Shown here piece after piece: positions 1 to 64,000 of a stretch of DNA of 64,000 bases. The position numbers and the translations under genes were made by a program. The number at the start of each line of letters is the position of its first letter. Positions within the stretch are counted from its first letter, which is position 1. The notes beneath the pieces are model-generated. The model searched no databases, had not been told where the DNA came from, and worked only from the letters and a program-made list of their open reading frames with translations. The stretch covers positions 1 through 64,000 of the IMG/VR virus record IMGVR_UViG_3300033156_000150. One strand, given 5' to 3'. This DNA is from a virus.

Positions 1-1
1 T

Positions 2-352
2 GTGTGGACGCGCAAGGATGGGCACGTCCGCACACCGCACGGTTCAGTCGTTGTTCGGGTGCCGAAGTTGTACAGGCGCAAGCAGAAGGATCCTCTGAAG
101 CTAGCTGAAATGGTCTTCAGCACACTACTCCACGAGCTCTGGCACTACATGGAGAAGGTCCTGTATCCCAACCTGCCAGTTGCCCGTGCAGACGAGAGTG
201 GGCGCAGGCCGCCTCACGATAGCAGACCCGAGGAGAGGAGGGCCTATGCGGCGGAGGCGCGACTAATGGCTTCACTCCCTCCGCAGGCCCAGGAGGCGGT
301 GTTGGAACTGGCAGTGTGGATTGAGGAAACGAACAAGTTGTACTCAAGCTGA
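2..352 (+). CDS. Putative zinc metallopeptidase (HExxH), possibly 5'-truncated
   Basis: Small protein (116 aa from a GTG at the window edge; the true start may lie outside). It carries the zincin motif HELWH at about residues 44-48, preceded by a hydrophobic helix, as in SprT-like or other short phage metallopeptidases. The catalytic Glu and the two His ligands are visible; a convincing third ligand is not. The C-terminal half is Ala/Glu-rich and helical. The next gene follows 14 bases downstream, so it belongs to the early operon. The substrate is unknown. Two other HExxH proteins occur in this window (28.0 kb and the C-terminus of the minor head protein), with no obvious similarity outside the motif. 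Confidence 0.5.
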   Translation: MWTRKDGHVRTPHGSVVVRVPKLYRRKQKDPLKLAEMVFSTLLHELWHYMEKVLYPNLPVARADESGRRPPHDSRPEERRAYAAEARLMASLPPQAQEAVLELAVWIEETNKLYSS

Positions 353-366
353 AAAGGAGATTCAAA

Positions 367-579
367 ATGAACACGTGTGCTCGCTGTGGAAATGAAGAGG
401 CAGTGTTGCATCCGATCGTTGTAGGGTGTAGCGTGTATAGGGTTTGTGTGGAGTGCTTCATGGAGATCGCCGAAGGACAAGCCGACGTGGAAAACGAGCT
501 CAGCGACCCGGAGCCCCTTGACCCGGAGGGCAGGCATTATCAAGCTCAGTATGCTTACGCTTGCGGGTACATCGACTGA
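367..579 (+). CDS. Small zinc-finger-like protein
   Basis: A 70-aa acidic protein with an AAGGAGA ribosome binding site. Four cysteines are arranged as CARC near the N-terminus and CVEC about 24 residues later, the usual spacing of a small treble-clef or zinc-ribbon knuckle. The C-terminal half is acidic and Tyr-rich. I do not recognise the family. Such small zinc proteins are common among phage early genes, often as host-takeover factors, but nothing here shows a function. Confidence 0.55.
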   Translation: MNTCARCGNEEAVLHPIVVGCSVYRVCVECFMEIAEGQADVENELSDPEPLDPEGRHYQAQYAYACGYID

Positions 580-618
580 GCTGTGGGAAACGTAATACGA
601 AAGCAGGAGGAGCAAGGA

Positions 619-1051
619 ATGAATGTTGCAAAGGCAGTCGCTAGCCTGATGGAAGGGTTGCACAAGATGGACGCTATGCTGGAAAAGGAGGTCCAGGCCT
701 TCACCAAGGTAGCGTGCAATCCCACTGGCACGCGCGGGCATCTGTGGAGCGCTGTGAAAGCTCGCATGTCTTGCCAGCAGTGTCAACAAGCTGTGGGAGG
801 AGGGGAAGAGCGGAAGGGAGATTGGTGACTTCCTTGCCAGCGCTGCTGAGCAAGCAGTGGACATGGTGCTTTCCTCCACTACGTACCTACCCAACTCGGC
901 TTCCCCAGAGTCGAGTTGCTACAGGACAGCCGAGTTCCGGGCAGAACAGTCGTACGCTAGCTTGCTGCGTAAGCTGGCGGAGACGTGGAGGAAGGTACAG
1001 GAGGGCCGGCACAGAGAACGTGTGCTGGCAGTAGTGCCGTGGATGGTGTGA
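619..1051 (+). pseudogene. Small early gene interrupted by a +1 frameshift near 760
   Basis: The start at 619 has a good AGGAGG site (the GTG at 583 does not) and gives 69 aa ending at 828. After about base 757 that frame becomes Gln/Gly/Cys-rich, while the next frame carries a protein-like helical sequence (LACLASSVNKLWEEGKSG and onwards) to the stop at 1051 with no start codon of its own. Skipping one base at about 760 joins the halves into a 143-aa, largely helical protein. Explanations are a real inactivating indel, a base-calling error, or less likely programmed +1 frameshifting; no slip motif is evident. Function unknown. Confidence 0.5.
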
Positions 1052-1426
1052 GCGGGGCCGTATAGCAGCCAGACAGCGTGGGCAGCTCGGGTGTGTTGTT
1101 GCCGGGCTGCCCGCATTGTTTGACGGGATTAGGCAAAGTTAGATCAGATACCCCAAAAGTGGGTAAGACAGGGATAGACGAGTTTTGGGGAGGGGAACAC
1201 GGGGAGCATACACGGAAGGTAGGGGAACGCAGGACATAATATACGTTGCCGGCGATCGTGGAACAGGGGCGCGACTGCCGCACTACGGGGGAAATCCTGG
1301 AAGTGGTCAGAAGGAGGCCTGCAAGCTGACTTGTCAGGGGCCAAGCTGAAGCCAATAGTGAAGCCAACAACGTGCCGCAGGGGGCTGGGAATGAGATGCG
1401 TAGAAGCCCTGGGAGGGCAGGGGGAA

Positions 1427-1534
1427 CACACGGGGCACGTAGGGCGGTAGGGGAGGAGCACACGGGGCTTGTGAGCGTATGGGGCTTGTGGGGCACACGG
1501 GGCGCAGGGGAGGAGCACAGGGGACACACGGGGC
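1427..1534 (+). repeat. G-rich short direct repeats in an 800-bp gene-free region
   Basis: Between 1052 and 1850 I see no convincing gene. The interval is strongly G-rich on the plus strand and contains four exact copies of CACACGGGGC (1427, 1459, 1494, 1525) plus variants of GGGGAGGAGCAC and GGGCGCAGGGG. Many G-runs of three or four could form G-quadruplexes. Long minus-strand open frames across it are Pro/Cys/Ser low-complexity shadows of this composition. The two early promoters lie at its right end. Confidence 0.6.
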
Positions 1535-1645
1535 GCAGGGAGGGGAGCTGGTGCGTCCCAGGGGAGGGGAGGCGGGCCCGGAGAAAAAGATGCCCCCCGG
1601 ATTTGGGGGGTGGGCACATTCCCGCTAAAATCCCGGGACCTAGGG

Positions 1646-1673
1646 TTGACTTCGATAGCGGGCATGCTATAAT
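1646..1673 (+). promoter_or_regulatory. Early promoter P1 (sigma70-like)
   Basis: TTGACT, a 16-nt spacer, then TATAAT. The spacer carries ATAGCGGGCATGC immediately before the -10 box, and AATACAAGTG follows it. The same arrangement recurs at 1777-1804 and 56543-56570. It reads rightward towards the small early genes; a perfect TCCCGGGA palindrome lies just upstream at 1631-1638. Confidence 0.8.
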
Positions 1674-1733
1674 ACAAGTGTAGGAGGGAGGGGCAATGGG
1701 AGCACAAGGAGCACTGGGAGCACACGGAAGCCC

Positions 1734-1763
1734 CTGGAAAACTTCCAGAAAATTCCAGGATTT
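1734..1763 (+). promoter_or_regulatory. Repeated TTCCAG half-sites upstream of P2 (putative operator)
   Basis: CTGGAA at 1734 and TTCCAG at 1743 form an inverted repeat, followed by TTCCAGGATTT at 1753-1763, ending 13 bases before the P2 -35 box. The same TTCCAGGATTT element, there as one arm of a perfect palindrome, sits just upstream of the third early promoter at 56.5 kb. This suggests a shared regulator; which protein binds is unknown. Confidence 0.5.
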
Positions 1764-1776
1764 CCCAGATTTGGGG

Positions 1777-1804
1777 TTGACTCCCATAGCAAGCGTGCTA
1801 TAAT
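1777..1804 (+). promoter_or_regulatory. Early promoter P2 (sigma70-like)
   Basis: TTGACT, 16-nt spacer containing ATAGC and ending GTGC, then TATAAT followed by ACAAGTGTAAGG. Nearly identical to P1, 131 bp upstream. It lies 47 bases ahead of the gene starting at 1851 and is the likely driver of the genes from 1851 to about 5.4 kb. Confidence 0.85.
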
Positions 1805-1850
1805 ACAAGTGTAAGGAAAAGGAAAGCACACAAGCAAAAGGAGATCAACA

Positions 1851-2051
1851 ATGGCTACCACCAAGACGCACGCAACAGGCCACCAGCCCTACGAGGGAGG
1901 CCCGCCCAGGGCTCGCTACCTTGGATGGGACGAACGCGAGGGGGCTTGGAAGTTCCTGGACCTGGAGACCGGTGAGGAGTTCCACGCCGACATCTACGCC
2001 GTCACGCCCGGTCACTATCACATCTCGCGCAAGGTTTACCGCAAGGGCTAG
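1851..2051 (+). CDS. Small hypothetical early protein
   Basis: First gene after promoter P2, with an AAAGGAGA site. The 66-aa product is basic at the N-terminus, with aromatic residues and short beta-strand-like segments (ARYLGWDEREGAWKFLDLE) resembling small beta-barrel proteins. I do not recognise a family. Its position directly after the strong early promoter suggests high early expression. Confidence 0.6.
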   Translation: MATTKTHATGHQPYEGGPPRARYLGWDEREGAWKFLDLETGEEFHADIYAVTPGHYHISRKVYRKG

Positions 2052-2083
2052 CCGGTGGAGGACAAGCAAAAAGGGCACGCACG

Positions 2084-2299
2084 ATGAAGGCCATGGAGAT
2101 TTACAGGGAGTTGTCAAAGGAAGTTAGTTGGGCTCAGAAGCCTAGGAAGGTCCGCATGGCAGCGGCCCGCTACTATGCAGGGGTGGACAGCGTTGAGGAC
2201 TTGCAGGCTTGGGCTGAGCCCCAGGTCATCAGGGAGGGAGTAATGCTCCCCCCGGTTCTGAGCAAGGATGAAGTACGGGAGATCATCCGTTGGAGGTGA
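2084..2299 (+). CDS. Small hypothetical early protein
   Basis: A 71-aa, mainly helical protein starting MKAMEIYREL and ending EVREIIRWR. No catalytic or metal-binding motif is visible. It lies in the early operon with about 30 bases on either side. Function unknown. Confidence 0.55.
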   Translation: MKAMEIYRELSKEVSWAQKPRKVRMAAARYYAGVDSVEDLQAWAEPQVIREGVMLPPVLSKDEVREIIRWR

Positions 2300-2338
2300 A
2301 CTGCAACCCAAACCCCAGTTACACTAGGAGGACAGGAA

Positions 2339-2635
2339 ATGAACGCCAACGAAAAGAAGTGGTACAAGACGCGGCTGAAGGCTGCCCTGGAGAACGGGAC
2401 CGAGGTGCTGGAGAACATGAGGGACACGTTCCGGCGAGCAGCCGAGGAGATGGACCGCTACTTGCGGGACTACCAGCGGGCAGTGGAGGGGAAGGAAAGC
2501 ATGGCTGCTCCTGAGGACGTGCTGAGCTGGGCAGTGAACCATGCGGCCAGCAACGTGCTGGGGGGCTGCCGGCTGGATCTGGCGGTCGACACGGCAGCTA
2601 AGATCGCTGACGCTCGTGCTCACATTGAGGAGTGA
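2339..2635 (+). CDS. Helical hypothetical early protein
   Basis: A 98-aa protein with an AGGAGG site. Residues 1-55 are highly charged and predicted to be a long helix (KKWYKTRLKAALENGTEV and onwards); the rest is a shorter helical segment. No motif is recognised. The next gene starts 7 bases after the stop. Confidence 0.6.
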   Translation: MNANEKKWYKTRLKAALENGTEVLENMRDTFRRAAEEMDRYLRDYQRAVEGKESMAAPEDVLSWAVNHAASNVLGGCRLDLAVDTAAKIADARAHIEE

Positions 2636-2641
2636 TGGACG

Positions 2642-2893
2642 ATGCGACGGCAGTTCGTAATTCGTAGCAAGCACCATCACAAGCAAGCCACTGTGCGAGC
2701 AGTGGTTCTGGAGGAGGGGCCGGATTACGTGAAGATCCGAATTACCCCAGCCCAAGACCGGCGGTTGCGGGAATTGTTCTGCGGTTACCATTGCTACTGC
2801 CAGTGTGGCAACGACTACGAGAGGACCCCACAGGCAGCCCCCGACGGCCGCCAACTGATTCTGGTTTTTGGAGAGGAAGGAGAACTGAAATGA
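2642..2893 (+). CDS. Small hypothetical protein with CxC/CxCG cysteine cluster
   Basis: An 83-aa basic protein with a central CGYHCYCQCG cluster that could bind a metal. The N-terminus is basic with a HHH tract (RSKHHHKQATV). Its stop overlaps the next start (ATGA). No family is recognised; a nucleic-acid or metal-binding role is only a guess. Confidence 0.5.
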   Translation: MRRQFVIRSKHHHKQATVRAVVLEEGPDYVKIRITPAQDRRLRELFCGYHCYCQCGNDYERTPQAAPDGRQLILVFGEEGELK

Positions 2894-3126
2894 AGGCCAA
2901 AGAGATTGAAGTTGGCGGGACGTACCTGGCAAAGGTCAGCGGTAGGCTCACTATCGTGCGCGTGAACCGCATTGAGCCACACTACGACTTCCTGACCGGT
3001 CGTCCCAAGACTATGTATTGTGTCACCAACTTGCGGACCGGGCGGCGGACGACGTTCCACAGTCCGTCGAAGTTTCGGGCCCGCGCCGAGAAGAAGGAGG
3101 ATGGGAAATGGCACGTCGTTGGGTAA
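2890..3126 (+). CDS. Small beta-rich hypothetical protein
   Basis: The start at 2890 is chosen because GGAAGGAG precedes it and it overlaps the previous stop. The 78-aa product has an alternating pattern (EVGGTYLAKVSGRLTIVRVN) typical of a small KOW/SH3-like beta-barrel, with a basic C-terminus. A nucleic-acid-binding role is plausible but unproven. Confidence 0.55.
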   Translation: MKAKEIEVGGTYLAKVSGRLTIVRVNRIEPHYDFLTGRPKTMYCVTNLRTGRRTTFHSPSKFRARAEKKEDGKWHVVG

Positions 3127-3533
3127 CTTTCAGTTGCGGACATGAAGCCGAGCTTCGTGTTTGTGGTCCTCATCGGGAAAGGGAGAGGAAGATTGAGTGG
3201 GCAGAGACACAAGGGCTCTGCCCGGATTGCTACCGCAAGATGAAAGAAGCCGAAAAGCAAGAAGAGACCAAAGAGTGTCGCGTTCGCGTTGCGGCTGGCG
3301 AGCGCGATGGTATTTCCTTCGAGCTCTATATGCTATCGACCGGATGCGAGTTGGTGGCTCTGCCAGCAAATCGGCCTGCCCAGTCCAAGTTGTTGACAGA
3401 TCGCCAAGCCGAGGCTGTCATTGCTGGGCTCCGTGCCAAGGGCGCATCGTTCATCCAAGATGATTGGACTACGGCTCAAGAGTTGCGGGCAAGGCTTTGT
3501 TCGACTCAACCTCACGGGGAGGAAGGAAGATGA
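3108..3533 (+). CDS. Zinc-ribbon-like hypothetical protein
   Basis: A 141-aa protein started at 3108, where AGGAGG lies upstream; it overlaps the preceding gene. The N-terminal third has FSCGHE, CGPH and CPDC, a cysteine/histidine arrangement like a small zinc ribbon. Residues 60-130 form a mixed alpha/beta region with LTDRQAEAVIAGLRAKG. The next gene overlaps by 4 bases. Function unknown. Confidence 0.55.
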   Translation: MARRWVTFSCGHEAELRVCGPHRERERKIEWAETQGLCPDCYRKMKEAEKQEETKECRVRVAAGERDGISFELYMLSTGCELVALPANRPAQSKLLTDRQAEAVIAGLRAKGASFIQDDWTTAQELRARLCSTQPHGEEGR

Positions 3534-3766
3534 AGTTCTACACGGTGGGAAAGGAGCCGGACGAAAAACTGTTTTCAACCCTGCGTGGGTTGAAGGCATA
3601 CCTCAAAGAGCACCCGGAGGAGGAGGGTGCTTACCTCTGGTGGTACTACAGGGATGAACTGGTGGAGTGCCGGTTCATTTCCCGGGATGACATACTCAAG
3701 GGCAAGGGAACCCGACGCAGCAAGGGATGCACAGCCCAATGGGCTGCGTCGAGGGGGCAGTTGTGA
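3530..3766 (+). CDS. Small hypothetical protein
   Basis: A 78-aa product started at 3530 (AGGAAGG upstream, ATGA overlap with the previous stop). It has an aromatic-rich centre (GAYLWWYYRDELVECRF) and a basic C-terminus. The last 50 bases hold an 8-bp inverted repeat (GACGCAGC/GCTGCGTC, 3713-3749) without a T-run. No family is recognised. Confidence 0.5.
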   Translation: MKFYTVGKEPDEKLFSTLRGLKAYLKEHPEEEGAYLWWYYRDELVECRFISRDDILKGKGTRRSKGCTAQWAASRGQL

Positions 3767-3845
3767 GAGGTAGAGTGAATGAATACTGATCCACCCGCGC
3801 TGGAAAACTGAGTAGCCGCGTTGCGCAGGAAAGAGGAGAAACCAA

Positions 3846-4064
3846 ATGGAACCGTATGAGTTGAAAGTCAGGCGCGTTGACAACAACCGTCGTCTCCCCG
3901 AACTGTACTGGGCTTGGTATGGGGAGCCGGGGGAGGATGACATACGGGAAGCCCTGGAAGCGATTGCCAAGGAAGCGAAGATTCCCGTTCGATGGGAGTT
4001 GGAATCCCCGGTTGGACACATTGTCGATGGTGGTGTTTTTACACCCGAGGATGTGAGGAGCTAA
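3846..4064 (+). CDS. Small hypothetical early protein
   Basis: A 72-aa protein with an AGAGGAGA site. The N-terminal half is basic; the centre holds YWAWYGEPGEDDIREALE and an amphipathic helix. The 79 bases before it contain nothing recognisable. Function unknown. Confidence 0.55.
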   Translation: MEPYELKVRRVDNNRRLPELYWAWYGEPGEDDIREALEAIAKEAKIPVRWELESPVGHIVDGGVFTPEDVRS

Positions 4065-4067
4065 GAG

Positions 4068-4397
4068 ATGAAGGAGCAAGTGAAAAAAGCAAGCAAGTTC
4101 TGGCTGGGATGGGGAAGCCCAGAGCCCCACATGTTCCAGTGCTTTATGGTACTGGAAGACAACAAGGTGGCGGTCGTTGGACCGCTGGGAACAACGCTCA
4201 CTTATCGCTGGCTCCGAAACATCAAAGCAGCCAGGGAGGAGTGGAAGCAAGCACTGGCCAGAGGCTGGAGGCGCCTAGCCGATAGCGAGGTGCCCTACTG
4301 GGCGCCGAAGCAAGCCGAGGAAGAGGCAGTCCGCCTCTTGGAGGCTGAGCAAGAACGACTGGCGGCTGGGTGGGAGCATACTGATTTGGAACCTTGA
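4068..4397 (+). CDS. Hypothetical early protein with coiled-coil C-terminus
   Basis: A 109-aa protein. Residues 10-45 are beta-rich with aromatic residues (WLGWGSPEPHMFQCFMVLED); residues 50-105 are a long charged helix (KQAEEEAVRLLEAEQERLA). It starts 4 bases after the previous stop. No family is recognised. Confidence 0.55.
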   Translation: MKEQVKKASKFWLGWGSPEPHMFQCFMVLEDNKVAVVGPLGTTLTYRWLRNIKAAREEWKQALARGWRRLADSEVPYWAPKQAEEEAVRLLEAEQERLAAGWEHTDLEP

Positions 4398-4486
4398 GCA
4401 GGAAAGGAGACAATCCGGGTTGACGGTTACCGATGGCACTTTCGCACAGATGAGCGCCAAACTACATGGGAAAAAGGAGAACTAAA

Positions 4487-4969
4487 ATGAGTTGGTTGCC
4501 CGAATTGCCAAGTCCTGGAGAGGAATGGGGGGCAATTGTTATTCCGGTGCGGCGGGGTAAGATTGTTGAGGAATGGGAAGGGGACTACCAACGCGGTCCT
4601 AACGATGACGGACATCGTTGGGGCATGTTCGAAGCCCTGTTTGCCCCTCCGCAGTTTGAGGATGTGCTGGACCAGGCAGTTCTCTGGTGCGAAGCTGCTG
4701 AGCGTTGTTTGCCTCAGGGATGGAGCTGGGGCAGGTATGTTTGCGACGTCCTTGAAGCGTTCGAGGACGACGACGTCCCTCCAGAGGTGCAGAAAAACTT
4801 GGAGCGCCTGAAGAAACTGGTACGCTCCAGGTTTGCAAAGCTCGAATTCAAGGAAGAGGAGGGGGAGCCGGGAAGGGATTGGGTGGTTGTCCCCGATAGG
4901 GCGAAGTGGTTTCCAATGGATGAACCACCCTCCTTGCAGGAGTTCGCTACTTGTGGAGGGGTGAAGTAA
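4487..4969 (+). CDS. Acidic hypothetical early protein
   Basis: The start at 4487 is preferred over 4466 because AAAAAGGAGAACT is ideally spaced. The 160-aa product is strongly acidic and Trp-rich, with helices around residues 50-80 and 95-120 (VQKNLERLKKLVRSRFAKLE). Acidic early proteins of this size are often DNA mimics or host-takeover factors, but no known family is recognised. Confidence 0.6.
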   Translation: MSWLPELPSPGEEWGAIVIPVRRGKIVEEWEGDYQRGPNDDGHRWGMFEALFAPPQFEDVLDQAVLWCEAAERCLPQGWSWGRYVCDVLEAFEDDDVPPEVQKNLERLKKLVRSRFAKLEFKEEEGEPGRDWVVVPDRAKWFPMDEPPSLQEFATCGGVK

Positions 4970-5005
4970 TGCCCGTAAGGATTTCACCAGAAAAGGAGAA
5001 GCGAA

Positions 5006-5464
5006 ATGAGCTCGATGCTTGAAGCAAGAGTGGTTGCTCAAAACAGAGCCAACGCGGTTGCGGCGGCTGCTTATTCCAAGCTAGCGGTTGCCCTCCGCCC
5101 TTTCATTGGGAAGCCGGTGATCAAGCGCGATGGATCGCTACGGCATTGTGTGTCCAAAGCGCTGCCGGAGCTTCCAAACACGCCAGAGCTGCGTGTTGTG
5201 TTCCGGCATAGTTGGACTAAGCTCACATGGAAGGTAATTTCGTCACAACCCGCTGGAGATGTGTGGGTGTATATGCACGCCTACGTGGTTGTGGCAGAGC
5301 TGGACGAGGAGGGGAAGCTGGAAAGGATTGTGCCTCCTCCGAAGTACCGAACCGATTACAAAGTTGAGGAGGTACAGAAACTTCGAGAGCAGTGCAAGAA
5401 GGTTCGTGCCCAGCTCGAGGAGCTGAGGGATGCCCTTGAGCCGTTTGGGGAATACGATTACTGA
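5006..5464 (+). CDS. Hypothetical protein with C-terminal coiled coil
   Basis: A 152-aa protein with an AAAAGGAGA site. The N-terminal part is Ala-rich and helical, the middle (about 55-100) is beta-rich, and the last 40 residues form a coiled coil (VQKLREQCKKVRAQLEELRD). It is the last gene before the promoter-like sequence at 5.49 kb. Function unknown. Confidence 0.6.
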   Translation: MSSMLEARVVAQNRANAVAAAAYSKLAVALRPFIGKPVIKRDGSLRHCVSKALPELPNTPELRVVFRHSWTKLTWKVISSQPAGDVWVYMHAYVVVAELDEEGKLERIVPPPKYRTDYKVEEVQKLREQCKKVRAQLEELRDALEPFGEYDY

Positions 5465-5491
5465 GCGATCTATTTTCGTCTGTGTGGTTCG

Positions 5492-5497
5492 TATAAT
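5492..5497 (+). promoter_or_regulatory. Probable promoter P4 (-10 box only clear)
   Basis: TATAATACAAG is identical to the -10 and initiation region of P1 and P2, 26 bases ahead of the clamp-like gene. The sequence at the -35 distance (CTATTT) is weak, so activity may be lower or need an activator. Confidence 0.45.
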
Positions 5498-5522
5498 ACA
5501 AGCGAGTTGAAGGAGAACGGAC

Positions 5523-6134
5523 ATGTTTATCCCGTCATGTGTGTTGTTTGCTGGTCTGCCTGATCTATGCAAGTTTGCTCCCCCCTACGCGACTGGCGGT
5601 GTGAGGGTGGAGCGCGAGGGAAAGGAGAAGGCTTGCGCTGTCGCTACTGATGGGGCTGCGCTGGTGAAGGTAGAGTGGGAAGACGGCAAGTGGCAGGACC
5701 GTTTTCCAGATGTCGGCGTCTCGTCCCAGCCGCGAGAGGGTTTTGCCACGACGGTTCCTCAGTTGGTGTGGGAGAATGTGGGGGAAGCGTTCCCTGATGA
5801 TTACACGAATCCAGCTATGGGCAATGCACTGCTGAGCGAGGAGTCTAACGACAAGATTGTGTTTGCATGCACAGATGGAAAGACTACCACTGTCGTGACG
5901 TCCTCAGCAGTGGGTGGTAAGTATCCCGACTGGCGTAAAGTCGTGACTGATGCTGGTAAGGGAAAGCGGGTTAAGGTCAACACCGACCGTCTGATGCGTG
6001 TTTTGGAAATCGTTTCCAAGCTGAGTGGACCGACCGTCAGCTTGGTGATGCCGGAGGAGGAGGGAAAGCCGATTGTGATAGAGGCCGAGTATAATGGCAC
6101 TGCCACAACGGCTCTTGTCATGCCTTGCGAGTGA
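5523..6134 (+). CDS. Sliding-clamp-like protein (DnaN/PCNA-fold), short form
   Basis: A 203-aa protein with hallmarks of DNA sliding clamps: ATDGAALVKVEW near residue 42 (compare ATDGHRL in DnaN), YPDWRKVV around residue 137 (compare FPDYRRV), VNTDRLMRVLEIVSKL, and a C-terminus ending ALVMPCE like the terminal MPM-type motif of beta clamps. A bacterial clamp has about 370 residues in three domains; 203 residues fits the two-domain size of PCNA or T4 gp45, so it would probably act as a trimer. It would tether a polymerase. The polymerase itself is not in this window. Confidence 0.6.
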   Translation: MFIPSCVLFAGLPDLCKFAPPYATGGVRVEREGKEKACAVATDGAALVKVEWEDGKWQDRFPDVGVSSQPREGFATTVPQLVWENVGEAFPDDYTNPAMGNALLSEESNDKIVFACTDGKTTTVVTSSAVGGKYPDWRKVVTDAGKGKRVKVNTDRLMRVLEIVSKLSGPTVSLVMPEEEGKPIVIEAEYNGTATTALVMPCE

Positions 6135-6142
6135 GGGGCAAT

Positions 6143-6340
6143 ATGGAAAACGACGCTAGGGTAGCAAAGTGCTACGAAGAGGGTAAAAAGGCTTGGATGG
6201 AAGGTAAGTCCATGGAGGAGTGTCCTTACCCGCACCGGCGAGGATTCAATTCTCCCCGCTACGCTTGGTTGTCGGGTTGGTTGGATGCGAAGTACGCTAG
6301 GTTGCTTGGAGGAAAGGACAATGAAAAAAGTGACGGTTGA
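6143..6340 (+). CDS. RMF/CrpP-like small protein
   Basis: The start at 6143 is used (GAGGGGCA upstream); the ORF could extend to a TTG at 6125. The 65-aa product matches the pattern of ribosome modulation factor: GKKAWMEGKSMEECPYP followed by R..W..GW..A. In bacteria RMF dimerises 70S ribosomes; phage and plasmid relatives exist. Whether this one touches ribosomes is inference. It sits between the clamp and another small gene that overlaps it by 20 bases. Confidence 0.6.
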   Translation: MENDARVAKCYEEGKKAWMEGKSMEECPYPHRRGFNSPRYAWLSGWLDAKYARLLGGKDNEKSDG

Positions 6341-6566
6341 ATTCGCCGGAGGGGAGGTATTTAAGGTGGCTCCCCTAGTCGCGTTGGGCATCATTCCCAA
6401 GCCCTATGCATTGCCTCTTACTGGTAAGGAGCGATTTGCTGCTCATGGGTTGGAAGGGAAGTTTGCAGTGGAGGTTGATGAGGGACTGGCTGAAATCATA
6501 GTCAAGAAGCTAGGCAAGTATCGGAGCAGAATCGTTCGACACAAAAGCAAAGGAGGCAAGGTATGA
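6321..6566 (+). CDS. Small hypothetical protein
   Basis: An 81-aa protein begun at the ATG with GGAGGAAAGGAC upstream, overlapping the RMF-like gene. It has a beta-rich N-terminus (KKVTVEFAGGEVFKVAPL) and a basic tail. The next gene overlaps by 4 bases. Function unknown. Confidence 0.55.
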   Translation: MKKVTVEFAGGEVFKVAPLVALGIIPKPYALPLTGKERFAAHGLEGKFAVEVDEGLAEIIVKKLGKYRSRIVRHKSKGGKV

Positions 6567-7087
6567 TTTACAGACAGAATCCTGCTCTACCGCCTCGGGC
6601 TAAGAGCGAAGCATTGCTGGCTGCCGAAGTTTGTTGCGAAGCAGTCATCCGGCAGTTGTCTAGGTGTTCTTTGTTCCACCGAAAACTAGCTGAGCATCTG
6701 CTCGATGTGTCGTCGGAGACAAGGCTGCTGAAGGAGGTCCGGGGGCGTGCAAATGGGTATGCAGAGTTGTTCAGTAAGGCTGGTATAGAGGTCGCCAATG
6801 TTGGGAGCGGTCGTAGGAACGCTGAGGATCGCGGTGGGTGTGTTGCTTTCGCTTTGGAACCCTGGGAGCGTTCGTTCCGTCGAGTGCTAAGGAATGAGCC
6901 AGGGGAAGGGCCAGCAGATTCGGAGTGGTTGGCGCTGTGGAATTGTGCCCATCCTCAATGGGCATCCTTGTTTGATACCCTTGTTAACTGGAACGACGAG
7001 TGGGGGCCGTGCATTCTGACTAACCACTGGAACTATGCTATGAGTAAGGACAGCGGCATGGGAATGGAAGGCTTAGATGAAGATTAG
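6563..7087 (+). CDS. Hypothetical protein
   Basis: A 174-aa protein with a helical N-terminal half and a Trp-rich C-terminal half (SEWLALWNCAHPQWASLF). No motif is recognised. A 93-bp gap follows, holding a short inverted repeat (GTGTG/CACAC) and then the UDP-glucose dehydrogenase gene. Confidence 0.55.
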   Translation: MIYRQNPALPPRAKSEALLAAEVCCEAVIRQLSRCSLFHRKLAEHLLDVSSETRLLKEVRGRANGYAELFSKAGIEVANVGSGRRNAEDRGGCVAFALEPWERSFRRVLRNEPGEGPADSEWLALWNCAHPQWASLFDTLVNWNDEWGPCILTNHWNYAMSKDSGMGMEGLDED

Positions 7088-7180
7088 GAAGGGGAGGCGA
7101 TGTGTGCATCGACACACTTATAACGCAGCGGTTAAGCCGAGTTCAGTGGGACATGGTCTGTTTTTACAAGGAGAGTAAGC

Positions 7181-8488
7181 ATGAGTTTTGTTGTTGCAGG
7201 TCTTGGTAGGTTTGGTCTTGTTGAAGCCGTGGTGAGGGCACATAGATGTCGTGTCTATGGATACGACACGGACAGCGAAAAAGTTAAGCTGTTGAGAAAG
7301 GGCCAGGTCCCATTCTATGAGGCGAACTTGGAATCTGAGCTTCGGAATCGGTTGGACAAAGGTCGGTTTTATGTAACGGACAGTCTATCGGAGCTTTCCG
7401 AGTGGATAGCGGCTGATGCAATTGATGTTGCTGAAGTGTGCGTGGGAACGCCAACGCGGAATCGCTTGCAGGATCTGTCGTACCTTGAGCAAGCAATAAC
7501 GGACTTGGCTTCGGTGCTGTTTGAGAACACGGTTATCGTCATCAGGAGCACGATTCTGCCGGGAACGACTCGGAAGATGAGGGAGTTGTGGAAGCATTTA
7601 ACTGGTAGAGAAGCTCGCCTTGGTTTTGTGCCTGAGTTTATGCGCGAGGGAACGGCTGTCACGGACATTGAGTATCCGATGGTAGCTGTTCTTGGGGCAG
7701 ACGACGAAGTAACGGCAAGAGTGTTGGGAGAAGAGTTTTCTGCGGAAACGGTTGTGCATACCGACACGGTTACGGCAGAGATGTCAAAGTATGCGTCCAA
7801 TGTTTATTTGGCTGCTACCATTAGCATAATGGGAGAGTTAGCCCGCATTGCTGACATAGTGGGGGCAAACATTGATGATGTGTGGGATGCTTTGAATGAA
7901 CAAGGACGCTTTGGTCAGGTTCCAGTGCCTGGAGTTGGTTGGGGTGGCAGTTGCTTGCCAAAGGATACGGAAGCTGTGTTGAGCATCATGGAAAAGGACG
8001 TTGGGTGCAGGTCAATGATAGCTGCTTCGATTGCGGCAAACGAAGAGTCGATGGAATGGGTTTGGCGTGAATTGGTGCGTCCATTTGGTGGTGTTATATC
8101 TGGGAGGACGATCTACGTTGTTGGGTTGTCGTTCAAACCAGGGACGGACGATTTGAGGGAAAGCCGTTCAGTGTCATTGATTCGTTGGTTGCTTCGTACA
8201 GGGGCAGACGTAGTGGCTTACGATGACCTCCAAGAAGCTCGAGATTCGGCGCGAAGGTTGTTTGGAGGGGATAGTAGGTTCAAGGTAGTTGATAGCTTGA
8301 ATGGAGTTGAGCGGGCTGATGCTATTGTCTTTATGCACGACAACGAAAAACATTGGGGAGAGCTGGTGGATGTGTTTAGCAAGGATAGGAACAAGATAGG
8401 GGTTATTGTTGATCCGTGGCGGTTGTCCAGCTACTTCGACGATCCTCCAGAACTTGGCAGTGGTTGGGTGTATAGGCGGTTGGGATAA
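7181..8488 (+). CDS. UDP-glucose/GDP-mannose 6-dehydrogenase family protein
   Basis: A 435-aa protein of the usual family length. It has an N-terminal Rossmann motif (VAGLGRFG; the family usually has GxGYVG), the TRSTILPGTT-type region (IRSTILPGTT), FVPEFMREG, and the catalytic cysteine in GVGWGGSCLPKDTEA (Cys258), then the C-terminal UDP-binding domain with YVVGLSFKPGTDDLRESRS. The family oxidises the C6 hydroxyl of a nucleotide sugar to a uronic acid with two NAD+. It lies directly before the methylase and terminase rather than in the glycan island at 49-56 kb, but probably supplies a nucleotide-uronate for the same purpose. The sugar specificity cannot be told from the sequence. Confidence 0.9.
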   Translation: MSFVVAGLGRFGLVEAVVRAHRCRVYGYDTDSEKVKLLRKGQVPFYEANLESELRNRLDKGRFYVTDSLSELSEWIAADAIDVAEVCVGTPTRNRLQDLSYLEQAITDLASVLFENTVIVIRSTILPGTTRKMRELWKHLTGREARLGFVPEFMREGTAVTDIEYPMVAVLGADDEVTARVLGEEFSAETVVHTDTVTAEMSKYASNVYLAATISIMGELARIADIVGANIDDVWDALNEQGRFGQVPVPGVGWGGSCLPKDTEAVLSIMEKDVGCRSMIAASIAANEESMEWVWRELVRPFGGVISGRTIYVVGLSFKPGTDDLRESRSVSLIRWLLRTGADVVAYDDLQEARDSARRLFGGDSRFKVVDSLNGVERADAIVFMHDNEKHWGELVDVFSKDRNKIGVIVDPWRLSSYFDDPPELGSGWVYRRLG

Positions 8489-8497
8489 GGAAGATCG

Positions 8498-9370
8498 ATG
8501 AGGGATAAAGCTCGCACTGGCTTAAAGAGTCCTATTCGTTGGTTTGGTGGTAAGGGCAGACTGGCTTCTCGGATAGCTCCCTTGCTTGAAGCTGTGGAGC
8601 ATCGTGTCTACGTGGAGCCGTTTGGTGGAGGTGCAAGTGTTCTGTTAGCAAAGTGCCCTGTTGAGGTTGAGGTCTATAACGACATCGACCATTCTTTGTA
8701 CGAGTTTTTTTGCGTCTTGTCACAACCTTCTTTGTTCAAGAAGTTCTATCGCCGTGTGGCTTTGCTTCCTAACAGCCGTGTGCTGTATGACAAGTGTTGT
8801 GAGGAGTGGGAAAAGGAGGAGGATTTGATTGAACGTGTAGCAAAGTGGTTTGTTGTAGCTAGGCAAGCATATAGCGGGCATTTCGCTTCGGGTTGGAGTT
8901 CAACAACAGTTACCAGCCGCAGGGGAATGTCTATGAGTGTGTCCCAGTGGTTGTCTTGTATTGAAAACTTGCCGGGGATACATGCTAGGTTGCAGCGGGT
9001 GTTGTTTGAGTGTGTAGATTGGCGAAAGGTGTTAAAGCGTTACGATTCGCCTGAGACCGTGTTTTATTGTGATCCACCATATGTTCCGCAGACTCGGAGT
9101 GGTGGAGAGTATAGGTTTGAGTTGAGTTTGGATGACCATAAGGAATTGACGCAGGCACTGTTGGAGCTAAAGGGCAGGGCGGCTCTCAGTGGTTACGAGC
9201 ATGATGTTTACGAGCCATTGTTGGAAGCTGGTTGGTTGTTGAAGAGGTGGGATGTAATGTGTCATGTTAAGTGTGTTCGCGGCGTTGGGACTAGGTCGCC
9301 AAGGAGGGAGTGCATTTACTTGCATCCTGGCTTAGTTGCATCAGGTCGCGGTTCGTTGGGTGTTTTGTAG
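8498..9370 (+). CDS. DNA adenine-N6 methyltransferase, D12 class (Dam-like)
   Basis: A 290-aa protein with the D12-class layout: PIRWFGGKGRLA and EPFGGGASVLL (AdoMet-binding motif I), YNDID, and the catalytic DPPY at residues 192-195. The family transfers a methyl group to N6 of adenine, often GATC. In phages it protects DNA from restriction or marks it for replication or packaging. It starts 9 bases after the dehydrogenase gene and is followed closely by the terminase. The recognition site is unknown. Confidence 0.9.
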   Translation: MRDKARTGLKSPIRWFGGKGRLASRIAPLLEAVEHRVYVEPFGGGASVLLAKCPVEVEVYNDIDHSLYEFFCVLSQPSLFKKFYRRVALLPNSRVLYDKCCEEWEKEEDLIERVAKWFVVARQAYSGHFASGWSSTTVTSRRGMSMSVSQWLSCIENLPGIHARLQRVLFECVDWRKVLKRYDSPETVFYCDPPYVPQTRSGGEYRFELSLDDHKELTQALLELKGRAALSGYEHDVYEPLLEAGWLLKRWDVMCHVKCVRGVGTRSPRRECIYLHPGLVASGRGSLGVL

Positions 9371-9378
9371 AGAAGGCT

Positions 9379-10923
9379 ATGGCAAAAGAGAGTGAATTGT
9401 ACCGATTGATTGAAGCTGGTTGTGCCGACGACTTCACGGCGTTTGCCCGCTCATTGATAATCCCGTCGGCAGAAGGGCCGGTCTTGTTTGACGATGTGAT
9501 GAGGCCGTTTCAGAGGGAAGCATTTGAGGCACTGGGTCCGAGCTTGAAAGCTGTCCGGGATGGTGATGATCCACCAATACGTCGTTTCTGGATTGAGCGT
9601 ACAAAGAAGGCCAGTAAGGACATGGATCTGGCCATTGCGTTGTTGTGGCTAATGGCATTTCCCCACCGGCCTTTGGAAATTCAAGTGTGTGCGAGCAAGA
9701 GAGACCAGGCAGCTAACTTGAAGAGACGTATTGAAACAGTGCTATTCTGTAATCCATGGGTCAGCGATCGGGTCCGTGTTGTGCAGAACCGTGTGGTAAG
9801 TGAAGTCATCCCTCTGGCTGTTGTGAAAATTGAGGGGACGGATACGGGCGAAGGTACACATGGGCCGACACCTGACGTCATTGTGCTCAATGAATTGGTA
9901 CATGTTAAGCGATGGAGCGTCATGGAGACACACATGGCAAACGCGGCAGGAGTACCTCGGGGAATTGTCATCATAGCAACGAATGCGGGACATAAAGGTA
10001 CGCCAGCCGAGCGTTGGAGGGAGGAGGCGTTGGCGTCAAAGGGTAGATGGTGGGTGCAGATATGGGACAAGCCAGCTCCGTGGTTGAAGGCTGAGGACAG
10101 GGAGGAAATGCGGAGACTGGACCCGACCGGCCGGGAGTATGCCAGATTGTTTGAGGGAGCGTGGCAGAGTGGTAGAGGGGACGCTGTTGATGAGGAGAAG
10201 CTGGATGAGTGCTTTGTGCTGCCCGGTCCGCAGAAGCCAAGAAGGGGTTTGGTATATGTGGCTGGGCTTGACTTGGGAATAACGCACGACCACAGTGCTG
10301 TGGCTGTGCTTGGTGTTGATAGGCACAACCAGAGAGTGTACGTGTCGAAGTTCGAAGCATGGGAGCCGTCCCTGCCAACAGCTTCGGGGAAATTGGAAGT
10401 GGATGTTTCTGCTGTGGAACGGACATGTGTGGAGTTGTGGCGTGAGTATGGAGTAACGTGGTTCGGATACGATCCAGCCGCTGGAGGTTACATGCTGGCT
10501 CAGAGGCTGCGCCGGCTTGGGGTGCCGATGGTTGAGGTCAGCTTCAGTGGCCATGGGAATCTGACTGCAATGGCTACGGCGTTTGTGTCTTTGCTCAATG
10601 CGGGGAAGCTGAAATCGTATGATACTAAGGATGGAAGGTTGCGTAGGGACTTTGGCAAGTTTCAGCTGAAGCCCTTGTTACCAAGTGGATATCGTTTGGT
10701 GGCTGTCAGTGATGAGTGGGGGCACGCTGATATTGGGACAGCCGTTGTTTTGGTGTTGCCGACAGCAGTGAAGTTGTTGGAAGGAGTGCCTCTGTTCGAC
10801 GGGGATTTGATATATGAGCCAGCTAGAGGGAGCGAGGAACAAAGAGTTATTGAGGGGATGCCTGATGAGTTCAGGCGTATGGTAGAGCGTTTTGACTTGG
10901 ACGATATGGGTAAGGAGTCGTGA
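9379..10923 (+). CDS. terL: Terminase large subunit
   Basis: A 514-aa protein started at 9379 (AGAAGG upstream). The N-terminal ATPase has a divergent Walker A (RTKKASKDMDLA, about residues 74-85) and a Walker B-like VIVLNEL in which the usual Asp-Glu is Asn171-Glu172. The C-terminal RNase H-like nuclease has GLDLGITHDHS (Asp298), GYDPAAGG (Asp365) and HADIGTA (Asp451). It pumps DNA into the prohead and cuts the concatemer. No small terminase subunit is obvious next to it; the HTH protein at 28.4 kb is one remote candidate. Confidence 0.85.
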   Translation: MAKESELYRLIEAGCADDFTAFARSLIIPSAEGPVLFDDVMRPFQREAFEALGPSLKAVRDGDDPPIRRFWIERTKKASKDMDLAIALLWLMAFPHRPLEIQVCASKRDQAANLKRRIETVLFCNPWVSDRVRVVQNRVVSEVIPLAVVKIEGTDTGEGTHGPTPDVIVLNELVHVKRWSVMETHMANAAGVPRGIVIIATNAGHKGTPAERWREEALASKGRWWVQIWDKPAPWLKAEDREEMRRLDPTGREYARLFEGAWQSGRGDAVDEEKLDECFVLPGPQKPRRGLVYVAGLDLGITHDHSAVAVLGVDRHNQRVYVSKFEAWEPSLPTASGKLEVDVSAVERTCVELWREYGVTWFGYDPAAGGYMLAQRLRRLGVPMVEVSFSGHGNLTAMATAFVSLLNAGKLKSYDTKDGRLRRDFGKFQLKPLLPSGYRLVAVSDEWGHADIGTAVVLVLPTAVKLLEGVPLFDGDLIYEPARGSEEQRVIEGMPDEFRRMVERFDLDDMGKES

Positions 10924-10924
10924 A

Positions 10925-11560
10925 GTGAGAGAAAGAGTAGGAGTCTGTTTGTCTTGTGGCAGAGAACAGAGGATAGAGGCATGGCAGTATGAGTTGCCGC
11001 ACGCTCCGCATTGTGTCTATTGTGGATCGCCCATTGATATGCGGTTGAAAATACAATCGCGCGGTTCAACAGAGAGGAAAGGTCGGTTGTGGACGTGTAG
11101 TGGGTGCAATCTCTCTTTTGTGAAACATGTTCCGTTTATACGCTTGCATCTATACAACAATCCGGAATGTTGTCGTGAGGAGTTTGTGGCAGGGGCATTT
11201 GTGAAGTTGGGATTGGTTTGTGTGCATGTCCACACTCTAATGATAGAGAAATGCCTTCGTTATGTGTTGCAGAAACGAGCGTCAGATGGTCGTCTTTTTG
11301 TATTGGATTATGCGGAGAGGAAGGACATGTTGAATGGATCAGGAAAGGATAGTAAGACAGTTGTTGTGAAGAGGGATATGTTCGTTGTCACTGGTGTCCA
11401 ACCAGAAGGACACATTGTTGAAATAGTGGCAGAAGTAAATCGCCCGAGGTTGCGAAAGGCGTGGGTTGAATTAGTAAGGCGGGCGATGAGCAAATCGTGT
11501 GCGGTTGGTTTTGAGGCTGAGTTACAGTATAATAGGTTAGTACAGGTTTCGGTTCTATAG
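10925..11560 (+). CDS. Zinc-ribbon hypothetical protein
   Basis: A 211-aa protein from a GTG after AAGGAG. It has two CxxC pairs near the N-terminus (CLSCG and CVYCG) and CSGC about 35 residues later, suggesting one or two zinc ribbons, followed by a beta-rich domain. No family is recognised. It sits between the terminase and the accessory membrane-protein block. Confidence 0.55.
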   Translation: MRERVGVCLSCGREQRIEAWQYELPHAPHCVYCGSPIDMRLKIQSRGSTERKGRLWTCSGCNLSFVKHVPFIRLHLYNNPECCREEFVAGAFVKLGLVCVHVHTLMIEKCLRYVLQKRASDGRLFVLDYAERKDMLNGSGKDSKTVVVKRDMFVVTGVQPEGHIVEIVAEVNRPRLRKAWVELVRRAMSKSCAVGFEAELQYNRLVQVSVL

Positions 11561-11575
11561 AGAAGGAGGTGTGTC

Positions 11576-11959
11576 ATGGGTAGTTTCGTTGAGAAACTGA
11601 AGGTTTTGGTGGAGCTGATTACTGAAGCTCTGGACGCGGCGGGGTTGGATTGGGATGATCTTGATGTCCTGTTCAATCTGAACTGGGACAAGGAAACCGT
11701 ACACGACGTCGTTGTACTGATTGCTAAGGTATTGCGGGGGGCAGCGACTGTTACAAAGAATCCTGTCGATGACGCTGTCGCTGGATTTGTCGAGGCTCAG
11801 ACTGAAGGACCGGCGTTCGACGCTCTGTACGAGTTGGTGATTGCTGTCCGGGGTCAGTTTGTGAAGACCAAAGGTGGACTGACGTCGTGGATCGACGTGG
11901 TCGAGTTGTTGATTCAACTAATCATGGCTGTCTTGGACTTGTTTACAGGAGGTGAGTAG
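11576..11959 (+). CDS. Helical, probably membrane-associated hypothetical protein
   Basis: A 127-aa protein with an AAGGAGG site. The C-terminal helix (VVELLIQLIMAVLDLF) is very hydrophobic, and amphipathic acidic helices precede it. It overlaps the next gene by one base, so the two are probably translationally coupled. A membrane or holin-like role is possible but not shown. Confidence 0.5.
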   Translation: MGSFVEKLKVLVELITEALDAAGLDWDDLDVLFNLNWDKETVHDVVVLIAKVLRGAATVTKNPVDDAVAGFVEAQTEGPAFDALYELVIAVRGQFVKTKGGLTSWIDVVELLIQLIMAVLDLFTGGE

Positions 11960-12696
11960 TGAAGAAGCGAATGGGTTTTGGGTGGAGCCTCCCTCAGTGG
12001 GTGGTTCCTGCGGCTGTGTTAGCGGCCCTTGCGTGCGTCGCTGCTGTTGTTGCTTTCAGGGAGGGATGTGATAGCCGAATCCATCTGTATTTCATGGATG
12101 TGCCAGCTGATCTGGTTGAGGGTGCATCTGGGCAGGTGGTAATGGCGAGGGATGGATCCGTCGGTCCCTCGGAGTATTATCTCACTTGTAGCCAGCCGTC
12201 CCGCCTGATTGTCCCCGAGGTGGTTGCGTTTGAGGAGGGCGGTTTGACCACCGAGTTTACTATTGAGGCTGTGGATAACGATGTTGTGGATGGCTTGGCA
12301 TCTGTAGTGGTGGGTGTCGAAGGATTTGATGTTACTACCACGATTGTTGTGAGGGACAACGATGAAGAGCCTGGGCCAGAGCCACAGCCGGGACCGTTCC
12401 CAGCCGAAGATTGCGTTATTGTGATTGAAGAGACAGGCGAACGAACGGCGGAACAGGCGATTGTGCTGACCGACCCAGATGTGTTGGAACTCATGGATGG
12501 CAACATTTTCATCGTGGACAAGGACGTGAAGAATGTTGATGGCCAGACGCCAGATTGGTTGGAGTCTTTGTTGCCGGAGGCAGTGAAGTCTGGCCTTCCG
12601 TATGTGTACGTGGTTCGTGAGGGTAAGGTGGTAGCAAAGGGACAGCTACCTCCAACGGCCGATGCTTTAGTTGAATTTGTTGAGGGGAGCAAGTGA
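11959..12696 (+). CDS. Membrane-anchored protein with Calx-beta-like domain
   Basis: A 245-aa protein from a GTG. Residues 12-34 are a transmembrane or signal-anchor segment (WVVPAAVLAALACVAAVVAF). Residues 45-130 match the Calx-beta pattern: acidic EGASGQ, PSRLIVPEVVAFEEGG, TEFTIEAVDNDVVDG, ending VVRDND. A short Pro/Glu linker follows, then an alpha/beta C-terminal domain (about 145-245). Calx-beta domains bind calcium and occur in surface adhesion proteins. An extracytoplasmic location is inferred. It heads a run of exported enzymes. Confidence 0.6.
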   Translation: MKKRMGFGWSLPQWVVPAAVLAALACVAAVVAFREGCDSRIHLYFMDVPADLVEGASGQVVMARDGSVGPSEYYLTCSQPSRLIVPEVVAFEEGGLTTEFTIEAVDNDVVDGLASVVVGVEGFDVTTTIVVRDNDEEPGPEPQPGPFPAEDCVIVIEETGERTAEQAIVLTDPDVLELMDGNIFIVDKDVKNVDGQTPDWLESLLPEAVKSGLPYVYVVREGKVVAKGQLPPTADALVEFVEGSK

Positions 12697-13499
12697 TGGA
12701 CGTTGATCGATATTTGCGGGTAAGGGAAGACTACCTCAGGTTGCCGTTCGAGCAGAGGCACCGTGACCTGGCTTTGCAGGACGAGTTGGAGGCTCTGAGT
12801 TGGGAGTTGGCAAACACGCCTCCTCCAGGCAGGAAAAAGGGCTTGATTCTGCGGCCGCCTCGGCTGAACGTGGTGCCTACCCTCCGCGAGGCATTTGATG
12901 TAATCCCTGTCTCCGAGTGGAGTAAGTATCTACAGGTCAAGAAACCCGTGGATCTGGAGCGATGTGTATGGACAACGCTGGATCAGGACGGGATTGGTTC
13001 CTGCGCAGCGGAGTCACCCACGGGGATCGTTATGTGTCTGCGCGAGTTGATGGGTCTGCCGCGAGTCAAGCTCAACCCCTGGTCTATCTATTGGTACACG
13101 TCGGGTGGATTTGATCGAGGCAGTACGCTCGAGGACAACTTGGAATACATCCTGCGCTATGGCATCGCTCCGATGGACGTGTGGCCTCGGTCTATGGGAT
13201 GGAACACCGAGCCGTCTGAGGAAGCTAAGCGCGAGGCTCTCAAGTATCGCCTGTTGGAATACTATCTTGTGACCGATTGGGAGGAGTTTGGAACGGCGCT
13301 GTTGCGTGGATGGCCTGTCTATTTTGGCTATGATGCTCATGCTGTGTTCGCCACCCAGCTTCTTAGTGAAACAATGCTTGAGTTCAAGAATAGTTGGGGT
13401 GAGGAGTGGGGTCGTAATGGCTTTGGTACTCTGCATAAGAGCAGGATTCAGCTTGGCTTTGGTGCGTATGCGTTCCGTTCAGTAGTGTGGAGTAAGTGA
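12696..13499 (+). CDS. Papain-like (C1A) cysteine peptidase
   Basis: A 267-aa protein with the C1 triad in order: nucleophile in DQDGIGSCAAES (Cys103), His215 in YDAHAV, and Asn232 in KNSWGEEWGRNGFG. The Gln of the oxyanion hole may be Gln97. The N-terminal 90 residues could be a propeptide or a capping region. There is no signal peptide, so it is cytosolic, virion-borne, or exported another way. Its start overlaps the preceding stop (TGATG), coupling it to the Calx-beta protein. The substrate is unknown. Confidence 0.85.
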   Translation: MDVDRYLRVREDYLRLPFEQRHRDLALQDELEALSWELANTPPPGRKKGLILRPPRLNVVPTLREAFDVIPVSEWSKYLQVKKPVDLERCVWTTLDQDGIGSCAAESPTGIVMCLRELMGLPRVKLNPWSIYWYTSGGFDRGSTLEDNLEYILRYGIAPMDVWPRSMGWNTEPSEEAKREALKYRLLEYYLVTDWEEFGTALLRGWPVYFGYDAHAVFATQLLSETMLEFKNSWGEEWGRNGFGTLHKSRIQLGFGAYAFRSVVWSK

Positions 13500-13732
13500 T
13501 GGGTGAAAAAGTGCGTAATGAGTGGACTCGCGAGGGACTGATTCAGACGGCTATGCAAGTCCTGCGTGAGTTTGAGCGACACGGTCTTGTCGTGCGTGTG
13601 GAGGAGTTTTTGGGCATGAAGATCCCCGAGACGAGATTGCGAGTAACCCTGGGGAAAGAGGAAAGGCCAATGACGCAGAGGTTGGTGGAGGAATGTACTA
13701 AGTGCCTGCGCTCTAGGGGAGGGGAGGGGTGA
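13499..13732 (+). CDS. Small hypothetical protein
   Basis: A 77-aa charged helical protein overlapping the protease stop by one base and the next start by four. The centre reads VVRVEEFLGMKIPETRLRVT. It could be an inhibitor or partner of the protease on position alone; nothing in the sequence proves that. Confidence 0.5.
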   Translation: MGEKVRNEWTREGLIQTAMQVLREFERHGLVVRVEEFLGMKIPETRLRVTLGKEERPMTQRLVEECTKCLRSRGGEG

Positions 13733-14364
13733 GTTACGAGTACGAGTTCACGCGGAATTGGTTTCGCCGACGGAATAAGGCTACGTTTGAGCAGTTTGTG
13801 CTTCCGGTCTGGAAGGACAGACCGATCACGTGGCTGGAGATTGGGGTGTTCGAAGGCCAATCAACCGTATGGGTACTGGAGAATATACTAACCCACCCGA
13901 AGAGCAAGTTGGTGTGTATTGACCCTTGGCTGATGATGCCGCCTAAGTGGTCCGAGGAGAAGATCGAACAGGTCAGGCTGAGGGCACTCCGCAATCTGAA
14001 GCCGTGGGTCGATAGAGGCAAGTGTACTGTCCTTCGTGCTTTGTCTTGCATGGTGTTGGATAGGATGGTGTCTAAGGGGTTTGCTGGTGTGCGGAGGGGA
14101 GAGGTCGATGTGGTTTACATCGACGGGAACCATGAGGAGTTGGCTGTCCTGAGCGATGCGAGATATAGCTTCCAGTTGCTGAGGGTGGGTGGTTGGCTGA
14201 TCTTTGACGATGTGGAGATGAGTCGCCCGAGAGAACATCATGTGAAGCAGGGGTTGCATTGCTTTGTCGAGGAGGTAGGACAGTCAGTGCGGAGGGTGTT
14301 CAAACATCGGCACGTGGAAGCATGGGAGAAGGTTGACCAGACTAGTCGGGAGGTTCAAGGTTAA
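13729..14364 (+). CDS. Class I SAM-dependent methyltransferase (Methyltransf_24-like)
   Basis: A 211-aa protein from a GTG after GGAGGGG. Motif I is WLEIGVFEGQSTVWV, the acidic strand is VCIDPW, motif IV is VVYIDGNHEE, and LLRVGGWLIFDDV follows, as in the family often found in sugar and glycan methylation clusters. A related protein is encoded at 50.2 kb. The acceptor is unknown; a sugar or small molecule is more likely than DNA. Confidence 0.75.
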   Translation: MSYEYEFTRNWFRRRNKATFEQFVLPVWKDRPITWLEIGVFEGQSTVWVLENILTHPKSKLVCIDPWLMMPPKWSEEKIEQVRLRALRNLKPWVDRGKCTVLRALSCMVLDRMVSKGFAGVRRGEVDVVYIDGNHEELAVLSDARYSFQLLRVGGWLIFDDVEMSRPREHHVKQGLHCFVEEVGQSVRRVFKHRHVEAWEKVDQTSREVQG

Positions 14365-14711
14365 TGGTACGGCACGCATCGGTGTTGCTTGCAGGTGTAG
14401 GTATGATGTTACTGGGTGAGGCGACGGGCAACCCTCTGTATGACGTATTACTACAGGGGGGAGGCATGACGCTGCTGGCTGTGGTGGTGGTGATACTACT
14501 GCTCAAAGTGCTGCCTGGCTACCACCAGGCTATGAAGGATGTGGCCGAGACTCACGCCAAGGCGTTGGCCGAGTTTCGGGAGCGTCTAGAGGCGTGGGAG
14601 GTTGGTCGCAGGGAGGATAGTAAGCAGCTCAACGATACACTAATGATGATGGTTCAACGTATTCTTGAACTACGCGATTCGGTCAATGGTAGTAAAGGAG
14701 GTCAGTCATGA
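14364..14711 (+). CDS. Small membrane protein with cytosolic coiled coil (holin candidate)
   Basis: A 115-aa protein with two hydrophobic segments (residues 5-22 and 34-50, TLLAVVVVILLLKVL), then a charged coiled coil (HAKALAEFRERLEAWE). Two membrane spans and a charged tail suit a holin, but no endolysin is adjacent, so the role is uncertain. It overlaps both neighbours, suggesting coupled translation with the serine protease. Confidence 0.5.
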   Translation: MVRHASVLLAGVGMMLLGEATGNPLYDVLLQGGGMTLLAVVVVILLLKVLPGYHQAMKDVAETHAKALAEFRERLEAWEVGRREDSKQLNDTLMMMVQRILELRDSVNGSKGGQS

Positions 14712-15580
14712 AACGATTGCTGCTATGGACGGTGGCGTGGATTCTGGTGGCGAGTGAGGTTGCAGCGGCTCCACCTGAGGACGTGCGGAAGAAGCACGAG
14801 CAAATGTTGTACCCAGTGGTTCGGGTAACCGTGGAGGACGGCGGTGGCAGTGGGACGATCCTCTACAGCGAGGATCGCGGAGATGGTTGTCAGACATACG
14901 TCCTCACGAACAATCATGTCATTGAAGACGCGGTTAGGGTTGAGGAGCGATGGAGTAGTTTGCTCCAGAGGGACGTGAAGCAGGAGGTCAGGGAGCCGGT
15001 TAAGGTCGAGGTGTTCCGCTATGCTGAGGGCAGCGTCCAGGACATCACGGACACTTGCGTGGCCGACATTGTGGCGCGGGATAAGGAGGAGGATCTAGCA
15101 CTGCTGCGATTGAGGACGGCACACAAGTTTGATTACGTGGCGCGTTTGTTGCCGGATGAGGCTGAGGTGCATATCTTCACGCCTTGTTGGGCTGTCGGTT
15201 GCACGTTGCTCCACCCGCCGATTGCGACTGAGGGAACGATTAGCTACATGAACGAGGTGATTGAGCGCAAGACCTATTGGATGAGCACGGCTCAGATCTG
15301 CTTTGGGAATAGTGGAGGTGCGATCTTCATTGAGCACAAAGGCAACTACTACTTCGCGGGCGTGCCGTCCAGGGTGCAAGGTCTATGGCTGAATCCGGCT
15401 ACGACACAGCCGGTCACGCACATGGGATGGCTTGTACCCATCCCGAGAATCAAGGAGTGGATTGTCAAGGAGAGGCTGACGTTCCTGCTCGACGCCAAGG
15501 TGAAGCCTAGCGAGTGTTTCGCTGAGCGGGAGAGGATACGGGTGAAGTCACTGAAGGAGCTTGCGAGTGAGGATGAGTAG
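14708..15580 (+). CDS. Exported trypsin-like serine protease
   Basis: A 290-aa protein with a clear signal peptide (LLLWTVAWILVASEVAAA, cleavage after about residue 21). It has the trypsin/HtrA fold triad: His70 in TNNHVIED, Asp129 in EDLALLRL, and Ser202 in FGNSGGAIF. No PDZ domain follows. It would act in the periplasm or outside the cell, perhaps on envelope proteins during lysis or on competing receptors. This is unusual for a phage. The site AAGGAGG lies in the end of the preceding gene. Confidence 0.85.
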   Translation: MKRLLLWTVAWILVASEVAAAPPEDVRKKHEQMLYPVVRVTVEDGGGSGTILYSEDRGDGCQTYVLTNNHVIEDAVRVEERWSSLLQRDVKQEVREPVKVEVFRYAEGSVQDITDTCVADIVARDKEEDLALLRLRTAHKFDYVARLLPDEAEVHIFTPCWAVGCTLLHPPIATEGTISYMNEVIERKTYWMSTAQICFGNSGGAIFIEHKGNYYFAGVPSRVQGLWLNPATTQPVTHMGWLVPIPRIKEWIVKERLTFLLDAKVKPSECFAERERIRVKSLKELASEDE

Positions 15581-15612
15581 TGAGTTGTTGACTTTTGAGC
15601 AAAGGGCACGAA

Positions 15613-15936
15613 ATGACGTTGCGAAGAAAAGCTAGGCGGTTGGTGCATTTGCTGTCTCGCAGTATGCGCGAGGAACCACACAAGTGGACTGTTAGTGGAG
15701 AGGGATTGGCTAATGGTCCTTGGCGAATCATGTGGATCTACGCGCATGTGGGTTTGTTGGGACCATTGGAGTGGGAGACCCCGCTATCCCGGTCGTACAT
15801 TCCATGGCACGTCGAGTTGTCCTTTGGAGGAACGCCGGTATGGCTGCCGTTCCTAGCACGATGGAGATTGCGTCGAGCCGTGCGCCGGTTCCTTATTGAT
15901 AAAGGCATCACAAGGGAGACGGAACATGAACGGTGA
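15613..15936 (+). CDS. Basic hypothetical protein
   Basis: A 107-aa, Arg/Trp-rich protein. The N-terminus is basic (TLRRKARRLVHLLSRSMREE) and residues 45-85 contain hydrophobic and Trp-rich stretches (WRIMWIYAHVGLLGPLEW). The start at 15613 has a weak site; the ORF can extend to a TTG at 15595. It overlaps the thioredoxin gene by 11 bases. Function unknown. Confidence 0.45.
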   Translation: MTLRRKARRLVHLLSRSMREEPHKWTVSGEGLANGPWRIMWIYAHVGLLGPLEWETPLSRSYIPWHVELSFGGTPVWLPFLARWRLRRAVRRFLIDKGITRETEHER

Positions 15937-16270
15937 TGAGTGGACGTGGCTAGCGGTTGTTTTTGTGGTGGTGTTTTGCATTGTTGGTGTAGTCGAATCA
16001 CGAGGGAAGGAAAACGAAGCCGAAGTTGTGCAGGCTTTAGTTACGGCGGAGTGGTGCGGATCGTGCAAACAGATCGAGCCATACGTTTCCAAGTTGAAGG
16101 AGAAGGGGGAGTTATGGAGGTGGGATTTTGACAAGCACAGAGAGCACTGCAAAAAGTATGGAGTAGAAGTTGTGCCCACTCTCATTGTGTGGGAGAAGCG
16201 CGACGGATGTTGGTACTGGTGTTGGTTCGTAGGTGTTGATGCGATTAGGAGATATGCAACGGATGACTGA
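15926..16270 (+). CDS. Membrane-anchored thioredoxin-like protein
   Basis: A 114-aa protein. Residues 7-26 are a membrane anchor (TWLAVVFVVVFCIVGVVES); the rest is a short thioredoxin fold with the redox motif WCGSC (Cys44, Cys47) and the cis-Pro in VEVVPTLIVWE. Placed next to Cys-containing exported and Ser/Cys-rich proteins, it could handle disulfides in the envelope. Its final codons lie inside the 97-bp sequence that is repeated 1.13 kb downstream, so a remnant of its C-terminus is present there too. Confidence 0.75.
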   Translation: MNGDEWTWLAVVFVVVFCIVGVVESRGKENEAEVVQALVTAEWCGSCKQIEPYVSKLKEKGELWRWDFDKHREHCKKYGVEVVPTLIVWEKRDGCWYWCWFVGVDAIRRYATDD

Positions 16271-16318
16271 GGTTAGTTTTAATCAGCTACTGACGGACGT
16301 AGCAAGAGAGCTAGCCGA
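16222..16318 (+). repeat. 97-bp perfect direct repeat, copy 1
   Basis: Identical to 17354-17450. It covers the last codons of the thioredoxin gene, the start region of the ADP-ribosyltransferase gene and its first about 20 codons; similarity continues imperfectly to about 16360. Perfect identity at this length implies a recent duplication or gene conversion. Confidence 0.9.
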
Positions 16319-17330
16319 CCTCCTTCGGAAATACAACCCCTACCACGATCCTCGAACGGGGAGGTTTACATTCTCCCCTTCGAGGACGGACACCTCTCAC
16401 ACTCAGGAGGTGATGGGGAAGTGGCGAGAGGAGGTGGAGGGCCGAGTTGGTGATTTAGACACGGAGGAGGGGCGTGGGAAGCTCAAGGCTGAGGTGGTAG
16501 AGAATTTGGGTGCCACACTAGAGGAGAAGGTGGGCCGGGAGAGGCTCGCTCAGGTGGCGAGGAGGTGGATGGAGGAGTGGGAGTTGAGTGATTTGATTGG
16601 GGAGGATGATGCGTACGAGATCAGGGAAACTTTGAAGGGACTGCCCCCCGAGCAGCAGGTGGTTGGTTTGCTGATTGACGCATGGGCGGTGGACTCGGGT
16701 GGGATTCCGTTGTCGCTGGCATTACAGCGCGCTGCTGCGAAGGAATTAGGTGGAAATTCGTATCCGCGCGAGGCCAGGGAGAATTCACTTGTGAGAAAGA
16801 GGTTGGAGGAGGTGTGGTCGGAGGATGAAGATGTGATTCGTGGATTCGTTAGGTCGGTGTATGACCACACCCAAAGGGAGTTGGAGGCTAGAGGGATTGA
16901 GGAGTTGGTATTGTATCGAGGGGTCAGGGTGAAGCAGGAGAAGCCTGCTGGATATACTCAAACTGGTACGTCACCAGCCTCGTCGTTCACTACCGATTAT
17001 GAGACGGCAAAGAGCTTTGCCGAAGATACCATCACTCGCACTCCGGCCGTTGCAGTTATGAGGATACCCAGAAGCAGGGTGCTTTCTACTTACATGACTG
17101 GCATTGGCTGCGCAAGCGAGAAGGAGGTGGTCGTGTCGGGAAGGGGTTTATTCAGGGCTGGGTTCGTGTATGGCTCGCAAAACATTGAGTCGGAGGACCT
17201 TTTTTGGGAGAGGTTGGAGGGGGCGAAGGCGAAGAAGGTGTTCGATTTTGATTCCGATAAGGCCTCAGCTAACTGGCCTAAGAGAACTGACGATCGATTG
17301 TCCAGTTTGTGGGGAGGTAGTAGGGTGTGA
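16263..17330 (+). CDS. ADP-ribosyltransferase effector with NPY-D-TGRFT leader
   Basis: About 355 aa from ATG 16263; starts at 16233, 16239 and 16254 are also in frame. Residues 1-35 form a helical leader ending in KYNPYHDPRTGRFT. Residues 45-200 are a helical charged region. The C-terminal domain looks like an Arg-Ser-Glu ADP-ribosyltransferase: LYRGVRV (Arg219), TSPASSFTTDYETAKSFA, and SEKEVVVSGRG with Glu286/Glu288 forming the ExE motif. Such enzymes transfer ADP-ribose from NAD+ to proteins or nucleic acids. The NPY-D-TGRFT motif also occurs in the gene at 17.4 kb and in the MuF minor head protein at 33.5 kb, so I infer an effector delivered with the virion or made early in infection. Confidence 0.75.
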   Translation: MTEVSFNQLLTDVARELADLLRKYNPYHDPRTGRFTFSPSRTDTSHTQEVMGKWREEVEGRVGDLDTEEGRGKLKAEVVENLGATLEEKVGRERLAQVARRWMEEWELSDLIGEDDAYEIRETLKGLPPEQQVVGLLIDAWAVDSGGIPLSLALQRAAAKELGGNSYPREARENSLVRKRLEEVWSEDEDVIRGFVRSVYDHTQRELEARGIEELVLYRGVRVKQEKPAGYTQTGTSPASSFTTDYETAKSFAEDTITRTPAVAVMRIPRSRVLSTYMTGIGCASEKEVVVSGRGLFRAGFVYGSQNIESEDLFWERLEGAKAKKVFDFDSDKASANWPKRTDDRLSSLWGGSRV

Positions 17331-17353
17331 ATGAGGAGGGAGTGTGTCTGACA

Positions 17354-17450
17354 TTGGTTCGTAGGTGTTGATGCGATTAGGAGATATGCAACGGATGACT
17401 GAGGTTAGTTTTAATCAGCTACTGACGGACGTAGCAAGAGAGCTAGCCGA
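17354..17450 (+). repeat. 97-bp perfect direct repeat, copy 2
   Basis: Exact copy of 16222-16318, 1132 bp away. It repeats the thioredoxin C-terminal codons (here non-functional) and supplies the start and leader of the nuclease-like gene. It looks like the scar of a cassette insertion by homologous recombination. Confidence 0.9.
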
Positions 17451-17964
17451 TCTCCTTCGGAAGTATAACCCTTATCGCGATCCTCGCACCGGCCGTTTCA
17501 CTACAGGGCCTAGCAGACAAGGTGAGCGGGGCACAACTCGTCGGGGCACGTCCCGGCGAGAATCGCAAGGCTCCCGCGCGCGGTCGGAGAGAGCGAAGAG
17601 AACACATAAGCCAAGCACGAAGGAGAAGCAAAGGAGGGGGGAGGCGGAGCAAGCGAGGTTGGCGAAGGTTATTGGAGGTCGAGATGAGGGGGATAACAAG
17701 CCATTCGATGTGATTGTCGGTAGGCACGGCATCGAAGTGAAGACTGTGATGGACAACAACAATGACAAGATCACTGTACATCCATCGTCTCGCCGGCGTA
17801 AGGAGGCCGAGGCAAAGCGTCGAGGGTTGAAGATGCACACAGTGGCTATTGATGTCAGAGGCGGTCGCAGGAAGTATTACTACCGCGAGGGAGTGGGAGC
17901 TTTTCGGCTGAGGTCAATGAGGAAAGTAACGGTGGCTGAGTTGAAGAAGTTGTTGTCTGAGTGA
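17395..17964 (+). CDS. Nuclease-like effector with the same NPY-D-TGRFT leader
   Basis: About 189 aa from ATG 17395. The first 32 residues nearly match the preceding gene (KYNPYRDPRTGRFT). Residues 40-90 are a very basic, Arg/Ser-rich linker. The C-terminal domain holds FDVIV, then GIEVKTV: Asp105, Glu114 and Lys116 fit a PD-(D/E)xK nuclease core, followed by a Lys/Arg-rich strand-helix region. I infer a DNA- or RNA-cleaving toxin module grafted onto the shared leader. A non-nuclease PD-(D/E)xK relative cannot be excluded. Confidence 0.6.
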   Translation: MTEVSFNQLLTDVARELADLLRKYNPYRDPRTGRFTTGPSRQGERGTTRRGTSRRESQGSRARSERAKRTHKPSTKEKQRRGEAEQARLAKVIGGRDEGDNKPFDVIVGRHGIEVKTVMDNNNDKITVHPSSRRRKEAEAKRRGLKMHTVAIDVRGGRRKYYYREGVGAFRLRSMRKVTVAELKKLLSE

Positions 17965-17976
17965 AAGGGAAGGACT

Positions 17977-18228
17977 GTGAGTTATTGGCTTGAGGACGCG
18001 GACGGGAAATGGCTGGGCGATTTTGCTACGAACAAGGGAATCATTGAGATGCGGGAGAAAGCCGGATCGGCGTTGCTTGAGTTTTTGGATGAGGGGGAAG
18101 CGGATGCTGAGTTGGTAGAAAAGGTGATTGATGAGGTGAAAGGTGATTCGGAGTTGAGTTATGTGGCAAAGTTGTTGAAGAAAGGCGATCCCCCAGTCAT
18201 TATTACTGATGGATGTGGTTATGTATAA
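17977..18228 (+). CDS. Acidic small protein, candidate immunity partner
   Basis: An 83-aa, strongly acidic protein from a GTG, 12 bases after the nuclease-like gene. It has a short beta-hairpin start (SYWLEDADGKWLGDF) and long acidic helices (FLDEGEADAELVEKVIDEV). Small acidic genes directly after toxin genes are often immunity proteins. That is an inference from position and charge; no immunity family is recognised. Confidence 0.5.
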   Translation: MSYWLEDADGKWLGDFATNKGIIEMREKAGSALLEFLDEGEADAELVEKVIDEVKGDSELSYVAKLLKKGDPPVIITDGCGYV

Positions 18229-18242
18229 TGGAAGGAGAGAAC

Positions 18243-18944
18243 ATGGCTAAACCACCGCCTGAGTTCAGTCTGGCTGTTATGCGTCATATGGTGCCTGTGG
18301 TTATCGACAAGTTCATTGCATGGTGGGGCGGTTGTCCTTACACCCACGTGGCGATTAGGATCGACTACAAGGGTGAGCCATATGTGTATCATAGCCACCC
18401 GAAGATTGGAGAGCCGTTCAGTAAGAGCGGGCCGCAGCGGCACTCGTGGGAGGAGTACAACGAGGTTATAATTCCACACTGGGAGAGCTTGCCGTGGGCC
18501 AGGTATTGGGGAGGTATCGATCACAAGTGGATAGAGCCGCCTGTTGAGATTCCAGAGGAACGGAAAGTCATTGCTCGCGGTGTGGCTGATTGGCTGGTGG
18601 ATCAGTCGGGCATTAAGTATGGGTTGTTCCTCAACTACTTGTTCTGTCTGCGGCGTTGGATGCACTGCTCGGAATTTGTCGATGCGGTTGCATGGCAGGT
18701 TAACCTGGGCTCTGGCAAAGGGGCTCGCACGACTCCTTGTGATTTGCTATGGGAGTATGAAGTGCGGAAGGGCAGGCCGAGGTTGCCGTGGTCAGGATTT
18801 GGGCCGGAGCCTCCTCAGTGGATAAGTGAGTTGAGTAAGGGAGTTAAGCATGTAAGGCAGTTTTTGTGGTACAAGGTGACAGGATATCCAGTGAGGCTAG
18901 TGCGTTTGAGCGAATTGTTTCCGGATTGGGCGCGGGAGAAATGA
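18243..18944 (+). CDS. Permuted NlpC/P60 (YiiX/YaeF-like) hydrolase
   Basis: A 233-aa protein started at 18243 (AAGGAGAG upstream). The catalytic order is permuted: His35 in GGCPYTHVAIRID comes before Cys142 in MHCSEFVDAVAW, as in YiiX-like NlpC/P60 relatives. These are papain-fold enzymes acting on cell-wall peptides, amides or lipid esters. It is the best candidate in the window for a cell-wall-active enzyme. The preceding gene ends 15 bases upstream and the next overlaps. Confidence 0.7.
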   Translation: MAKPPPEFSLAVMRHMVPVVIDKFIAWWGGCPYTHVAIRIDYKGEPYVYHSHPKIGEPFSKSGPQRHSWEEYNEVIIPHWESLPWARYWGGIDHKWIEPPVEIPEERKVIARGVADWLVDQSGIKYGLFLNYLFCLRRWMHCSEFVDAVAWQVNLGSGKGARTTPCDLLWEYEVRKGRPRLPWSGFGPEPPQWISELSKGVKHVRQFLWYKVTGYPVRLVRLSELFPDWAREK

Positions 18945-19051
18945 AGCAAAGAAAATTACCATACACACTGAAACACAACCCGCCGGTGACGTGGTGGGAG
19001 TTTGTCGTGTGGGTCGTTAAGTGGATCTGGTGGAAGATATGGTACATGTAG
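18941..19051 (+). CDS. 36-aa Trp-rich membrane peptide
   Basis: Starts in an ATGA overlap with the hydrolase stop. A basic N-terminus (MKQRKLPYTLKHN) is followed by a Trp-rich hydrophobic segment, EFVVWVVKWIWWKIWYM, long enough for one membrane span. It overlaps the next gene's start. The tight overlap and composition argue that it is real. A lysis-related or accessory membrane role is conceivable. Confidence 0.45.
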   Translation: MKQRKLPYTLKHNPPVTWWEFVVWVVKWIWWKIWYM

Positions 19052-19413
19052 GACTGTTTGTTGCCGGTTTGGTGTTCATTGCGATACACGGCTTGTTGTT
19101 GTATGAAGGGTTGGAGCGTCCTTTTTGGAGCGGAGGAGGAAGTCAGCGTTTGTTGGATGGCTGGTCGTTCACACACTTCGGGCATGGTATCGTTTTCTAT
19201 GCAATCTTTCGTGGTCTGGGTGCGCCGTCTGTTGTTTCAATTGCTTTGTCTTTGGCTTTGGAGATGCTTTGGGAGTGGATGGAAAATGGGCCTGGTGTCA
19301 CTTGGTTTCAGTGGTGGCATGAGGATGGCTACTGTGGAGATTCAGTCGTTAATTCGTGTATGGATGTGGCTGTGTGCTGGTTCGGCGCATGGCTGACTAG
19401 TTGGTTTGTATGA
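19039..19413 (+). CDS. UPF0314/DUF2585-like integral membrane protein
   Basis: A 124-aa protein with three to four hydrophobic segments. It carries family features: SFTHFGHGIVFYAIF, then LALEMLWEWMENGP and GYCGDSVVNSCMDV (compare E..WE..EN.P and GY.GDS..NS..D). The biochemical function of this family is not established; it is distantly VanZ-like. It is translated after the 36-aa peptide. Confidence 0.65.
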   Translation: MVHVGLFVAGLVFIAIHGLLLYEGLERPFWSGGGSQRLLDGWSFTHFGHGIVFYAIFRGLGAPSVVSIALSLALEMLWEWMENGPGVTWFQWWHEDGYCGDSVVNSCMDVAVCWFGAWLTSWFV

Positions 19414-19422
19414 GGTGCGAAC

Positions 19423-20658
19423 ATGACTGCATCACGCTTGTTGAGCGAACTTCCGAGGCCCCTGAGTGACTGGCGATGCGTGCTAGATTACCCAGGGGCA
19501 GACATCGGGGAAAAGATTAACGCAGCAGTTGCGGACCTGCCTGATGAGGGTGGTGTCGTGCTTCTGCCTGATGGATCTCATACTATTGAGACGCCTGTTT
19601 TGATTGACAAGGATGGGGTGGCGTTGAAGGGAGTTGGGACGTTTCCGGGAGCGGTATGGACGTATTGTGGTACTCGGTTGGTGAGCAGTATCACCACGGC
19701 ACCTCCTATTTCGATTGGTGTTGCTGGAAGTACGACTAGGTTCGGTGTGTGCCTAGAGGGTTTTGGGCTGACACAAACTGCGGATACAACTTATCCGCTG
19801 GTGCATGTGGTGAAAGCCGCCTGGGGTCATATCAGGGACTTCCACCTGTATGGGTCGAAGTCAGGTGTTAGTTGGGGCGGTAGATCAGCCGTAGGAATGA
19901 AGTTGGGGGGTCCAGACGGCAACTATGCTTCCTACGGTTGGAGGCTGAGAGACGTGCATGTCAACTATGCGGAGGATGGTCTGGTAGCAGAAGCGTCGCA
20001 TGGGTTGCAGGTGTTTGGTGGACTTGTCTATGGCTGTCGCAGAGGCATTGTGATTGGTGAGAATCAGACGCCTACGGGCATCGGTTTCCACGGGTTTGAT
20101 GTGGAGAACAATGTTATTGGATTTGACGTTCGGGCAGGCCGGGTGCTTAGTTGGCACAACACCTACATGGAGGGAGCTTACGGTCCTGGGACTGTTGAGG
20201 AAGATATGTATCTCTTCAGAATCGGAGCGAGGGAAAAGGTGCTGGGAATGGTTATCAATGGATTGTATGTGCAACTGGGAGGAGCAGAGTTCCGGCACGC
20301 ATATGGAATCAGACTGGAGAGGGTCCAGGGACTGAAGCTAGCTGGACTAAAGACGGCAGCCGGATGGGACTACCTGATTCAAAACGTGGCAACGGATGTG
20401 GACGACGTTGTGATTGAGTGTAGCGACATTAGTTGCCCGTTGACAGACGACTACACCGGAATCAGGGCCATACTCGGGTGTGGAGACAAGGGCCAGGTGT
20501 GTTTCCCGAATTTGCCGACCAGTGATCCGGCACGTGATGGTGAGCTGTGGCTAGACAGTGGAACCCTGAAGGTCTCGACGGAGGAGAGTTCGAGCAGCAG
20601 TGGTTCGGCTGGTTCTAGCAGCAGCTTCAGTTCTAGTTGTTCGAGTTCGTCGAGTTGA
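19423..20658 (+). CDS. Beta-helix tailspike-like protein with Ser-rich tail
   Basis: A 411-aa protein. Residues 20-60 match the pectate-lyase-3 entry (DYPGADIGEKINAAVADLPDEGG, shortened here: GADIGEKINAAVADL), followed by repeated beta-helix turns (LEGFGLTQTADT, VYGCRRGIVIGENQTPTG). Such folds form phage tailspikes and depolymerases. The last about 25 residues are almost pure Ser with one Cys, a tail type shared by three other virion proteins here. It probably binds or degrades a surface polysaccharide. The catalytic residues are not evident. Confidence 0.75.
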   Translation: MTASRLLSELPRPLSDWRCVLDYPGADIGEKINAAVADLPDEGGVVLLPDGSHTIETPVLIDKDGVALKGVGTFPGAVWTYCGTRLVSSITTAPPISIGVAGSTTRFGVCLEGFGLTQTADTTYPLVHVVKAAWGHIRDFHLYGSKSGVSWGGRSAVGMKLGGPDGNYASYGWRLRDVHVNYAEDGLVAEASHGLQVFGGLVYGCRRGIVIGENQTPTGIGFHGFDVENNVIGFDVRAGRVLSWHNTYMEGAYGPGTVEEDMYLFRIGAREKVLGMVINGLYVQLGGAEFRHAYGIRLERVQGLKLAGLKTAAGWDYLIQNVATDVDDVVIECSDISCPLTDDYTGIRAILGCGDKGQVCFPNLPTSDPARDGELWLDSGTLKVSTEESSSSSGSAGSSSSFSSSCSSSSS

Positions 20659-20659
20659 T

Positions 20660-21754
20660 ATGGCTGACTACTACCTGACACCGGATGGAAGCGATGCGAA
20701 CGATGGCCTGAGTTGGGCTGCGGCTTGGCCGTTGTCTGAGACTCGGTTACAGGATGCGGTCAATGCGATTCAGGACGATGCCGATTCCTACGTGAAGATT
20801 GCAGTCGACCCCGTCTCCGCGCCTGGTATCACGCTCTCCTCTCCTATTCAGCTACCGGCAGGAAGCGACGTGCGCCGGACCTTGCGTGGGTATCGTTGGG
20901 ACAGCAGCTTGGGGCAAGGTGTCGAAGACGGAACCCGTGCACGACTCGACGCCAATAACACAGCAAAGACTTGCCTGTACTATCAGGGTTGGCATTGGCA
21001 CTTTCGCAACCTAGAGTTTCGTAATGCGACTGACTGCGGTGTGCTTCCAGGCGCAAGCGGTCACGCTTACGCCAACCACTGGTTCAACTGTCGTTTTTGT
21101 CACAACGGTGCGGAGGGCTTCTATAACCGGGATACTTCCACAGGATATAGGGGATACTACTCAGCCATTTCTCACTGTCGAGGGGATCACAATGGGGCGT
21201 CTGGCTTTCGCACTTACGGGCAAGCGTCTATTGTGTGTAGCGTAGCGGACCACAACAGCGACAAGGGGTTTGCTTGGTTTGCGGGGATGGCGTGTTGTTT
21301 GGCCTATGCGAACGACTATGGGATCTACGGTTCCGGGGCAGGGGATTACGCTGTTCGTGCGTTCTGTGTGACAGATGGGAATTCTTTGTATGGAATCATT
21401 GGCTACAACATGTTGTTAGTTGGTTGTCGTTCTACTAACAACACTCAGTATGGGTTCGCGAGCTCGGGTGGTGGGGTCTATGTGAGCACGGCTATTGGGT
21501 GTTATGCGGCAAACAACGGTTCAGGTGACTACATAGGCGACTTTATCCGAGTGGTTGGTGGGATAGATACCTGTAGCAGTGGCGGAGGGCATGGTTATCG
21601 GGATCGAAGTAACGGGTTGTTTGAATCGTTGGTCCGGTCCGCTGGTTATGGGAGAAAGATTGTTCTGCCGGATGAGTCAACGATTATGCGCCTGGTGTCC
21701 GGGTTGCCTAATGTGCCAACTACAGGCCAGGTTTTCGAAGGGGTGTTTAGCTGA
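20660..21754 (+). CDS. Right-handed beta-helix tail protein
   Basis: A 364-aa protein starting YYLTPDGSDANDGLSWAAAW, a typical opening of extracellular beta-helix proteins. Repeated turns rich in Cys, Asn and Gly follow (CRSTNNTQYGFASSGGG). It begins one base after the previous stop and overlaps the next start by one base, so the three tail genes form one unit. A role as a tailspike or a receptor-binding beta-helix is likely. Confidence 0.7.
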   Translation: MADYYLTPDGSDANDGLSWAAAWPLSETRLQDAVNAIQDDADSYVKIAVDPVSAPGITLSSPIQLPAGSDVRRTLRGYRWDSSLGQGVEDGTRARLDANNTAKTCLYYQGWHWHFRNLEFRNATDCGVLPGASGHAYANHWFNCRFCHNGAEGFYNRDTSTGYRGYYSAISHCRGDHNGASGFRTYGQASIVCSVADHNSDKGFAWFAGMACCLAYANDYGIYGSGAGDYAVRAFCVTDGNSLYGIIGYNMLLVGCRSTNNTQYGFASSGGGVYVSTAIGCYAANNGSGDYIGDFIRVVGGIDTCSSGGGHGYRDRSNGLFESLVRSAGYGRKIVLPDESTIMRLVSGLPNVPTTGQVFEGVFS

Positions 21755-23547
21755 TGTTTCACAGTCAGACGTTTACGGTCTCCAACGCAGATATCACGTC
21801 GGAGTATGGCGTTGATTTGACCCCGAGTAGTTTGGAGAACTTTGCTCCAAGCGGGGCCCACGCACTGTTGCACCACCAGTTGTTGCTTAGTGGCCTGGAT
21901 AGTAATGGAGGGACAATCACGGCTCGTTGGAAGGTTGTGCGAAACTCAACTGTGTACTACGGGCCGTCCGAAAGCGTGACGTATCAGCCAGGGGATACCA
22001 CCCTGGTAGTTGATCTGAAGGAGATTTTGTTCCTCTCTGAGGATTCGCTTACTTTGCTGTTGTTGAGCGACAACGCGAGTGATACGTCGGTTGACATCTC
22101 AGTTGTGCAGGTGAACGCGCAGCAGGTCAACGTAGGGGCGATATCCGAAAGTACGGAGGCGGCTGACACTGTGGAGTCGAGGATTGGGAATCTCGATGTT
22201 GCTGTTTCCAGTAGGGCGAATGGGGCTTACTATACCTACGCGAGGGCTCAGAGACTGGACAATCTGGATGCCACTGTAAGTTCTCGCAGCACGTTGGAAT
22301 TAGCCGATCTGGATTCAGTAAGGTCTGAGGTGTTGTCTGCCATCTACGACATTGGTGTAGCAGCGGCGAGTGTGGGAGCTGTGGCTACTAGCCGCACGAT
22401 CTCGGCCGGAACGGAGGGCGATAATACGTCGCTTGACGACACTTATGGGCTCGACGAGTCCTACCACATAATTACGGCGTCTGACGGCGAGATTGATGTG
22501 TACTATGAGTTCACACTGGACGACGATTATGTGCCGGTGGGCCTGCACATTAAGGGTCGGCTTCACGAGGGGAATACACCAAGTGGTCAGGATAGTGTTA
22601 ACATTCAGGTTTATGATTGGAACTCGAGTGCTTGGGAAACCGTCGTGCCTCTGCAAGGAGGCTTCGTGGGCGTGGCAAATAGCGACAATGAGGATGATGA
22701 GGTGCGGGTAGTTCCGCTATTCGCTCGGCACAAAGATAGTTCAACCAACGCAGTACGAGTGCGGTTCGTTGGAACGGGACTCAAGACTGGAACAGCTCTC
22801 TACGTGGATCAGATTTACCTGACCTACACCGCTGTTTTGTCGTACACCGGGATCGCTGGGGCGATCCTAGCGAATACCGACTACAAGTTACAGACCGATT
22901 CAGATGGGTACGCCCTGGCGGATGCTGTCAAGATTGGTGGAAGTAAAACAGCGGCGGACGATGTTAAAGCGAAGATCGGCAACCTCGATGCGGCGGTAAG
23001 CACGCGGGCTACACCAGCGCAAGTGAACAGCGAGTGTGACACGGCTCTGAGTGACGCGGGTGTGACCACGGCACGCATGGCAAAGCTGGACAATGCCTTG
23101 TTGGATACCACCTGGACCGATGCCCGCGCGGCCAAGCTGGACAACCTGGACGCTGCGATAACAACCCGCTTGGCAGCGGCAGATTACACGGCACCGGACA
23201 ACGCGGGCATCGCTGCGATTCAGGCACAGACGGATCAGCTTGAGTTCGCGGGTGGAGATGTCAAGGCTACGTTGGATGGAGAGAAGGTGACTGTTTCGAG
23301 TAACGAAGACAAGACTGGCTACAGCCTGACGTCGGACTATGACGCGGCGAAGACGGCGGCGAAACCTGGTGATCAGATGGCACTGACTACCGTAGCGGTT
23401 GCTAGTCTGGTAGATACCTTCTTGGACGAACCCGCTTCCGAGCATAGGACTGCGGATACGGTGGGGGAAAAGATCTACGATGCAGGGGAAGCTGGCGCGA
23501 AGACGATCAACATTACGACGGATACCGTAGTGGTAAGAAGCGAGTAG
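21754..23547 (+). CDS. Tail fibre/baseplate-like protein
   Basis: A 597-aa protein. Residues 1-130 are beta-rich and resemble the N-terminal attachment domain of BppU-type upper baseplate or fibre proteins. A repeated 10-12 residue motif of the form K/R-L/I-x-NLDAAVSTR occurs at least four times (RIGNLDVAVSSR, RLDNLDATVSSR, KIGNLDAAVSTR, KLDNLDAAITTR), probably a trimeric coiled shaft. A beta-sandwich-like domain (residues 245-365) lies between repeat blocks. Confidence 0.65.
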   Translation: MFHSQTFTVSNADITSEYGVDLTPSSLENFAPSGAHALLHHQLLLSGLDSNGGTITARWKVVRNSTVYYGPSESVTYQPGDTTLVVDLKEILFLSEDSLTLLLLSDNASDTSVDISVVQVNAQQVNVGAISESTEAADTVESRIGNLDVAVSSRANGAYYTYARAQRLDNLDATVSSRSTLELADLDSVRSEVLSAIYDIGVAAASVGAVATSRTISAGTEGDNTSLDDTYGLDESYHIITASDGEIDVYYEFTLDDDYVPVGLHIKGRLHEGNTPSGQDSVNIQVYDWNSSAWETVVPLQGGFVGVANSDNEDDEVRVVPLFARHKDSSTNAVRVRFVGTGLKTGTALYVDQIYLTYTAVLSYTGIAGAILANTDYKLQTDSDGYALADAVKIGGSKTAADDVKAKIGNLDAAVSTRATPAQVNSECDTALSDAGVTTARMAKLDNALLDTTWTDARAAKLDNLDAAITTRLAAADYTAPDNAGIAAIQAQTDQLEFAGGDVKATLDGEKVTVSSNEDKTGYSLTSDYDAAKTAAKPGDQMALTTVAVASLVDTFLDEPASEHRTADTVGEKIYDAGEAGAKTINITTDTVVVRSE

Positions 23548-23551
23548 TGAC

Positions 23552-24616
23552 ATGGGAACGATCACGATCACAAAGAACTGGGAAGTGGACGGAGTGTTGA
23601 CTGATGTGACGTCGGCCAAACTATCCGACCCGACGGGGACTTATGGCGTGAAGAGGAACGACACGGGAGAGGTAATTGTCCCCGATGGTACAGACATGAC
23701 CAAGGTAGGCACGGGCCAGTATAGCTATCAGTTCACTGAGCCGTCGGATGGTCTAACTTACACAGCCTACGTGGAGATCGTCTATGGTGGCAACACATAC
23801 TGGTTTGAAGAGGACATCACAGGAACGACTACGGGAATTGTGTCATCTGAGGAAGTGCAACAGGAGATGGGTATAAGCTCGGCAACGGCGATGGAGTTGG
23901 CAATCATACAAACGGCCATAAAGAGGGCCGAACGGGCGGTCAAGCGTTACTTGCGTTACGATCCAGTCAAGCGACAGCGGACGGAGTTCTATCCGCGAGG
24001 GCCAGTGACTGCGAGCGGATGGGTGAGGTGGGAGGCATCGGAGACGGAGGCGTATCTGAGGAGATATGGTACGGGTAGGGCAGACGAACTGATCCTGCAA
24101 CACATTCCTGTTCGCAATATCGACTACTTGTATGTGGACTATGACGGACGCTTCGGACAGCAGAGCGGGGCGTTTAGTGACAACACACTCAAAGCGGAAG
24201 GTACGGACTATTGGTTGAGTTTCGACATGCTTGACGATTCGGGCAAAGGTATCTGCTTTGATGGCATCCTTCGATGCGCTGGTACGTGGCCTGCCGAGCC
24301 GGGCACGGTGAAGGTGGTTTATACGGCGGGATATAGCAGTGACGAGTTGCGAGGAAACTTGTCAATCATCGACGCTTCGCCGATCTGGGAGAGTGTGTTG
24401 GAAGAGGCGGTGCGGCGAGCCAAGAAGGCGTTGACGCAGGCGAAGGCGTCGGGAATAGGACACTTCCCGGGCATACTTGTCAGCGAGTCTTTGGGAGACT
24501 ATCACTACAGTGTTGACGTGGCAACGGCAAGGTCATTGTTTGGAGGTGTATGGGATGTCTCTGGAGCTACAAGGGAGCGTTTGAGTCCGTTCATTCATTG
24601 GGGGATGATGTTATGA
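23552..24616 (+). CDS. Head-tail connector with N-terminal beta domain
   Basis: A 354-aa protein. Residues 1-95 are beta-rich (Ig-like or BppU-like). From residue 100, SSEEVQQEMGISSATAMELA and a helix IKRAERAVKRYLRYD resemble gp6-type head-tail connector proteins, with a C-terminal helical part. Connectors of this type form a ring under the portal. The location near the fibres rather than the portal, and the fused N-terminal domain, are unusual. Confidence 0.6.
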   Translation: MGTITITKNWEVDGVLTDVTSAKLSDPTGTYGVKRNDTGEVIVPDGTDMTKVGTGQYSYQFTEPSDGLTYTAYVEIVYGGNTYWFEEDITGTTTGIVSSEEVQQEMGISSATAMELAIIQTAIKRAERAVKRYLRYDPVKRQRTEFYPRGPVTASGWVRWEASETEAYLRRYGTGRADELILQHIPVRNIDYLYVDYDGRFGQQSGAFSDNTLKAEGTDYWLSFDMLDDSGKGICFDGILRCAGTWPAEPGTVKVVYTAGYSSDELRGNLSIIDASPIWESVLEEAVRRAKKALTQAKASGIGHFPGILVSESLGDYHYSVDVATARSLFGGVWDVSGATRERLSPFIHWGMML

Positions 24617-24798
24617 CCGAGCAAAGGGATTTGTCGGCGTGGTTGTCAGAATTGGATCAGGCAGCAGAGCAGGTAGCCGAAACAGTGGCAACCATGTGGT
24701 GGGCTATTTTCCGTAGGTTGGTAGAAAAGGGTTTCAGTGAGGAACAGGCTGTTGAGATAGTAAAGGCAATGGTACATGGCCGAGGTTATTTACCATGA
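24613..24798 (+). CDS. Small helical protein
   Basis: A 61-aa protein overlapping the connector stop (ATGA). Two helices (LSAWLSELDQAAEQVAETVA and FSEEQAVEIVKAMV). It overlaps the next gene by 23 bases. Function unknown. Confidence 0.5.
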   Translation: MTEQRDLSAWLSELDQAAEQVAETVATMWWAIFRRLVEKGFSEEQAVEIVKAMVHGRGYLP

Positions 24799-25660
24799 TC
24801 CGCTGCGGGTTGTGCGCCCGGGCAGAGGTGAGGTCGATTTGGAAGGACTCTGGGCAGGACAGCCCGGTTTTCTCGTTTGTGGTGGTCCGAGTCTGTCTAA
24901 GGTGGACCTGTCGTTACTGCGCAGTAGGGGAGTTGTGTCGGTTGGAGTCAACAACGCAGCCGCATGGGCGCCGGTGAAGGCTTGGACGTTTGGGGATACA
25001 CAGAACAAGTTTCATCATGGGCTATTCCTCGACCCTGGTGTTATGACGTTTGCTCCCATTCCGAAGTTGAGGAAAACGATACACGTGAAGCGAGACGGAA
25101 GGTTCTACGCAACTGATGTAAGGGTAGCCGACTGTCCGAACACGTATGGATACGAGCGCCGCACGATGTTTGTGCCACATACTTTCTTCACCGATCCGTG
25201 GGCACACTGGGGCAGTGGCAAACATCAGCCTCCTGGTGAGGAAGGGGTTGGATGTTTATGTACGATGTTGCTTGGTTTGCGGTTGTTGATATATCTTGGT
25301 GTGAGGAAGGTATATTTATTGGGTGTTGATTTCTGTGGTACTGAAGATGGCAAGTGCTACGGTTTCCCAAATGAGAAGCCGATTCGTCGTAAAATAAAGT
25401 GGAGGTATCCAAAGGAGCGTAAGATGTTGGAGTTGTTGATGCCGGAAATGGAGAAGAGAGGGATCGAGGTTTTCAACGTAGGGCCTTGTACTAAGTTGGA
25501 TTTGTTTCCAAGGGTATGGTATGAGGATGCGATCGAGGATTGTTGTAAGGGAGTAGGGAAGGAGCCCTTGGATACAACTGATTGGTATAACAGGAGGGCA
25601 CATAGGGAGGCTGAGGCGTGTGGTGTGTCGTTGAGGAAGAGTGAGTTACTTCGGATATAG
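24776..25660 (+). CDS. DUF115/MAF-like protein (glycan enzyme candidate), copy 1
   Basis: A 294-aa protein with VCGGPSLSKVDLSLLRSRG, VGVNNAAAW, FHHGLFLDP and KVYLLGVDF, a layout like DUF115/MptE-like and flagellin-glycosylating MAF proteins, which have a sialyltransferase-related fold. A paralogue lies at 48.8 kb (FLVCGGPSGKQLDLSLLNQRG). It is probably a nucleotide-sugar-dependent transferase or pyrophosphokinase-fold protein; its substrate is unknown. Confidence 0.55.
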   Translation: MAEVIYHDPLRVVRPGRGEVDLEGLWAGQPGFLVCGGPSLSKVDLSLLRSRGVVSVGVNNAAAWAPVKAWTFGDTQNKFHHGLFLDPGVMTFAPIPKLRKTIHVKRDGRFYATDVRVADCPNTYGYERRTMFVPHTFFTDPWAHWGSGKHQPPGEEGVGCLCTMLLGLRLLIYLGVRKVYLLGVDFCGTEDGKCYGFPNEKPIRRKIKWRYPKERKMLELLMPEMEKRGIEVFNVGPCTKLDLFPRVWYEDAIEDCCKGVGKEPLDTTDWYNRRAHREAEACGVSLRKSELLRI

Positions 25661-25676
25661 TTGGAGGATATATGCA

Positions 25677-26084
25677 ATGACGAAGCTGTCGGAAAGGAAC
25701 GGAAGAGGAGAGTCTAGGCGGATTGTAAAAAGGACGGTGAGTGGAAAACCGCCTGTGAGAAAGGAAGTTAACCACACAGTTCAACCATTGGAGTGTAAGG
25801 AATCTGTTGCTATGCAGGTAATGTCTTGGTTTCAGGTGTTTGTTTTGATTGTCGGATTCGCTTTGGGCATGTTCATCGCGTTGGAGATGTGGTCGGTACG
25901 TATGGAGAAGCGGGCAGTAGGTAGATTGCAACAACTTTGGCAAGCGTTAGAGGAGGAAGTACAGGCAGCAGAAAAGGCGGCGGAGATGGAGATACTTGAG
26001 AACAAAGTGTTTGCACCATACCCTGGTGAGTTTTCTGTGTTTGAAGGAAAGGAAACTATTGAGGAGGGAGGAATGCCTAAGTAG
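25677..26084 (+). CDS. Single-pass membrane protein with coiled coil and KVFAPYPGEF tail motif
   Basis: A 135-aa protein started at 25677. A basic N-terminus is followed by a membrane span (residues 44-66, FVLIVGFALGMFIALEMW) and a charged helix to about residue 108. Residues 110-119 read KVFAPYPGEF, identical to residues 366-375 of the tape measure protein 20 kb away, and the DNA is also nearly identical over about 31 bases. It may link the tape measure to the membrane; that is speculation. Confidence 0.55.
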   Translation: MTKLSERNGRGESRRIVKRTVSGKPPVRKEVNHTVQPLECKESVAMQVMSWFQVFVLIVGFALGMFIALEMWSVRMEKRAVGRLQQLWQALEEEVQAAEKAAEMEILENKVFAPYPGEFSVFEGKETIEEGGMPK

Positions 26085-26101
26085 TTAGAGGAGGTCGTGT
26101 G

Positions 26102-26404
26102 ATGAGACATCTACTGGGATTTGTTGCGTGGCTGCTTGCGGGGACACTAATCGCTTTCGTGTGGCTGCTTGTCGAGGTATTTTGTTGTCTCTTTTTGGGA
26201 GTGTTTGTCTCGGCGGAGAAGGCGGAGAGGGTAAGTGATTTGATGTCAGTTGGCCTTGCGTTCTACGTGTTGTTGTGGCCTATCACTTACTTGGTCTGGG
26301 CGGCGTATAGGGTGCTAAGTTGGTGGTCTGCATCCATGGAGCAACAGTATGGGAGCATGCAGAATGGGAAGGCCCGAACCGAAGCGTTGCGAAATCTGCG
26401 GTGA
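26102..26404 (+). CDS. Small integral membrane protein
   Basis: A 100-aa protein with two or three hydrophobic segments (GFVAWLLAGTLIAFVWLLVE and MSVGLAFYVLLWPITYLVWA) and a charged C-terminus. A GAGGAGG site lies upstream. It could be a holin or another envelope protein; no family is recognised. Confidence 0.5.
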   Translation: MRHLLGFVAWLLAGTLIAFVWLLVEVFCCLFLGVFVSAEKAERVSDLMSVGLAFYVLLWPITYLVWAAYRVLSWWSASMEQQYGSMQNGKARTEALRNLR

Positions 26405-26579
26405 GTGGATACGTTTCCCCGTCCCGCGCCGGATGCCTGATGGGAGGGTAATGATTGTATGCTCTGAATGTTCAGAGGATCCGGCGGAGCAGGCGCCGAA
26501 GAGGGAGCATGTGAAGGATCGGGCAGCGTTGCATGATATGGAGTATCATGGAGGCCGTTTTCACGCTGGTGAATGGTGA
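26364..26579 (+). CDS. Small zinc-finger protein
   Basis: A 71-aa protein overlapping the preceding gene by about 40 bases. CEICGEW and CSEC, about 24 residues apart, form a likely zinc ribbon, with a charged C-terminus. The ATG at 26364 is chosen on the basis of GGAGC; 26349 is possible. Function unknown. Confidence 0.5.
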   Translation: MGRPEPKRCEICGEWIRFPVPRRMPDGRVMIVCSECSEDPAEQAPKREHVKDRAALHDMEYHGGRFHAGEW

Positions 26580-26590
26580 GGTTTGCACAC

Positions 26591-26914
26591 ATGACGCTAG
26601 ACGAGTATCAAGAGAGAGCGAGAGGAACTGCCTTCTATCCGTTACACATGCTCTACGTGTCCATCGCTCTTGCTGGCGAAGTAGGAGAGTTGGCGAATCA
26701 GGTCAAGAAGTTGACACGCGACGACCTGCCGGATTACGATTGGAGGGACGTCTTGCCAAGGCAACAGATACCGACAGACAGGTATGAGCGGATTGTTGAT
26801 GAGCTAGGCGACGTGTTGTGGTATGTTGCAGCTATGGCGAGTGAATTGGGTGTTTCGTTGGAGGAGGTTGCAAAGCGAAACTTGACCAAGCTAACTGAGA
26901 GACATGGGAGATAG
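26591..26914 (+). CDS. MazG-like nucleotide pyrophosphohydrolase
   Basis: About 107 aa from 26591 (an ATG at 26573 is also possible). It has the all-alpha NTP-PPase signature: AGEVGELANQVKK and DELGDVLWYVAAMASELG, with the EExxE/ExxD metal-binding acidic residues, ending LEEVAKRNLTKLTERHG. The family hydrolyses (d)NTPs to NMPs. It fits with the HD and nucleotide-associated genes at 29.9-30.8 kb in adjusting nucleotide pools. Confidence 0.8.
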   Translation: MTLDEYQERARGTAFYPLHMLYVSIALAGEVGELANQVKKLTRDDLPDYDWRDVLPRQQIPTDRYERIVDELGDVLWYVAAMASELGVSLEEVAKRNLTKLTERHGR

Positions 26915-26916
26915 CG

Positions 26917-27288
26917 ATGTCGCTGTTGGACCAATTGCCGCACAGATGCACGATCCGGAGGCGGGTAAGGACTATCGATGTTCTTGGCGGGGCAAAGGAT
27001 ACACTTGAAACGGTGGCGACCGATGTCCCTTGTTGGGAACAAGCCGCTGGGTCAGGGGAAATTGAAGAGCACAGGCAAAGAGGGCAGGTTGTGACTCACA
27101 AGGTGTATTTCACAACGGACTATGGTTTTGACGAGCGTTATCAGATTGAGATAACGTCTCGCAATGGAGAGTCTGTTGATGAGGAGCCGAGCGAGGTGGT
27201 GGAGGTGGCTGAGCCAGATGCTTCCATGGCGTTTGGCATTGTGTATCGTGTGTTTGTGCGTCGTTATACTGGTGAACTAGGACCGTGA
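26917..27288 (+). CDS. Head-closure/head-tail joining protein (SPP1 gp16-like)
   Basis: A 123-aa beta-rich protein beginning MSLLDQLPHRCTIRRR, typical of the phage head-tail adaptor family, with the later pattern VYFTTDYGFDERYQIEI and a C-terminal RVFVRRYTG. Such proteins close the connector after packaging. It starts 2 bases after MazG, apart from the main virion block. Confidence 0.65.
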   Translation: MSLLDQLPHRCTIRRRVRTIDVLGGAKDTLETVATDVPCWEQAAGSGEIEEHRQRGQVVTHKVYFTTDYGFDERYQIEITSRNGESVDEEPSEVVEVAEPDASMAFGIVYRVFVRRYTGELGP

Positions 27289-27302
27289 AAGGAGGGACAG
27301 AG

Positions 27303-27581
27303 ATGCCTGTGTTGCGGGTAAACTCTAATATGGATCAAGCGTTGGACAGGGTATCGGAATCGCTAGCAAAGGCAAAAGAGGCCGGTTCATTTATGGTTGC
27401 TGTGTGGCGTGTCGAGGGGAACGAGGTTCATTTAGATCGCCACACGTGGGAATTTCCAGTAGGGCGATTTAAGGAAGCTGAGGAGATGTTGGGCAAGGCC
27501 AACGAGAGAGAAGTTTCTGGGAGCGTTGAACCTGATTTGTTGCCAATAGCTGAGTGGTGCAGAGGAGACTACCATGTTTAG
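27303..27581 (+). CDS. Small hypothetical protein
   Basis: A 92-aa alpha/beta protein with an AAGGAGGG site. The N-terminus is helical (MDQALDRVSESLAKAKEAG), then MVAVWRVEGNEVHLDRHTWEF, beta-rich. Overlaps the next gene by 8 bases. Function unknown. Confidence 0.5.
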   Translation: MPVLRVNSNMDQALDRVSESLAKAKEAGSFMVAVWRVEGNEVHLDRHTWEFPVGRFKEAEEMLGKANEREVSGSVEPDLLPIAEWCRGDYHV

Positions 27582-28044
27582 TTGGTTGTTTTCGTGGGTT
27601 CCATTGCGATGGATGCGGCCAGCTGAAAAGGAAGCGCAGTTGTGGAGTCGCAAGGTGGAAAGACTTGTCCGGCGGCTGCAAAAAGCCGAACATCGCTTGC
27701 GTGTTGAGCGTAATCGCTTGGCTTCTTTGCAATCGGATATAGAGATGTGGGAAGCTGAGTTGTTTAAGCGAGTGAGGGCTAGAGGGGCGGAGGAGCTGGA
27801 AAAGACTGAAAGGAGGAAGCGAGAGGTGGAGTCGTTGCTAGACGAAGCTAAGCAACTGATTGCCGATGAACAGCGGATTGTGAAGGCATTGGAGGAAGAG
27901 AACCGAGTTCTCAATGACACAGTTATTCCAGCATTGGTGGCTGGTAACCGTTTGATCCAAGAAAGGTGCGGTGCGGAGATCGCAAAGGCAGCAGCGTTAC
28001 AAGGTATGCTTCAAAGGGGCGAGCGAAACGGCACGGCACAGTAA
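27574..28044 (+). CDS. Long coiled-coil protein
   Basis: A 156-aa protein. A hydrophobic N-terminus (MFSWLFSWVPLRWM) could be a membrane anchor. Residues 20-130 are a nearly continuous coiled coil, rich in Arg, Glu and Lys (KVERLVRRLQKAEHRLRVER). A structural or spanin-like role is possible. One-base overlap with the SprT-like gene. Confidence 0.5.
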   Translation: MFSWLFSWVPLRWMRPAEKEAQLWSRKVERLVRRLQKAEHRLRVERNRLASLQSDIEMWEAELFKRVRARGAEELEKTERRKREVESLLDEAKQLIADEQRIVKALEEENRVLNDTVIPALVAGNRLIQERCGAEIAKAAALQGMLQRGERNGTAQ

Positions 28045-28352
28045 TGGACCCGTGGAATTTTGAAGATGTAAAGCGGTTTTTGCGAGAGCGATTTCCTTTA
28101 AGGAATTATCGCCTCTACATAAGGCTACAAGAGCCGGCGTGTGGTGAGGATGGCTACACGTCAGTGTCTAGGAGTGAACGTACAATTACTATTCTTGTGA
28201 ATCCTAGACAGTCGTTGTCTAACAGGATCCATACTCTTCTGCATGAGTATGCCCACGCTTTACATCTGGATCGAATTGAGTGGCATGGGCGCCAGTGGTC
28301 TAGATTGTATGCTGAGTGCTATACAGCATGGGAAAAGTTGTCTGGGGAGTGA
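28044..28352 (+). CDS. SprT-like zinc metallopeptidase
   Basis: A 102-aa protein with LLHEYAHALH (His67, Glu68, His71), followed by WHGRQWSRLYAECYTAW, where a His or Glu could be the third ligand; this arrangement is typical of SprT/WLM-like domains. Family members are often linked to DNA-protein crosslink repair. It lies between the coiled-coil and HTH genes. The phage role is unknown. Confidence 0.7.
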   Translation: MDPWNFEDVKRFLRERFPLRNYRLYIRLQEPACGEDGYTSVSRSERTITILVNPRQSLSNRIHTLLHEYAHALHLDRIEWHGRQWSRLYAECYTAWEKLSGE

Positions 28353-28354
28353 GT

Positions 28355-28816
28355 ATGCCAACACCTGAGTTGACTGAGGATGTATTGAAGGAGGCAGTTA
28401 GAGCATATAACAAGGCAGGAAGGAACTTGTCGAAAGCTGCGAGGGAGCTTGGTATTTCAAGGGAGAAGTTGCGTTATAGGCTAGCAAAGGCAAAGGCGAG
28501 AGGAATAGGATCGGGAAATGCGAGTTATTCGAGAGAGGAGTTCTTGGAGGTTGTTGATTGGAGGCGCAAACTGGAAGCGGTGGTGGATGGTGTGTTGAGT
28601 AGGCTTAGTGCTGATGAGATTATTGGGGATCAGGAAATGCGAGTCGTGTATTGTGGAGTTGGCAACAACGGACGGTGGCGGGAGGTTACACGGAAGAGGA
28701 AGTATGACCAGTATAGGTTTGTATGTGGGAGGCGAGTATGGTGGGCTCGGAAGGAAACGGTCAAGTGGGCTCTAGCTAACGTAACGGGAGCGCGTCCATA
28801 TGGCGGGAAAGAGTAA
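28355..28816 (+). CDS. Helix-turn-helix DNA-binding protein
   Basis: A 153-aa protein. Residues 20-45 (NLSKAARELGISREKLRYRL) form a Fis-type or terminase-small-subunit-like HTH, followed by a basic segment and a C-terminal domain with VYCGVGNNGRWREVT. It is paired with the metallophosphoesterase that follows and overlaps. A role in DNA recognition for the esterase, or as small terminase, is possible. Confidence 0.6.
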   Translation: MPTPELTEDVLKEAVRAYNKAGRNLSKAARELGISREKLRYRLAKAKARGIGSGNASYSREEFLEVVDWRRKLEAVVDGVLSRLSADEIIGDQEMRVVYCGVGNNGRWREVTRKRKYDQYRFVCGRRVWWARKETVKWALANVTGARPYGGKE

Positions 28817-29897
28817 GTACACTAGGCAGGAGTTTAAGGGGGAATATGACCCGGCAGAGGAAGTTAGATTTCTCCGAGCTGAGGTGCGGAGGTTAGAGGG
28901 TCAGTTGGAGAAGGTGAAGCAGGAGACAGGGATGGTGCGGATACTGATGGAGGATGTGAAGGAGGCGATTAAGGCGCTGCCTCCGGTGAAGAGGCGCAAA
29001 GGTAGGCAACGTAAGGTTTCCAAGGTGAGTTCGCCCGTTGTGTATGTGAGTCACTGGACAGACTGGCACATGGGAGCGATTCAGGATCCGGCGGAGGTTG
29101 AGGGATTTGGGGAGTTTAGTCCGGAGATTCTGGAGAGGAGGATAATGGATTGTGTTGAGCGGCAGTTGGAGTGGGTGGAGTTACACAGGTCAAACTATCG
29201 GATTGAGGAGTCTGTTGATCTGGTGACGGGCGATCTGATAAGTGGGGGCATACATGATGAACTCTTGTGGACTAATGCCTTTCCGGAGCCAGTGCAAGCG
29301 ATAAGAGCTGGTGAGCTCCTGGCGCGGGTGGTTGCTAGAAAAGCCGCGGAGTTCAAGAAGGTGGTAGTTCACTTTGTCACGGTTGATAATCATGGTCGCC
29401 TGACAAAGCGCAAGCAACATCAGGAGGCGGGGTACAATTGCTGGGGGTATGTAATCGGTTTCTACGCCAAGGAGAGGTTGCGGGAGCACAAGAATGTGGA
29501 GTTCAATGTGTATCCAGTGACGCAACAGGTGGTGCAGGTGAGCAACAGACGCTACCTCCTGACGCATGGCGACAGGGTGAGGGCGTGGATGGGTTTCCCC
29601 TACTATGGACAGGAGAGAAAGATCAGTCGTGAGGCGTCCAGGCGTATGCGTCGGGCACTGGACGAGTGGCGGAAAGGCGTGTTGCTTGATGACGGTGTGG
29701 AGGTCTTGTTTGACCTACTGGTCGGTGGGCACTGGCATGTACCAATGACCCACTGTTTGTACTGGCTGGGGGGCAGCGCGTGCGGCACAACGGCATACGA
29801 TCATAGTCAGGGTAGGTGGGCTGAGCCGAGCCAGCCGTCTTGGCTTGTGCATCCAAAGCATGGTGAATTTGACAGAACCGATTGGAGGTTGAGATGA
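28800..29897 (+). CDS. Calcineurin-like metallophosphoesterase
   Basis: A 365-aa protein. After a coiled-coil N-terminus (VRFLRAEVRRLEGQLEKVK) it has the five metal motifs: DWH (Asp88, His90), GD (Asp145), DNHGR (Asn197, His198), THGD (His256, Asp258), and GHWH (His311, His313). This phage-type family may be a DNA nuclease or a phosphatase (Mre11/SbcD related). The HTH protein ahead of it could provide DNA targeting. Confidence 0.8.
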   Translation: MAGKSKYTRQEFKGEYDPAEEVRFLRAEVRRLEGQLEKVKQETGMVRILMEDVKEAIKALPPVKRRKGRQRKVSKVSSPVVYVSHWTDWHMGAIQDPAEVEGFGEFSPEILERRIMDCVERQLEWVELHRSNYRIEESVDLVTGDLISGGIHDELLWTNAFPEPVQAIRAGELLARVVARKAAEFKKVVVHFVTVDNHGRLTKRKQHQEAGYNCWGYVIGFYAKERLREHKNVEFNVYPVTQQVVQVSNRRYLLTHGDRVRAWMGFPYYGQERKISREASRRMRRALDEWRKGVLLDDGVEVLFDLLVGGHWHVPMTHCLYWLGGSACGTTAYDHSQGRWAEPSQPSWLVHPKHGEFDRTDWRLR

Positions 29898-30220
29898 CTG
29901 CTGAAGAACATTACAAGCGGATCTTGGAAGAGATCAGAACGTTGCACGAGGCTAAGGGTGCTGATTATGGATCCGATGAGGATCCGTTTGCTAACCTTCG
30001 GGCTAGCGAGCAGTTTGGTTTGCCTGCGTGGGTTGGTGTTGCAATACGTATGCAGGACAAGATGACTCGCATACAGTCATTTGTGAGGAAAGGTTTTTTG
30101 GAGAACGAGTCCGTAGAGGATTCGTTTCTCGATCTGGCAAATTACGCCATGTTGGGCTTGGCTTTGATGAGGGAATCGCGCGATGAAGACAGAGATCCCG
30201 CCCCGCATGGTGACACATAG
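29894..30220 (+). CDS. Nucleotide-modification-associated domain 1 protein
   Basis: A 108-aa helical protein with AKGADYGSDEDPFANLRASE, VAIRMQDKMTRI and ENESVEDSFLDLANYAMLGL, the pattern of phage proteins associated with modified nucleotides (Nmad1/DUF1599-like). It overlaps the metallophosphoesterase stop (ATGA) and the next start. Its role may be in dNTP handling. Confidence 0.7.
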   Translation: MTAEEHYKRILEEIRTLHEAKGADYGSDEDPFANLRASEQFGLPAWVGVAIRMQDKMTRIQSFVRKGFLENESVEDSFLDLANYAMLGLALMRESRDEDRDPAPHGDT

Positions 30221-30776
30221 CGGCTTGTGTATCGATCTGGAAAACATCACTCCCAGGGATTTGCGGATTAGTGACATAGCTCATTCTCTATCTCTGTTAT
30301 GTCGGTTTGGTGGGCACTGTTCTAGATTCTGGAGTGTGGCGGCCCATTGCCTCATTTGTTGCAGGCAGGCCAACATGGATGGTATGTCGTCAATGGTTCA
30401 GTTTGGATGCTTGTTGCACGACGCAGCTGAAGCATATTGGCAGGACCTTGGTGCTCCTCATAAACGGTGTCAAGGAATGGAGGGTTATGTCCGCAGGCTT
30501 GAATTGACACAGGAGTTGATCTATAATTCGTTTGGAGCTAAGTTGAACGAAGAGGAGAGGTGTCAAGTTAAGTACATTGACCTCAGAGTATTGGCTGCGG
30601 AGGCGTCCTTGTTGATGAGGGACAAGGGAAAGGAGTGGTTGGTGCTGGAGAATGTGGAGCCAGCACAGCTAACGTATAGGGATGTCAATTGGTTGTCGAG
30701 TCCGAAGATTGTGGAGAACATGTATATTAATGAGTTCAGTAGGCTGTATGCTGAAGTGAACGAGGAGTGGAATTGA
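30183..30776 (+). CDS. HD-domain phosphohydrolase (YfbR-like)
   Basis: A 197-aa protein with the HD signature: SVAAHCLIC, LLHDAAEAYWQDL and GAPHK, and later a conserved acidic region (YIDLRVLAAEASLL). The fold hydrolyses phosphate from dNMPs or related substrates. With MazG and Nmad1-like genes it forms a nucleotide-pool group. Confidence 0.75.
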   Translation: MKTEIPPRMVTHSGLCIDLENITPRDLRISDIAHSLSLLCRFGGHCSRFWSVAAHCLICCRQANMDGMSSMVQFGCLLHDAAEAYWQDLGAPHKRCQGMEGYVRRLELTQELIYNSFGAKLNEEERCQVKYIDLRVLAAEASLLMRDKGKEWLVLENVEPAQLTYRDVNWLSSPKIVENMYINEFSRLYAEVNEEWN

Positions 30777-30806
30777 GCTGATCAGCAAGCTAAGGGGAAA
30801 GACGGC

Positions 30807-32429
30807 ATGTCCTCGCTGCAAAAAGCAATTTCAAATATCAATATGCTGGTCGGTACAGCAAAGGCGACAGCAACACGGAGCCAAAGAGAGGATTCTATTT
30901 TGTCCAGTGGAGTTTCTTCCACAGCGGTTCCCGTAGCTTCCTCGCGCTATAAGGAGCGGTACAATCTATTCAGGGGATGGGTTTATGCGGCCATCAACGC
31001 AATCTCTAGTGAAGCTGCATCAATGTCTGTTAATGTTGCTCGTCGGAAGAAGTCATCCAAGAAACGGCCAGCATATCAAGCCATTAAGTCGTTGAGGGAA
31101 CAGAAGGAAGTGTATGACTATGAGGAGGTGTTGTCTGATGATAGCATCACAACAGTAATTGAGCAACCGAACGAGTTTCAGACTCGTGTGTCATTTGTAT
31201 ATTCGTTTGTTGCTAATCTGTGCCTCACAGGGTGGAGTTTTGTTGTAGTCGAAGCTAAAAAGGGTGATGGTGATTTGCCTGGCATACGGTTGTATGCGTT
31301 GCCGACTACGTGGATCCATCCGAATCACAGGGAGCGTCCGTTCGGTTCGTTTTTTGTTGGTGGGCCAGCATCCTCAAAGGCGGATTGGGTAGAGCTGCCT
31401 AGGGAGAACGTGGTGTTTGCTCACCTTCCGAACCCGGCTAATCCTTTGGGTGGATATGCGCCGGCGGCGGCTGTCCTCCCGGCGCTGCGCATTGATGATC
31501 ACATTCAAACGACGCAAGAGAAGTTTTTTGAGCGAGGCATCTTCCCGTCCGTAGTGATTACGGTTGGAAAGGACCCGCACCCTGAAGCGCCAGGGGGTGG
31601 TTGGCGTCCCCGTTTGACTCCCGAGCAAAGGCGACAGATAGCGACGGCGATTAAGAAGCTCTGGGCTGGGGTGGAAAATTATGGGGAGCCGGCTATTGTT
31701 GATGGGCTTATCGAGAGGATCGATCGTTTGTCTGCTACTCAGCACGAGCTTGGATGGCAAAGATCTGAGGAAACAATCCGCACTAGAATCCTCTCGGCTT
31801 TCGGAGTGCATCCGTTCATTCTCGGCGAAAGTGTGCCTGGTAGTTATGCTCAGTCGGCCATTATTGAAAGTCGCTTTTACCGGCGGGTCAACTTCTATAC
31901 GGAGATGTTGAGCAATGTGGTAACCCGTGCAATTTCAAACGTATTAGGAAACGAGGATTACATCGTATGGTGGGACCGGGCGGAACCTACCGATCCGTCA
32001 TTACATTACACGAACCTTCGTTATGCTCGGAGCATCGGGGACATCAGCCAAAAGGAGTTCAGAGCGTTGATGGGGTTGCCAGACGATCCCGATGGTCAGG
32101 AATCAGCGATTCTGCCGTCACAACTGGCTCCGTTGACACAGCTATTGGTTCAGATTGGGGCTGGTGCTATTCCTGGACCGCAAGCGGAAGCGTTGCTAAT
32201 GGCTGCTGGCTTGCCGAGGAAATTGGCAAGACAAATTGCAAATCCACCGAAGGGAGTTGGTGGTACGGAAAGCCGAGCTCCGCAGGGAGGAGGCGAAGAG
32301 GGGAGAAGCGAGGGGGAGAGTATTGATGAGCTGGAAAGTGAATTGAGGGAGCGTTCCCTGCAATTGCTTCAGCAGTTGCCCCAGGTGTCAAAGGACTTGC
32401 TTGATGAGTATGACAGGGGAATAGAATGA
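30807..32429 (+). CDS. Portal protein
   Basis: A 540-aa HK97-type portal. Recognisable regions: NLFRGWVYAAINAISSEAAS, QPNEFQTRVSFVYSF, the central WIHPNH...ENVVFAHLPNP, and the clip/stem FGVHPFILGESVPG followed by FYRRVNFYTEML. The C-terminus is Gly/Glu-rich. It forms the dodecameric vertex through which the terminase packages DNA. It begins the main virion operon. Confidence 0.85.
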   Translation: MSSLQKAISNINMLVGTAKATATRSQREDSILSSGVSSTAVPVASSRYKERYNLFRGWVYAAINAISSEAASMSVNVARRKKSSKKRPAYQAIKSLREQKEVYDYEEVLSDDSITTVIEQPNEFQTRVSFVYSFVANLCLTGWSFVVVEAKKGDGDLPGIRLYALPTTWIHPNHRERPFGSFFVGGPASSKADWVELPRENVVFAHLPNPANPLGGYAPAAAVLPALRIDDHIQTTQEKFFERGIFPSVVITVGKDPHPEAPGGGWRPRLTPEQRRQIATAIKKLWAGVENYGEPAIVDGLIERIDRLSATQHELGWQRSEETIRTRILSAFGVHPFILGESVPGSYAQSAIIESRFYRRVNFYTEMLSNVVTRAISNVLGNEDYIVWWDRAEPTDPSLHYTNLRYARSIGDISQKEFRALMGLPDDPDGQESAILPSQLAPLTQLLVQIGAGAIPGPQAEALLMAAGLPRKLARQIANPPKGVGGTESRAPQGGGEEGRSEGESIDELESELRERSLQLLQQLPQVSKDLLDEYDRGIE

Positions 32430-32869
32430 GTAAGTTCGTGGAACAAAAGAAGAAAGAGTTGCGGCGAGTTGTTTCGCGAGCGCTGTCCGTTGTAATGGCT
32501 GAGTATGCCACTCGTGTGTATGAGTTGTTGGACAAGTATATGCTTCACTTGTCATACAAGCGGGCAAGTTTTAGAGCGGTGAACCGGATGTCTGAGAGGT
32601 TGGCTAAAGTCATTGCTAGCGAGCTGAAGGAGTTTTCGAAGAGGTTGGAGAAGGGGGCAGGTAAGAAGGAAGCAACGTCAGATGCAATAAACTACGTAGA
32701 GGAGAACTGGGATGCCAGTGGGTTTAAGAAAAAACTGGTTGACGAAGCGTTTGTGGAGGTAGCTAGCGAAATGGTGCGGGAAGCGTGGAGGGCATTGCAT
32801 CAGGAAACTACGAGAATGGAAAGACGTGGCTTGATATCGATTAGCGGGAAGGGTAAAGGGGGTGAGTAA
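32426..32869 (+). CDS. Helical protein between portal and minor head protein
   Basis: A 147-aa, basic, all-helical protein (KKKELRRVVSRALSVVMAEY). It overlaps both neighbours by 1-4 bases. A scaffold-like or head-assembly role is possible from position; no family is recognised. Confidence 0.55.
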   Translation: MSKFVEQKKKELRRVVSRALSVVMAEYATRVYELLDKYMLHLSYKRASFRAVNRMSERLAKVIASELKEFSKRLEKGAGKKEATSDAINYVEENWDASGFKKKLVDEAFVEVASEMVREAWRALHQETTRMERRGLISISGKGKGGE

Positions 32870-34092
32870 TGGCGTCAACTGCTAGCGAATGGTTACAGGG
32901 AGAAGGTAGGTGGCAGGAACTAGAGGAGTTGTTGAAAGGAGCGGTAGCTCCAGACGTGTTGAAGTTGTGGTTTGAACTGCCAGATGACATAAAGCAAACG
33001 ATTGCCGACCGGTTATATGATACGTTTTCTCAAGGCTACTGGGACGACATTGTTGGTACGATTAAGAGCGACGTGGGAAAGTTCTTGGTGATGGGATTGC
33101 AGGAAGGATGGTCGATTCCCAGGATAGTGCGAGCCGTTGCAGTGGAGTTCATGGGGTCGACGTGGGGCTATGCCAAGCGGAGAGCGACGAATATAGCTCG
33201 TACTGAGATGACCCACGCAATGAACGGCGCGAGGGTTGCTTCCAACAGTTATCTCAAAAGTAGGTATCCAGACTTGCCTATGCGCCAGGTCTGGCTGAGC
33301 GTATTGGGTCCTACTACTCGGCCAGAGCACGCTGCGTTGGACAGTGTGCCTGAGGACGAGAATGGTTTGTGGAACCTGGTTGGATACAAGGTGCCGTGGC
33401 CTGGACACTACGGTCTGCCTCCTGAGCAACGCTGCAACTGTCAGTGTACGGTAGTGATGGAGTATGGGCTCAAGGCTGCCGGGCTCAAATACAACCCTTA
33501 CCACGACCCTCAAACGGGGAGATTTACTTTCGCACCGGGAGGATTGCCTGCCGCGTCGAAGGGGACGCTAGCCAAGCTGCGGAAAAGGATTCAAACTGTG
33601 AAGGTTGGAGGGGAGCGAGGGAAACCTTCGAAGAGGGTTGCAGATCGGGTCATTGATTACATGGCTCTTCACCCTGATAGTGTTGTTAAAAGTATTGGTG
33701 GGATTTCGATTGTTGACAGGCAGGAGTGGAATAATGAGTATGTCAGACAGGGAGGCAGGAGCTACGAAGAGGGTTGGAGTGTTCAAGCATTCATTGTTTT
33801 TAGGACCGGGCATATTTTCCTAAAGAAAGGCTTTAAGGAGCTATGTCTTCATCATGAGGTTGGTCATCTAGTAGCAAGACAGTCCAAGGCATACAAGGAG
33901 TGGAGGGCCAGGTATAATATAGATCCGTCGTTTGATCGCCATACGGAATACTCAAAGACCGGTGGTCCGGAGGAAGCCTTCTGTGATTCCTATGCTGCAT
34001 ACATCGCTGCTAAGGGACAGGCCAAGAGTGATGAATATCGCGCGACATTCAAGATGGTGGAGGAGGTGATTCATGGACTTCGTACACATTAG
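32869..34092 (+). CDS. MuF/SPP1 gp7-like minor head protein fused to a zincin domain
   Basis: A 407-aa protein. Residues 40-205 are a Phage_Mu_F domain: ATNIARTEMTHAMNGAR, then VWLSVLGPTTRPEHAALD and RCNCQCTVV. Residues 208-221 hold KYNPYHDPQTGRFT, the linker also used by the effectors at 16.3 and 17.4 kb. The C-terminal domain carries HEVGH (His329-His333) and PEEAFCDSYAAY (Glu369), a zincin arrangement. MuF proteins with C-terminal toxin domains are a known polymorphic family. Here the payload is probably a metalloprotease injected with the DNA. Confidence 0.8.
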   Translation: MASTASEWLQGEGRWQELEELLKGAVAPDVLKLWFELPDDIKQTIADRLYDTFSQGYWDDIVGTIKSDVGKFLVMGLQEGWSIPRIVRAVAVEFMGSTWGYAKRRATNIARTEMTHAMNGARVASNSYLKSRYPDLPMRQVWLSVLGPTTRPEHAALDSVPEDENGLWNLVGYKVPWPGHYGLPPEQRCNCQCTVVMEYGLKAAGLKYNPYHDPQTGRFTFAPGGLPAASKGTLAKLRKRIQTVKVGGERGKPSKRVADRVIDYMALHPDSVVKSIGGISIVDRQEWNNEYVRQGGRSYEEGWSVQAFIVFRTGHIFLKKGFKELCLHHEVGHLVARQSKAYKEWRARYNIDPSFDRHTEYSKTGGPEEAFCDSYAAYIAAKGQAKSDEYRATFKMVEEVIHGLRTH

Positions 34093-34291
34093 AACGGGCC
34101 GGCCGTTCAAAGGAACGGTGCCTGACGTCTTCTACCTCCCCGTGGCGAAGGGATTGGGAACTGGTGTTGTGAAGGCGACGAAGGACGATGAGGAATCGGT
34201 TGTGAGGTGGATGTTTCTGCATGGCTACGTTCCTAAGAAGGGAGGGGCAGTTGGCAGCTCGAGCAGCGGAGGAAAGCAAGATGGGAGGTAA
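34073..34291 (+). CDS. Small protein overlapping the MuF gene end
   Basis: A 72-aa protein, overlapping by 20 bases. It begins DFVHIRTGRPFKGTVPDVFY and has a Gly/Ser-rich tail. By position it could be a partner of the MuF-zincin; there is no motif to support that. AAGATGGTGGAGGAGG precedes the start. Confidence 0.45.
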   Translation: MDFVHIRTGRPFKGTVPDVFYLPVAKGLGTGVVKATKDDEESVVRWMFLHGYVPKKGGAVGSSSSGGKQDGR

Positions 34292-34598
34292 TGGTCACGT
34301 AGAGTTCCTGAGGCCCAGTAATCCCGACCTGATTGCCTTAGCGGATGCAGTAGCTACCCGCTTTGTGGAATTGTGCGGCGCGTGGGAGCGGGTCCGGGGA
34401 GTTCGCCTGCAAGTGCCTGTTAGCCTTTTGAGTGATGTGAACAAGTGCAGAAGGGTTCGGCAGCGCCACAAGATGGGCGACTTTCGTCACCTTCCGTCTG
34501 AGTGGAAGGCTCTTAAGACGGTGGCTCAGTGGCTTGTTGATATGAACTGCGAGTTGAGGGGTCAAAAGAAAATCAAGGTTCAGTGGTCTGATGAATGA
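34281..34598 (+). CDS. Hypothetical protein
   Basis: A 105-aa protein with a GGAGGAAAG site. A helical, Arg-rich centre (VNKCRRVRQRHKMGDFRHL) and a C-terminal basic segment. No family is recognised. It overlaps the neighbours slightly. Confidence 0.5.
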   Translation: MGGNGHVEFLRPSNPDLIALADAVATRFVELCGAWERVRGVRLQVPVSLLSDVNKCRRVRQRHKMGDFRHLPSEWKALKTVAQWLVDMNCELRGQKKIKVQWSDE

Positions 34599-34800
34599 CT
34601 TGCGTTGCATCAACACGCTCAGGGGGAACCCGTGTCTCAATACCTTCATCAGGTCGCTTGCTCGGTTTGACAAGTTGTTCTGCGACTGTGTAGCTGAAGG
34701 TGTTGACTTTACTCTCAAGCTAGAAGTACGTGGGGACAAGGGAAGGTTGATTCACTGTCGGGTTTATGCCGACAGGTTTGAAAGGCCTTCGGATTCATGA
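34591..34800 (+). CDS. Small hypothetical protein
   Basis: A 69-aa protein with three Cys, ending in a beta-rich segment (FTLKLEVRGDKGRLIHCRVY). It is the last gene before the promoter and leader at 34.8 kb. Function unknown. Confidence 0.45.
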   Translation: MNDLRCINTLRGNPCLNTFIRSLARFDKLFCDCVAEGVDFTLKLEVRGDKGRLIHCRVYADRFERPSDS

Positions 34801-34810
34801 GGCACCCGTC

Positions 34811-34839
34811 TTGACTTTTGAAAAAGCATGTTGTATGAT
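34811..34839 (+). promoter_or_regulatory. Late promoter P5 (sigma70-like)
   Basis: TTGACT, 17-nt spacer, TATGAT, in a 124-bp gap ahead of the capsid and tail genes. It lacks the ATAGC...GC spacer motif of the early promoters, so it may be regulated differently. It drives a leader of about 75 nt. Confidence 0.65.
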
Positions 34840-34870
34840 TTATATGGTGTGAGGTCAAGGCGCGGGAGAG

Positions 34871-34911
34871 ACCGGCTGCGACTTTGGTTGGTTGCAGACG
34901 GTTTCTTTTTT
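34871..34911 (+). terminator. Leader hairpin followed by T-run (attenuator candidate)
   Basis: ACCG-g-CTGC pairs with GCAG-a-CGGT across a 14-nt loop, followed directly by TTTCTTTTTT, in the 5' leader between promoter P5 and the gene at 34925. Such a hairpin plus T-run is an intrinsic-terminator pattern and could attenuate late transcription. Confidence 0.5.
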
Positions 34912-34924
34912 AGTGGAGGTTTCA

Positions 34925-35449
34925 ATGAGCAAGAAAGTTACGTTCTATCTGGGTCCGGCAAGCGGTTTGAGTAAGCGTCAGTTGACGATCACTCGTATGC
35001 CGAAGGCAGGCGACGATGATACGCCTTCGGCGACGGTTAATGCGACGCTTGGCGCAACGACGACTATCACTACACAAACGCTACCGGATAATCAGATTTG
35101 GCAGGCGAAGTTGGTGGATACTAAGACGAGTGGTGAAGTAAGCGACCCGGATATCCTTAACTTCCATACTGGCTCGCTTCAGTTTCCTGGGCCGAGATCA
35201 CCGGATCGCTTGTCGATTCTCAGTATGGAAGACATGAGCTCAAGTAGTAGTTGCAGTTCGACCAGTAGTGGGAGTTCAAGTAGCTGTAGCAGCACGAGTT
35301 GTAGTAGCACAAGCAGTGGGAGTTCAAGTAGTTGTAGTAGCACCTCGAGCAGTTGCAGTGAATCTGCGGGAAATGAGAGCAGCAGTTGCAGCTCAGTATC
35401 CTCTTCGTGTTCGAGTAGTGTGAGCAGCAGTTGCAGCTCTGGTCTGTGA
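34925..35449 (+). CDS. Virion-associated protein with Ser/Cys-rich tail
   Basis: A 174-aa protein. Residues 1-95 are beta-rich (KKVTFYLGPASGLSKRQLTI), like a small decoration or head protein. From about residue 102 to the end it is a low-complexity tail of Ser with regularly spaced Cys and Thr (SSSSCSSTSSGS type). Codons in the tail vary (AGC, AGT, TCG), so it is selected at the protein level rather than being a simple DNA repeat. First gene after P5; a role on the capsid surface is plausible. Confidence 0.6.
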   Translation: MSKKVTFYLGPASGLSKRQLTITRMPKAGDDDTPSATVNATLGATTTITTQTLPDNQIWQAKLVDTKTSGEVSDPDILNFHTGSLQFPGPRSPDRLSILSMEDMSSSSSCSSTSSGSSSSCSSTSCSSTSSGSSSSCSSTSSSCSESAGNESSSCSSVSSSCSSSVSSSCSSGL

Positions 35450-35463
35450 TAAGGGAGTTAGAA

Positions 35464-35745
35464 ATGCGTCAAGTTAACCGAAAGGCCGTCTTGGCTCTGG
35501 CGTTACATGGGTCTCAGTCCGAGGCGGAGGCCCTGAAGCAGGTGGTTGATGGAGCAGTGGAGCGGCTCGGTCTGGGCGGGGAGCCAGCCCCCTCCCCGCT
35601 CAGGCCCGGTGGGGGTGCGGTGAGGATGGATACTACTCGACCGTCCTTGCACGACGTAATTGCGTGGCTAGAGAATCCGCCGAAGGCTGACTACCTGTTT
35701 ATCCGACGCCTGCAAGAAACGCTAAAGTTGCGCTGTGGGGGATAA
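35464..35745 (+). CDS. Small hypothetical protein
   Basis: A 93-aa protein: a helical N-terminus (NRKAVLALALHGSQSEAEAL), a Pro/Gly-rich linker and a C-terminal helix (YLFIRRLQETLKLRCGG). Lies in the head gene cluster. Function unknown. Confidence 0.5.
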   Translation: MRQVNRKAVLALALHGSQSEAEALKQVVDGAVERLGLGGEPAPSPLRPGGGAVRMDTTRPSLHDVIAWLENPPKADYLFIRRLQETLKLRCGG

Positions 35746-35746
35746 C

Positions 35747-36037
35747 ATGCCTTACCTTGGTTATCAACAAATCATAGTCAGCGACAAGGTGATGAGCGCT
35801 CCGGATTTCGACTGGCCGGCAGGGGCAACCCACGCGGAGTTGCAAGCTGAGGATCAACCCATTCGGTACACGATGGACGGAAAGACGAATCCGACGCAAA
35901 CAACTGGAATGATCTTGCGAACAAGTGCGGATCCCGTGATGTTTACTGTGGATGACTTGCGCCGGATGCGGTTCATACGGGGAGCTGCTAATGATGCAAA
36001 ATTGAATGTCCACTACTTTGCCGGGAGGATCGTCTGA
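35747..36037 (+). CDS. Small beta-rich head-region protein
   Basis: A 96-aa protein with YLGYQQIIVSDKVMSAPDFD and beta-rich segments, ending YFAGRIV. Placed just before the protease and capsid, it could be a decoration or head protein. No family is recognised. One-base overlap with the next start. Confidence 0.5.
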   Translation: MPYLGYQQIIVSDKVMSAPDFDWPAGATHAELQAEDQPIRYTMDGKTNPTQTTGMILRTSADPVMFTVDDLRRMRFIRGAANDAKLNVHYFAGRIV

Positions 36038-38220
36038 TGCCTAGGGTAGGCCGTGCTGCTAAAGGCAACCACATACAATCGGTCTTGTTTAATAAAGATT
36101 TCTGGACCAAGGCCGAGGCTGTGAAGTGGTTGAAAGACAACTCGACTGAGTCCCGCAAGTTCTATACGGATGGATTTGACAAGGGCGGCGGGCAGTATAT
36201 GCGCTTCCGACAGTACGACCCGGACCCCGATACGTTCCGCTATCGCAACAAAGTTGTGAAGGAGGAAGATGGTCAACCTTCGATTGTTTTTGTGCTAGGC
36301 TTCTCAAAAAAGCAAGCATCGGAAGCGACGGAGAAACTGCTCAAAGCAGTGCGGCGACGTGGGTCAGAAGGAGTGCGGTTCGGTTATGGTATCTTGACAG
36401 CCGATAAGTTTGTTGAGTCGATGGCGCAGATGGTTGGCATCGACGTTTGCTATCAGTACGGCTGTCGTGGTAACACCAGCTTCTACGACGTGATGCAGAA
36501 AGCCGCGCGGACCTTGTGTTACAGTGATGAGGGTATGGAAGTCGAAGCTGCGGAGCATCGCTTCAAGAAGTTGGTGCCTAAGGGAGTAAAGTTGCCGAAG
36601 AACACCCTCATGGTGTTTCGTCACAAGTTGACGACCTGTGACCTGGACCGCGATGGAGACATCATGCACCCCGAAGGGGCTTTGTTGGATCCAAGGATGT
36701 TGCTGTTGTGGCAGCATACTCACACGATGCCGATTGGGAAGTACCTATACACGGCAAGGCAGGATGAAAAGGAGCTCGTTGTCGTTAGCTGTATCGTGGA
36801 TATCAATGATTTGAGCCATGATGCGGCTGTGATGATTGACAACGACATGGGCAGATTTAGTCATGGGTTCCGGGCGTTGGAGTTTACTGAGCGAAAGAAC
36901 AAGGATGGGAAACCTGGCTTTGAGGTGACTTCATTTGAAATCATGGAGGAATCGTTGGTTTCCGTGCCGGCGAATCCCGATGCCGATACGGAAGAGATCC
37001 TTTTGGGTTTGGTGGACAAAGGCAAACTGACAAGTCCGATGTTGAAGGAATATAGCCGTGCGATTCGAGAACACAGACCGAAACAAGCGCCGGGCTGGTC
37101 TCCAACAGGAGACGGCACATCAGCCGAAGGTAGCAAAGGGACTGGAGACAGCAGAGGAGAAAAAGACAAAGAAGGAGAAGCGAAAGTTGCCGGTGGTAAA
37201 GTGAAGGACGAGATGGCTGCTGTTTCCACACGGCCATCCATCTACGGTATTGCTGGTAGTTTTGAGCAAGTGCGAGCGGACCTTTCGTCGGCGCTAAGGG
37301 ATTTCCTGGCGGATGCTGGGGTAATTAACAATCGCAATGATCGGGAGTGGGCTGCGGTTGCCGCCACGTTCCAGGACTATGTGATAGCGGAGGTTCACAG
37401 GGGGGACGGTGAGCAGGAGTTTTATAGGATATCTTGGAGGCAGGGGGAGCGAGGTGCTGAGCTAACTGGAGATCCCCAAAAGGTTGAAGTGACGGAAACC
37501 ATTGTGATTCGCGATGCGGAGGGTAAGATGTTGGGGACTATTCCGATGAAAGCGAAGAACGTGACCCTGTATTCGGCTGGGTATAGCCAGGCAAAGAGCC
37601 TCGTGAACAGAGGCAAGGTGACAAAGGCAACCAAGTGGGAGCCGGCGTCATCGGAGGCGGAAAACACCTACATTGAGGAACATGGTATGGAGGCGTTTGC
37701 TAAGTGGCACTTGGGCAAGCGTTCTGGGGTGGATGAGGACAACAAAGGCGCGTGGGCATATCCGTATAGCAATGATTTCAAGACAGTCAACTCGAAGGCT
37801 TTGGTGGCCATTAGGGTGCGTGCGGCGCAGCAGGGTGAGAGGGATGTTTTTGAGGCGGCCGGGAAGCTACTGGAAGCTATCAAGAAACGCGATGAAGGGA
37901 AGGACGTTGACGATTTGTTGGACGTCAAGGTTGGTCGTGTGTTGAACAGACAAAACGAAAGCCGTTTGCGTGACGCCATTAGCAACATTGACGAGGCGTC
38001 AAAGATTGAGGGACTGTCGAGACGCGATCGTGCGTTGTTGCGAGAAACGATGCGACTCTTGCAAGATGTTTTGTCTGAACTCGATAGTGATGGGAAGCAG
38101 GTAGATGATGAAGAAGTTTCCGTTGAGGAAGCGATTGCGGTTGTGTTGAACAAGACGACACCGATCCAGCGCGAGCGATTGATGAAGGCGTTGGAGGTGC
38201 TGGCGAAAACTCGAAAGTAA
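36037..38220 (+). CDS. Prohead protease with large N- and C-terminal extensions
   Basis: A 727-aa protein. Residues 10-80 resemble a domain common in phage head proteins (IQSVLFNKDFWTKAEAVKWL). The middle (about 190-330) is an HK97-type S78 protease: LTTCDLDRDGDIMHPEGA, WQHTHTMPIGK (His227/His229) and FSHGFRALEF (Ser275). A charged linker follows, then an approximately 330-residue C-terminal region with AYPYSNDFKTVNSKALVAIR and a coiled coil, possibly scaffold. The usual protease is about 200 aa, so this is a fusion. Confidence 0.75.
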   Translation: MPRVGRAAKGNHIQSVLFNKDFWTKAEAVKWLKDNSTESRKFYTDGFDKGGGQYMRFRQYDPDPDTFRYRNKVVKEEDGQPSIVFVLGFSKKQASEATEKLLKAVRRRGSEGVRFGYGILTADKFVESMAQMVGIDVCYQYGCRGNTSFYDVMQKAARTLCYSDEGMEVEAAEHRFKKLVPKGVKLPKNTLMVFRHKLTTCDLDRDGDIMHPEGALLDPRMLLLWQHTHTMPIGKYLYTARQDEKELVVVSCIVDINDLSHDAAVMIDNDMGRFSHGFRALEFTERKNKDGKPGFEVTSFEIMEESLVSVPANPDADTEEILLGLVDKGKLTSPMLKEYSRAIREHRPKQAPGWSPTGDGTSAEGSKGTGDSRGEKDKEGEAKVAGGKVKDEMAAVSTRPSIYGIAGSFEQVRADLSSALRDFLADAGVINNRNDREWAAVAATFQDYVIAEVHRGDGEQEFYRISWRQGERGAELTGDPQKVEVTETIVIRDAEGKMLGTIPMKAKNVTLYSAGYSQAKSLVNRGKVTKATKWEPASSEAENTYIEEHGMEAFAKWHLGKRSGVDEDNKGAWAYPYSNDFKTVNSKALVAIRVRAAQQGERDVFEAAGKLLEAIKKRDEGKDVDDLLDVKVGRVLNRQNESRLRDAISNIDEASKIEGLSRRDRALLRETMRLLQDVLSELDSDGKQVDDEEVSVEEAIAVVLNKTTPIQRERLMKALEVLAKTRK

Positions 38221-38232
38221 AGGGAGGTAACT

Positions 38233-39867
38233 ATGTTGACTGAAGCACTCAAACAGTGGTTGATCGAGAACTACAATCTTCTCGACACGGCGACAGATGA
38301 GGAAGCTGCGGAGGCTCTTGGTAGGGCTATCGCTGACGGCAGTTTGTCGGCGCGAAAGCTCGAGGAGCTTTCCAAATCAACTGATCCTGTTTTGGAGCAG
38401 TTTGATCAGCTGGTAACTCGCCTGGAGAAGCTCACGGAGGCTTTGACTGGCGATACGTCGAAGGACGACGACGGAAAGAAGGCTAAGGAGAGCGGTGCCG
38501 ATGGAAACGACAAGGAAGGAACCAAGAACGTGGAACCGGAAGGTCAGAAGGATAAAGGCAAAGCAAAGGATCTTGGTGATACCATTTCAAAGGTCGTTAC
38601 CCAGTCGGCTAGCAGTGGTGACGACAACAGTGATGGGCAAACGAACGCGAGAGTGAAGGCTGCGGTTGAAATGTACGATTCCAACCGCAAGAGCCTGACG
38701 TTCCCGACTCACACTAAGGATGGGCGACCTCATCCGAGGGCTGGTCAGCGTGCGGTTGTGTTTGGTCGTCCGTTGGATGAAGCCAGTGAACGGGATAAGG
38801 CAATCGCTGGGGCATGGGCAAAGTTCCTGTGCGCCACTGCTATGCGTGGTGGAAGTCGTACCTTTGGCTTCCAAGCCCTTCCAGAGCATGACCGCGATTT
38901 GATTATGTGGGCTCTGGAGAACGAGAAATGGGCTGGCGATAGCATGGGACGTGACGATGTTGCTGACATTGTCGATCGCAAGCTAACACCGCGCGAGCAG
39001 AAAGCGTTGATCGACGACGCTACCAGCGGGGGCATCGAGGCGGCTCCGATTGTGTTTGACGATCAGGTGATTCAGGCGCCGTTGCTTCACGGAGAACTCT
39101 ACCCGTTGGTGAACGAGGTGCCGCTGGATCGCGGTCGGCGGGTCGAAGGCGTGAGTGTCAGCACTGTGACTGGCTCGTGGGGAGGTGTTGACGATTCCGC
39201 GATTTCGTTGTTCAACACGGCGAGCTTTGTCAGTGCGTTCGACACTACGATCTTCCGTTGGGAAGGAGCTATCAAGATCGGTTTGGATTTCTTGTCTGAT
39301 ACGCCGATCGACTTTGCGAACCTGGTCACTCAGCAGTATGGAGAGCGTTTGCTGGAAGATCTGGACGATGTGATTGCAGCCGGCAACGGTACGACCCAAC
39401 CGGAAGGGGTTATTAACAAGTCGGGTGCTACCTCGGTATCCTTTGGGAACTCAGTGAGTATCGGTAGCTACGAATCGCTGCGGTTTGGTGTGTCGAAGGC
39501 AGAGCATACGGGAGCTGTTGCTCGCACCGCTGTATTCTGCGGCACCGAGACCAGTTACCAGCGAGCCCGCGCGTTGCCGGTCGGAACAAGTGATGCACGG
39601 CGCTTGTTCGGTATGGACTACGACAGTTACTCCCTGATGGGTCGGCCGTACAAGATCAACGAGGCACTGACCGATGCCCAGATCTTTTACGCGATTCTCG
39701 GCCGCTACCGGATGTATCGGCGTCGTGGTCTGACTATCCGAACAAGCACCGAAGGTGACACGTTGATCCGCAACAATGAGATGCTTGTTGTTGCGATGGC
39801 GCGGTATGGTGGTCAGTTGGAGCGCGGTGCTTGTGCCGCCGTTACGACCGACGCTGGTTCGGCGTGA
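38233..39867 (+). CDS. Major capsid protein (HK97 fold)
   Basis: A 544-aa protein. Residues 1-125 are acidic, Lys/Glu/Asp-rich and helical, like the delta scaffold domain removed by the prohead protease. The HK97 core starts around residue 150 and holds SGGIEAAPIVFDDQVIQAPL, SISLFNTASF-type E-loop region (here AISLFNTASFVSAFDTTIF), GNGTTQPEGVINKSG and the P-domain end TLIRNNEMLVVAMARYGGQL. It is preceded by the protease and followed by a GC-rich hairpin. Confidence 0.9.
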   Translation: MLTEALKQWLIENYNLLDTATDEEAAEALGRAIADGSLSARKLEELSKSTDPVLEQFDQLVTRLEKLTEALTGDTSKDDDGKKAKESGADGNDKEGTKNVEPEGQKDKGKAKDLGDTISKVVTQSASSGDDNSDGQTNARVKAAVEMYDSNRKSLTFPTHTKDGRPHPRAGQRAVVFGRPLDEASERDKAIAGAWAKFLCATAMRGGSRTFGFQALPEHDRDLIMWALENEKWAGDSMGRDDVADIVDRKLTPREQKALIDDATSGGIEAAPIVFDDQVIQAPLLHGELYPLVNEVPLDRGRRVEGVSVSTVTGSWGGVDDSAISLFNTASFVSAFDTTIFRWEGAIKIGLDFLSDTPIDFANLVTQQYGERLLEDLDDVIAAGNGTTQPEGVINKSGATSVSFGNSVSIGSYESLRFGVSKAEHTGAVARTAVFCGTETSYQRARALPVGTSDARRLFGMDYDSYSLMGRPYKINEALTDAQIFYAILGRYRMYRRRGLTIRTSTEGDTLIRNNEMLVVAMARYGGQLERGACAAVTTDAGSA

Positions 39868-39888
39868 TGTGTTGTTATGCGACGGGGA

Positions 39889-39928
39889 GCTGGCGGGGCA
39901 ATTCGGCCTGGTCCTTCCCCCCGCCAGC
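39889..39928 (+). terminator. GC-rich hairpin after the capsid gene
   Basis: GCTGGCGGGG and CCCCGCCAGC form a perfect 10-bp stem with a 20-nt loop in the 98-bp gap downstream of the capsid gene. There is no T-run, so it is more likely a processing or mRNA-stabilising hairpin that boosts capsid expression than a terminator. Confidence 0.45.
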
Positions 39929-39965
39929 GTCCCTGTCTCCAATGTGAAGGACCAGGAGGATTTCA

Positions 39966-40553
39966 ATGAGTGCTACAGCAGAGGTGACAAAAGTTCGGCC
40001 GTTTACTATTGAAGCGGATCACCCGCGCAATTGCGACTTGCTAATTCAAAGCATTCCGGGTTGCAAGCTGCGTGGAGCGGTTAGTGCTTCAAAGCCTGCC
40101 TACACAAGGGAAGGCCAGCCGCCTATGATTCCGAGGGATCAAGCACGGCATCTTGGCGCGCTCCCTCCAATTCCTGGCATGCGACTGACGGTCAATCCGG
40201 AGGCTTGTACGTACATGATCACCGACCCGCTACACGACGACGAAGCGTTGTGTCGGCAAATCGAAGCCGGACTGAAACGGGAAGGGAGAGTCGTTGGCAA
40301 GGTTGAAGGAGTTCCGCCAAAGTCAGGGAAGTTGGACGTCCATCGAATGAAGACGTTGTGCCGTGAGCTTGCTCACTTGGTAAACATTGGCCACGCTCGT
40401 GTGGTGAAGGGTCAGTTGCCGACCAAGGAGCAGATTGATGGGATGCCTGGGAACTATTTGTTGAACCCGGGAAGTAGAGTTCCCAACACTCAACCGCGAT
40501 TTGAAAAGGACTTTGACGAGTGGGTGGCGAGACTGAATCAGCAAGGAGGTTAG
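39966..40553 (+). CDS. Hypothetical neck-region protein
   Basis: A 195-aa protein after AGGAGGATTTCA. Contains IPRDQARHLGALPPIPGMRL and a basic C-terminus. By gene order (after capsid, before gp10-like) it may be a neck or head-associated protein. No family is recognised. Confidence 0.5.
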   Translation: MSATAEVTKVRPFTIEADHPRNCDLLIQSIPGCKLRGAVSASKPAYTREGQPPMIPRDQARHLGALPPIPGMRLTVNPEACTYMITDPLHDDEALCRQIEAGLKREGRVVGKVEGVPPKSGKLDVHRMKTLCRELAHLVNIGHARVVKGQLPTKEQIDGMPGNYLLNPGSRVPNTQPRFEKDFDEWVARLNQQGG

Positions 40554-40559
40554 TAACAA

Positions 40560-41042
40560 ATGCCGAAAGCAGGAGAGCCAGGTCCGATTGAGGGTCCCTC
40601 GTTTCCAGCCGCTAGGGCTCGGAGAGCCGAGGTGTTGCAGACTAGGAACTTCCGTTTGGAGTGGTTTGCAGATCAAGTCGTGGAGAAACTTTCCAACGAC
40701 TTGGCAGGACGTGTAGAGATAGCGACTAACGTCTTGAAGGATGCGGTAGTTCGCAACATCAGCGTTCCAGTAACAAAGGTCGTCTCGCCAAAGACTGGAC
40801 GAGTGCGTGTGATGGAGAGGAGCAAGCCCGGCGAGTTTCCGAGGGCCGATACGACAAGGTTAATGAAAAGCATCTTTGCGAAAACGGCAAGGGATGAACG
40901 AGGACCAGTAGGATATGTGGGAACCCCGTTGGACTATGGCTTGTACTTGGAGCTTAGGTTGGAGCGTCAGTTCTTGACTCGCACACTCAAGGAGCTAGCG
41001 CCGTTGTTGAAAAGGATGATTGCAGGGAGGAAGATCACATGA
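40560..41042 (+). CDS. HK97 gp10-like neck/tail protein
   Basis: A 160-aa protein. Its features match gp10-type proteins: VGTPLDYGLYLELRLERQFL, helix with TRTLKELAPLLKRM, in the position expected for a tail-completion protein. A basic N-terminus. Overlaps the next gene by 4 bases. Confidence 0.6.
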   Translation: MPKAGEPGPIEGPSFPAARARRAEVLQTRNFRLEWFADQVVEKLSNDLAGRVEIATNVLKDAVVRNISVPVTKVVSPKTGRVRVMERSKPGEFPRADTTRLMKSIFAKTARDERGPVGYVGTPLDYGLYLELRLERQFLTRTLKELAPLLKRMIAGRKIT

Positions 41043-41530
41043 GTGTTAATGCAGCGGCTGTGTATAAAGGGATTGTCAATACATGGTCGGCTGCTGGTTT
41101 GGATTCAGTGTTCAATCAATACTGGGACGAATCGTTCCGTTCGAGCTTCCCTGTTTTGCACGATCAGAGTGCTGGCCCTAGGCAACCATGGCCTTATTGT
41201 GTTATGGATGCGTTCGGAGTAAGCTCAATTGGAGTCATGTCTGGAGGCCCGGATTCGGTGAACCAGGAGTACAGTGTGTCGCTGACGTTTCACATATTTG
41301 CAAAGAGGACCAATGGGAAGAGTGCCAAGGAGCTAGCAGCGGAACTTGCGGAGGAGGTGCAAAAGGTGTTTGGTGGACATCCATCGGTTTCTCCTAGAAA
41401 TATCGTGCTTGACAATGGGGAGGTGTTTCTGTGTCGGTTCGAGCGTGATTATGGAGAAGCCATTGGGGATGATGAATATACATGGATTGTGGAGTATGAT
41501 TGTCGGATTGACATGCCTGTTAAGGTGTAG
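41039..41530 (+). CDS. Tail terminator/completion protein
   Basis: A 163-aa alpha/beta protein with EYSVSLTFHIFAKRT, a helix AKELAAELAEEVQKVF and EYTWIVEYDCRI, consistent with the tail-terminator fold (DUF3168-like). It lies before the tail-tube genes, the normal place. Confidence 0.55.
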   Translation: MSVNAAAVYKGIVNTWSAAGLDSVFNQYWDESFRSSFPVLHDQSAGPRQPWPYCVMDAFGVSSIGVMSGGPDSVNQEYSVSLTFHIFAKRTNGKSAKELAAELAEEVQKVFGGHPSVSPRNIVLDNGEVFLCRFERDYGEAIGDDEYTWIVEYDCRIDMPVKV

Positions 41531-41532
41531 TT

Positions 41533-42351
41533 ATGAGCACACGGTCACTTGCTAATATCAAGGTACAGGTCAAGTTGACGGGCACCTTGGTCAACACGTT
41601 GAACGATGGCAGCCAAACCTCGGTTGACCATCCTGACTTGAACTACTCGCCGAGTCTAGAGAACGGTGTTGGAGCACTACAAGCCGACCGTGGTTGGATG
41701 GTGGAGAACCGCACCCTCTCCTCTGGTTCATCTGAGACGATTGACCTCTACACCCTCGATGGTATCGACATTGGTTTGGGTGCCGGTAAGGATGCCGTGG
41801 GCCAAGAGGTGGAGCCGTACAAGGAGATTGTTAGCATCGCCATCGTGAACGAGAATTCGCTGGGCAGTGCCGGGCAACTGGAGATTGAGCCTGGTGACAC
41901 CGATGGATGGGAACCTATTGGGAAACATACGGTGGATTGGGGCGGGGCACTCAAGGGACAAGGAATCCTGTTCAAGTTGCAAACAGCAGCCAATGGCTTC
42001 GCTGTAACGCCAACATCGCGGAACGTAAAGTTGACGGCCAACGGAGGGGATGTTACCTACTCGCTCTACTTGCTCGCCCGGAGTGATGAGGAGGAGTCGA
42101 GCAGTAGCAGCAGTCTCAGTAGCTCGAGCAGCAGTTCGTGTAGCTCGACTAGCTCAAGTGAATCGGCTGCATACTCTAGCAGTTGCAGCTCCACTAGTAG
42201 CCAGAGCACGTCATGTAGTAGTAGCCTAGGCGAGAGCAGCTCGAGTACAAGTCTCTCAAGCAGTTGCGAGTCGTCTAGTAACACAAGCAGTTGTTCGAGC
42301 ACATCGTTCTCGAGTGTGAGTAGTACAAGTAGCAGTCAGTCGTGGAGTTAA
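41533..42351 (+). CDS. Tail-region protein with Ser-rich tail, paralogue 1
   Basis: A 272-aa protein. Residues 1-188 are beta-rich (DGIDIGLGAGKDAVGQEVEP, TYSLYLLARSDEE) and share layout with the next gene (HPDLNYS/HPNLNYS, GAGKD-VG, YSVYLLAR/YSLYLLAR), so the two are tandem paralogues. Residues 189-272 are a Ser-rich tail with scattered Cys and Thr. They lie between the tail terminator and the tube protein, which suggests a virion surface or tail-decorating role. Confidence 0.65.
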   Translation: MSTRSLANIKVQVKLTGTLVNTLNDGSQTSVDHPDLNYSPSLENGVGALQADRGWMVENRTLSSGSSETIDLYTLDGIDIGLGAGKDAVGQEVEPYKEIVSIAIVNENSLGSAGQLEIEPGDTDGWEPIGKHTVDWGGALKGQGILFKLQTAANGFAVTPTSRNVKLTANGGDVTYSLYLLARSDEEESSSSSSLSSSSSSSCSSTSSSESAAYSSSCSSTSSQSTSCSSSLGESSSSTSLSSSCESSSNTSSCSSTSFSSVSSTSSSQSWS

Positions 42352-42354
42352 ACA

Positions 42355-43065
42355 ATGGCGCGGTCGATGTCGAGTGCTAGAGCGATTATCAGGATGAGTG
42401 CGTCACTGCGCAATCTGCTTGGTGATGGCAAATATGCGACTGCATCTCATCCGAACCTAAATTATAGTTACTCGTTCGAAGATGGAGTTGAGGGTGGGCA
42501 GTGTAGTCGAGCGTGGCAGTACACGGGCAGGACGCTGACTAAGCAGCCGATCGACATAGAAGGCATCACTTATGATGTGCTGGACTTGTACTCACTCAAA
42601 CAAGATATTGGGGCTGGTGCTGGTAAAGACGGCGTTGGGGCTGACACTGAACCATACTGGGAGATCGTTGCTATTGCAATTGTGTGTGACTCGGTAACTG
42701 GCAATGGTGTTTTGGAGATCATGCCTGATGGGACAAATGGTTGGTCGCCCATTGGGTTACACACTTCGGCCCGCGGTGGCGCTTTGCGTGAAGGTGGTTG
42801 TCTGTTCAAGTGTCAGCCAGATGCAGATGCCTTTGGAATCACAGCGGACCGGCGGCGAATTAAGTTGAGAATTGAGGGCGATACTGGCAATACGGTTACA
42901 TACTCGGTGTATCTGCTTGCTCGACATGATGTTGAAGCGTCGAGCAGTTGCAGCTCGACAAGCACGAGTTCTAGTAGCAGTACCAGCCTCAGTTGTTCGA
43001 GCACGAGCAGTAGCACGAGTCTCAGTTGTTCAAGCACTAGTACCAGCTCGAGCCAAAGTGCCTGA
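42355..43065 (+). CDS. Tail-region protein with Ser-rich tail, paralogue 2
   Basis: A 236-aa paralogue of the preceding protein. The globular part reads HPNLNYSYSFEDGVEGGQCS, WSPIGLHTSARGGALREGG, and YSVYLLARHDVE; the last about 42 residues are a Ser/Cys/Thr tail (SSCSSTSTSSSSST). Only the repeated fold and the tail are recognisable; function is inferred from position. Confidence 0.65.
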   Translation: MARSMSSARAIIRMSASLRNLLGDGKYATASHPNLNYSYSFEDGVEGGQCSRAWQYTGRTLTKQPIDIEGITYDVLDLYSLKQDIGAGAGKDGVGADTEPYWEIVAIAIVCDSVTGNGVLEIMPDGTNGWSPIGLHTSARGGALREGGCLFKCQPDADAFGITADRRRIKLRIEGDTGNTVTYSVYLLARHDVEASSSCSSTSTSSSSSTSLSCSSTSSSTSLSCSSTSTSSSQSA

Positions 43066-43082
43066 CATGAAGGAGGTGACTT

Positions 43083-43514
43083 ATGACAGCAGCAAATACA
43101 CTCGCAGGAACCAATGGCAAGTTGGTTGTTGACAACCAGCTTGTTGCTCGCGTAACACAGTGGCAGGTGAGCCCCCGACTGGCACAAACCAGTGAGTGGG
43201 GAGACAGTGATTCAGCCGGTTATACGAATAGACTGGCTGGGCGGAAGGATGCAACTTTCACGTGCGAGGGAAAGTTCGATAGCAGTGATGAGCAGTATGA
43301 TCTGTTTCAGCCAGGAGATCAAGTTTCGGCGGTTTTGTGGATGGACGATTCATCGTTGTATTGGGACTTTCCTAGAGCCGTGTGTACTGAATTCAATTTG
43401 ACCGTGAACATCGACACTGGAGAGGTAATTGGGTGGACTGCGACGTTTGGTGCAGATGGCCCATTCTATTATCCTGGCCAGGCTGGTGCAGGTAACAGAT
43501 CGCTACCCTCATAA
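43083..43514 (+). CDS. Major tail tube protein
   Basis: A 143-aa beta-barrel-type protein: GTNGKLVVDNQLVARVTQWQ, GRKDATFTCEGKFD, and DTGEVIGWTATFGADGPFY, typical of siphovirus tail tubes related to the TP901-type. AAGGAGGTGAC lies upstream. It sits directly before the tail chaperones. Confidence 0.75.
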   Translation: MTAANTLAGTNGKLVVDNQLVARVTQWQVSPRLAQTSEWGDSDSAGYTNRLAGRKDATFTCEGKFDSSDEQYDLFQPGDQVSAVLWMDDSSLYWDFPRAVCTEFNLTVNIDTGEVIGWTATFGADGPFYYPGQAGAGNRSLPS

Positions 43515-43546
43515 GACCTGTGTATTTCAAGAAAGGAAGGACCGCT

Positions 43547-44170
43547 ATGGGTAAACGCGAGCAAAGAGCTATGGCGGCGGCCGAAACAATTGAGGTCAAC
43601 GGTCGCACGTACAAGCTACGTCCTGTCGTTGTTCAGCACCTGTGTGACTTGGAGAGGGAAGCGCTAGCTGACTTCAAGCGATCGTACCTAGAGACTTTCA
43701 GTCGCAACGCCGATTTGTTGGGCAAAAACGCGGCTGAGGTATTGGAACGCCAGATGGAAAAAGTCGCTTCATGGGAGCTTGACGATCTCCCCAAACGCAC
43801 GGTGTATGACGTCTCGAGTATTCCTGTGACAGATGGCCTCAAGGAGCTACTGAGGAAGGCCGTTGGTGACGTACCTGACACAGACGCTGCCGTGCGAGCT
43901 GTGCTAGTGACGTTGTTGGACAATGATACGATCAAACCGGAGGAAGTGAAGGAAGCCACGGGAAAGTACCCGCGCAAGGGTTTGGTACGTTACGATCAGT
44001 GGTGGGTAACAGCAAGCCTCAAGGGAATGTTGTCGTTCATCTACTCATCCATCCGACATGAGCACCCTGAAGTCAAGTTGGAAGACATTGCAGGATGGTC
44101 TTTTGCAAAGGTAGCAGAAGCAGCTCGCAAAGTGGAGAAGATCACGTCGCCTGATGTGGGAAATGGGTAA
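43547..44170 (+). CDS. Tail assembly chaperone (gpG analogue)
   Basis: A 207-aa protein begun at 43547 (AAGGAAGG upstream). The residues MAAAETIEVNGRTYKLRPVV and a mainly helical body fit a tail assembly chaperone located between tube and tape measure. It ends ITSPDVGNG at a TAA. Near its end (44158-44164) is a GGGAAAT slip site, by which some ribosomes shift to the -1 frame and make a longer GT-type product. Confidence 0.75.
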   Translation: MGKREQRAMAAAETIEVNGRTYKLRPVVVQHLCDLEREALADFKRSYLETFSRNADLLGKNAAEVLERQMEKVASWELDDLPKRTVYDVSSIPVTDGLKELLRKAVGDVPDTDAAVRAVLVTLLDNDTIKPEEVKEATGKYPRKGLVRYDQWWVTASLKGMLSFIYSSIRHEHPEVKLEDIAGWSFAKVAEAARKVEKITSPDVGNG

Positions 44171-44209
44171 CGGCCGCCTTCTCTCGCAGTGATGCAGAGG
44201 AAGGCGGCC
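44158..44209 (+). promoter_or_regulatory. -1 programmed frameshift site (GGGAAAT plus hairpin)
   Basis: The heptamer G GGA AAT is correctly phased in the gpG frame, 4 codons from its stop (codons GTG GGA AAT GGG TAA). Seven bases after it begins a 10-bp hairpin (GGCCGCCTTC at 44172-44181 with GGAAGGCGGCC's arm at 44200-44209, 18-nt loop). The lambda G-T site is GGGAAAG, so this is a close analogue. Confidence 0.85.
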
Positions 44210-44478
44210 CAATCGATTGTGGCGGCTTGCTGAAAGGCATATCAGCATATCACCTCCGCGTGTTGTGTGAAAATCCATGGAACGGTGGGATGGGTTACAC
44301 GCCAGAGCAAGTTGGTCGCATGACGTTGGATCAAGTGTTGTTTTGCCTCTGTGACAGGGATGTGTTGAAGGGCGTCAAGACGATACACCCACTCGAAGCT
44401 GCTTCTACTGGGAAGATTTTCGGTGAGTCAAAAGCCGAGAGGCTTGCCAAGCGTACTAGATGTAAGGAGAGGAAGTAG
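44171..44478 (+). CDS. -1 frame T-type extension of the tail chaperone
   Basis: The frame that opens by the -1 shift at 44158-44164 runs through to the TAG at 44476-44478, adding about 104 residues to give a 310-aa GT product. It contains DCGGLLKGISAYHLRVLCEN and LEAASTGKIFGESKAERLAK. A start at 44227 exists but has no good ribosome binding site. The tape measure GTG overlaps its stop. Confidence 0.8.
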
Positions 44479-46739
44479 TGGGTCTAGAGCTTGCGCGTGC
44501 GTTCGTCTCCGTTAGAGCAGACACATCGCGACTGTCGAGTGACATTAAACGCGCCAAGGATCCGTTGAAGAAAGCGTTAGACCATCTCACTAATACGGTC
44601 CGTGGGTTTCTTGCTACTTTGGGAATCGGAGTAAGCATAGCCAAAGCGTTCAGCATAGCACGAGAATCTCTTGTGTTGTGGACACGAGAGTTAGAGGCAC
44701 AAGCCAGGGTCGCCGCGTTGGTTCGCACTACAGGGATGGCAGCAGGATTCACGGCCAAGGAGTTGCGTGACATGGCTGATGAGTTCCAAGCGGCTACGAC
44801 AACGGGGAACGAAGCCATTTTGGAGTTGATGGCTCGCATGTTGACGTTTAAGTCGGTGTCCAAAGAAGTATTTAGAGACGCTATTGAAGTTGCTTTGGAC
44901 ACAGCAGCAGTGATGGGAACAGACGTTCGTAGTGCGGCCATTCAGTTAGGCATGGCGTTGGAAGATCCTTCGATTGGGTTGACTCGGCTGCGACGATCTG
45001 GTATCAGCTTTTCCGAGGCAGAAAAAGAAAGGATCAAGCAACTACAAAGGGCGGGGAAGTTGCATGAGGCGCAAGCAGAGACACTGCGCATTGTACGTAA
45101 TCAGTTGGGAGGCGTCGCTAAGGAGCTGGCTAAGTTGCCGGTTGGTCGAGTGAAGCAATTAGACAACCTGATAGGAGATGTGAAGGAGCAGATTGGGAAG
45201 TATTTGGTCCCAATGCAGCTAAAATGGAGGCAAGCCGTTTTATCGACCTATGAAGCGATCGAGAAAGTTGTGGCGACGGCTCACCAGTTCCCCTCGCTGA
45301 CCACGGCGGTGTTAACTTTTGCGGGAGCAGTGGGTACGTTGGGGACATCGGTCGCCGCCTATCGTGCGGCAGTGCGTGGTCTGCCGACTGTTCTTAAGGT
45401 GCTAGGCCAAGCTCCCCCGTTGTTGGCTGTTGCGGGTGTAATTGCTGCCGGAGCAGCTATGTTGCGATTGGCGGAAGGATTTGAGGTGGATTTCTCTAGG
45501 TTCATGCAGCGCATTGAACAGTTGCAGGATGAACAAAAGAAGAGAGTAGCTGAGATAGACAAGCTCGCGAGAAAGGTGTTTGCACCATATCCTGGTGAGT
45601 TTCCAGCATTGGAGGCTGAGGAGGAAGGAGCGATGTCTCCTGAAGAGAAGCGATTGAAGGCACTACAGGATCAGTTAGCACAAGCGCGTGAGTTGGAAGC
45701 GAAGCGTCTTGAGGAAATAAACACTATGCGCGCTCAAGAAGAAGAGCTGCGCAAACAGGCTCGTGCATTGCGAGAACAGGTCGATTGGTACACGGAGCTT
45801 ATGGGAACTTCCATTAGCTACTACCAGGAGGCACGTCGCTTGGAGCAGGAAGCAGAGTCTATTGCGTCGCGTAGGGCGCAGACTGAGTCGCTATCCTTAA
45901 ATAGGGTCAGAGCGCGAATCGAAGAGCTAAAGAAGGCGGTTGAGCTGGCTGCCAAGGAGTTGGAGGAAACAAAGAAGAAGCAGGAAATCGAGGCACATAT
46001 GGAGTTTATCAAGTCGCTGCGGAAGTCGGCCGGCGTGCTCGTTGCTGAGGAAGAGGAGCAATGGCTTGAGAAGGTACGCGAGTCGCTAGACTACCTGGAG
46101 CAGCAACATAGACTAACGGCGGACCAAGTCCACAAAATATGGATGGAGGCGTTCAAACGAACGCAGAAAGGGTTGCCACTCAAATTGTTTTCGGAGCAAC
46201 TAGATGAGTTGCAGAGACGGAATGCAGAGCTTCGAGCTCAGCTTGAGCGAGGGTTGTCACCAGCTCTTGCTGCGTTGTGGGCAGCTACAAAGGGGAAATT
46301 GGGACCGGAAAAGATGGAAGAATTGGAGAGCTTGGAGAGGCGAAACGAGATATTGGAGAAAGCCATTGAACTTGAGCAAAGGTTGAGGGAGTTCGCATCT
46401 CCATTGCAGTCTGAGTTTAAGGACATCATGGATGTCTGGAAGGAAGTGTGGAGCGAGCAAGGCACTAAAGGTGTGGACTTGACGATAAAGGCGTTGATGA
46501 ATCTGCGGGAACGTGTAAGTGAAATGATACAGGAGGCGCCAGCGATTGTCACGGCTGGAACTACAGGAGTTCAGCAATGGGGAAGGGCCGTTCAAGCCGG
46601 CGTGTTGGGACGCGAGCAGTGGGAGAGACGTGCGTCAAAACAAAGGGATGATATGATTGACTTGTTAAGACAAATTGATCAGAAGCTCGGTGAGTTGGAA
46701 GGCATGGGATCTAACCTTGGCGAACCTGGAGGTGTGTGA
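44478..46739 (+). CDS. Tail tape measure protein
   Basis: A 753-aa protein from a GTG. It opens LELARAFVSVRADTSRLSSD, typical of tape-measure N-termini, with a prophage tail-length domain (AIQLGMALEDPSIGLTRLRR and SGISFSEAEKERIKQLQRAG), a hydrophobic segment (about 280-330), and a long coiled-coil C-terminal half. Residues 366-375 are KVFAPYPGEF, identical to a motif in the membrane protein at 25.7 kb. It is short for a siphovirus (lambda about 850 aa), predicting a tail of about 110 nm. Confidence 0.85.
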   Translation: MGLELARAFVSVRADTSRLSSDIKRAKDPLKKALDHLTNTVRGFLATLGIGVSIAKAFSIARESLVLWTRELEAQARVAALVRTTGMAAGFTAKELRDMADEFQAATTTGNEAILELMARMLTFKSVSKEVFRDAIEVALDTAAVMGTDVRSAAIQLGMALEDPSIGLTRLRRSGISFSEAEKERIKQLQRAGKLHEAQAETLRIVRNQLGGVAKELAKLPVGRVKQLDNLIGDVKEQIGKYLVPMQLKWRQAVLSTYEAIEKVVATAHQFPSLTTAVLTFAGAVGTLGTSVAAYRAAVRGLPTVLKVLGQAPPLLAVAGVIAAGAAMLRLAEGFEVDFSRFMQRIEQLQDEQKKRVAEIDKLARKVFAPYPGEFPALEAEEEGAMSPEEKRLKALQDQLAQARELEAKRLEEINTMRAQEEELRKQARALREQVDWYTELMGTSISYYQEARRLEQEAESIASRRAQTESLSLNRVRARIEELKKAVELAAKELEETKKKQEIEAHMEFIKSLRKSAGVLVAEEEEQWLEKVRESLDYLEQQHRLTADQVHKIWMEAFKRTQKGLPLKLFSEQLDELQRRNAELRAQLERGLSPALAALWAATKGKLGPEKMEELESLERRNEILEKAIELEQRLREFASPLQSEFKDIMDVWKEVWSEQGTKGVDLTIKALMNLRERVSEMIQEAPAIVTAGTTGVQQWGRAVQAGVLGREQWERRASKQRDDMIDLLRQIDQKLGELEGMGSNLGEPGGV

Positions 46740-47638
46740 TGGAGTCAGAGAGCAGATGGGCGTTGAGAACGCCAGGTGGCATACCTTACAAATTGCTGCG
46801 TCGTAGTGGAACAGCTTCGATGACGGGAGCTGAAGGTACGGAGTTTGTGGAGGAGATAGTAATTCGTGCAGATCGGCTGTCTGAGTTTTTGGAGGAAGCG
46901 ACGTGGCGAATGGTCATGCGCCAAGGTTACATAGAGCCTCACACAGGAATGAGGATGTCTGGACTTGTGTCAATGGAGGTGTCCAAGATCACGTGGGAGT
47001 CGTTCGATCCGTCAAAACCAGTCGATCCCTTTGGATGCGATCCAACAGCACCGCCTGGTACGTATTCGGACTATCTGCGTCTGAGGTTGCATTATACGCC
47101 GTCGAAGAGTCCGGAAGATGAAGAGCCAGACAAACAACATGACGTGTGGCAAGTTGTCGATGTTAGTGCAAACGCATCGGCTAACGTAATTCATGGTGAA
47201 GTCAGAAATGCTACGTGGGCTGAAGATAACGAGCAAGTTGAGCCGGACATTTCCAACCAAGTGTTGGAGCCAACGGTGACATGGACAGTGAGGTGGCAAA
47301 GCATACCTCGGAAATACTTTCGTGACACGTTAATAGAGCGGCTGCGTGATTACATTGGCAAAGTTAACAGTGTCAAGTTTGAGGCTTTGAACGATGCTCC
47401 ACCAGAGACTGTGTTGTTTACTGGATGGGGGTTTCAAACACAAACTACGTGGTCGTCGGAAAGTACCGATTACAAACCGATCGAGCTCAACTTGACTTTC
47501 GTAGAGAAGAACTTTACGCACAAGGGGAAACAGATAACTCATCAACATGTATGGAGGCCAGGAAAGGGTTGGCAGGAGATCCGAGTTGGAGGCAGCAAAC
47601 TCTACGAGACGGCTGATCTCAACAACATATTCCTCTGA
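46739..47638 (+). CDS. Distal tail-type protein
   Basis: A 299-aa protein after the tape measure, overlapping its stop by one base. It is beta-rich with Trp-rich C-terminal region (EPTVTWTVRWQSIPRKYF, HQHVWRPGKGWQEIRVGG). Position suggests a distal tail or baseplate hub component. No family is recognised with confidence. Confidence 0.5.
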   Translation: MESESRWALRTPGGIPYKLLRRSGTASMTGAEGTEFVEEIVIRADRLSEFLEEATWRMVMRQGYIEPHTGMRMSGLVSMEVSKITWESFDPSKPVDPFGCDPTAPPGTYSDYLRLRLHYTPSKSPEDEEPDKQHDVWQVVDVSANASANVIHGEVRNATWAEDNEQVEPDISNQVLEPTVTWTVRWQSIPRKYFRDTLIERLRDYIGKVNSVKFEALNDAPPETVLFTGWGFQTQTTWSSESTDYKPIELNLTFVEKNFTHKGKQITHQHVWRPGKGWQEIRVGGSKLYETADLNNIFL

Positions 47639-47642
47639 TGCT

Positions 47643-48821
47643 ATGCGAGAGAAGTTTCCATACAAGCGACCTGGTCAGGTTTTAAGCGCTCGGCACGTCA
47701 ACCGACTTAGCAAAGTAGCCGAGAGATTTGCTGAGTTTCGGGGAGGTTCGCATCTTGACGTATCGCACAACGAAGATGGAGTGTCCATCAATGCGCCTCC
47801 GCCGTGGAAACAACGGCTGCTCAAAATTACTCAGATGCCGCAGGGAAGTGAAGGTTTCTACAGGGCACAGGAAGGTTACTACGACTACCAGGAGCAAACA
47901 TGGAAGGTAAGGACTGATACTACATGGAAAGTGGACTCCGTTATCATGGGGAACCAGTTGCAAGTAGGAGATGTAGTTGTTGCCTATTGGGACCGGCAGC
48001 GTGGGGCATGGATACCAATACCCACGACTCCCATCCGGCGGTTCGAGTTGCAAGAATCGCTGAATCCGGAGGACTCAGCGGAGGCTAAGATGCTGTTGTG
48101 GCAGGATGGCGAATTGGTAACTGCTGAGGACATAGTAGTTGTGCATGAGGTGGTGGGAACGTATTGGGGATTGGAAGGAGACATTGTCGGGTGTCAATGG
48201 TTCAACGATAGCAACCGATGGGAAGTCGTTATTGGGCGCCGTGGACTGAAGTGGTTTGAATGCACAACAAACTGCATACCTCCTCGTGACTATACTGTTA
48301 TGGCAGAGGACGCTGCTGGTATTGAGACTAGGCTATACTTGAAGAGTAGTGATCCGGGGGACGCAAACCGCCCGCTTGGTGTGTTGCGTGGAGGCGTTGC
48401 TGGGCACCAAGGCAGTCAGGTTTATGCTGCTTGGAGCAGAGAGTATCATCGTTGGGAAGTCATTACTGGACAGTTCGAAACCACGTTGTTTGGGAATGTC
48501 AACGACCCAGGGGGAATACCGGGTGGAGGATCTGGGCACGTGAGTCTTGTGTGGCCCGTGGTACAAGAGGGAAATGTATCCTTGATGCCTGCCGGTGAAA
48601 TGGTGAAGGTAGCAAACTGGGCTTTCCCAGACATACCAGATGGCACGCGCGTTGCGATTGCCTTTGACCCTGTCTATCAGCTATGGCTAATCATCGGTGT
48701 TGGACCGTATGTTAATGATCAGTTGTCGGTATCCCAGGAGGTTGTTACCTCAGTTAACTTTGGCGACCAAACCACACAGACAAAGACACTTGAACTGGCA
48801 TGGTGGAACGAAGTGAGTTGA
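47643..48821 (+). CDS. Tail/baseplate structural protein
   Basis: A 392-aa protein from ATG 47643. The start reads REKFPYKRPGQVLSARHVNRL, followed by repeated beta domains with similar motifs (GVLRGGVAGHQGSQVYAAWS, WEVITGQFE, WEVVIGRR). Its role is probably part of the tail tip or fibre. It is the last gene of the virion block and overlaps the following glycan gene by 22 bases. Confidence 0.55.
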   Translation: MREKFPYKRPGQVLSARHVNRLSKVAERFAEFRGGSHLDVSHNEDGVSINAPPPWKQRLLKITQMPQGSEGFYRAQEGYYDYQEQTWKVRTDTTWKVDSVIMGNQLQVGDVVVAYWDRQRGAWIPIPTTPIRRFELQESLNPEDSAEAKMLLWQDGELVTAEDIVVVHEVVGTYWGLEGDIVGCQWFNDSNRWEVVIGRRGLKWFECTTNCIPPRDYTVMAEDAAGIETRLYLKSSDPGDANRPLGVLRGGVAGHQGSQVYAAWSREYHRWEVITGQFETTLFGNVNDPGGIPGGGSGHVSLVWPVVQEGNVSLMPAGEMVKVANWAFPDIPDGTRVAIAFDPVYQLWLIIGVGPYVNDQLSVSQEVVTSVNFGDQTTQTKTLELAWWNEVS

Positions 48822-49768
48822 GCTGTGTTTACTGGCAGGAAGGCCAGTGTCTCTTGGACCGTCCTTCGTGCAAGCGTTGCAGGGCACGCTTGACGTTGGA
48901 CGATCCTGCTTTTGTCTCAAGGTGGAAGGACCCGTTGTTGGTCACAGACAGGCACAAGCAGCCGACGGAGAGCTTGAGAGGTCTTTTGGCTGGTTGCAAT
49001 GTATTCCTGGTCTGTGGGGGACCTAGTGGCAAGCAGCTAGATCTCAGCCTGCTGAATCAGAGAGGCGTTTGGACAATGGCCGTCAACAACATGGCGGCAC
49101 ACAAGTCGTTTCGGCCCAATGCGTTCGTCTGCGCCGATCCTCCGAGGAAGTTCCACCACGCCATATGGCTGGATCCAGCCATAATGAAGTTCGTGCCGAC
49201 AGTGAAGTTGCGGTCCAGGCGGGGTTATTTGAGACGTAAGATGCCCGATGGTTCCTTCTGTGACTTGGGACGTACAGTGTCTGATTGCCCGAACGTATGG
49301 GGATTCAAACGGGAGAGCTGGTTATGGCCCGATGAGCGTTTCTTTCTTAGCAAAGCAGCTCTATGGGGGAACCATGACGTCGGAGTGAAAAAGACAGGGG
49401 AACCAAAGGGAGTTAGCACAATGTTGCTGGCTCTCCGGCTGTTGGCATACCTCGGAGCAAAGCGTATCTTCCTGGTTGGTGTTGATTTTCGCATGACTAA
49501 GCAGGAGGCTTACAGTTTTGAGCAGGAGAGGTCCGATGGGGAGGTAGCTCATAACAACCGGTTGTTCTCCGTGGTCAACGACTGGCTGTGCCGGATGGAA
49601 AGCGATGGGGTCTTCAGGAAGTTTGGCGTTGAAATCTACAATTGCTACCAGCGCAGTGGACTAAGGGCGTTCCCGTATGTGCCCTATCCCGTGGCGTTGA
49701 GGGAGTGCTGGAACGACATTGAGCATACAATCGACTTGAGTCGCTGGTATGATGATGAAGAGAAGTGA
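48800..49768 (+). CDS. DUF115/MAF-like protein, copy 2
   Basis: A 322-aa paralogue of the protein at 24.8 kb: FLVCGGPSGKQLDLSLLNQRG, AVNNMAAHKSF, FHHAIWLDPAI, FLVGVDF. It has an extra N-terminal cysteine-rich part (CVYWQEGQCLLDRPSCKRCR) that could bind zinc. It opens the glycan island. As with copy 1, a transferase or MptE-like fold is likely. Confidence 0.55.
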   Translation: MVERSELSCVYWQEGQCLLDRPSCKRCRARLTLDDPAFVSRWKDPLLVTDRHKQPTESLRGLLAGCNVFLVCGGPSGKQLDLSLLNQRGVWTMAVNNMAAHKSFRPNAFVCADPPRKFHHAIWLDPAIMKFVPTVKLRSRRGYLRRKMPDGSFCDLGRTVSDCPNVWGFKRESWLWPDERFFLSKAALWGNHDVGVKKTGEPKGVSTMLLALRLLAYLGAKRIFLVGVDFRMTKQEAYSFEQERSDGEVAHNNRLFSVVNDWLCRMESDGVFRKFGVEIYNCYQRSGLRAFPYVPYPVALRECWNDIEHTIDLSRWYDDEEK

Positions 49769-49773
49769 CCCAT

Positions 49774-49798
49774 ATACTAATTTTGCACAAATTAGTAT
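49774..49798 (+). promoter_or_regulatory. AT-rich perfect inverted repeat
   Basis: ATACTAATTT and AAATTAGTAT form a perfect 10-bp inverted repeat with a 5-nt loop, in the 56-bp gap before the cupin gene. It stands out from the GC-rich surroundings and resembles an operator or weak hairpin. Confidence 0.5.
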
Positions 49799-49824
49799 GA
49801 AATCTGTATTTGGAGAACCGCTGT

Positions 49825-50205
49825 ATGATTGAGGTGCCCACGTTCGACGTACCTCCCATAGGGCCAAGGCAAGGGAAAGTGTGGGGGGACACTCAGTTAC
49901 TGTTTGCTCACCATGGCGTTGAGGTACACAGGATCAGGTTTCGCGCCGGTGCTTACTGTTCGAAGCACAAGCACAAGCACAAGTGGAATCGCTTTATCGT
50001 GCTTCGCGGAACTTTGAAAATCAACGTATGGTGGGATGGGGTAGGTGAGGACGTAACCATAGTGGGGCCAGGGGAGGTGACAGACGTGCCTCCAGGTCAG
50101 TTGCATCGCTTTGAAGCCCTAGAGGATGGCGAGGCTTTGGAAATCTATTGGGTTAAGCTCAGTGCCAACGACATTGTGCGGGTGGATCAGGGAGGCAGAA
50201 GCTAA
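49825..50205 (+). CDS. Cupin-domain protein
   Basis: A 126-aa single-domain cupin: SKHKHKHKWNRFIVLRGTLK carries the metal-binding His residues and the second motif is VPPGQLHRFEALEDGEALEI. It resembles the C-terminal cupin of sugar-phosphate isomerases and dTDP-sugar epimerases. With the neighbouring glycan genes it may act on a nucleotide sugar. The start is at 49825; 49810 is possible. Confidence 0.7.
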   Translation: MIEVPTFDVPPIGPRQGKVWGDTQLLFAHHGVEVHRIRFRAGAYCSKHKHKHKWNRFIVLRGTLKINVWWDGVGEDVTIVGPGEVTDVPPGQLHRFEALEDGEALEIYWVKLSANDIVRVDQGGRS

Positions 50206-50768
50206 TGCCTGGGTTGCGCAGAAGGCAACGGGGGAAACTCAAGCAACTGCTCTTGGGGGTTGGCAGAAAGGACCTCTTTGGAGTTGAAGTGGGAACGTAC
50301 AAGGGTGAGTTGGCTAGCTGGATCCTCCGACGTTGCCCGGTAACGCGACTCTGGGTGGTGGATCTGTGGGATAGTGAAGTGGCTGCCAAGACGATGCTGT
50401 TAAAGGAGAACATGACTACAGTAGAGCGGGAAGCAAGACGTCGGCTAAAGCCGTTTGGGGAACGAGTGGTCATTGTAAAAGCTGACTCAGCTGAGGCAGC
50501 TAACTACTTCCTAGATGATCAACTCGACTTTGTTTACATAGATGCTTGCCACCTGTACGAACACGTGAAGAGGGATGTAGTAGCTTGGTGGCCGAAGGTA
50601 AGGAAGGGCGGAGTCCTTTGTGGACACGATTATGGTGGGATGGGTGATGTGTGTTGGGGTTGGGGTGTCAGGCGTGCCGTTGAAGAGTTTGCTTGCGAAC
50701 GCTTGCTTGAGGTGGAAACTGATATTGAATCAAGGACATGGTGGATATGGAATACACAACAGTCGTAG
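50205..50768 (+). CDS. Class I SAM-dependent methyltransferase (Methyltransf_24-like)
   Basis: A 187-aa protein with FGVEVGTYKGELASWIL (motif I), LWVVDLWD, DFVYIDACHLYEHVKRDVVA and VRKGGVLCGHDYGG. Its C-terminal sequence matches methyltransferases of surface polysaccharide clusters. It overlaps the cupin gene by one base and probably methylates a sugar. Confidence 0.75.
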   Translation: MPGLRRRQRGKLKQLLLGVGRKDLFGVEVGTYKGELASWILRRCPVTRLWVVDLWDSEVAAKTMLLKENMTTVEREARRRLKPFGERVVIVKADSAEAANYFLDDQLDFVYIDACHLYEHVKRDVVAWWPKVRKGGVLCGHDYGGMGDVCWGWGVRRAVEEFACERLLEVETDIESRTWWIWNTQQS

Positions 50769-51544
50769 GTGTCGACTCCAAGACGATTCGGCAATTGTCC
50801 TACACGTTTGTTACGTGGAAAGTCAAAAAGCCTTCGCTGTGGAGACACCCATTGTGGGTTTTCTACGATCGCAGTCAACTGAGGGAAAGCGACGTCTTAT
50901 CATGCGTACAACATCCTATAGTGAAGCCCATTCCTTGGCCGCACCGCTGGATTGATCGGGAGGTGTGGCCAGGGGCGGGAGAGTGTAAGTGGGACGATCC
51001 GCAGCGTCACAAAATGCTCGCCGGCTTCGTGTATGTGGGGGAACTTGTGCAAACACCCTACTGGCTGAAGCTAGACACGGACGTTCTAGCTACGGGCATG
51101 GACAACTGGATTGACGAGAGGTGGTTTGAGGGCGAACCGGCGATAGTTGCCCAACCATGGGGTTACACGATCCCACCTGATCAGATGCAGAGGCTGGACC
51201 AGTGGGTCGATCACTACCGGCTGCCCCAATTCCAGGACACCGAGCCACTACGATTGATACCGGCACCAGGAGCTGAGCGATTGAGGCACAAGCGGATTTG
51301 TAGTTGGTGTGCCTTCTTCAACACAAGGTTTACTCAGCTTTGTGCTGACTTGGCTCGAGCATCGGTAGGTAATGGAATCCTACCCGTGCCTAGTCAGGAC
51401 GGATACATGTGGTATGTGGCTAAGCGCTTGGGTAAGGAGATCCGGCGAGTGCAAATGAAGAATCGTGGATGGACCCTGCGCAGTCGCATGTCGTCAATAC
51501 GTCAAACGACTGCCGACATTCTTGGTGGGAGATACAAGGAATGA
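50738..51544 (+). CDS. Glycosyltransferase-like protein
   Basis: A 268-aa protein with a metal-binding DxD at YWLKLDTDVLATG (about residue 110), followed by IVAQPWGYTIPPDQ and a basic, helical C-terminus. Probable GT-A glycosyltransferase. The sugar and acceptor are unknown. It overlaps both neighbours, so the island is translated as a unit. Confidence 0.6.
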   Translation: MVDMEYTTVVGVDSKTIRQLSYTFVTWKVKKPSLWRHPLWVFYDRSQLRESDVLSCVQHPIVKPIPWPHRWIDREVWPGAGECKWDDPQRHKMLAGFVYVGELVQTPYWLKLDTDVLATGMDNWIDERWFEGEPAIVAQPWGYTIPPDQMQRLDQWVDHYRLPQFQDTEPLRLIPAPGAERLRHKRICSWCAFFNTRFTQLCADLARASVGNGILPVPSQDGYMWYVAKRLGKEIRRVQMKNRGWTLRSRMSSIRQTTADILGGRYKE

Positions 51545-52437
51545 AAGGAAGGGCCGTTTGCTACCTGATTTCTGGGCCAGCTCATTTGCCTTACCTTGTC
51601 GTGTCGTTATACACGCTCCGGAAGCACTGGTCTGGCGAGGTTAGGGTTTATGTATGGCCGGAGTCGCAATCGATTGTTGAAAGAATTGCTCAAGACAGTC
51701 GGTTGGACATTCAGGTCATACCGAGAGAACCACGATACAGGGGAAAGAACGCACAGGGCTTGGACAGGATCCGCCTTGCGCAGGAGGTCAAAGACGTCAC
51801 GTTCCTCTACCTTGATGCCGACAGTACAGTGCATCACGAGGACCTGGCCGATCTCTTCAGAGTAGCAGAGCAGTGTGGTTACACAGCCACCCAGTTTTGT
51901 GATTGGGTGTCGTGCGGAGCGAAGATATCCAGGCGGGTGGACCGCCTCAGGAGCGTCATTGAGGGAGAGAGGCATGGCTGGATCGATGCGGTGCTGGATC
52001 CCTCTGCAAGATGGCCCTCGGTCAACTGTGGTGTGTTTGCCTCGCGGTGCGACTCCCCCGTGCTGCCTGTGTGGGAGAAGTGGACGTGGGAGGCAAGAAG
52101 CCTCTTCATCGCCGACGAGGTAGCTCAGCATCCTATGCTGCCCATGTTTGCTCCTCGCGGCCAGTTGAAGGTGGCCACTGGATACGGACGCTGGAACAAC
52201 TCACCGCTATACCAGTCATTGAAACTGAGGGATGATGAAATAGTGGTGATGCACTACCACGGTGATTCCAATGTGCGGCCCGTGGACAAGTCGCCTAGGG
52301 GATTTGCATGGTGGTGGCCCATTTACCAGGAATGTCTGTCGTATAATATAGGTGGTATATCAGAGTGGAGGTTGGGCGTTAGGAACAAGCACTTGGACAA
52401 GATTGAGAAAGGGGTCTGCAATGGATCTGAAGGTTGA
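51541..52437 (+). CDS. Glycosyltransferase (GT8-like)
   Basis: A 298-aa protein with a GT-A fold: AVCYLISGPAHLPYLVVSLY, FLYLDADSTVHHEDL (DxD), WPSVNCGVFASRCDSP and VVMHYHGD. The layout is that of GT8-type transferases. It starts in an ATGA overlap and overlaps the following gene by 17 bases. Its nucleotide sugar is unknown. Confidence 0.7.
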   Translation: MKGRAVCYLISGPAHLPYLVVSLYTLRKHWSGEVRVYVWPESQSIVERIAQDSRLDIQVIPREPRYRGKNAQGLDRIRLAQEVKDVTFLYLDADSTVHHEDLADLFRVAEQCGYTATQFCDWVSCGAKISRRVDRLRSVIEGERHGWIDAVLDPSARWPSVNCGVFASRCDSPVLPVWEKWTWEARSLFIADEVAQHPMLPMFAPRGQLKVATGYGRWNNSPLYQSLKLRDDEIVVMHYHGDSNVRPVDKSPRGFAWWWPIYQECLSYNIGGISEWRLGVRNKHLDKIEKGVCNGSEG

Positions 52438-52918
52438 AACACCGAAGGGATGTATCTCGTTCTGTCCTATTGGTCTGCCCGACCCGTTTTGGCTGGCAAC
52501 GTATCTGTGGTGGAACGGGTTGGAGCCGTCGTCTTCCGAGCCAATGCTGAGGGTGGCGATTGTGCGTCACCCGGTCATGTGGCAGTTTGAAAGGTGGATG
52601 CAAAGGTCATGGTTCAATGGAGCTACTCTCTCATTGGGGGACTTCATTGAGCAACGACTGCGCACCTATGCCACAGAACATTGGCAGTTAGTTCAGCATG
52701 GGAGCTTCGACTCCCTCATCCGGGTAGAGGATATCCCATATTGCTTGGATGATACTCTGAAGCCATTGGATGTCGAACTGGAAATGTATGGTGGAGATCG
52801 CATCACAACTCCGTTCCTACCGTTTCTGTTTCCGCTTAGCAAGTGGAGGAAAGAACCGTGGTTTCAAAAGGTGATGGAGGCCGATGCAAGGATTGCAGAA
52901 ACATGCGACTACTTCTGA
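52421..52918 (+). CDS. Sulfotransferase-like protein (short)
   Basis: A 165-aa protein started at 52421. IVRHPVMWQFERWMQRSW resembles the 3'-phosphate (PAPS) binding motif, and SLIRVEDIPYCLDDTL the conserved RFEDL region of sulfotransferases. The 5' P-loop (PKxGTT) is not recognisable, so it may be a degenerate or inactive member, or a different fold. Confidence 0.45.
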   Translation: MDLKVETPKGCISFCPIGLPDPFWLATYLWWNGLEPSSSEPMLRVAIVRHPVMWQFERWMQRSWFNGATLSLGDFIEQRLRTYATEHWQLVQHGSFDSLIRVEDIPYCLDDTLKPLDVELEMYGGDRITTPFLPFLFPLSKWRKEPWFQKVMEADARIAETCDYF

Positions 52919-53005
52919 GCAAACAGAATGTCTTGTGTAAGGCAGAGGATGAGGAGTACGTCGGAACCTATGTCTTTTTTGTTGATAGCTTTAAGGAGAG
53001 CAGCC

Positions 53006-53773
53006 ATGCAAGAAAAGCCGAGAGTGTTTGTAGTCATTCCTGCTCGTTTGTCGAGCAGCCGTTTGCCAAACAAACCACTCCGCACTGTTTGCGGGTCCAA
53101 GACTTTGCTCGAGTACACGGCGGAGCAAGCTGCAAAAGCTGTTAGGTTGACCGAACCCCATGTTGAGTTTGGTGGCTTGTGGGTAGTGACTGAGGACGAC
53201 GAGATTGTTGACTTGTGCAAGAGAAGAAACATTGACTGCATGCAAGTAAAAGGCGCTTGGTGTGGCATGGCTCGTGTTAGTTGCTTTGTTGATCGGTATC
53301 TGAAACGAAACGGAAACGTCCGTCCAAGCGATGTCATTATCGACTGGCAGGTGGATGAGCCGCACTTCACTAATGTTGAGGCTTTGGTGAAGTGTGCTCA
53401 TTTGTGGCCGCGTGCGATAACAACAGCATATACGCCATGCGCAGGACTGAGCTTAAACAACCCTAACGTCGTTAAGGTTGTGGTCGATCCTAGCTATGGT
53501 CATTGTTGCTGGTTCTCTAGGGTGCCTCCCGTTGGAATGTGGGTCTCTTCTGTGTGCCGACATCTTGGGATCTATGCAAGCACGATTATCGGCGCATGGG
53601 ATGGAAGTAACTTCCTTCCTCATAGGATGTCACAGACCGAAAAACTTGAGCAACTCACGTGGCTGCTCAGGGGGTACAAGTTCTATGGTGTGTGGGAGGC
53701 CTGGAGGAAGGACTTGATTTCGGTGGACACTGAGGACGACCTGGAGGAATTGAAGAGGAACCTCCGAAACTGA
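53006..53773 (+). CDS. CMP-sugar synthetase (KdsB-like)
   Basis: A 255-aa protein with IPARLSSSRLPNKPLRTV, the DWQVDEPHF variant of the NxQGDEP loop, RHLGIYAST and a C-terminal LEQLTWLLRG..VDTEDDLEEL, typical of 3-deoxy-manno-octulosonate cytidylyltransferases. These activate Kdo or a related sugar by CMP. The start at 53006 has AAGGAGAG. It probably feeds the transferases next to it. Confidence 0.8.
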   Translation: MQEKPRVFVVIPARLSSSRLPNKPLRTVCGSKTLLEYTAEQAAKAVRLTEPHVEFGGLWVVTEDDEIVDLCKRRNIDCMQVKGAWCGMARVSCFVDRYLKRNGNVRPSDVIIDWQVDEPHFTNVEALVKCAHLWPRAITTAYTPCAGLSLNNPNVVKVVVDPSYGHCCWFSRVPPVGMWVSSVCRHLGIYASTIIGAWDGSNFLPHRMSQTEKLEQLTWLLRGYKFYGVWEAWRKDLISVDTEDDLEELKRNLRN

Positions 53774-53788
53774 GTTGGGAGTCAGGCA

Positions 53789-54529
53789 ATGAAACCAATT
53801 AGGATCGTGTCCCATTGCTACGCTGACAAGTATGTTCACTTTGCTTGGGCATTGAAGTTGCAAGCGATGTCGCTACTTCAATTCCCATGCGAGTGCGAAG
53901 TGCGATGGACTGTTTGTTGGACGGAGTCCGACGAAAACACGAGCTGGGTAATGGATTGGGCTGCGGAACGGTTCAGGAAGCTGGACCGTCCTTTGTTTAT
54001 CGATCACATACCTTTGCCGAAGGAATGGTTGTGGCGTCGTGCTATCGGTCGTCACCGAGCCACGCTGTTCGGTCGAGATGGGTTGTTGTGGTTTACTGAC
54101 TGTGACTACCTTTTCGGCGAGGATTGTCTCAGTACCCTGGCACGCATGGAGTGGCCGGAAGGCGCGTCCGTTGCTTTTCCGAGCAAGGTGCTTATAAGCG
54201 AAACGCATGAGCAAGGGGATCAGTTGCTTTGCCAGGCATGGCATGTTGATAAATTGCCATTAGACGAATTTACTTTTGTGCCTCACTACTACAGCAAGGC
54301 GATAGGCGGTGTGCAGATTGTCCGGGCTGAGGATGCATGGCACAGAGGTTATGTGGAGCAGGGCAAAGGAAAGTGGCACCGACCGGTCAAGCAACCGTTT
54401 CCCAACTTCCGCGACGACATAGTGTTCCGGCAGGAGTGGTCGAGGTACGGGAGGATTGTGCCCATTACCTTGCCGAATCTGTATAGGGTGAGGCACACCA
54501 AAACGAGCTATCAGGAGGACAAGACATGA
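53789..54529 (+). CDS. Glycosyltransferase-like protein
   Basis: A 246-aa protein. LLWFTDCDYLFGEDCLSTL holds an acidic DCD metal motif, and YYSKAIGGVQIVRAEDAW resembles acceptor-site segments of GT-A enzymes. It sits directly after the CMP-sugar synthetase and may use its product. Overlaps the next gene by 4 bases. Confidence 0.6.
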   Translation: MKPIRIVSHCYADKYVHFAWALKLQAMSLLQFPCECEVRWTVCWTESDENTSWVMDWAAERFRKLDRPLFIDHIPLPKEWLWRRAIGRHRATLFGRDGLLWFTDCDYLFGEDCLSTLARMEWPEGASVAFPSKVLISETHEQGDQLLCQAWHVDKLPLDEFTFVPHYYSKAIGGVQIVRAEDAWHRGYVEQGKGKWHRPVKQPFPNFRDDIVFRQEWSRYGRIVPITLPNLYRVRHTKTSYQEDKT

Positions 54530-54792
54530 GAGACGTAGTGCAGATGTGTAACGAGGCACGCAGGGAGGTTGAGGACGCATACAAAGGCTTGAAAAGGACG
54601 GAACTCTTTACCCTGTTCGGGCATACGAAGCCTGTCACGGAAGGCAGAACAAAGGAATACTACGAGGCGCTGGAGGCGCACCATACTCTACGAGGAGTTG
54701 GTTATGGCGTGCTGTCTGACATCATGAAGGGTATTGTGAGCCTCATAGCAATAGTCGGCTGTGTAATGTTAGTGTGGAAGGCTCTCTTTTGA
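54526..54792 (+). CDS. Small C-tail-anchored membrane protein
   Basis: An 88-aa protein with a helical N-terminus and a C-terminal hydrophobic segment (GIVSLIAIVGCVMLVWKALF). No family is recognised. It is at the end of the glycan operon. Confidence 0.5.
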   Translation: MRDVVQMCNEARREVEDAYKGLKRTELFTLFGHTKPVTEGRTKEYYEALEAHHTLRGVGYGVLSDIMKGIVSLIAIVGCVMLVWKALF

Positions 54793-54800
54793 GGTATGCG

Positions 54801-55067
54801 ATGAACGAAGTGAAATGTGTTGGCGAACACATCAAGGAATGGTTGATAGAGCTCGGCGCTGATGGTTTGTGTAACGGAATCGAGTCGTGTTCTTGCAGTC
54901 TCGACGATCTGTTCCTTCAGTATGGTTGTGCTCCAACCATTTGTTTTCCAGCTAGGAGAGTAAGATGTTCCTGTGGACGTGAGTTCTTCGTAACGATAGA
55001 CTTGAGTGAGGGAACTTGTCCGAAATGTGGTAACAGGTGTGTCGTCAATAGCAGGAGCAAAGCGTGA
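54801..55067 (+). CDS. Zinc-ribbon protein
   Basis: An 88-aa protein with cysteines: CNGIESCSCSLDD, CSCG and CPKCGNRC; the last two pairs form a likely zinc ribbon. Start at 54801 (GAGGT upstream). No family is recognised. Confidence 0.5.
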   Translation: MNEVKCVGEHIKEWLIELGADGLCNGIESCSCSLDDLFLQYGCAPTICFPARRVRCSCGREFFVTIDLSEGTCPKCGNRCVVNSRSKA

Positions 55068-55076
55068 AGAGATTAA

Positions 55077-55216
55077 GCACCGGCGGCGTGGTGGGAACAC
55101 GCAACCTTGCGCGTCCGCAAAGTAGCTTGGTGAGGCAGGCGAACTGCGGAAGAAGGTGACTGGTGGCTGCTTGGCGCTTAAGGCCAGTCAACCGGGTTCG
55201 AATCCCGGCCGGGGCT
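55077..55216 (+). ncRNA. tRNA-like element with enlarged anticodon/variable region
   Basis: In a 189-bp gap. GCACCGG (55077-55083) pairs 6 of 7 with CCGGGGC (55209-55215); after 2 nt comes a D-arm-like hairpin GCGT-loop with GG-ACGC (55086-55102); CCGGG TTCGAAT CCCGG (55192-55208) is a perfect T arm adjacent to the acceptor. Total 140 nt, about 65 more than a normal tRNA. Two alternative middle folds exist: an anticodon arm at 171-187 (offset 55000) with loop GCTTAAG and 67 extra bases before it, or ACCTT/AAGGT arm (55104-55108/55153-55157) with a 44-nt loop and a long variable arm. U8 and U33 are not conserved, so it may be a degenerate tRNA, an intron-containing tRNA or a tRNA mimic. Confidence 0.45.
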
Positions 55217-55256
55217 TTGTGGTGTTCAATAAGCTCTTGCGTATGGGAGGAAAAAC

Positions 55257-55556
55257 ATGAATTCAAGCGAAGAAACGGAAGCAAGCAAAACTGGTGTACC
55301 AGCACGCGAAATCTGTAAGGCGTGCTACGAGGTCATCCGGGTGGGATTCACGGTCCCAGATGATCTGTGGTCCGCAGCAGTACCCGAACATCTCCGTCAG
55401 TCAACCTTGTGCCTGAACTGCTTCACCCGTCTGGCCGATGAACACATGTTGGCCTGGGACAAATCAATTGAGTTTTGGCCGGTGTCACTTCGGACTCATC
55501 TGCGCCAGGAGATGCCTTCCTGTACGGCAGGGCGGGCAGGAATAGAGAGTGGATAA
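55257..55556 (+). CDS. Zinc-finger-like hypothetical protein
   Basis: A 99-aa protein with GGGAGG upstream. CKACYEVIRVG and CLNCFTRLADEH, about 34 residues apart, suggest a zinc site. The middle holds DDLWSAAVPEHLRQSTL, a pattern of small phage zinc proteins. Function unknown. Confidence 0.55.
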   Translation: MNSSEETEASKTGVPAREICKACYEVIRVGFTVPDDLWSAAVPEHLRQSTLCLNCFTRLADEHMLAWDKSIEFWPVSLRTHLRQEMPSCTAGRAGIESG

Positions 55557-55573
55557 CAGAGGGAGGTTAACCC

Positions 55574-56296
55574 ATGGCTCGCTTTTTGAAGGACAAGGGT
55601 CTGTTGATCCAGCATATCCCACGTTGCGGTGGGACATGGGTGCAGAAGGCTTTGGAGATATTGTCTATGTATGGGGTCCGAACCAGCAAGTGGATCAGCA
55701 AGCAGCCAACACACATTCCAAAGAAGCATGCTTTGTTGTCCCACTACTATCGTAACAGTATGCCTAACGTCAAAGCGATCGCTGTGTTCGTTCGCCATCC
55801 TATTGGCTTCTACGAGTCAAATTGGCGGTGGATTCAACGATGCACACTGAGACACCAAAAGATGTTGGCGTTACAAGGAGGCCGTCCATGGACATGGCAT
55901 CCACAGGCACCAGCGGCAAGACGATTGCTTGAGCTGCCAAAAGACGCTACGTTCAATGATTGGGTGTTCCTGATGTTAGAGAAGGAGCCGATGTGGTACA
56001 CTCGCTTGGTGGATCTTTACGTTGGTCCTCGGGGTGGGGAGTTTTGTCAATACATTGGGCATACCGAATCGTTGTTGAATGACTTTATATCCCTAATGCG
56101 AAGTGTCGGGTACGGTGACATTATAGAACAAGCAATCGATCAGCTAAAACGTCTCGGCCGGGTTAATGCCGCTCCCGTTGGCGGTGTCAGTTGGGACGAT
56201 GACCTATTACGTCGGGTGTGCGAATCAGAAAAAGACGTGATTGACAGATTCTATGCGCAAGTGCAACATGCCCGGAAAGAGGAGGTGGCGCGATGA
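55574..56296 (+). CDS. Sulfotransferase family protein
   Basis: A 240-aa protein with a full set of motifs: QHIPRCGGTWVQKAL (5' P-loop for PAPS) and AVFVRHPIGFYESNWRW (3' motif). Sulfotransferases move sulfate from PAPS to a hydroxyl or amine on a glycan or small molecule. It is the last gene before the regulator. A sulfated virion or host glycan is the likely product. Confidence 0.7.
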   Translation: MARFLKDKGLLIQHIPRCGGTWVQKALEILSMYGVRTSKWISKQPTHIPKKHALLSHYYRNSMPNVKAIAVFVRHPIGFYESNWRWIQRCTLRHQKMLALQGGRPWTWHPQAPAARRLLELPKDATFNDWVFLMLEKEPMWYTRLVDLYVGPRGGEFCQYIGHTESLLNDFISLMRSVGYGDIIEQAIDQLKRLGRVNAAPVGGVSWDDDLLRRVCESEKDVIDRFYAQVQHARKEEVAR

Positions 56297-56499
56297 TGAT
56301 AGTTGGCGAGCGGATAAAGCAGCTCAGGCAAGAGCGGGGATTGACCCAATTGGACCTGGCTGAAAGACTAGGTGTTGCCCAGCCAGTTGTCTGCCGGTTT
56401 GAGCGCGGACATGACATGCGACTTAGCACGTTACAACGGATAGCGGAGGCCCTGGGAGTTTCCATGGTGGACCTCCTGGACGAACGTAAGTCTAAGTAA
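56293..56499 (+). CDS. XRE-family transcriptional regulator
   Basis: A 68-aa Cro/C1-type HTH protein: IKQLRQERGLTQLDLAERLG, VAQPVVCRFERG and LQRIAEALGVSMVDLL. It is just the DNA-binding domain, as in Cro-like proteins. It lies upstream of two palindromes and the early promoter P3, so it probably controls that promoter. Confidence 0.85.
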   Translation: MMIVGERIKQLRQERGLTQLDLAERLGVAQPVVCRFERGHDMRLSTLQRIAEALGVSMVDLLDERKSK

Positions 56500-56514
56500 C
56501 GTAAGGACTTACGT
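56484..56514 (+). promoter_or_regulatory. Operator-like ACGTAAG repeats
   Basis: ACGTAAG at 56484 and 56499, and its reverse complement CTTACGT at 56508; the last two form a perfect 16-bp palindrome with a GA centre (56499-56514). It overlaps the end of the XRE gene and lies 28 bases ahead of the P3 -35 box, so it is a good candidate for the regulator's binding site. Confidence 0.6.
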
Positions 56515-56515
56515 A

Positions 56516-56538
56516 AAATCCTGGAAATTCCAGGATTT
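56516..56538 (+). promoter_or_regulatory. Palindromic TTCCAGGATTT operator upstream of P3
   Basis: AAATCCTGGAA and TTCCAGGATTT form a perfect 11-bp inverted repeat with one central base, ending 4 bases before the -35 box. The same right arm occurs upstream of P2 at 1753. Position suits an activator or repressor site. Confidence 0.6.
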
Positions 56539-56542
56539 CGGG

Positions 56543-56570
56543 TTGACGGGTATAGCGTGCATGCTATAAT
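56543..56570 (+). promoter_or_regulatory. Early promoter P3
   Basis: TTGACG, 16-nt spacer with TATAGCGTGCATGC, then TATAAT. Matches P1 and P2 in the spacer motif (ATAGC and CATGC next to the -10 box). Drives the genes from 56618 onwards: small early genes, DUF932 and replication. Confidence 0.85.
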
Positions 56571-56617
56571 AGCTAATGGAGGGAGGAGAAAAAGCCTAGG
56601 AGTAAAGGAGAGACGCC

Positions 56618-56737
56618 ATGTTTTGGACGCTGGAAAGTGCAAAGCGATATGCAGCCCAGCTACGGTTGCAAGGAGAGCCGGTCCGGATCTATGAAGTGCC
56701 GGGCCGCATCTGGGGAGTCTGGTACGTTGTGGAGTAA
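56618..56737 (+). CDS. Very small early protein
   Basis: A 39-aa protein that opens MFWTLESAKRYAAQLRLQGE and ends VWYVVE. It has an AAAGGAGAG site at good spacing and is first after promoter P3. The short ORF looks like a real gene because the frame is coding-like. Function unknown. Confidence 0.5.
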   Translation: MFWTLESAKRYAAQLRLQGEPVRIYEVPGRIWGVWYVVE

Positions 56738-56747
56738 GGAGATTGCA

Positions 56748-56951
56748 ATGGTACGCTACAGACCTTTCAAGGTGTACCCCGTTCCTCCCGACGCATACAT
56801 GGTGGCCGAGCGAAACGGGGACGAGCTTCGTCTGCTCGGCTGGTCCTGGGAACTGGACGGGGCAATTGAGATTGCAAGACGACATGGCTTCGGTGCTCGA
56901 ATCTTCCAACAAGTCGGCGGAGACTTGCGGGAGGTGTCCTGGACCTTTTAG
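56748..56951 (+). CDS. Small early protein
   Basis: A 67-aa alpha/beta protein (YRPFKVYPVPPDAYMVAERN, LDGAIEIARRHGFGARIFQQ) after AAGGAG. Its pattern resembles a small dsRBD-like fold, which is only a shape guess. Second gene of the P3 transcript. Confidence 0.5.
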   Translation: MVRYRPFKVYPVPPDAYMVAERNGDELRLLGWSWELDGAIEIARRHGFGARIFQQVGGDLREVSWTF

Positions 56952-56967
56952 CAGGAGGATGAATCAC

Positions 56968-57198
56968 ATGCCGAACGTCAAAGCGATCCTGGGGCGTGCC
57001 CTGTCCTTACGGCCGCGCGTGCCGGCCGACGAGCTGCGCAGGGCAATCCAGCGGGCCGTTGAGCGCGGCCAGCCCCTGTACTTGGAAACGGGATTCTGTG
57101 GAGGAGCTGGGCGTTGCGTGTCCCCCATCGATGAGGAGGACCAGGCAGAAATGGAGCGGCTTACAGCCAGCTCCACCCGCTGGTATCGACTGTTGTAA
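56968..57198 (+). CDS. Small early protein
   Basis: A 76-aa basic protein begun at 56968 because AGGAGG lies 9 bases upstream (the ATG at 56959 is too close). It includes LSLRPRVPADELRRAIQRAV and a Cys pair (FCGGAGRCV). A GC-rich 78-bp stretch with imperfect inverted repeats follows. Function unknown. Confidence 0.5.
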   Translation: MPNVKAILGRALSLRPRVPADELRRAIQRAVERGQPLYLETGFCGGAGRCVSPIDEEDQAEMERLTASSTRWYRLL

Positions 57199-57275
57199 CA
57201 CACCAACCCGCCCGGGAGGGAACTTGCCCCCTGGCTGGTGCCCGGGAACCAGCCCAGTCAAAGAGGAGGAAGGAA

Positions 57276-57725
57276 ATGACCAAGTCCAAGTACATTGTCC
57301 AGGAGCACGTCGGGGGACGGATTGGGGAGAGAAAAAGTCCCCGGACAAGGAAGTACAACACGGAGGAGGAAGCACTGCTGGCAATGGCGAAAGCCAAAGC
57401 CGCAGGAAACGTCGTAACGTGCACTGTGCAACATTGCACGGTGCGAGCAAAGGCAGAGTTCGCTGGTGTGCCGCTGTGCGGGCGGCACTACAAGCGAGCC
57501 GAACTGGTGGAAAGTGATGTGACTGTGGTTCATGGAACCACGGGGCAGGAGCTGGAAGTGTGGCGCGGCCCAGTAGTAACGCTGCGGCCGACGGTCAGCC
57601 AGTGGCGGAACGCTCCGGCAAGCGTCCGACACAAGCAAGGGGCTTTGCACCCAGTGACCAACGAGCTCACCCGTCACGCCGTTACGGTGGACGGTTTTTG
57701 GGTTCGATGGTGGGAGAAGCTGTGA
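57276..57725 (+). CDS. Hypothetical early protein
   Basis: A 149-aa basic protein with AGGAGGA. Central CTVQHCTVRAKAEFAGVPLC and HYKRAELVESD suggest a small zinc-binding segment (C/C/C/H). No family is recognised. It precedes the DUF932 gene. Confidence 0.55.
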   Translation: MTKSKYIVQEHVGGRIGERKSPRTRKYNTEEEALLAMAKAKAAGNVVTCTVQHCTVRAKAEFAGVPLCGRHYKRAELVESDVTVVHGTTGQELEVWRGPVVTLRPTVSQWRNAPASVRHKQGALHPVTNELTRHAVTVDGFWVRWWEKL

Positions 57726-57771
57726 ATCCAAACGTGGAAGAGAAGTGACACTGTTACGAAAGGAGAAGTCC

Positions 57772-58776
57772 ATGGGACACGAAATTACTGTCAGAGAGGA
57801 CGGCCGAGCGGAGGCCGCGTTTGCGCTGCGGCCTGCGTGGCACGGCTTGGGAGTGGTCTTGGACCACCCCATGACGAGCGCTGAAGCACTGGAGGCAGCC
57901 GGGTTGAACTGGCGAGTCGAGCAAGTGCCAGTGGCAGCGAAGTATGCTTCGCACTACGAGGACATCCGCGGTGTGTACGCCAACGTGCGATCCGACACGC
58001 ATGCCGTGCTGGGCATTGTGTCGGGCCGCTACAAGGTGGTTCAGAACGACGAGGCGTTTGCGTTCCTGGACCGCCTGATTGAGGATCATCAAATGGAGTA
58101 CGAGAGCGCGTTCTCGCTCCGAGGCGGCAAGCAAGTCGTGCTGCTGGCGCGGCTTCCCAAATCCGACCAGATTGTGAGCGGCGACGAAGTGCTGCGATAC
58201 GTGCTGTTGTCGCTGGCACATGATGGTGAGGGATCTATCCGTTTTGGACCAACGTCGGTGCGGGTTGTGTGCGCAAACACGTTCGCGCTGGCGTCGAAGA
58301 GCAAGGAGGTCAAGTCGCTCTCAATCCGGCACAGTGGCGACATTGATGCCAAGCTGCAACAGGCCCGCGACATCCTCCGACAGGTGAATGATCAGTTCGA
58401 CAAGTATGCCGAAGTCGGCAGGGAGCTGGCAAAGGTGCGTCTCTCAGCGGGTGACTGGTTCCGCTTGTTGGACGTGCTGTGCCCGCTGCTCGACGAAGCT
58501 GACCCGGATTACACGGAGCGTCGGCAAAATCAGTTGATCAAAACCCGGCGAGGCATCACGCAGGCTTTCCACAATTGGACCCAAGCGTCCGCTCCCCGGT
58601 CGGCATGGGCCGCCTTCAACGCGGTAACTGAGTTTATTGACCACCTGCCGCGCCGTGGAGCTACGTACCGCCAAAAGGCCGAAGCCCGATTCAACGTGTG
58701 CTTGTTCGGCCCAGGGCGGGATATGAAGCAGCGAGCGTTCGAGGCAGTGTGCAGAATCGCCGGAGTTGCGGTGTGA
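57772..58776 (+). CDS. DUF932/TIGR03299-family phage protein
   Basis: A 334-aa protein with typical family elements: RPAWHGLGVVLDHPMTSAEA, SGRYKVVQNDEAFAFLDRL, LRYVLLSLAHDGEGSIRFG and SVRVVCANTFALA. The family is widespread in phages and plasmids and has no established biochemical role. Start at 57772 (AAAGGAGAAG). Confidence 0.85.
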   Translation: MGHEITVREDGRAEAAFALRPAWHGLGVVLDHPMTSAEALEAAGLNWRVEQVPVAAKYASHYEDIRGVYANVRSDTHAVLGIVSGRYKVVQNDEAFAFLDRLIEDHQMEYESAFSLRGGKQVVLLARLPKSDQIVSGDEVLRYVLLSLAHDGEGSIRFGPTSVRVVCANTFALASKSKEVKSLSIRHSGDIDAKLQQARDILRQVNDQFDKYAEVGRELAKVRLSAGDWFRLLDVLCPLLDEADPDYTERRQNQLIKTRRGITQAFHNWTQASAPRSAWAAFNAVTEFIDHLPRRGATYRQKAEARFNVCLFGPGRDMKQRAFEAVCRIAGVAV

Positions 58777-58786
58777 GGCATGGGTG

Positions 58787-58816
58787 GGCTGCGCCGGGTA
58801 CTGGCTCGGCGCAGCC
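58787..58816 (+). terminator. GC-rich 10-bp inverted repeat between DUF932 and sigma-like gene
   Basis: GGCTGCGCCG and CGGCGCAGCC, with a 10-nt loop. No T-run follows, so it may be a transcription attenuator, processing site or an operator rather than a classical terminator. Confidence 0.4.
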
Positions 58817-58841
58817 ACACTTCAAGCAAAGGAGACAAGAC

Positions 58842-59309
58842 ATGTCTGTTATGTCATACGAGCAAGTTGAACCTCTGCTCAACAAGAAGGCATGGGAGTT
58901 TAGTCTTGCCCATGCGATTGACTGGGAGGAGTGCAAGTCAGCGGCCAATGAGGGATACGTTGTTGCAGTAAGGACCTATGACGAAACTCGTGCTTCCTTC
59001 ACCACACACCTCTACTGGAAGGTGCGGGGAGCGCTCACCAGGTTGCTTGAGCGTGCTAGGCACGATAAGCGAGTTGTCCTGTGCGATCTGTCGCACGTTG
59101 CGGAAGCCCCTCCACTACGGCTCTTATCCGAGGACGCTTCCGCGATTGTACGGATGGTTGCAGAGTCCCCGGCGGAGCTCAAGCGAGCTCTACGAAGGGG
59201 AGGACGCGAAGGGGCAAAGCGCTGGCTAGCAAAGCGTGCAAAGAAGAAAGGTATGAGCTTGGCACAAGTGATTTCTGCGTTTGACGAGTTCACCGATTTG
59301 TTCAATTGA
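58842..59309 (+). CDS. Sigma-factor-like protein
   Basis: A 155-aa protein. Residues 12-75 (AIDWEECKSAANEGYVVAVR, then FTTHLYWKVRGALTRLLERA) resemble region 2 of sigma70-type factors (DL.Q.G..GL..A and F.TYA...I). The C-terminal basic helices might be a reduced region 4. If real, it may redirect host RNA polymerase to phage promoters. Similarity is weak, so an unrelated helical protein remains possible. Confidence 0.5.
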   Translation: MSVMSYEQVEPLLNKKAWEFSLAHAIDWEECKSAANEGYVVAVRTYDETRASFTTHLYWKVRGALTRLLERARHDKRVVLCDLSHVAEAPPLRLLSEDASAIVRMVAESPAELKRALRRGGREGAKRWLAKRAKKKGMSLAQVISAFDEFTDLFN

Positions 59310-59320
59310 GGAGCGTAGTC

Positions 59321-59500
59321 ATGCGGATTGCGCTGAAGGTGAAAAAGATTGGCAAAAAGTGGTGGATCGTCGGGGATGAGGACTATGGGGCCTATGGCCC
59401 TTATGATACAAAGCATGAGGCGGAGAGCGACAGGAGGGGAGTCCTGCGCTGCTTACGGGAAATGGAAGAAGATGAACGGAAGGAAAAACACACTCATTGA
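59321..59500 (+). CDS. Small hypothetical protein
   Basis: A 59-aa protein: basic start (RIALKVKKIGKKWWIVGDED) and a charged helical end. It has GAGGAGCG upstream and overlaps the helicase start by 29 bases. Function unknown. Confidence 0.5.
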   Translation: MRIALKVKKIGKKWWIVGDEDYGAYGPYDTKHEAESDRRGVLRCLREMEEDERKEKHTH

Positions 59501-60860
59501 TTTCCGGTCGTGCCGTCCGTACCGGTTCCAGAGGCAAGACTTGTGCAGAATAACAAGTCTTGGCGGCCGTGTGCTTCTGGCCTACGAAATGGGACTGGGA
59601 AAGACGCTGATGAGCCTATGGTGGATAGGAGCACGACGGGATAGGCTTCCGGCTGTGGTAGTGTGCCCAGCCGTGGTAAAATACCAATGGGAGGTTGAGT
59701 GTAAGAGAGCTTTGCACGCTACCCCAGTCGTGCTTTCGGGGAGAAAGGCCCGCCCCTTAGGCTACTGCGATCTGGCGATCATCAACTACGACGTGCTTGA
59801 CTGTTGGATTGAGGAGCTGAGGCGCATGCGCCCTCGGACAGTAGTGCTTGACGAGTGTCACTATGTGAAGAATCCCAAGGCAAAGCGTACAAAGGCCGCT
59901 CGACGCTTGTGCTACAAGGTGCCGAACATACTAGCGTTGAGCGGCACTCCTCTGCTCAACAAACCTATTGAACTATGGCCCATCCTCAACATCCTATATC
60001 CGGCAATCTGGCGGTCCAGGTGGCACTTCGCACATCGCTATTGCGGGCCACAGCTGACGCCATGGGGATGGAAGTTCGACGGAGCAACTAGGGTAAAGGA
60101 GTTGCACAAGAAGCTGACGGATACGTGCATGGTACGCCGGCGCAAGGCTGAAGTCATTGAGGACCTACCCCACAAAACAAGGTGTGTTGTGCCGATTGAA
60201 CTTGATGATGCGGCAAGGCGGGAATACGAGCGCGCCCGGTTAGACTTCATAGCCTGGCTGCGTGAGCGCGACCCGCAAGCAGCGTTACGAGCAAAGAGGG
60301 CGGAGTCCATAACCAAGCTGTCCTACTTGCTTCAGCTCATAGCAAAGCACAAGGCAAACTTCGTAGCCAGTTGGATAAACGATTGGCTACAGGAGAGCGA
60401 TGGAAAGTTAGCCGTGTTCGTGCGTCACCACGAAATGACTGATACGCTGGTGGCTGCTTGCAAGGAAGCAGTGGTGATCGACGGCAGGGAAACGCAAGCG
60501 AAACGGCAAGCCGCGCTGCGAGCATTCAAGGAGGGACCGAACAGGGTACTGATTGGGAGCATCGACGTCGCTGGTGTAGGACTCAATTTGCAGGACGTGT
60601 GCAACACGGTTGCATTTGTGGAGCTATCGTTTCGACCAGCAGACCATTTGCAAGCGGAAGACCGCGTGCATCGCATTGGTTCCACTGCTCCTGTGTGGGT
60701 GTACTACTTGATTGCAAGGGACACGTTGGAGGAGAAGCTGTGCCGCATTATCCAAAGCAAGCAAAGCACCATATCAAGTGTGCTTGACGGAGACGAGGAC
60801 GTGAGTGGACTTGATGTTTTTGACCAATTGTTAAAGGAGGTGTACGATGACAACTCGTAA
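59472..60860 (+). CDS. SNF2-family DNA helicase
   Basis: A 462-aa protein. Motifs: Q-like RPYRFQRQDL, Walker A YEMGLGKTL (Lys44), VVVCPAVVKYQWE, DECH (127-130), LALSGTPLLNKP, DVAGVGLNLQDVCNT and QAEDRVHRIGS. It is a two-RecA-domain SF2 translocase found in many phages near the replication genes. A role in replication fork or recombination is likely. Confidence 0.9.
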   Translation: MNGRKNTLIDFRSCRPYRFQRQDLCRITSLGGRVLLAYEMGLGKTLMSLWWIGARRDRLPAVVVCPAVVKYQWEVECKRALHATPVVLSGRKARPLGYCDLAIINYDVLDCWIEELRRMRPRTVVLDECHYVKNPKAKRTKAARRLCYKVPNILALSGTPLLNKPIELWPILNILYPAIWRSRWHFAHRYCGPQLTPWGWKFDGATRVKELHKKLTDTCMVRRRKAEVIEDLPHKTRCVVPIELDDAARREYERARLDFIAWLRERDPQAALRAKRAESITKLSYLLQLIAKHKANFVASWINDWLQESDGKLAVFVRHHEMTDTLVAACKEAVVIDGRETQAKRQAALRAFKEGPNRVLIGSIDVAGVGLNLQDVCNTVAFVELSFRPADHLQAEDRVHRIGSTAPVWVYYLIARDTLEEKLCRIIQSKQSTISSVLDGDEDVSGLDVFDQLLKEVYDDNS

Positions 60861-61464
60861 CATGTCTCCGCGACAAGTGCTTGACCTGAACATTCCGCAC
60901 AAGGAAGCTGCTGCTCTGTTGGGAGTATCAGCCCGATGTGTTGCAAAGGCACGTCAAGCACTGCGAGGATTGGGCGGCAAGAGCGCCCTGGGCAAAGTTA
61001 CTGCTCTTGATCCTGTTGACGTTGACGTCGACAAAGTGACTGCGCAAGAGCAAGCATACACTCAATTCCTTGAAGCCATGGAAGCCCACAAACAGGCAGG
61101 GAAAGCATACCGACGTTGGAAGTCCTTGGTAGATGAACAAGCAATTCAGGACTACCACGAGCTGGTATCATGTACGGAGGCAGAACGGGAAGCATGGGAC
61201 GAGAGGACCCGGGAGTTGTTTGCCAGTGCAAAGCAGCGCGTCACGGAGATGCGACAGGCAGCCACGGAGTTCCTGCGATGGACGGCGGCTTGCGAGCAGC
61301 TCGGGCGCCCTTATCCCACTGGCGATCGGTGGGAGGATTACAAAAAAGCCATGGAGGGGTCGCGGAAAAAAGTGAAGCCGAAGAAGGCAAAGAAAGAAAC
61401 CCTTGACTTGCTGGCTTCAAAAAAGCCCAGCAAACGACAACTGATGGAGGCAGCCGGGAAATGA
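60847..61464 (+). CDS. HTH-like helical protein
   Basis: A 205-aa protein. Residues 13-40 (NIPHKEAAALLGVSARCVAK) look like an HTH; the remainder is a long coiled-coil with a Lys-rich C-terminus (KKVKPKKAKKETLDLL). It overlaps the helicase by 14 bases and the primase by 4. A DNA-binding replication accessory protein is plausible. Confidence 0.55.
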   Translation: MTTRNMSPRQVLDLNIPHKEAAALLGVSARCVAKARQALRGLGGKSALGKVTALDPVDVDVDKVTAQEQAYTQFLEAMEAHKQAGKAYRRWKSLVDEQAIQDYHELVSCTEAEREAWDERTRELFASAKQRVTEMRQAATEFLRWTAACEQLGRPYPTGDRWEDYKKAMEGSRKKVKPKKAKKETLDLLASKKPSKRQLMEAAGK

Positions 61465-62345
61465 TAGAAGACATCCTGAGGAATGCGGGTGTCAGCTACA
61501 AGAGGGGAGGAGAACACAGGCACGTGCGGCCGGGTTGGGTTGGAGTTGACTGCCCAAGGTGCGGCCCGAACTCCGGGAAGTATCACTTGGGAATCAACAC
61601 CCGGCTCGGCCGCGCTGTCTGTTGGAAGTGCGGCCGATGGGACTTGGCTGAAGCCCTGTCCGCCGTAGCTCACCTGCAAATGTCCGAGGCAATCCGGATT
61701 GCCAAAGCGATACGCCATGGGAGGGCTGCGTCGGAGGACAAGCCGATACGCCGAGCTCGCGTCAAAGTGCCAAAGGATGTCGGCCCGCTGCGAGAACCCC
61801 ACAAGCGATATCTGCGCAAGCGGAGATTTGACCCGGATAAACTTGTTGACACATGGCGCATACAGGGAGCAGGGCCATGGTCAGACAGGATTCCGTGGCG
61901 CATCTTCATCCCAATCTACCTGGACGAGCGAATGGTGAGCTGGACATCACGGAGCATTGTTGATGGTGTGCCAAGCAAATACGTTTCAGCAAAGTCTGAT
62001 GAGGAGGAGGTGAAGCACAAGCACATCCTCTACGGCGAGGACTACACGTGGCACTCCGTCATAGTTGTGGAGGGGCCGCTGGATGCATGGCGAATTGGCC
62101 CTGGCGCCGTCGCTTTGTTCGGCATCCCGTTCACGTCAGCTCAGATAGCAAGACTAGCAAGGTATGCCCGACGCGCCATTGTGTTGGACCGGGAGAAGGA
62201 GGCGCAGCGGCACGCCAAGCGATTGGCAAATGCGTTGTCCCCGTTTCCTGGTGAAACAGTTGTGGTGCAACTAGAAACGGGGGACGATCCTGCTGAAGCT
62301 GACGAGGAAGAGTTGGAGGAGCTAAGGCGGTTGTTCATTGGTTAG
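61461..62345 (+). CDS. DNA primase (zinc finger and TOPRIM)
   Basis: A 294-aa protein. N-terminal zinc site Cys31-Cys34 and Cys54-Cys57 (CPRC, CWKC). The TOPRIM core has VVEGPLDAW (Glu204) and AIVLDREKEA (Asp243). It is shorter than bacterial DnaG (about 600 aa) and lacks a helicase-binding domain. It makes primers for the replisome and overlaps the initiator gene by 8 bases or more. Confidence 0.85.
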   Translation: MIEDILRNAGVSYKRGGEHRHVRPGWVGVDCPRCGPNSGKYHLGINTRLGRAVCWKCGRWDLAEALSAVAHLQMSEAIRIAKAIRHGRAASEDKPIRRARVKVPKDVGPLREPHKRYLRKRRFDPDKLVDTWRIQGAGPWSDRIPWRIFIPIYLDERMVSWTSRSIVDGVPSKYVSAKSDEEEVKHKHILYGEDYTWHSVIVVEGPLDAWRIGPGAVALFGIPFTSAQIARLARYARRAIVLDREKEAQRHAKRLANALSPFPGETVVVQLETGDDPAEADEEELEELRRLFIG

Positions 62346-62367
62346 GCTAAGCAAGGAGGAAGTACAA

Positions 62368-63303
62368 GTGACAGACATGCCGCAACGACAGTTTAGGGGA
62401 TGGTGGATCCCTGTTGAAATAGTTGACTTGTTTCAAGAAGGAACAATCAACGCGAAGGAAACACTGTTGCTGGCGACGATCGATAGCTTTGTCGTAAGCG
62501 GGTCAGGGTGCTTTGCAACGAATACGTACCTTGGTCAGTGCATCCATGCAAGCCCAGTGTCAGTGTCCCACATGATAACGAAGCTCCGGAGGTTGGGGCT
62601 GTTGGAGCATGAGGTGGTTTTTGATGAACAAACGGGGAGGAGCGTAAGGCTGCTGAGAACGTGCTACTCAAGCATCAACCACCTAGTCAAAAACAACTAT
62701 CCCACTAATGGGGCATTGTTAAAAACGACTAGGGCCCCTAGTCGTTTTTTACTATCCCCCAAAAGTACGAAAGACCCCAAAACTCCCAGCAAAACGAGCG
62801 ATAATCGTGCTAAAAAGAGGTCCTATTATACAAGTGTATTAAACAATACTCCATCTACTGACGTAGATGGAGCATCGGGTGGGGCAAGCCACCCGATGGA
62901 TCACCCGTCCTTTGGAATCAATGATACATGCATGGAGTTAGCTGAAAAGTTATTGGCACGGCTGCGCTCTGTGGACCACGACCTGGTTCATTACCGCCGC
63001 ACAAAGAAAGGCCACGTCCGACGTCCCGTAGTTTCCCGTACAATCGCAGCAGAGCTGGCTAGGCTGCTAAGAGACGAGCGTTGCACAGAATCCGAGCTAC
63101 GGGAAATCATCGCATGGTACGCTGCAAATTACGGAAGGCCGTATGTGCCCGTCCTGCGTTCCGTAAAGGACCTCTACAATAGATGGCACTCGATCGTGAT
63201 GGCGAAGCAGCGCGCGGAGGAGAACGGGGAGGTTGCCGTTGAACCATGGGATGATGATGAAGCTGAGGATACAAGCGCTGACGATTGGAAGGACAAGGTC
63301 TGA
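62368..63303 (+). CDS. Replication initiator-like protein (wHTH plus C-terminal domain)
   Basis: A 311-aa protein started at GTG 62368 (AAGGAGGA spacing). Residues 10-105 are a winged-helix domain similar to RepA_N/DnaD-type initiators (TINAKETLLLATIDSF, VSVSHMITKLRRLGLLEHEV). A low-complexity linker (about 125-190) is coded by a DNA stretch full of inverted repeats. The C-terminal domain (about 195-285) contains ELREIIAWYAANYGRPYVP. The order primase-initiator-helicase is as in many phages. This resembles phage initiators that carry the origin inside their gene. Confidence 0.7.
   Translation: MTDMPQRQFRGWWIPVEIVDLFQEGTINAKETLLLATIDSFVVSGSGCFATNTYLGQCIHASPVSVSHMITKLRRLGLLEHEVVFDEQTGRSVRLLRTCYSSINHLVKNNYPTNGALLKTTRAPSRFLLSPKSTKDPKTPSKTSDNRAKKRSYYTSVLNNTPSTDVDGASGGASHPMDHPSFGINDTCMELAEKLLARLRSVDHDLVHYRRTKKGHVRRPVVSRTIAAELARLLRDERCTESELREIIAWYAANYGRPYVPVLRSVKDLYNRWHSIVMAKQRAEENGEVAVEPWDDDEAEDTSADDWKDKV
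62721..62898 (+). other. Cluster of inverted repeats in the initiator gene (putative origin)
   Basis: Within 180 bp are a perfect 14-bp inverted repeat (AAAAACGACTAGGG at 62721 and CCCTAGTCGTTTTT at 62736, one base between), an 8-bp one (CCATCTAC/GTAGATGG, 62851-62870) and a 10-bp one (CATCGGGTGG/CCACCCGATG, 62873-62898), plus an AT-rich patch (62821-62850). The first looks like an intrinsic terminator with a T-run, but it is inside an open frame. Lambda-type and many other phage origins lie in the linker of the initiator gene, so this is the best origin candidate. Confidence 0.5.
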
Positions 63304-64000
63304 TGCGTGCAACCGTCATGGATACCAATCTCAGGCGTGTTGTCATTGGAGCAATCACAAGCTCTAGCGTGTGTGCGTTGTTGTCCCAGCAATGGTCGCA
63401 ATTTGGACTGTTCGATACGGCTTGGGCCAACGTCATTGTTGGGTGGTGTGTTGAGTTCTGGCGTCGCTACGGACAAGCGCCTGGTGGAAACTTGGAGGGA
63501 TTGTTTCAGGATTGGTTGGAATCGGCCAACCCAGACGAGGGACTACGTATTGCCGTTGATACGTTTCTTTCCGGGTTGGATGATCAGGAGCTTACAAGGT
63601 GGGACGAGAGCTACTTACTGGACCTCACCAAGCAACACATCGCAAGGACAAAGATCCAAAAAGCAATAGCGGATGCTGAAGCAGCGCTCGACAGGAACGA
63701 CATTGATCAAGCACGCCGGCATCTGGCTGCCGCTGATGAAATTGGATTGAGCGATGGGAGCTTAGTAAAGCCAGGGGAGTCGTTCAAATGCTGGCGCGAA
63801 GCATTTGACGTGTCCATGGACCGGCAGTTGGTTCGTTACCCAGGTCCATTGGACAAGTTCCTGGGAGACGCCATGGTGAAGGGAGCGTTCGTGTCCTTCA
63901 TGGGGCCGGACAAGATAGGCAAGTCGTATGTGCTGTTGGATTTGGCATACAGGGCTGTCCGCAATGGGTGCCGCGTCGCGTTCTTTGACACTGGAGACAT
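63303..64000 (+). CDS. Replicative helicase/RecA-type ATPase (partial)
   Basis: The open frame from ATG 63303 runs off the window without a stop (232+ codons). The N-terminal half is helical (SQQWSQFGLFDTAWANVIVG and on), as in DnaB-type N-domains; from residue 200, GAFVSFMGPDKIGKSYVLLD is a Walker A (GPDKIGKS). It overlaps the initiator stop (TGATG). Probably a DnaB-like or RecA-like ATPase. Confidence 0.7.
   Translation, partial: MRATVMDTNLRRVVIGAITSSSVCALLSQQWSQFGLFDTAWANVIVGWCVEFWRRYGQAPGGNLEGLFQDWLESANPDEGLRIAVDTFLSGLDDQELTRWDESYLLDLTKQHIARTKIQKAIADAEAALDRNDIDQARRHLAAADEIGLSDGSLVKPGESFKCWREAFDVSMDRQLVRYPGPLDKFLGDAMVKGAFVSFMGPDKIGKSYVLLDLAYRAVRNGCRVAFFDTGD

What the first reader, a model, noticed from the sequence alone, without database searches (positions are those of the whole stretch)
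48800..56296. A complete glycan-modification and sulfation island directly behind the tail genes
Within 7.5 kb are a DUF115/MAF-like protein, cupin, methyltransferase, two or three GT-A-like transferases, a KdsB-like CMP-sugar synthetase and two sulfotransferase-like proteins, most overlapping. With the dehydrogenase at 7.2 kb and the second DUF115-like protein at 24.8 kb this makes a set that could build a sulfated, methylated acidic sugar. I propose the Ser-rich virion tails as its target, or the host surface as an exclusion mechanism; the sequence does not decide.
Basis: partly seen in the sequence, partly recalled or inferred. Interest (0 to 1): 0.7.

Follow-up and report, generated by a model that had tools for sequence, protein, structure and literature searches.

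The report
Phage glycan cassette with serine-rich tails
An uncultured phage lineage carries a conserved set of sugar-attaching, methylating and sulfating enzymes beside its tail genes, and its head- and tail-region proteins end in long serine-rich tails that are the likely sites for those sugars, so these viruses may coat themselves in a mucin-like sugar layer.

Summary
The island is real and is a conserved phage feature, not a one-off. At 48.8-56.3 kb are a DUF115/Maf-like (GT42-fold) transferase, a cupin, a SAM methyltransferase, three GT-A-type transferases, a KdsB-type CMP-sugar synthetase and one sulfotransferase with intact PAPS motifs. A second sulfotransferase-like gene has lost its motifs. 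The same core gene order recurs in 29 of 30 related IMG/VR contigs; relatives vary in decorating genes (FkbM and other methyltransferases, GNAT, extra sulfotransferases, GSCFA). 'Complete' is not upheld: no NeuB, KdsA/DAHP synthase or convincing APS kinase was found, so precursors must come from the host. Four window proteins end in serine-rich tails whose serine codons mix the TCN and AGY blocks, so serine itself is selected; homologues carry such tails throughout the lineage. Best explanation: soluble, late-expressed enzymes O-glycosylate serine-rich virion tails in the infected cell, Maf-like, with a Kdo-type sugar, then extend, methylate and sulfate the glycan. No integrase, flippase or GtrA was found, which argues against host-surface conversion. 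Chemistry, virion location and acceptor site are inferred, not shown. Virion glycosylation is known in mycobacteriophages; this architecture appears to be a new variant.

The parts
48800..49768 (+). DUF115/MptE-like (Maf-like) transferase; predicted fold closest to GT42 sialyltransferases; probable CMP-sugar-dependent glycosyltransferase
   Evidence: (CstII/CstI E 1e-4, prob 1.0); present in 27 of 30 contigs surveyed
49810..50205 (+). cupin (Cupin_2 / mannose-6-phosphate isomerase C-terminal-like), perhaps a sugar isomerase or epimerase-type step
   Evidence: first or second gene after DUF115 in relatives
50205..50768 (+). SAM methyltransferase (Methyltransf_24)
   Evidence: family repeated 1-3 times in relatives' islands
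50738..51544 (+). GT-A-fold glycosyltransferase (GT_C3), invariant DxD at D113/D115; no Pfam family
51541..52437 (+). putative GT-A glycosyltransferase (GT_C4), DxD 'LDAD'; ORF opens at 51469 but alignment places the start at 51541
52421..52918 (+). degenerate member of a sulfotransferase-like family (ST_C7); PAPS motifs lost in this copy; ORF opens at 52352
53006..53773 (+). KdsB-type CMP-3-deoxy-octulosonate synthetase; ORF opens at 52928; Asp residues aligned to KpsU D98 and D225 kept
53789..54529 (+). putative GT-A glycosyltransferase (GT_C5), 'TDCD' motif; weak profile similarity to a beta-1,3-GlcNAc transferase and heparosan/chondroitin synthases
55574..56296 (+). sulfotransferase (ST_C12) with 5'-PSB 'PRCGGTW' and 3'-PSB 'VRHPIGFYES'
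   Evidence: (Sulfotransfer_2, E 0.004, below cut-off)
54526..55556 (+). three small ORFs of unknown function inside the island (54526 with a C-terminal TM helix; 54774 Cys-rich)
7181..8488 (+). UDP-glucose/GDP-mannose dehydrogenase family; possible source of a uronic acid donor; not part of the conserved cassette
24776..25660 (+). second, divergent DUF115-like gene
   Evidence: second copies also in two relatives (G064, G072)
13729..14364 (+). Methyltransf_24 gene whose closest relatives lie inside the island in L007, L009, L012 and L013
34892..35449 (+). head-region protein with Ser-rich C-terminal tail (47 Ser of 70), proposed acceptor
41533..42351 (+). structural-region protein with conserved N-domain and Ser-rich C-terminal tail (56 Ser of the last 84), proposed acceptor
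42355..43065 (+). paralogue of the previous protein with Ser-rich tail (27 Ser of 41), proposed acceptor
19423..20658 (+). protein of unknown function ending in a Ser-rich tail (18 Ser of 23), possible acceptor

Best explanation
This is a phage-encoded protein O-glycosylation cassette. It is expressed with the late structural genes and works in the host cytoplasm on the phage's own proteins. The KdsB-type enzyme activates a 3-deoxy-ulosonic acid supplied by the host (Kdo or a relative) to the CMP-sugar. The DUF115/Maf-like, GT42-fold transferase uses it, most simply by attaching it to serines in the Ser-rich C-terminal tails of head- and tail-region proteins (34892, 41533, 42355 and possibly 19423), as Maf enzymes do on flagellin. 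Three GT-A enzymes extend the glycan. The methyltransferase(s) and the sulfotransferase decorate it, with PAPS and most nucleotide sugars from the host. The result would be an anionic, mucin-like coat on the virion. Shown: gene content, conserved order, fold of two transferases, intact motifs, Ser tails and their protein-level selection. Inferred: expression timing, substrates, order of steps, acceptor, virion location and purpose.
For: Conserved cassette: core genes in the same order in 29 of 30 related contigs, at 38-57% identity for DUF115, GT_C3 and GT_C4 and lower for the rest. KdsB family: hits CMP-Kdo synthetases at E 2e-50 and CMP-Neu5Ac synthetases only at 1e-7; a relative passes an NCBIfam KdsB subfamily cut-off. 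The DUF115 model's best solved matches are the CMP-sialic acid transferases CstII/CstI, so maker and user of a CMP-sugar sit together. GT_C3 is GT-A fold. Relatives add FkbM, GNAT, Sulfotransfer_1/3/4 and GSCFA genes, all typical of glycan decoration. Acceptors: Ser-rich tails in the window and in essentially all complete homologues of the 41533 domain, about 3 kb either side of the capsid gene. Serine codons mix TCN and AGY blocks with frequent switches, so serine itself is selected. DUF115 was found on the contigs that reach far enough past the structural genes. In other DUF115 lineages a Ser-rich gene also lies nearby in 6 of 14 clusters. No integrase, GtrA or flippase found; the island's glycan enzymes show no clear TM segment. 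Precedent: Clostridium Maf puts Neu5Ac or Kdo on flagellin Ser/Thr (PMC11339370).
Against: No direct evidence of any glycan or of virion location. Within the lineage both the tails and the cassette are near universal, so co-occurrence has no informative negatives; tail-less homologues L134, L137, L138 and L139 show no cassette, but most of those contigs are short. Across other lineages, 6 of 14 DUF115 clusters against 1 of 10 background loci is only suggestive (one-sided p about 0.10). KdsB is missing from three otherwise full cassettes (L010, L012, L019), so a CMP-sugar made by the phage is not obligatory. DUF115 structural matches are distant (TM 0.36-0.49), and the catalytic residues of GT42 were not mapped. 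The window's degenerate ST_C7 and its missing FkbM gene reduce its own decoration capacity.
Confidence: 0.6

Rival explanations
1. Host-surface modification: the enzymes change LPS, capsule or another envelope glycan of the infected cell to exclude competing phages.
For: KdsB, cupin and UGD families are typical of LPS and capsule pathways. Polysaccharide gene clusters in jumbo phages and cyanophages have been read this way (PMC7824862, PMC9602691).
Against: No Polysacc_synt flippase, GtrA or integrase in the window's record or eight relatives; the island glycan enzymes show no convincing TM segment; the cassette sits in the structural cluster; the rival does not explain the Ser-rich tails.
Confidence: 0.15
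2. Virion glycosylation, but the acceptor is another virion protein (capsid, tail tube or tail tip) and the Ser-rich tails serve a different purpose, such as flexible spacers or adhesive fuzz.
For: In mycobacteriophages the glycans are on capsid and tail-tube C-termini (cited in PMC12619734). Ser tails occur on several unrelated proteins and could be simple linkers.
Against: Ser is kept specifically with mixed codon blocks, which a generic linker would not demand (Gly, Ala, Thr and others would serve). Ser-rich genes also lie near DUF115 in several other lineages.
Confidence: 0.17
3. DNA hypermodification: the transferases glycosylate modified bases of the phage genome.
For: The record encodes a 7-deazaguanine pathway (PTPS/QueD-like, radical SAM, GTP cyclohydrolase, TGT-like protein), so its DNA is probably modified. 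Viral glycosyltransferases acting on DNA are known (Pyle 2024, cited in PMC12619734).
Against: The cassette lies with the tail genes and not with the 7-deazaguanine genes; sulfotransferases, GNAT and FkbM are not expected for base modification (inference).
Confidence: 0.05
4. A loose set of unrelated accessory genes with no joint pathway.
For: Decorating genes vary from contig to contig and some families are weakly assigned.
Against: Core order kept in 29 of 30 contigs despite deep divergence and partial cassettes in divergent phages L024, L034, L035 and L038.
Confidence: 0.03

Closest known systems
Mycobacteriophage virion glycosylation (Freeman et al. 2023, as cited in PMC12619734)
   Same: Phage-encoded glycosyltransferases modify virion structural proteins at C-termini.
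   Different: Here there is a Maf/GT42-like transferase, a CMP-Kdo-type synthetase, sulfotransferases and multi-protein Ser-rich tails; no sequence match in the 50,697 phage records for DUF115, GT_C3, ST_C12, capsid or terminase.
Maf (DUF115) flagellin O-glycosylation with nonulosonic acids or Kdo (PMC11339370)
   Same: DUF115-type transferase with a CMP-ulosonate donor; O-glycosylation of Ser/Thr on a structural protein inside the cell is the proposed parallel.
   Different: Viral; acceptor would be Ser-rich tails, not flagellin; KdsB-type rather than NeuA/PseF-type synthetase; further GTs and sulfotransferases.
GT42 sialyltransferases CstI/CstII
   Same: Best structural neighbours of the DUF115 model.
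   Different: Low TM scores; about 13% identity; donor unknown.
KdsB/KpsU CMP-Kdo synthetases
   Same: Full-length homology, conserved signature; D98 and D225 positions of KpsU kept in the window copy.
   Different: Window copy scores below curated cut-offs; 'QVDEP' in place of 'QGDEP'; in most relatives N in place of D225.
Serine-rich repeat glycoprotein adhesins with their Gtf genes (from general knowledge)
   Same: Ser-rich acceptor encoded near its dedicated glycosyltransferases.
   Different: No Gtf1/2 or accessory Sec genes identified here; acceptors are phage structural-region proteins.
Jumbo-phage and cyanophage polysaccharide gene clusters (PMC7824862, PMC9602691)
   Same: Phage clusters of several glycosyltransferases and sugar-activating enzymes.
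   Different: Those are read as host-envelope modification; here a colinear cassette beside structural genes with Ser-tailed proteins.

Membership tests
KdsB-type CMP-ulosonate synthetase (52928-53773) | full-length homology to solved CMP-Kdo synthetases, better than to NeuA | tested here: met
   E 2e-50 against KdsB/KpsU, 1e-7 against NeuA (family profile)
KdsB-type CMP-ulosonate synthetase (52928-53773) | curated NCBIfam KdsB cut-off | tested here: not met
   window 107.5 bits against a subfamily cut-off of 193; relative L007 passes that subfamily cut-off with 199.7; no equivalog cut-off passed
KdsB-type CMP-ulosonate synthetase (52928-53773) | metal-site Asp pair (KpsU D98, D225) | tested here: met
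   both kept in the window copy; the second is N in most relatives
DUF115/MptE-like (Maf-like) transferase | Pfam MptE-like gathering cut-off | tested here: not met
   E 0.0036, 17.5 bits against 34.6
DUF115/MptE-like (Maf-like) transferase | fold related to CMP-sugar transferases (GT42) | tested here: met
   CstII/CstI are the only matches with E below 0.001, prob 1.0, TM 0.36-0.49
DUF115/MptE-like (Maf-like) transferase | GT42 catalytic residues | not tested
   no coordinates at hand for superposition
Sulfotransferase (55574-56296) | 5'-PSB and 3'-PSB PAPS motifs | tested here: met
   PRCGGTW and VRHPIGFYES, invariant core in the relatives aligned
Sulfotransferase (52352-52918) | 5'-PSB and 3'-PSB PAPS motifs | tested here: not met
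   motifs present in most relatives, lost in the window copy
GT-A glycosyltransferase (50738-51544) | GT-A fold with DxD | tested here: met
Phage virion glycosylation system | glycan on virion proteins | not testable with these tools
   needs mass spectrometry
Phage virion glycosylation system | glycan genes linked to structural genes | tested here: met
Serotype conversion (Gtr-type) systems | GtrA flippase and lysogeny (integrase) | tested here: not met
   no match in the window's record or eight relatives

The most novel reading that the evidence does not exclude
A widespread uncultured tailed-phage lineage makes viral mucins: serine-rich tails on several virion proteins, O-glycosylated in the infected cell with a Kdo-type acidic sugar by a Maf/GT42-like transferase, then extended, methylated, acetylated and sulfated by a conserved core with a variable set of decorating genes that gives each phage its own surface chemistry.
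Probability: 0.4. Interest if true: 0.82.

Novelty: new variant of a known kind. Interest (0 to 1): 0.62.

Why it matters
If true, phages make their own anionic, sulfated glycoprotein coat, with a dedicated acceptor and a cassette whose decorating genes turn over like serotype genes. That would extend virion glycosylation beyond mycobacteriophages, give a function to phage DUF115 genes that are annotated only as MptE-like, and offer a soluble O-glycosylation system with an obvious simple acceptor. The prediction is directly testable by mass spectrometry and by co-expression in a laboratory strain.

Tried and rejected
Host identification failed: two scans of the GTDB genome set with DUF115 (A6) and with the L038 transferase found no relatives. 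The portal gave only weak hits to Gordonia and Streptomyces phages; terminase and capsid gave none. A within-lineage 2x2 test of Ser tails against the cassette could not be powered, because both are near universal and most negative contigs end too soon. A first count of Ser-rich ORFs near DUF115 was discarded because out-of-frame ORFs in GC-rich DNA inflated it; the filtered count is. PDB sequence searches with the GT_C3, GT_C4, ST_C7 and ST_C12 profiles gave nothing useful; GT_C5 gave only a weak hit. Considered and rejected: a complete ulosonic acid pathway (no NeuB or DAHP/KdsA synthase), phage PAPS synthesis (APS kinase hits below cut-off and restricted to a short stretch), and serine tails as DNA slippage products (codon test; only two weak tandem repeats). 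The key mycobacteriophage paper itself is not held; it is cited through PMC12619734.
Full report
What the window is. The window is bases 1-64000 of an 84,946-base virus record, a tailed phage: terminase 9310, portal 30807 (weak homology), protease/MuF-type head genes, capsid 38233, major tail protein 43083, tape measure 44478. All genes named here are on the + strand. A 35.9-kb contig (IMGVR_UViG_3300033150_000554) gave 100% identical matches to nearly all window proteins compared.

The observation. The second of these (55574-56296) keeps both PAPS motifs, PRCGGTW and VRHPIGFYES. The first (52352-52918) belongs to a family whose members mostly carry PPRTGTTWF-like and VRHP..WL.S motifs, but this copy has lost them. 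Three overlaps shrink or vanish when starts are set by alignment (51541, 52421, 53006). Three small ORFs at 54526-55556 have no indicated glycan role.

More than chance. Searches with the DUF115, KdsB and sulfotransferase proteins and profiles brought about 80 loci from IMG/VR. Profile scanning shows one colinear cassette: tail gene A, tail gene B, DUF115, (GNAT), cupin, GT_C3, FkbM, GT_C4, methyltransferases, ST_C7, KdsB, GT_C5, (ST_C12). The order of the core genes agrees in 29 of 30 contigs, while identities to the window are 38-57% for DUF115, GT_C3 and GT_C4 and lower for GT_C5, KdsB and ST_C7, so it is an old, maintained unit. The variable part consists of FkbM, several methyltransferases, GNAT, Sulfotransfer_1/3/4, GSCFA and a SPASM protein. 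The window lacks FkbM. KdsB is missing from three cassettes that are otherwise full (L010, L012, L019).

What the enzymes are. The KdsB family profile finds CMP-Kdo synthetases (KpsU 1gq9 and KdsB) at E 2e-50, CMP-Neu5Ac synthetases only at 1e-7. The window protein keeps the two Asp residues aligned with KpsU D98 and D225. AlphaFold2 gave confident models of DUF115 (pLDDT 85) and GT_C3 (pLDDT 90) from the phage alignments. Foldseek against PDB ranks GT42 sialyltransferases CstII and CstI as the only DUF115 matches below E 0.001; TM scores are modest (0.36-0.49). GT_C3 matches GT-A transferases such as xyloside xylosyltransferase and GT6/GT15 enzymes. A CMP-sugar maker and a CMP-sugar-user fold in one cassette fit together. 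The phage does not make the acid itself: no NeuB or DAHP/KdsA synthase in this record or eight relatives, and no APS kinase above cut-off.

The acceptor. Four window proteins end in Ser-rich tails: 34892-35449, 41533-42351, 42355-43065 and 19423-20658. A profile of the conserved N-domain of 41533 found homologues in 55 loci, nearly all ending in a tail of about 60-90% serine. A capsid-based scan, not selected for tails, found them again: 51 of 57 domain homologues have a tail of more than half serine, and the other six are cut by the contig end or have longer mixed extensions. A second Ser-tailed protein lies about 3 kb upstream of the capsid gene. In several relatives the tail gene before DUF115 is also Ser-rich. 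The serine codons use both TCN and AGY blocks, with switches in roughly a third to two thirds of adjacent serine pairs. Because the two blocks are two base changes apart, this points to selection for serine and not to repeat slippage.

Link between cassette and tails. Contigs of the lineage that reach far enough past the structural genes carry DUF115; tail-less homologues L134, L137, L138 and L139 show none, but most of those contigs are short, so this is weak. Outside the lineage, DUF115 relatives were clustered at 60% identity: 6 of 14 clusters have a Ser-rich gene nearby, against 1 of 10 background loci (one-sided p about 0.10). Some of these are striking: in the largest cluster 47 of 63 loci have the Ser-rich gene, directly after DUF115 in the examples read (most of the others end first), and L034 and L035 carry DUF115, two or three transferases, FkbM, cupin and then a Ser-rich protein. 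This is suggestive, not proof.

Mechanism and target. Maf enzymes, which belong to the DUF115 group, attach nonulosonic acids to Ser/Thr of flagellin; the Clostridium enzyme also accepts CMP-Kdo in E. coli (PMC11339370). By analogy the phage DUF115 protein would place a Kdo-type sugar on serines of the tails, and the GT-A enzymes, methyltransferase and sulfotransferase would build on it. The enzymes look soluble, as needed for acting on virion proteins in the cytoplasm. Host-surface conversion would be expected to need a flippase or GtrA and often lysogeny; none was found. DNA modification is less likely: the record does have a 7-deazaguanine gene set beyond the window, but the cassette is elsewhere and includes a sulfotransferase.

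Comparison and novelty. Virion glycosylation at C-termini of capsid and tail-tube proteins is known for mycobacteriophages (cited in PMC12619734). No record among 50,697 phage genomes matched the DUF115, GT_C3 or ST_C12 proteins, and the literature searches found no description of a cassette like this or of Ser-rich virion tails as glycan acceptors (open-licence papers only). I rate it a new variant of a known kind.

Limits. No host could be assigned. Virion location of the Ser-tailed proteins is inferred from gene position. GT42 catalytic residues were not mapped. All substrate assignments are inferences.

Noticed in passing
G000 record about 65445-68360 (L085:1746-4660), beyond the window: 7-deazaguanine gene set: PTPS/QueD-like, radical SAM (QueE-like), GTP cyclohydrolase I-like and a queuine tRNA-ribosyltransferase-like protein (phrog_887, E 7e-41), suggesting modified phage DNA.
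   Followed up: partly
L010:2963-5629: 888-aa protein with a 703-residue tail of 63% serine using both serine codon blocks, an extreme version of the window's tails.
   Followed up: partly
window:34892-35449, 41533-42351, 42355-43065: The window's Ser tails carry recurrent cysteines (CSSTSS repeats), unlike most relatives; role unknown.
   Followed up: no
L038 (contig 2710264501_000005) and L274 (contig 2747843214_000001): DUF115-bearing contigs whose names look like isolate-genome identifiers, possible clues to hosts; L038 has a partial cassette. A genome scan with an L038 protein found nothing.
   Followed up: partly
window:56293-56499: Small XRE-type helix-turn-helix protein directly after the sulfotransferase gene, by sequence reading.
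   Followed up: no
window:57745-58776: DUF932 protein (E 7.5e-49) of unknown role downstream of the island.
   Followed up: no
L200, L203, L204, L205, L209, about 5.5 to 6.0 kb after the capsid gene: A homologue of the island sulfotransferase ST_C12 sits inside the structural module itself, after the Ser-tailed protein and before tail gene A where that gene is present.
   Followed up: partly
L286:4761-6788: 675-aa protein with a pure poly-serine run about 3 kb upstream of a DUF115 gene in an otherwise divergent phage contig.
   Followed up: no
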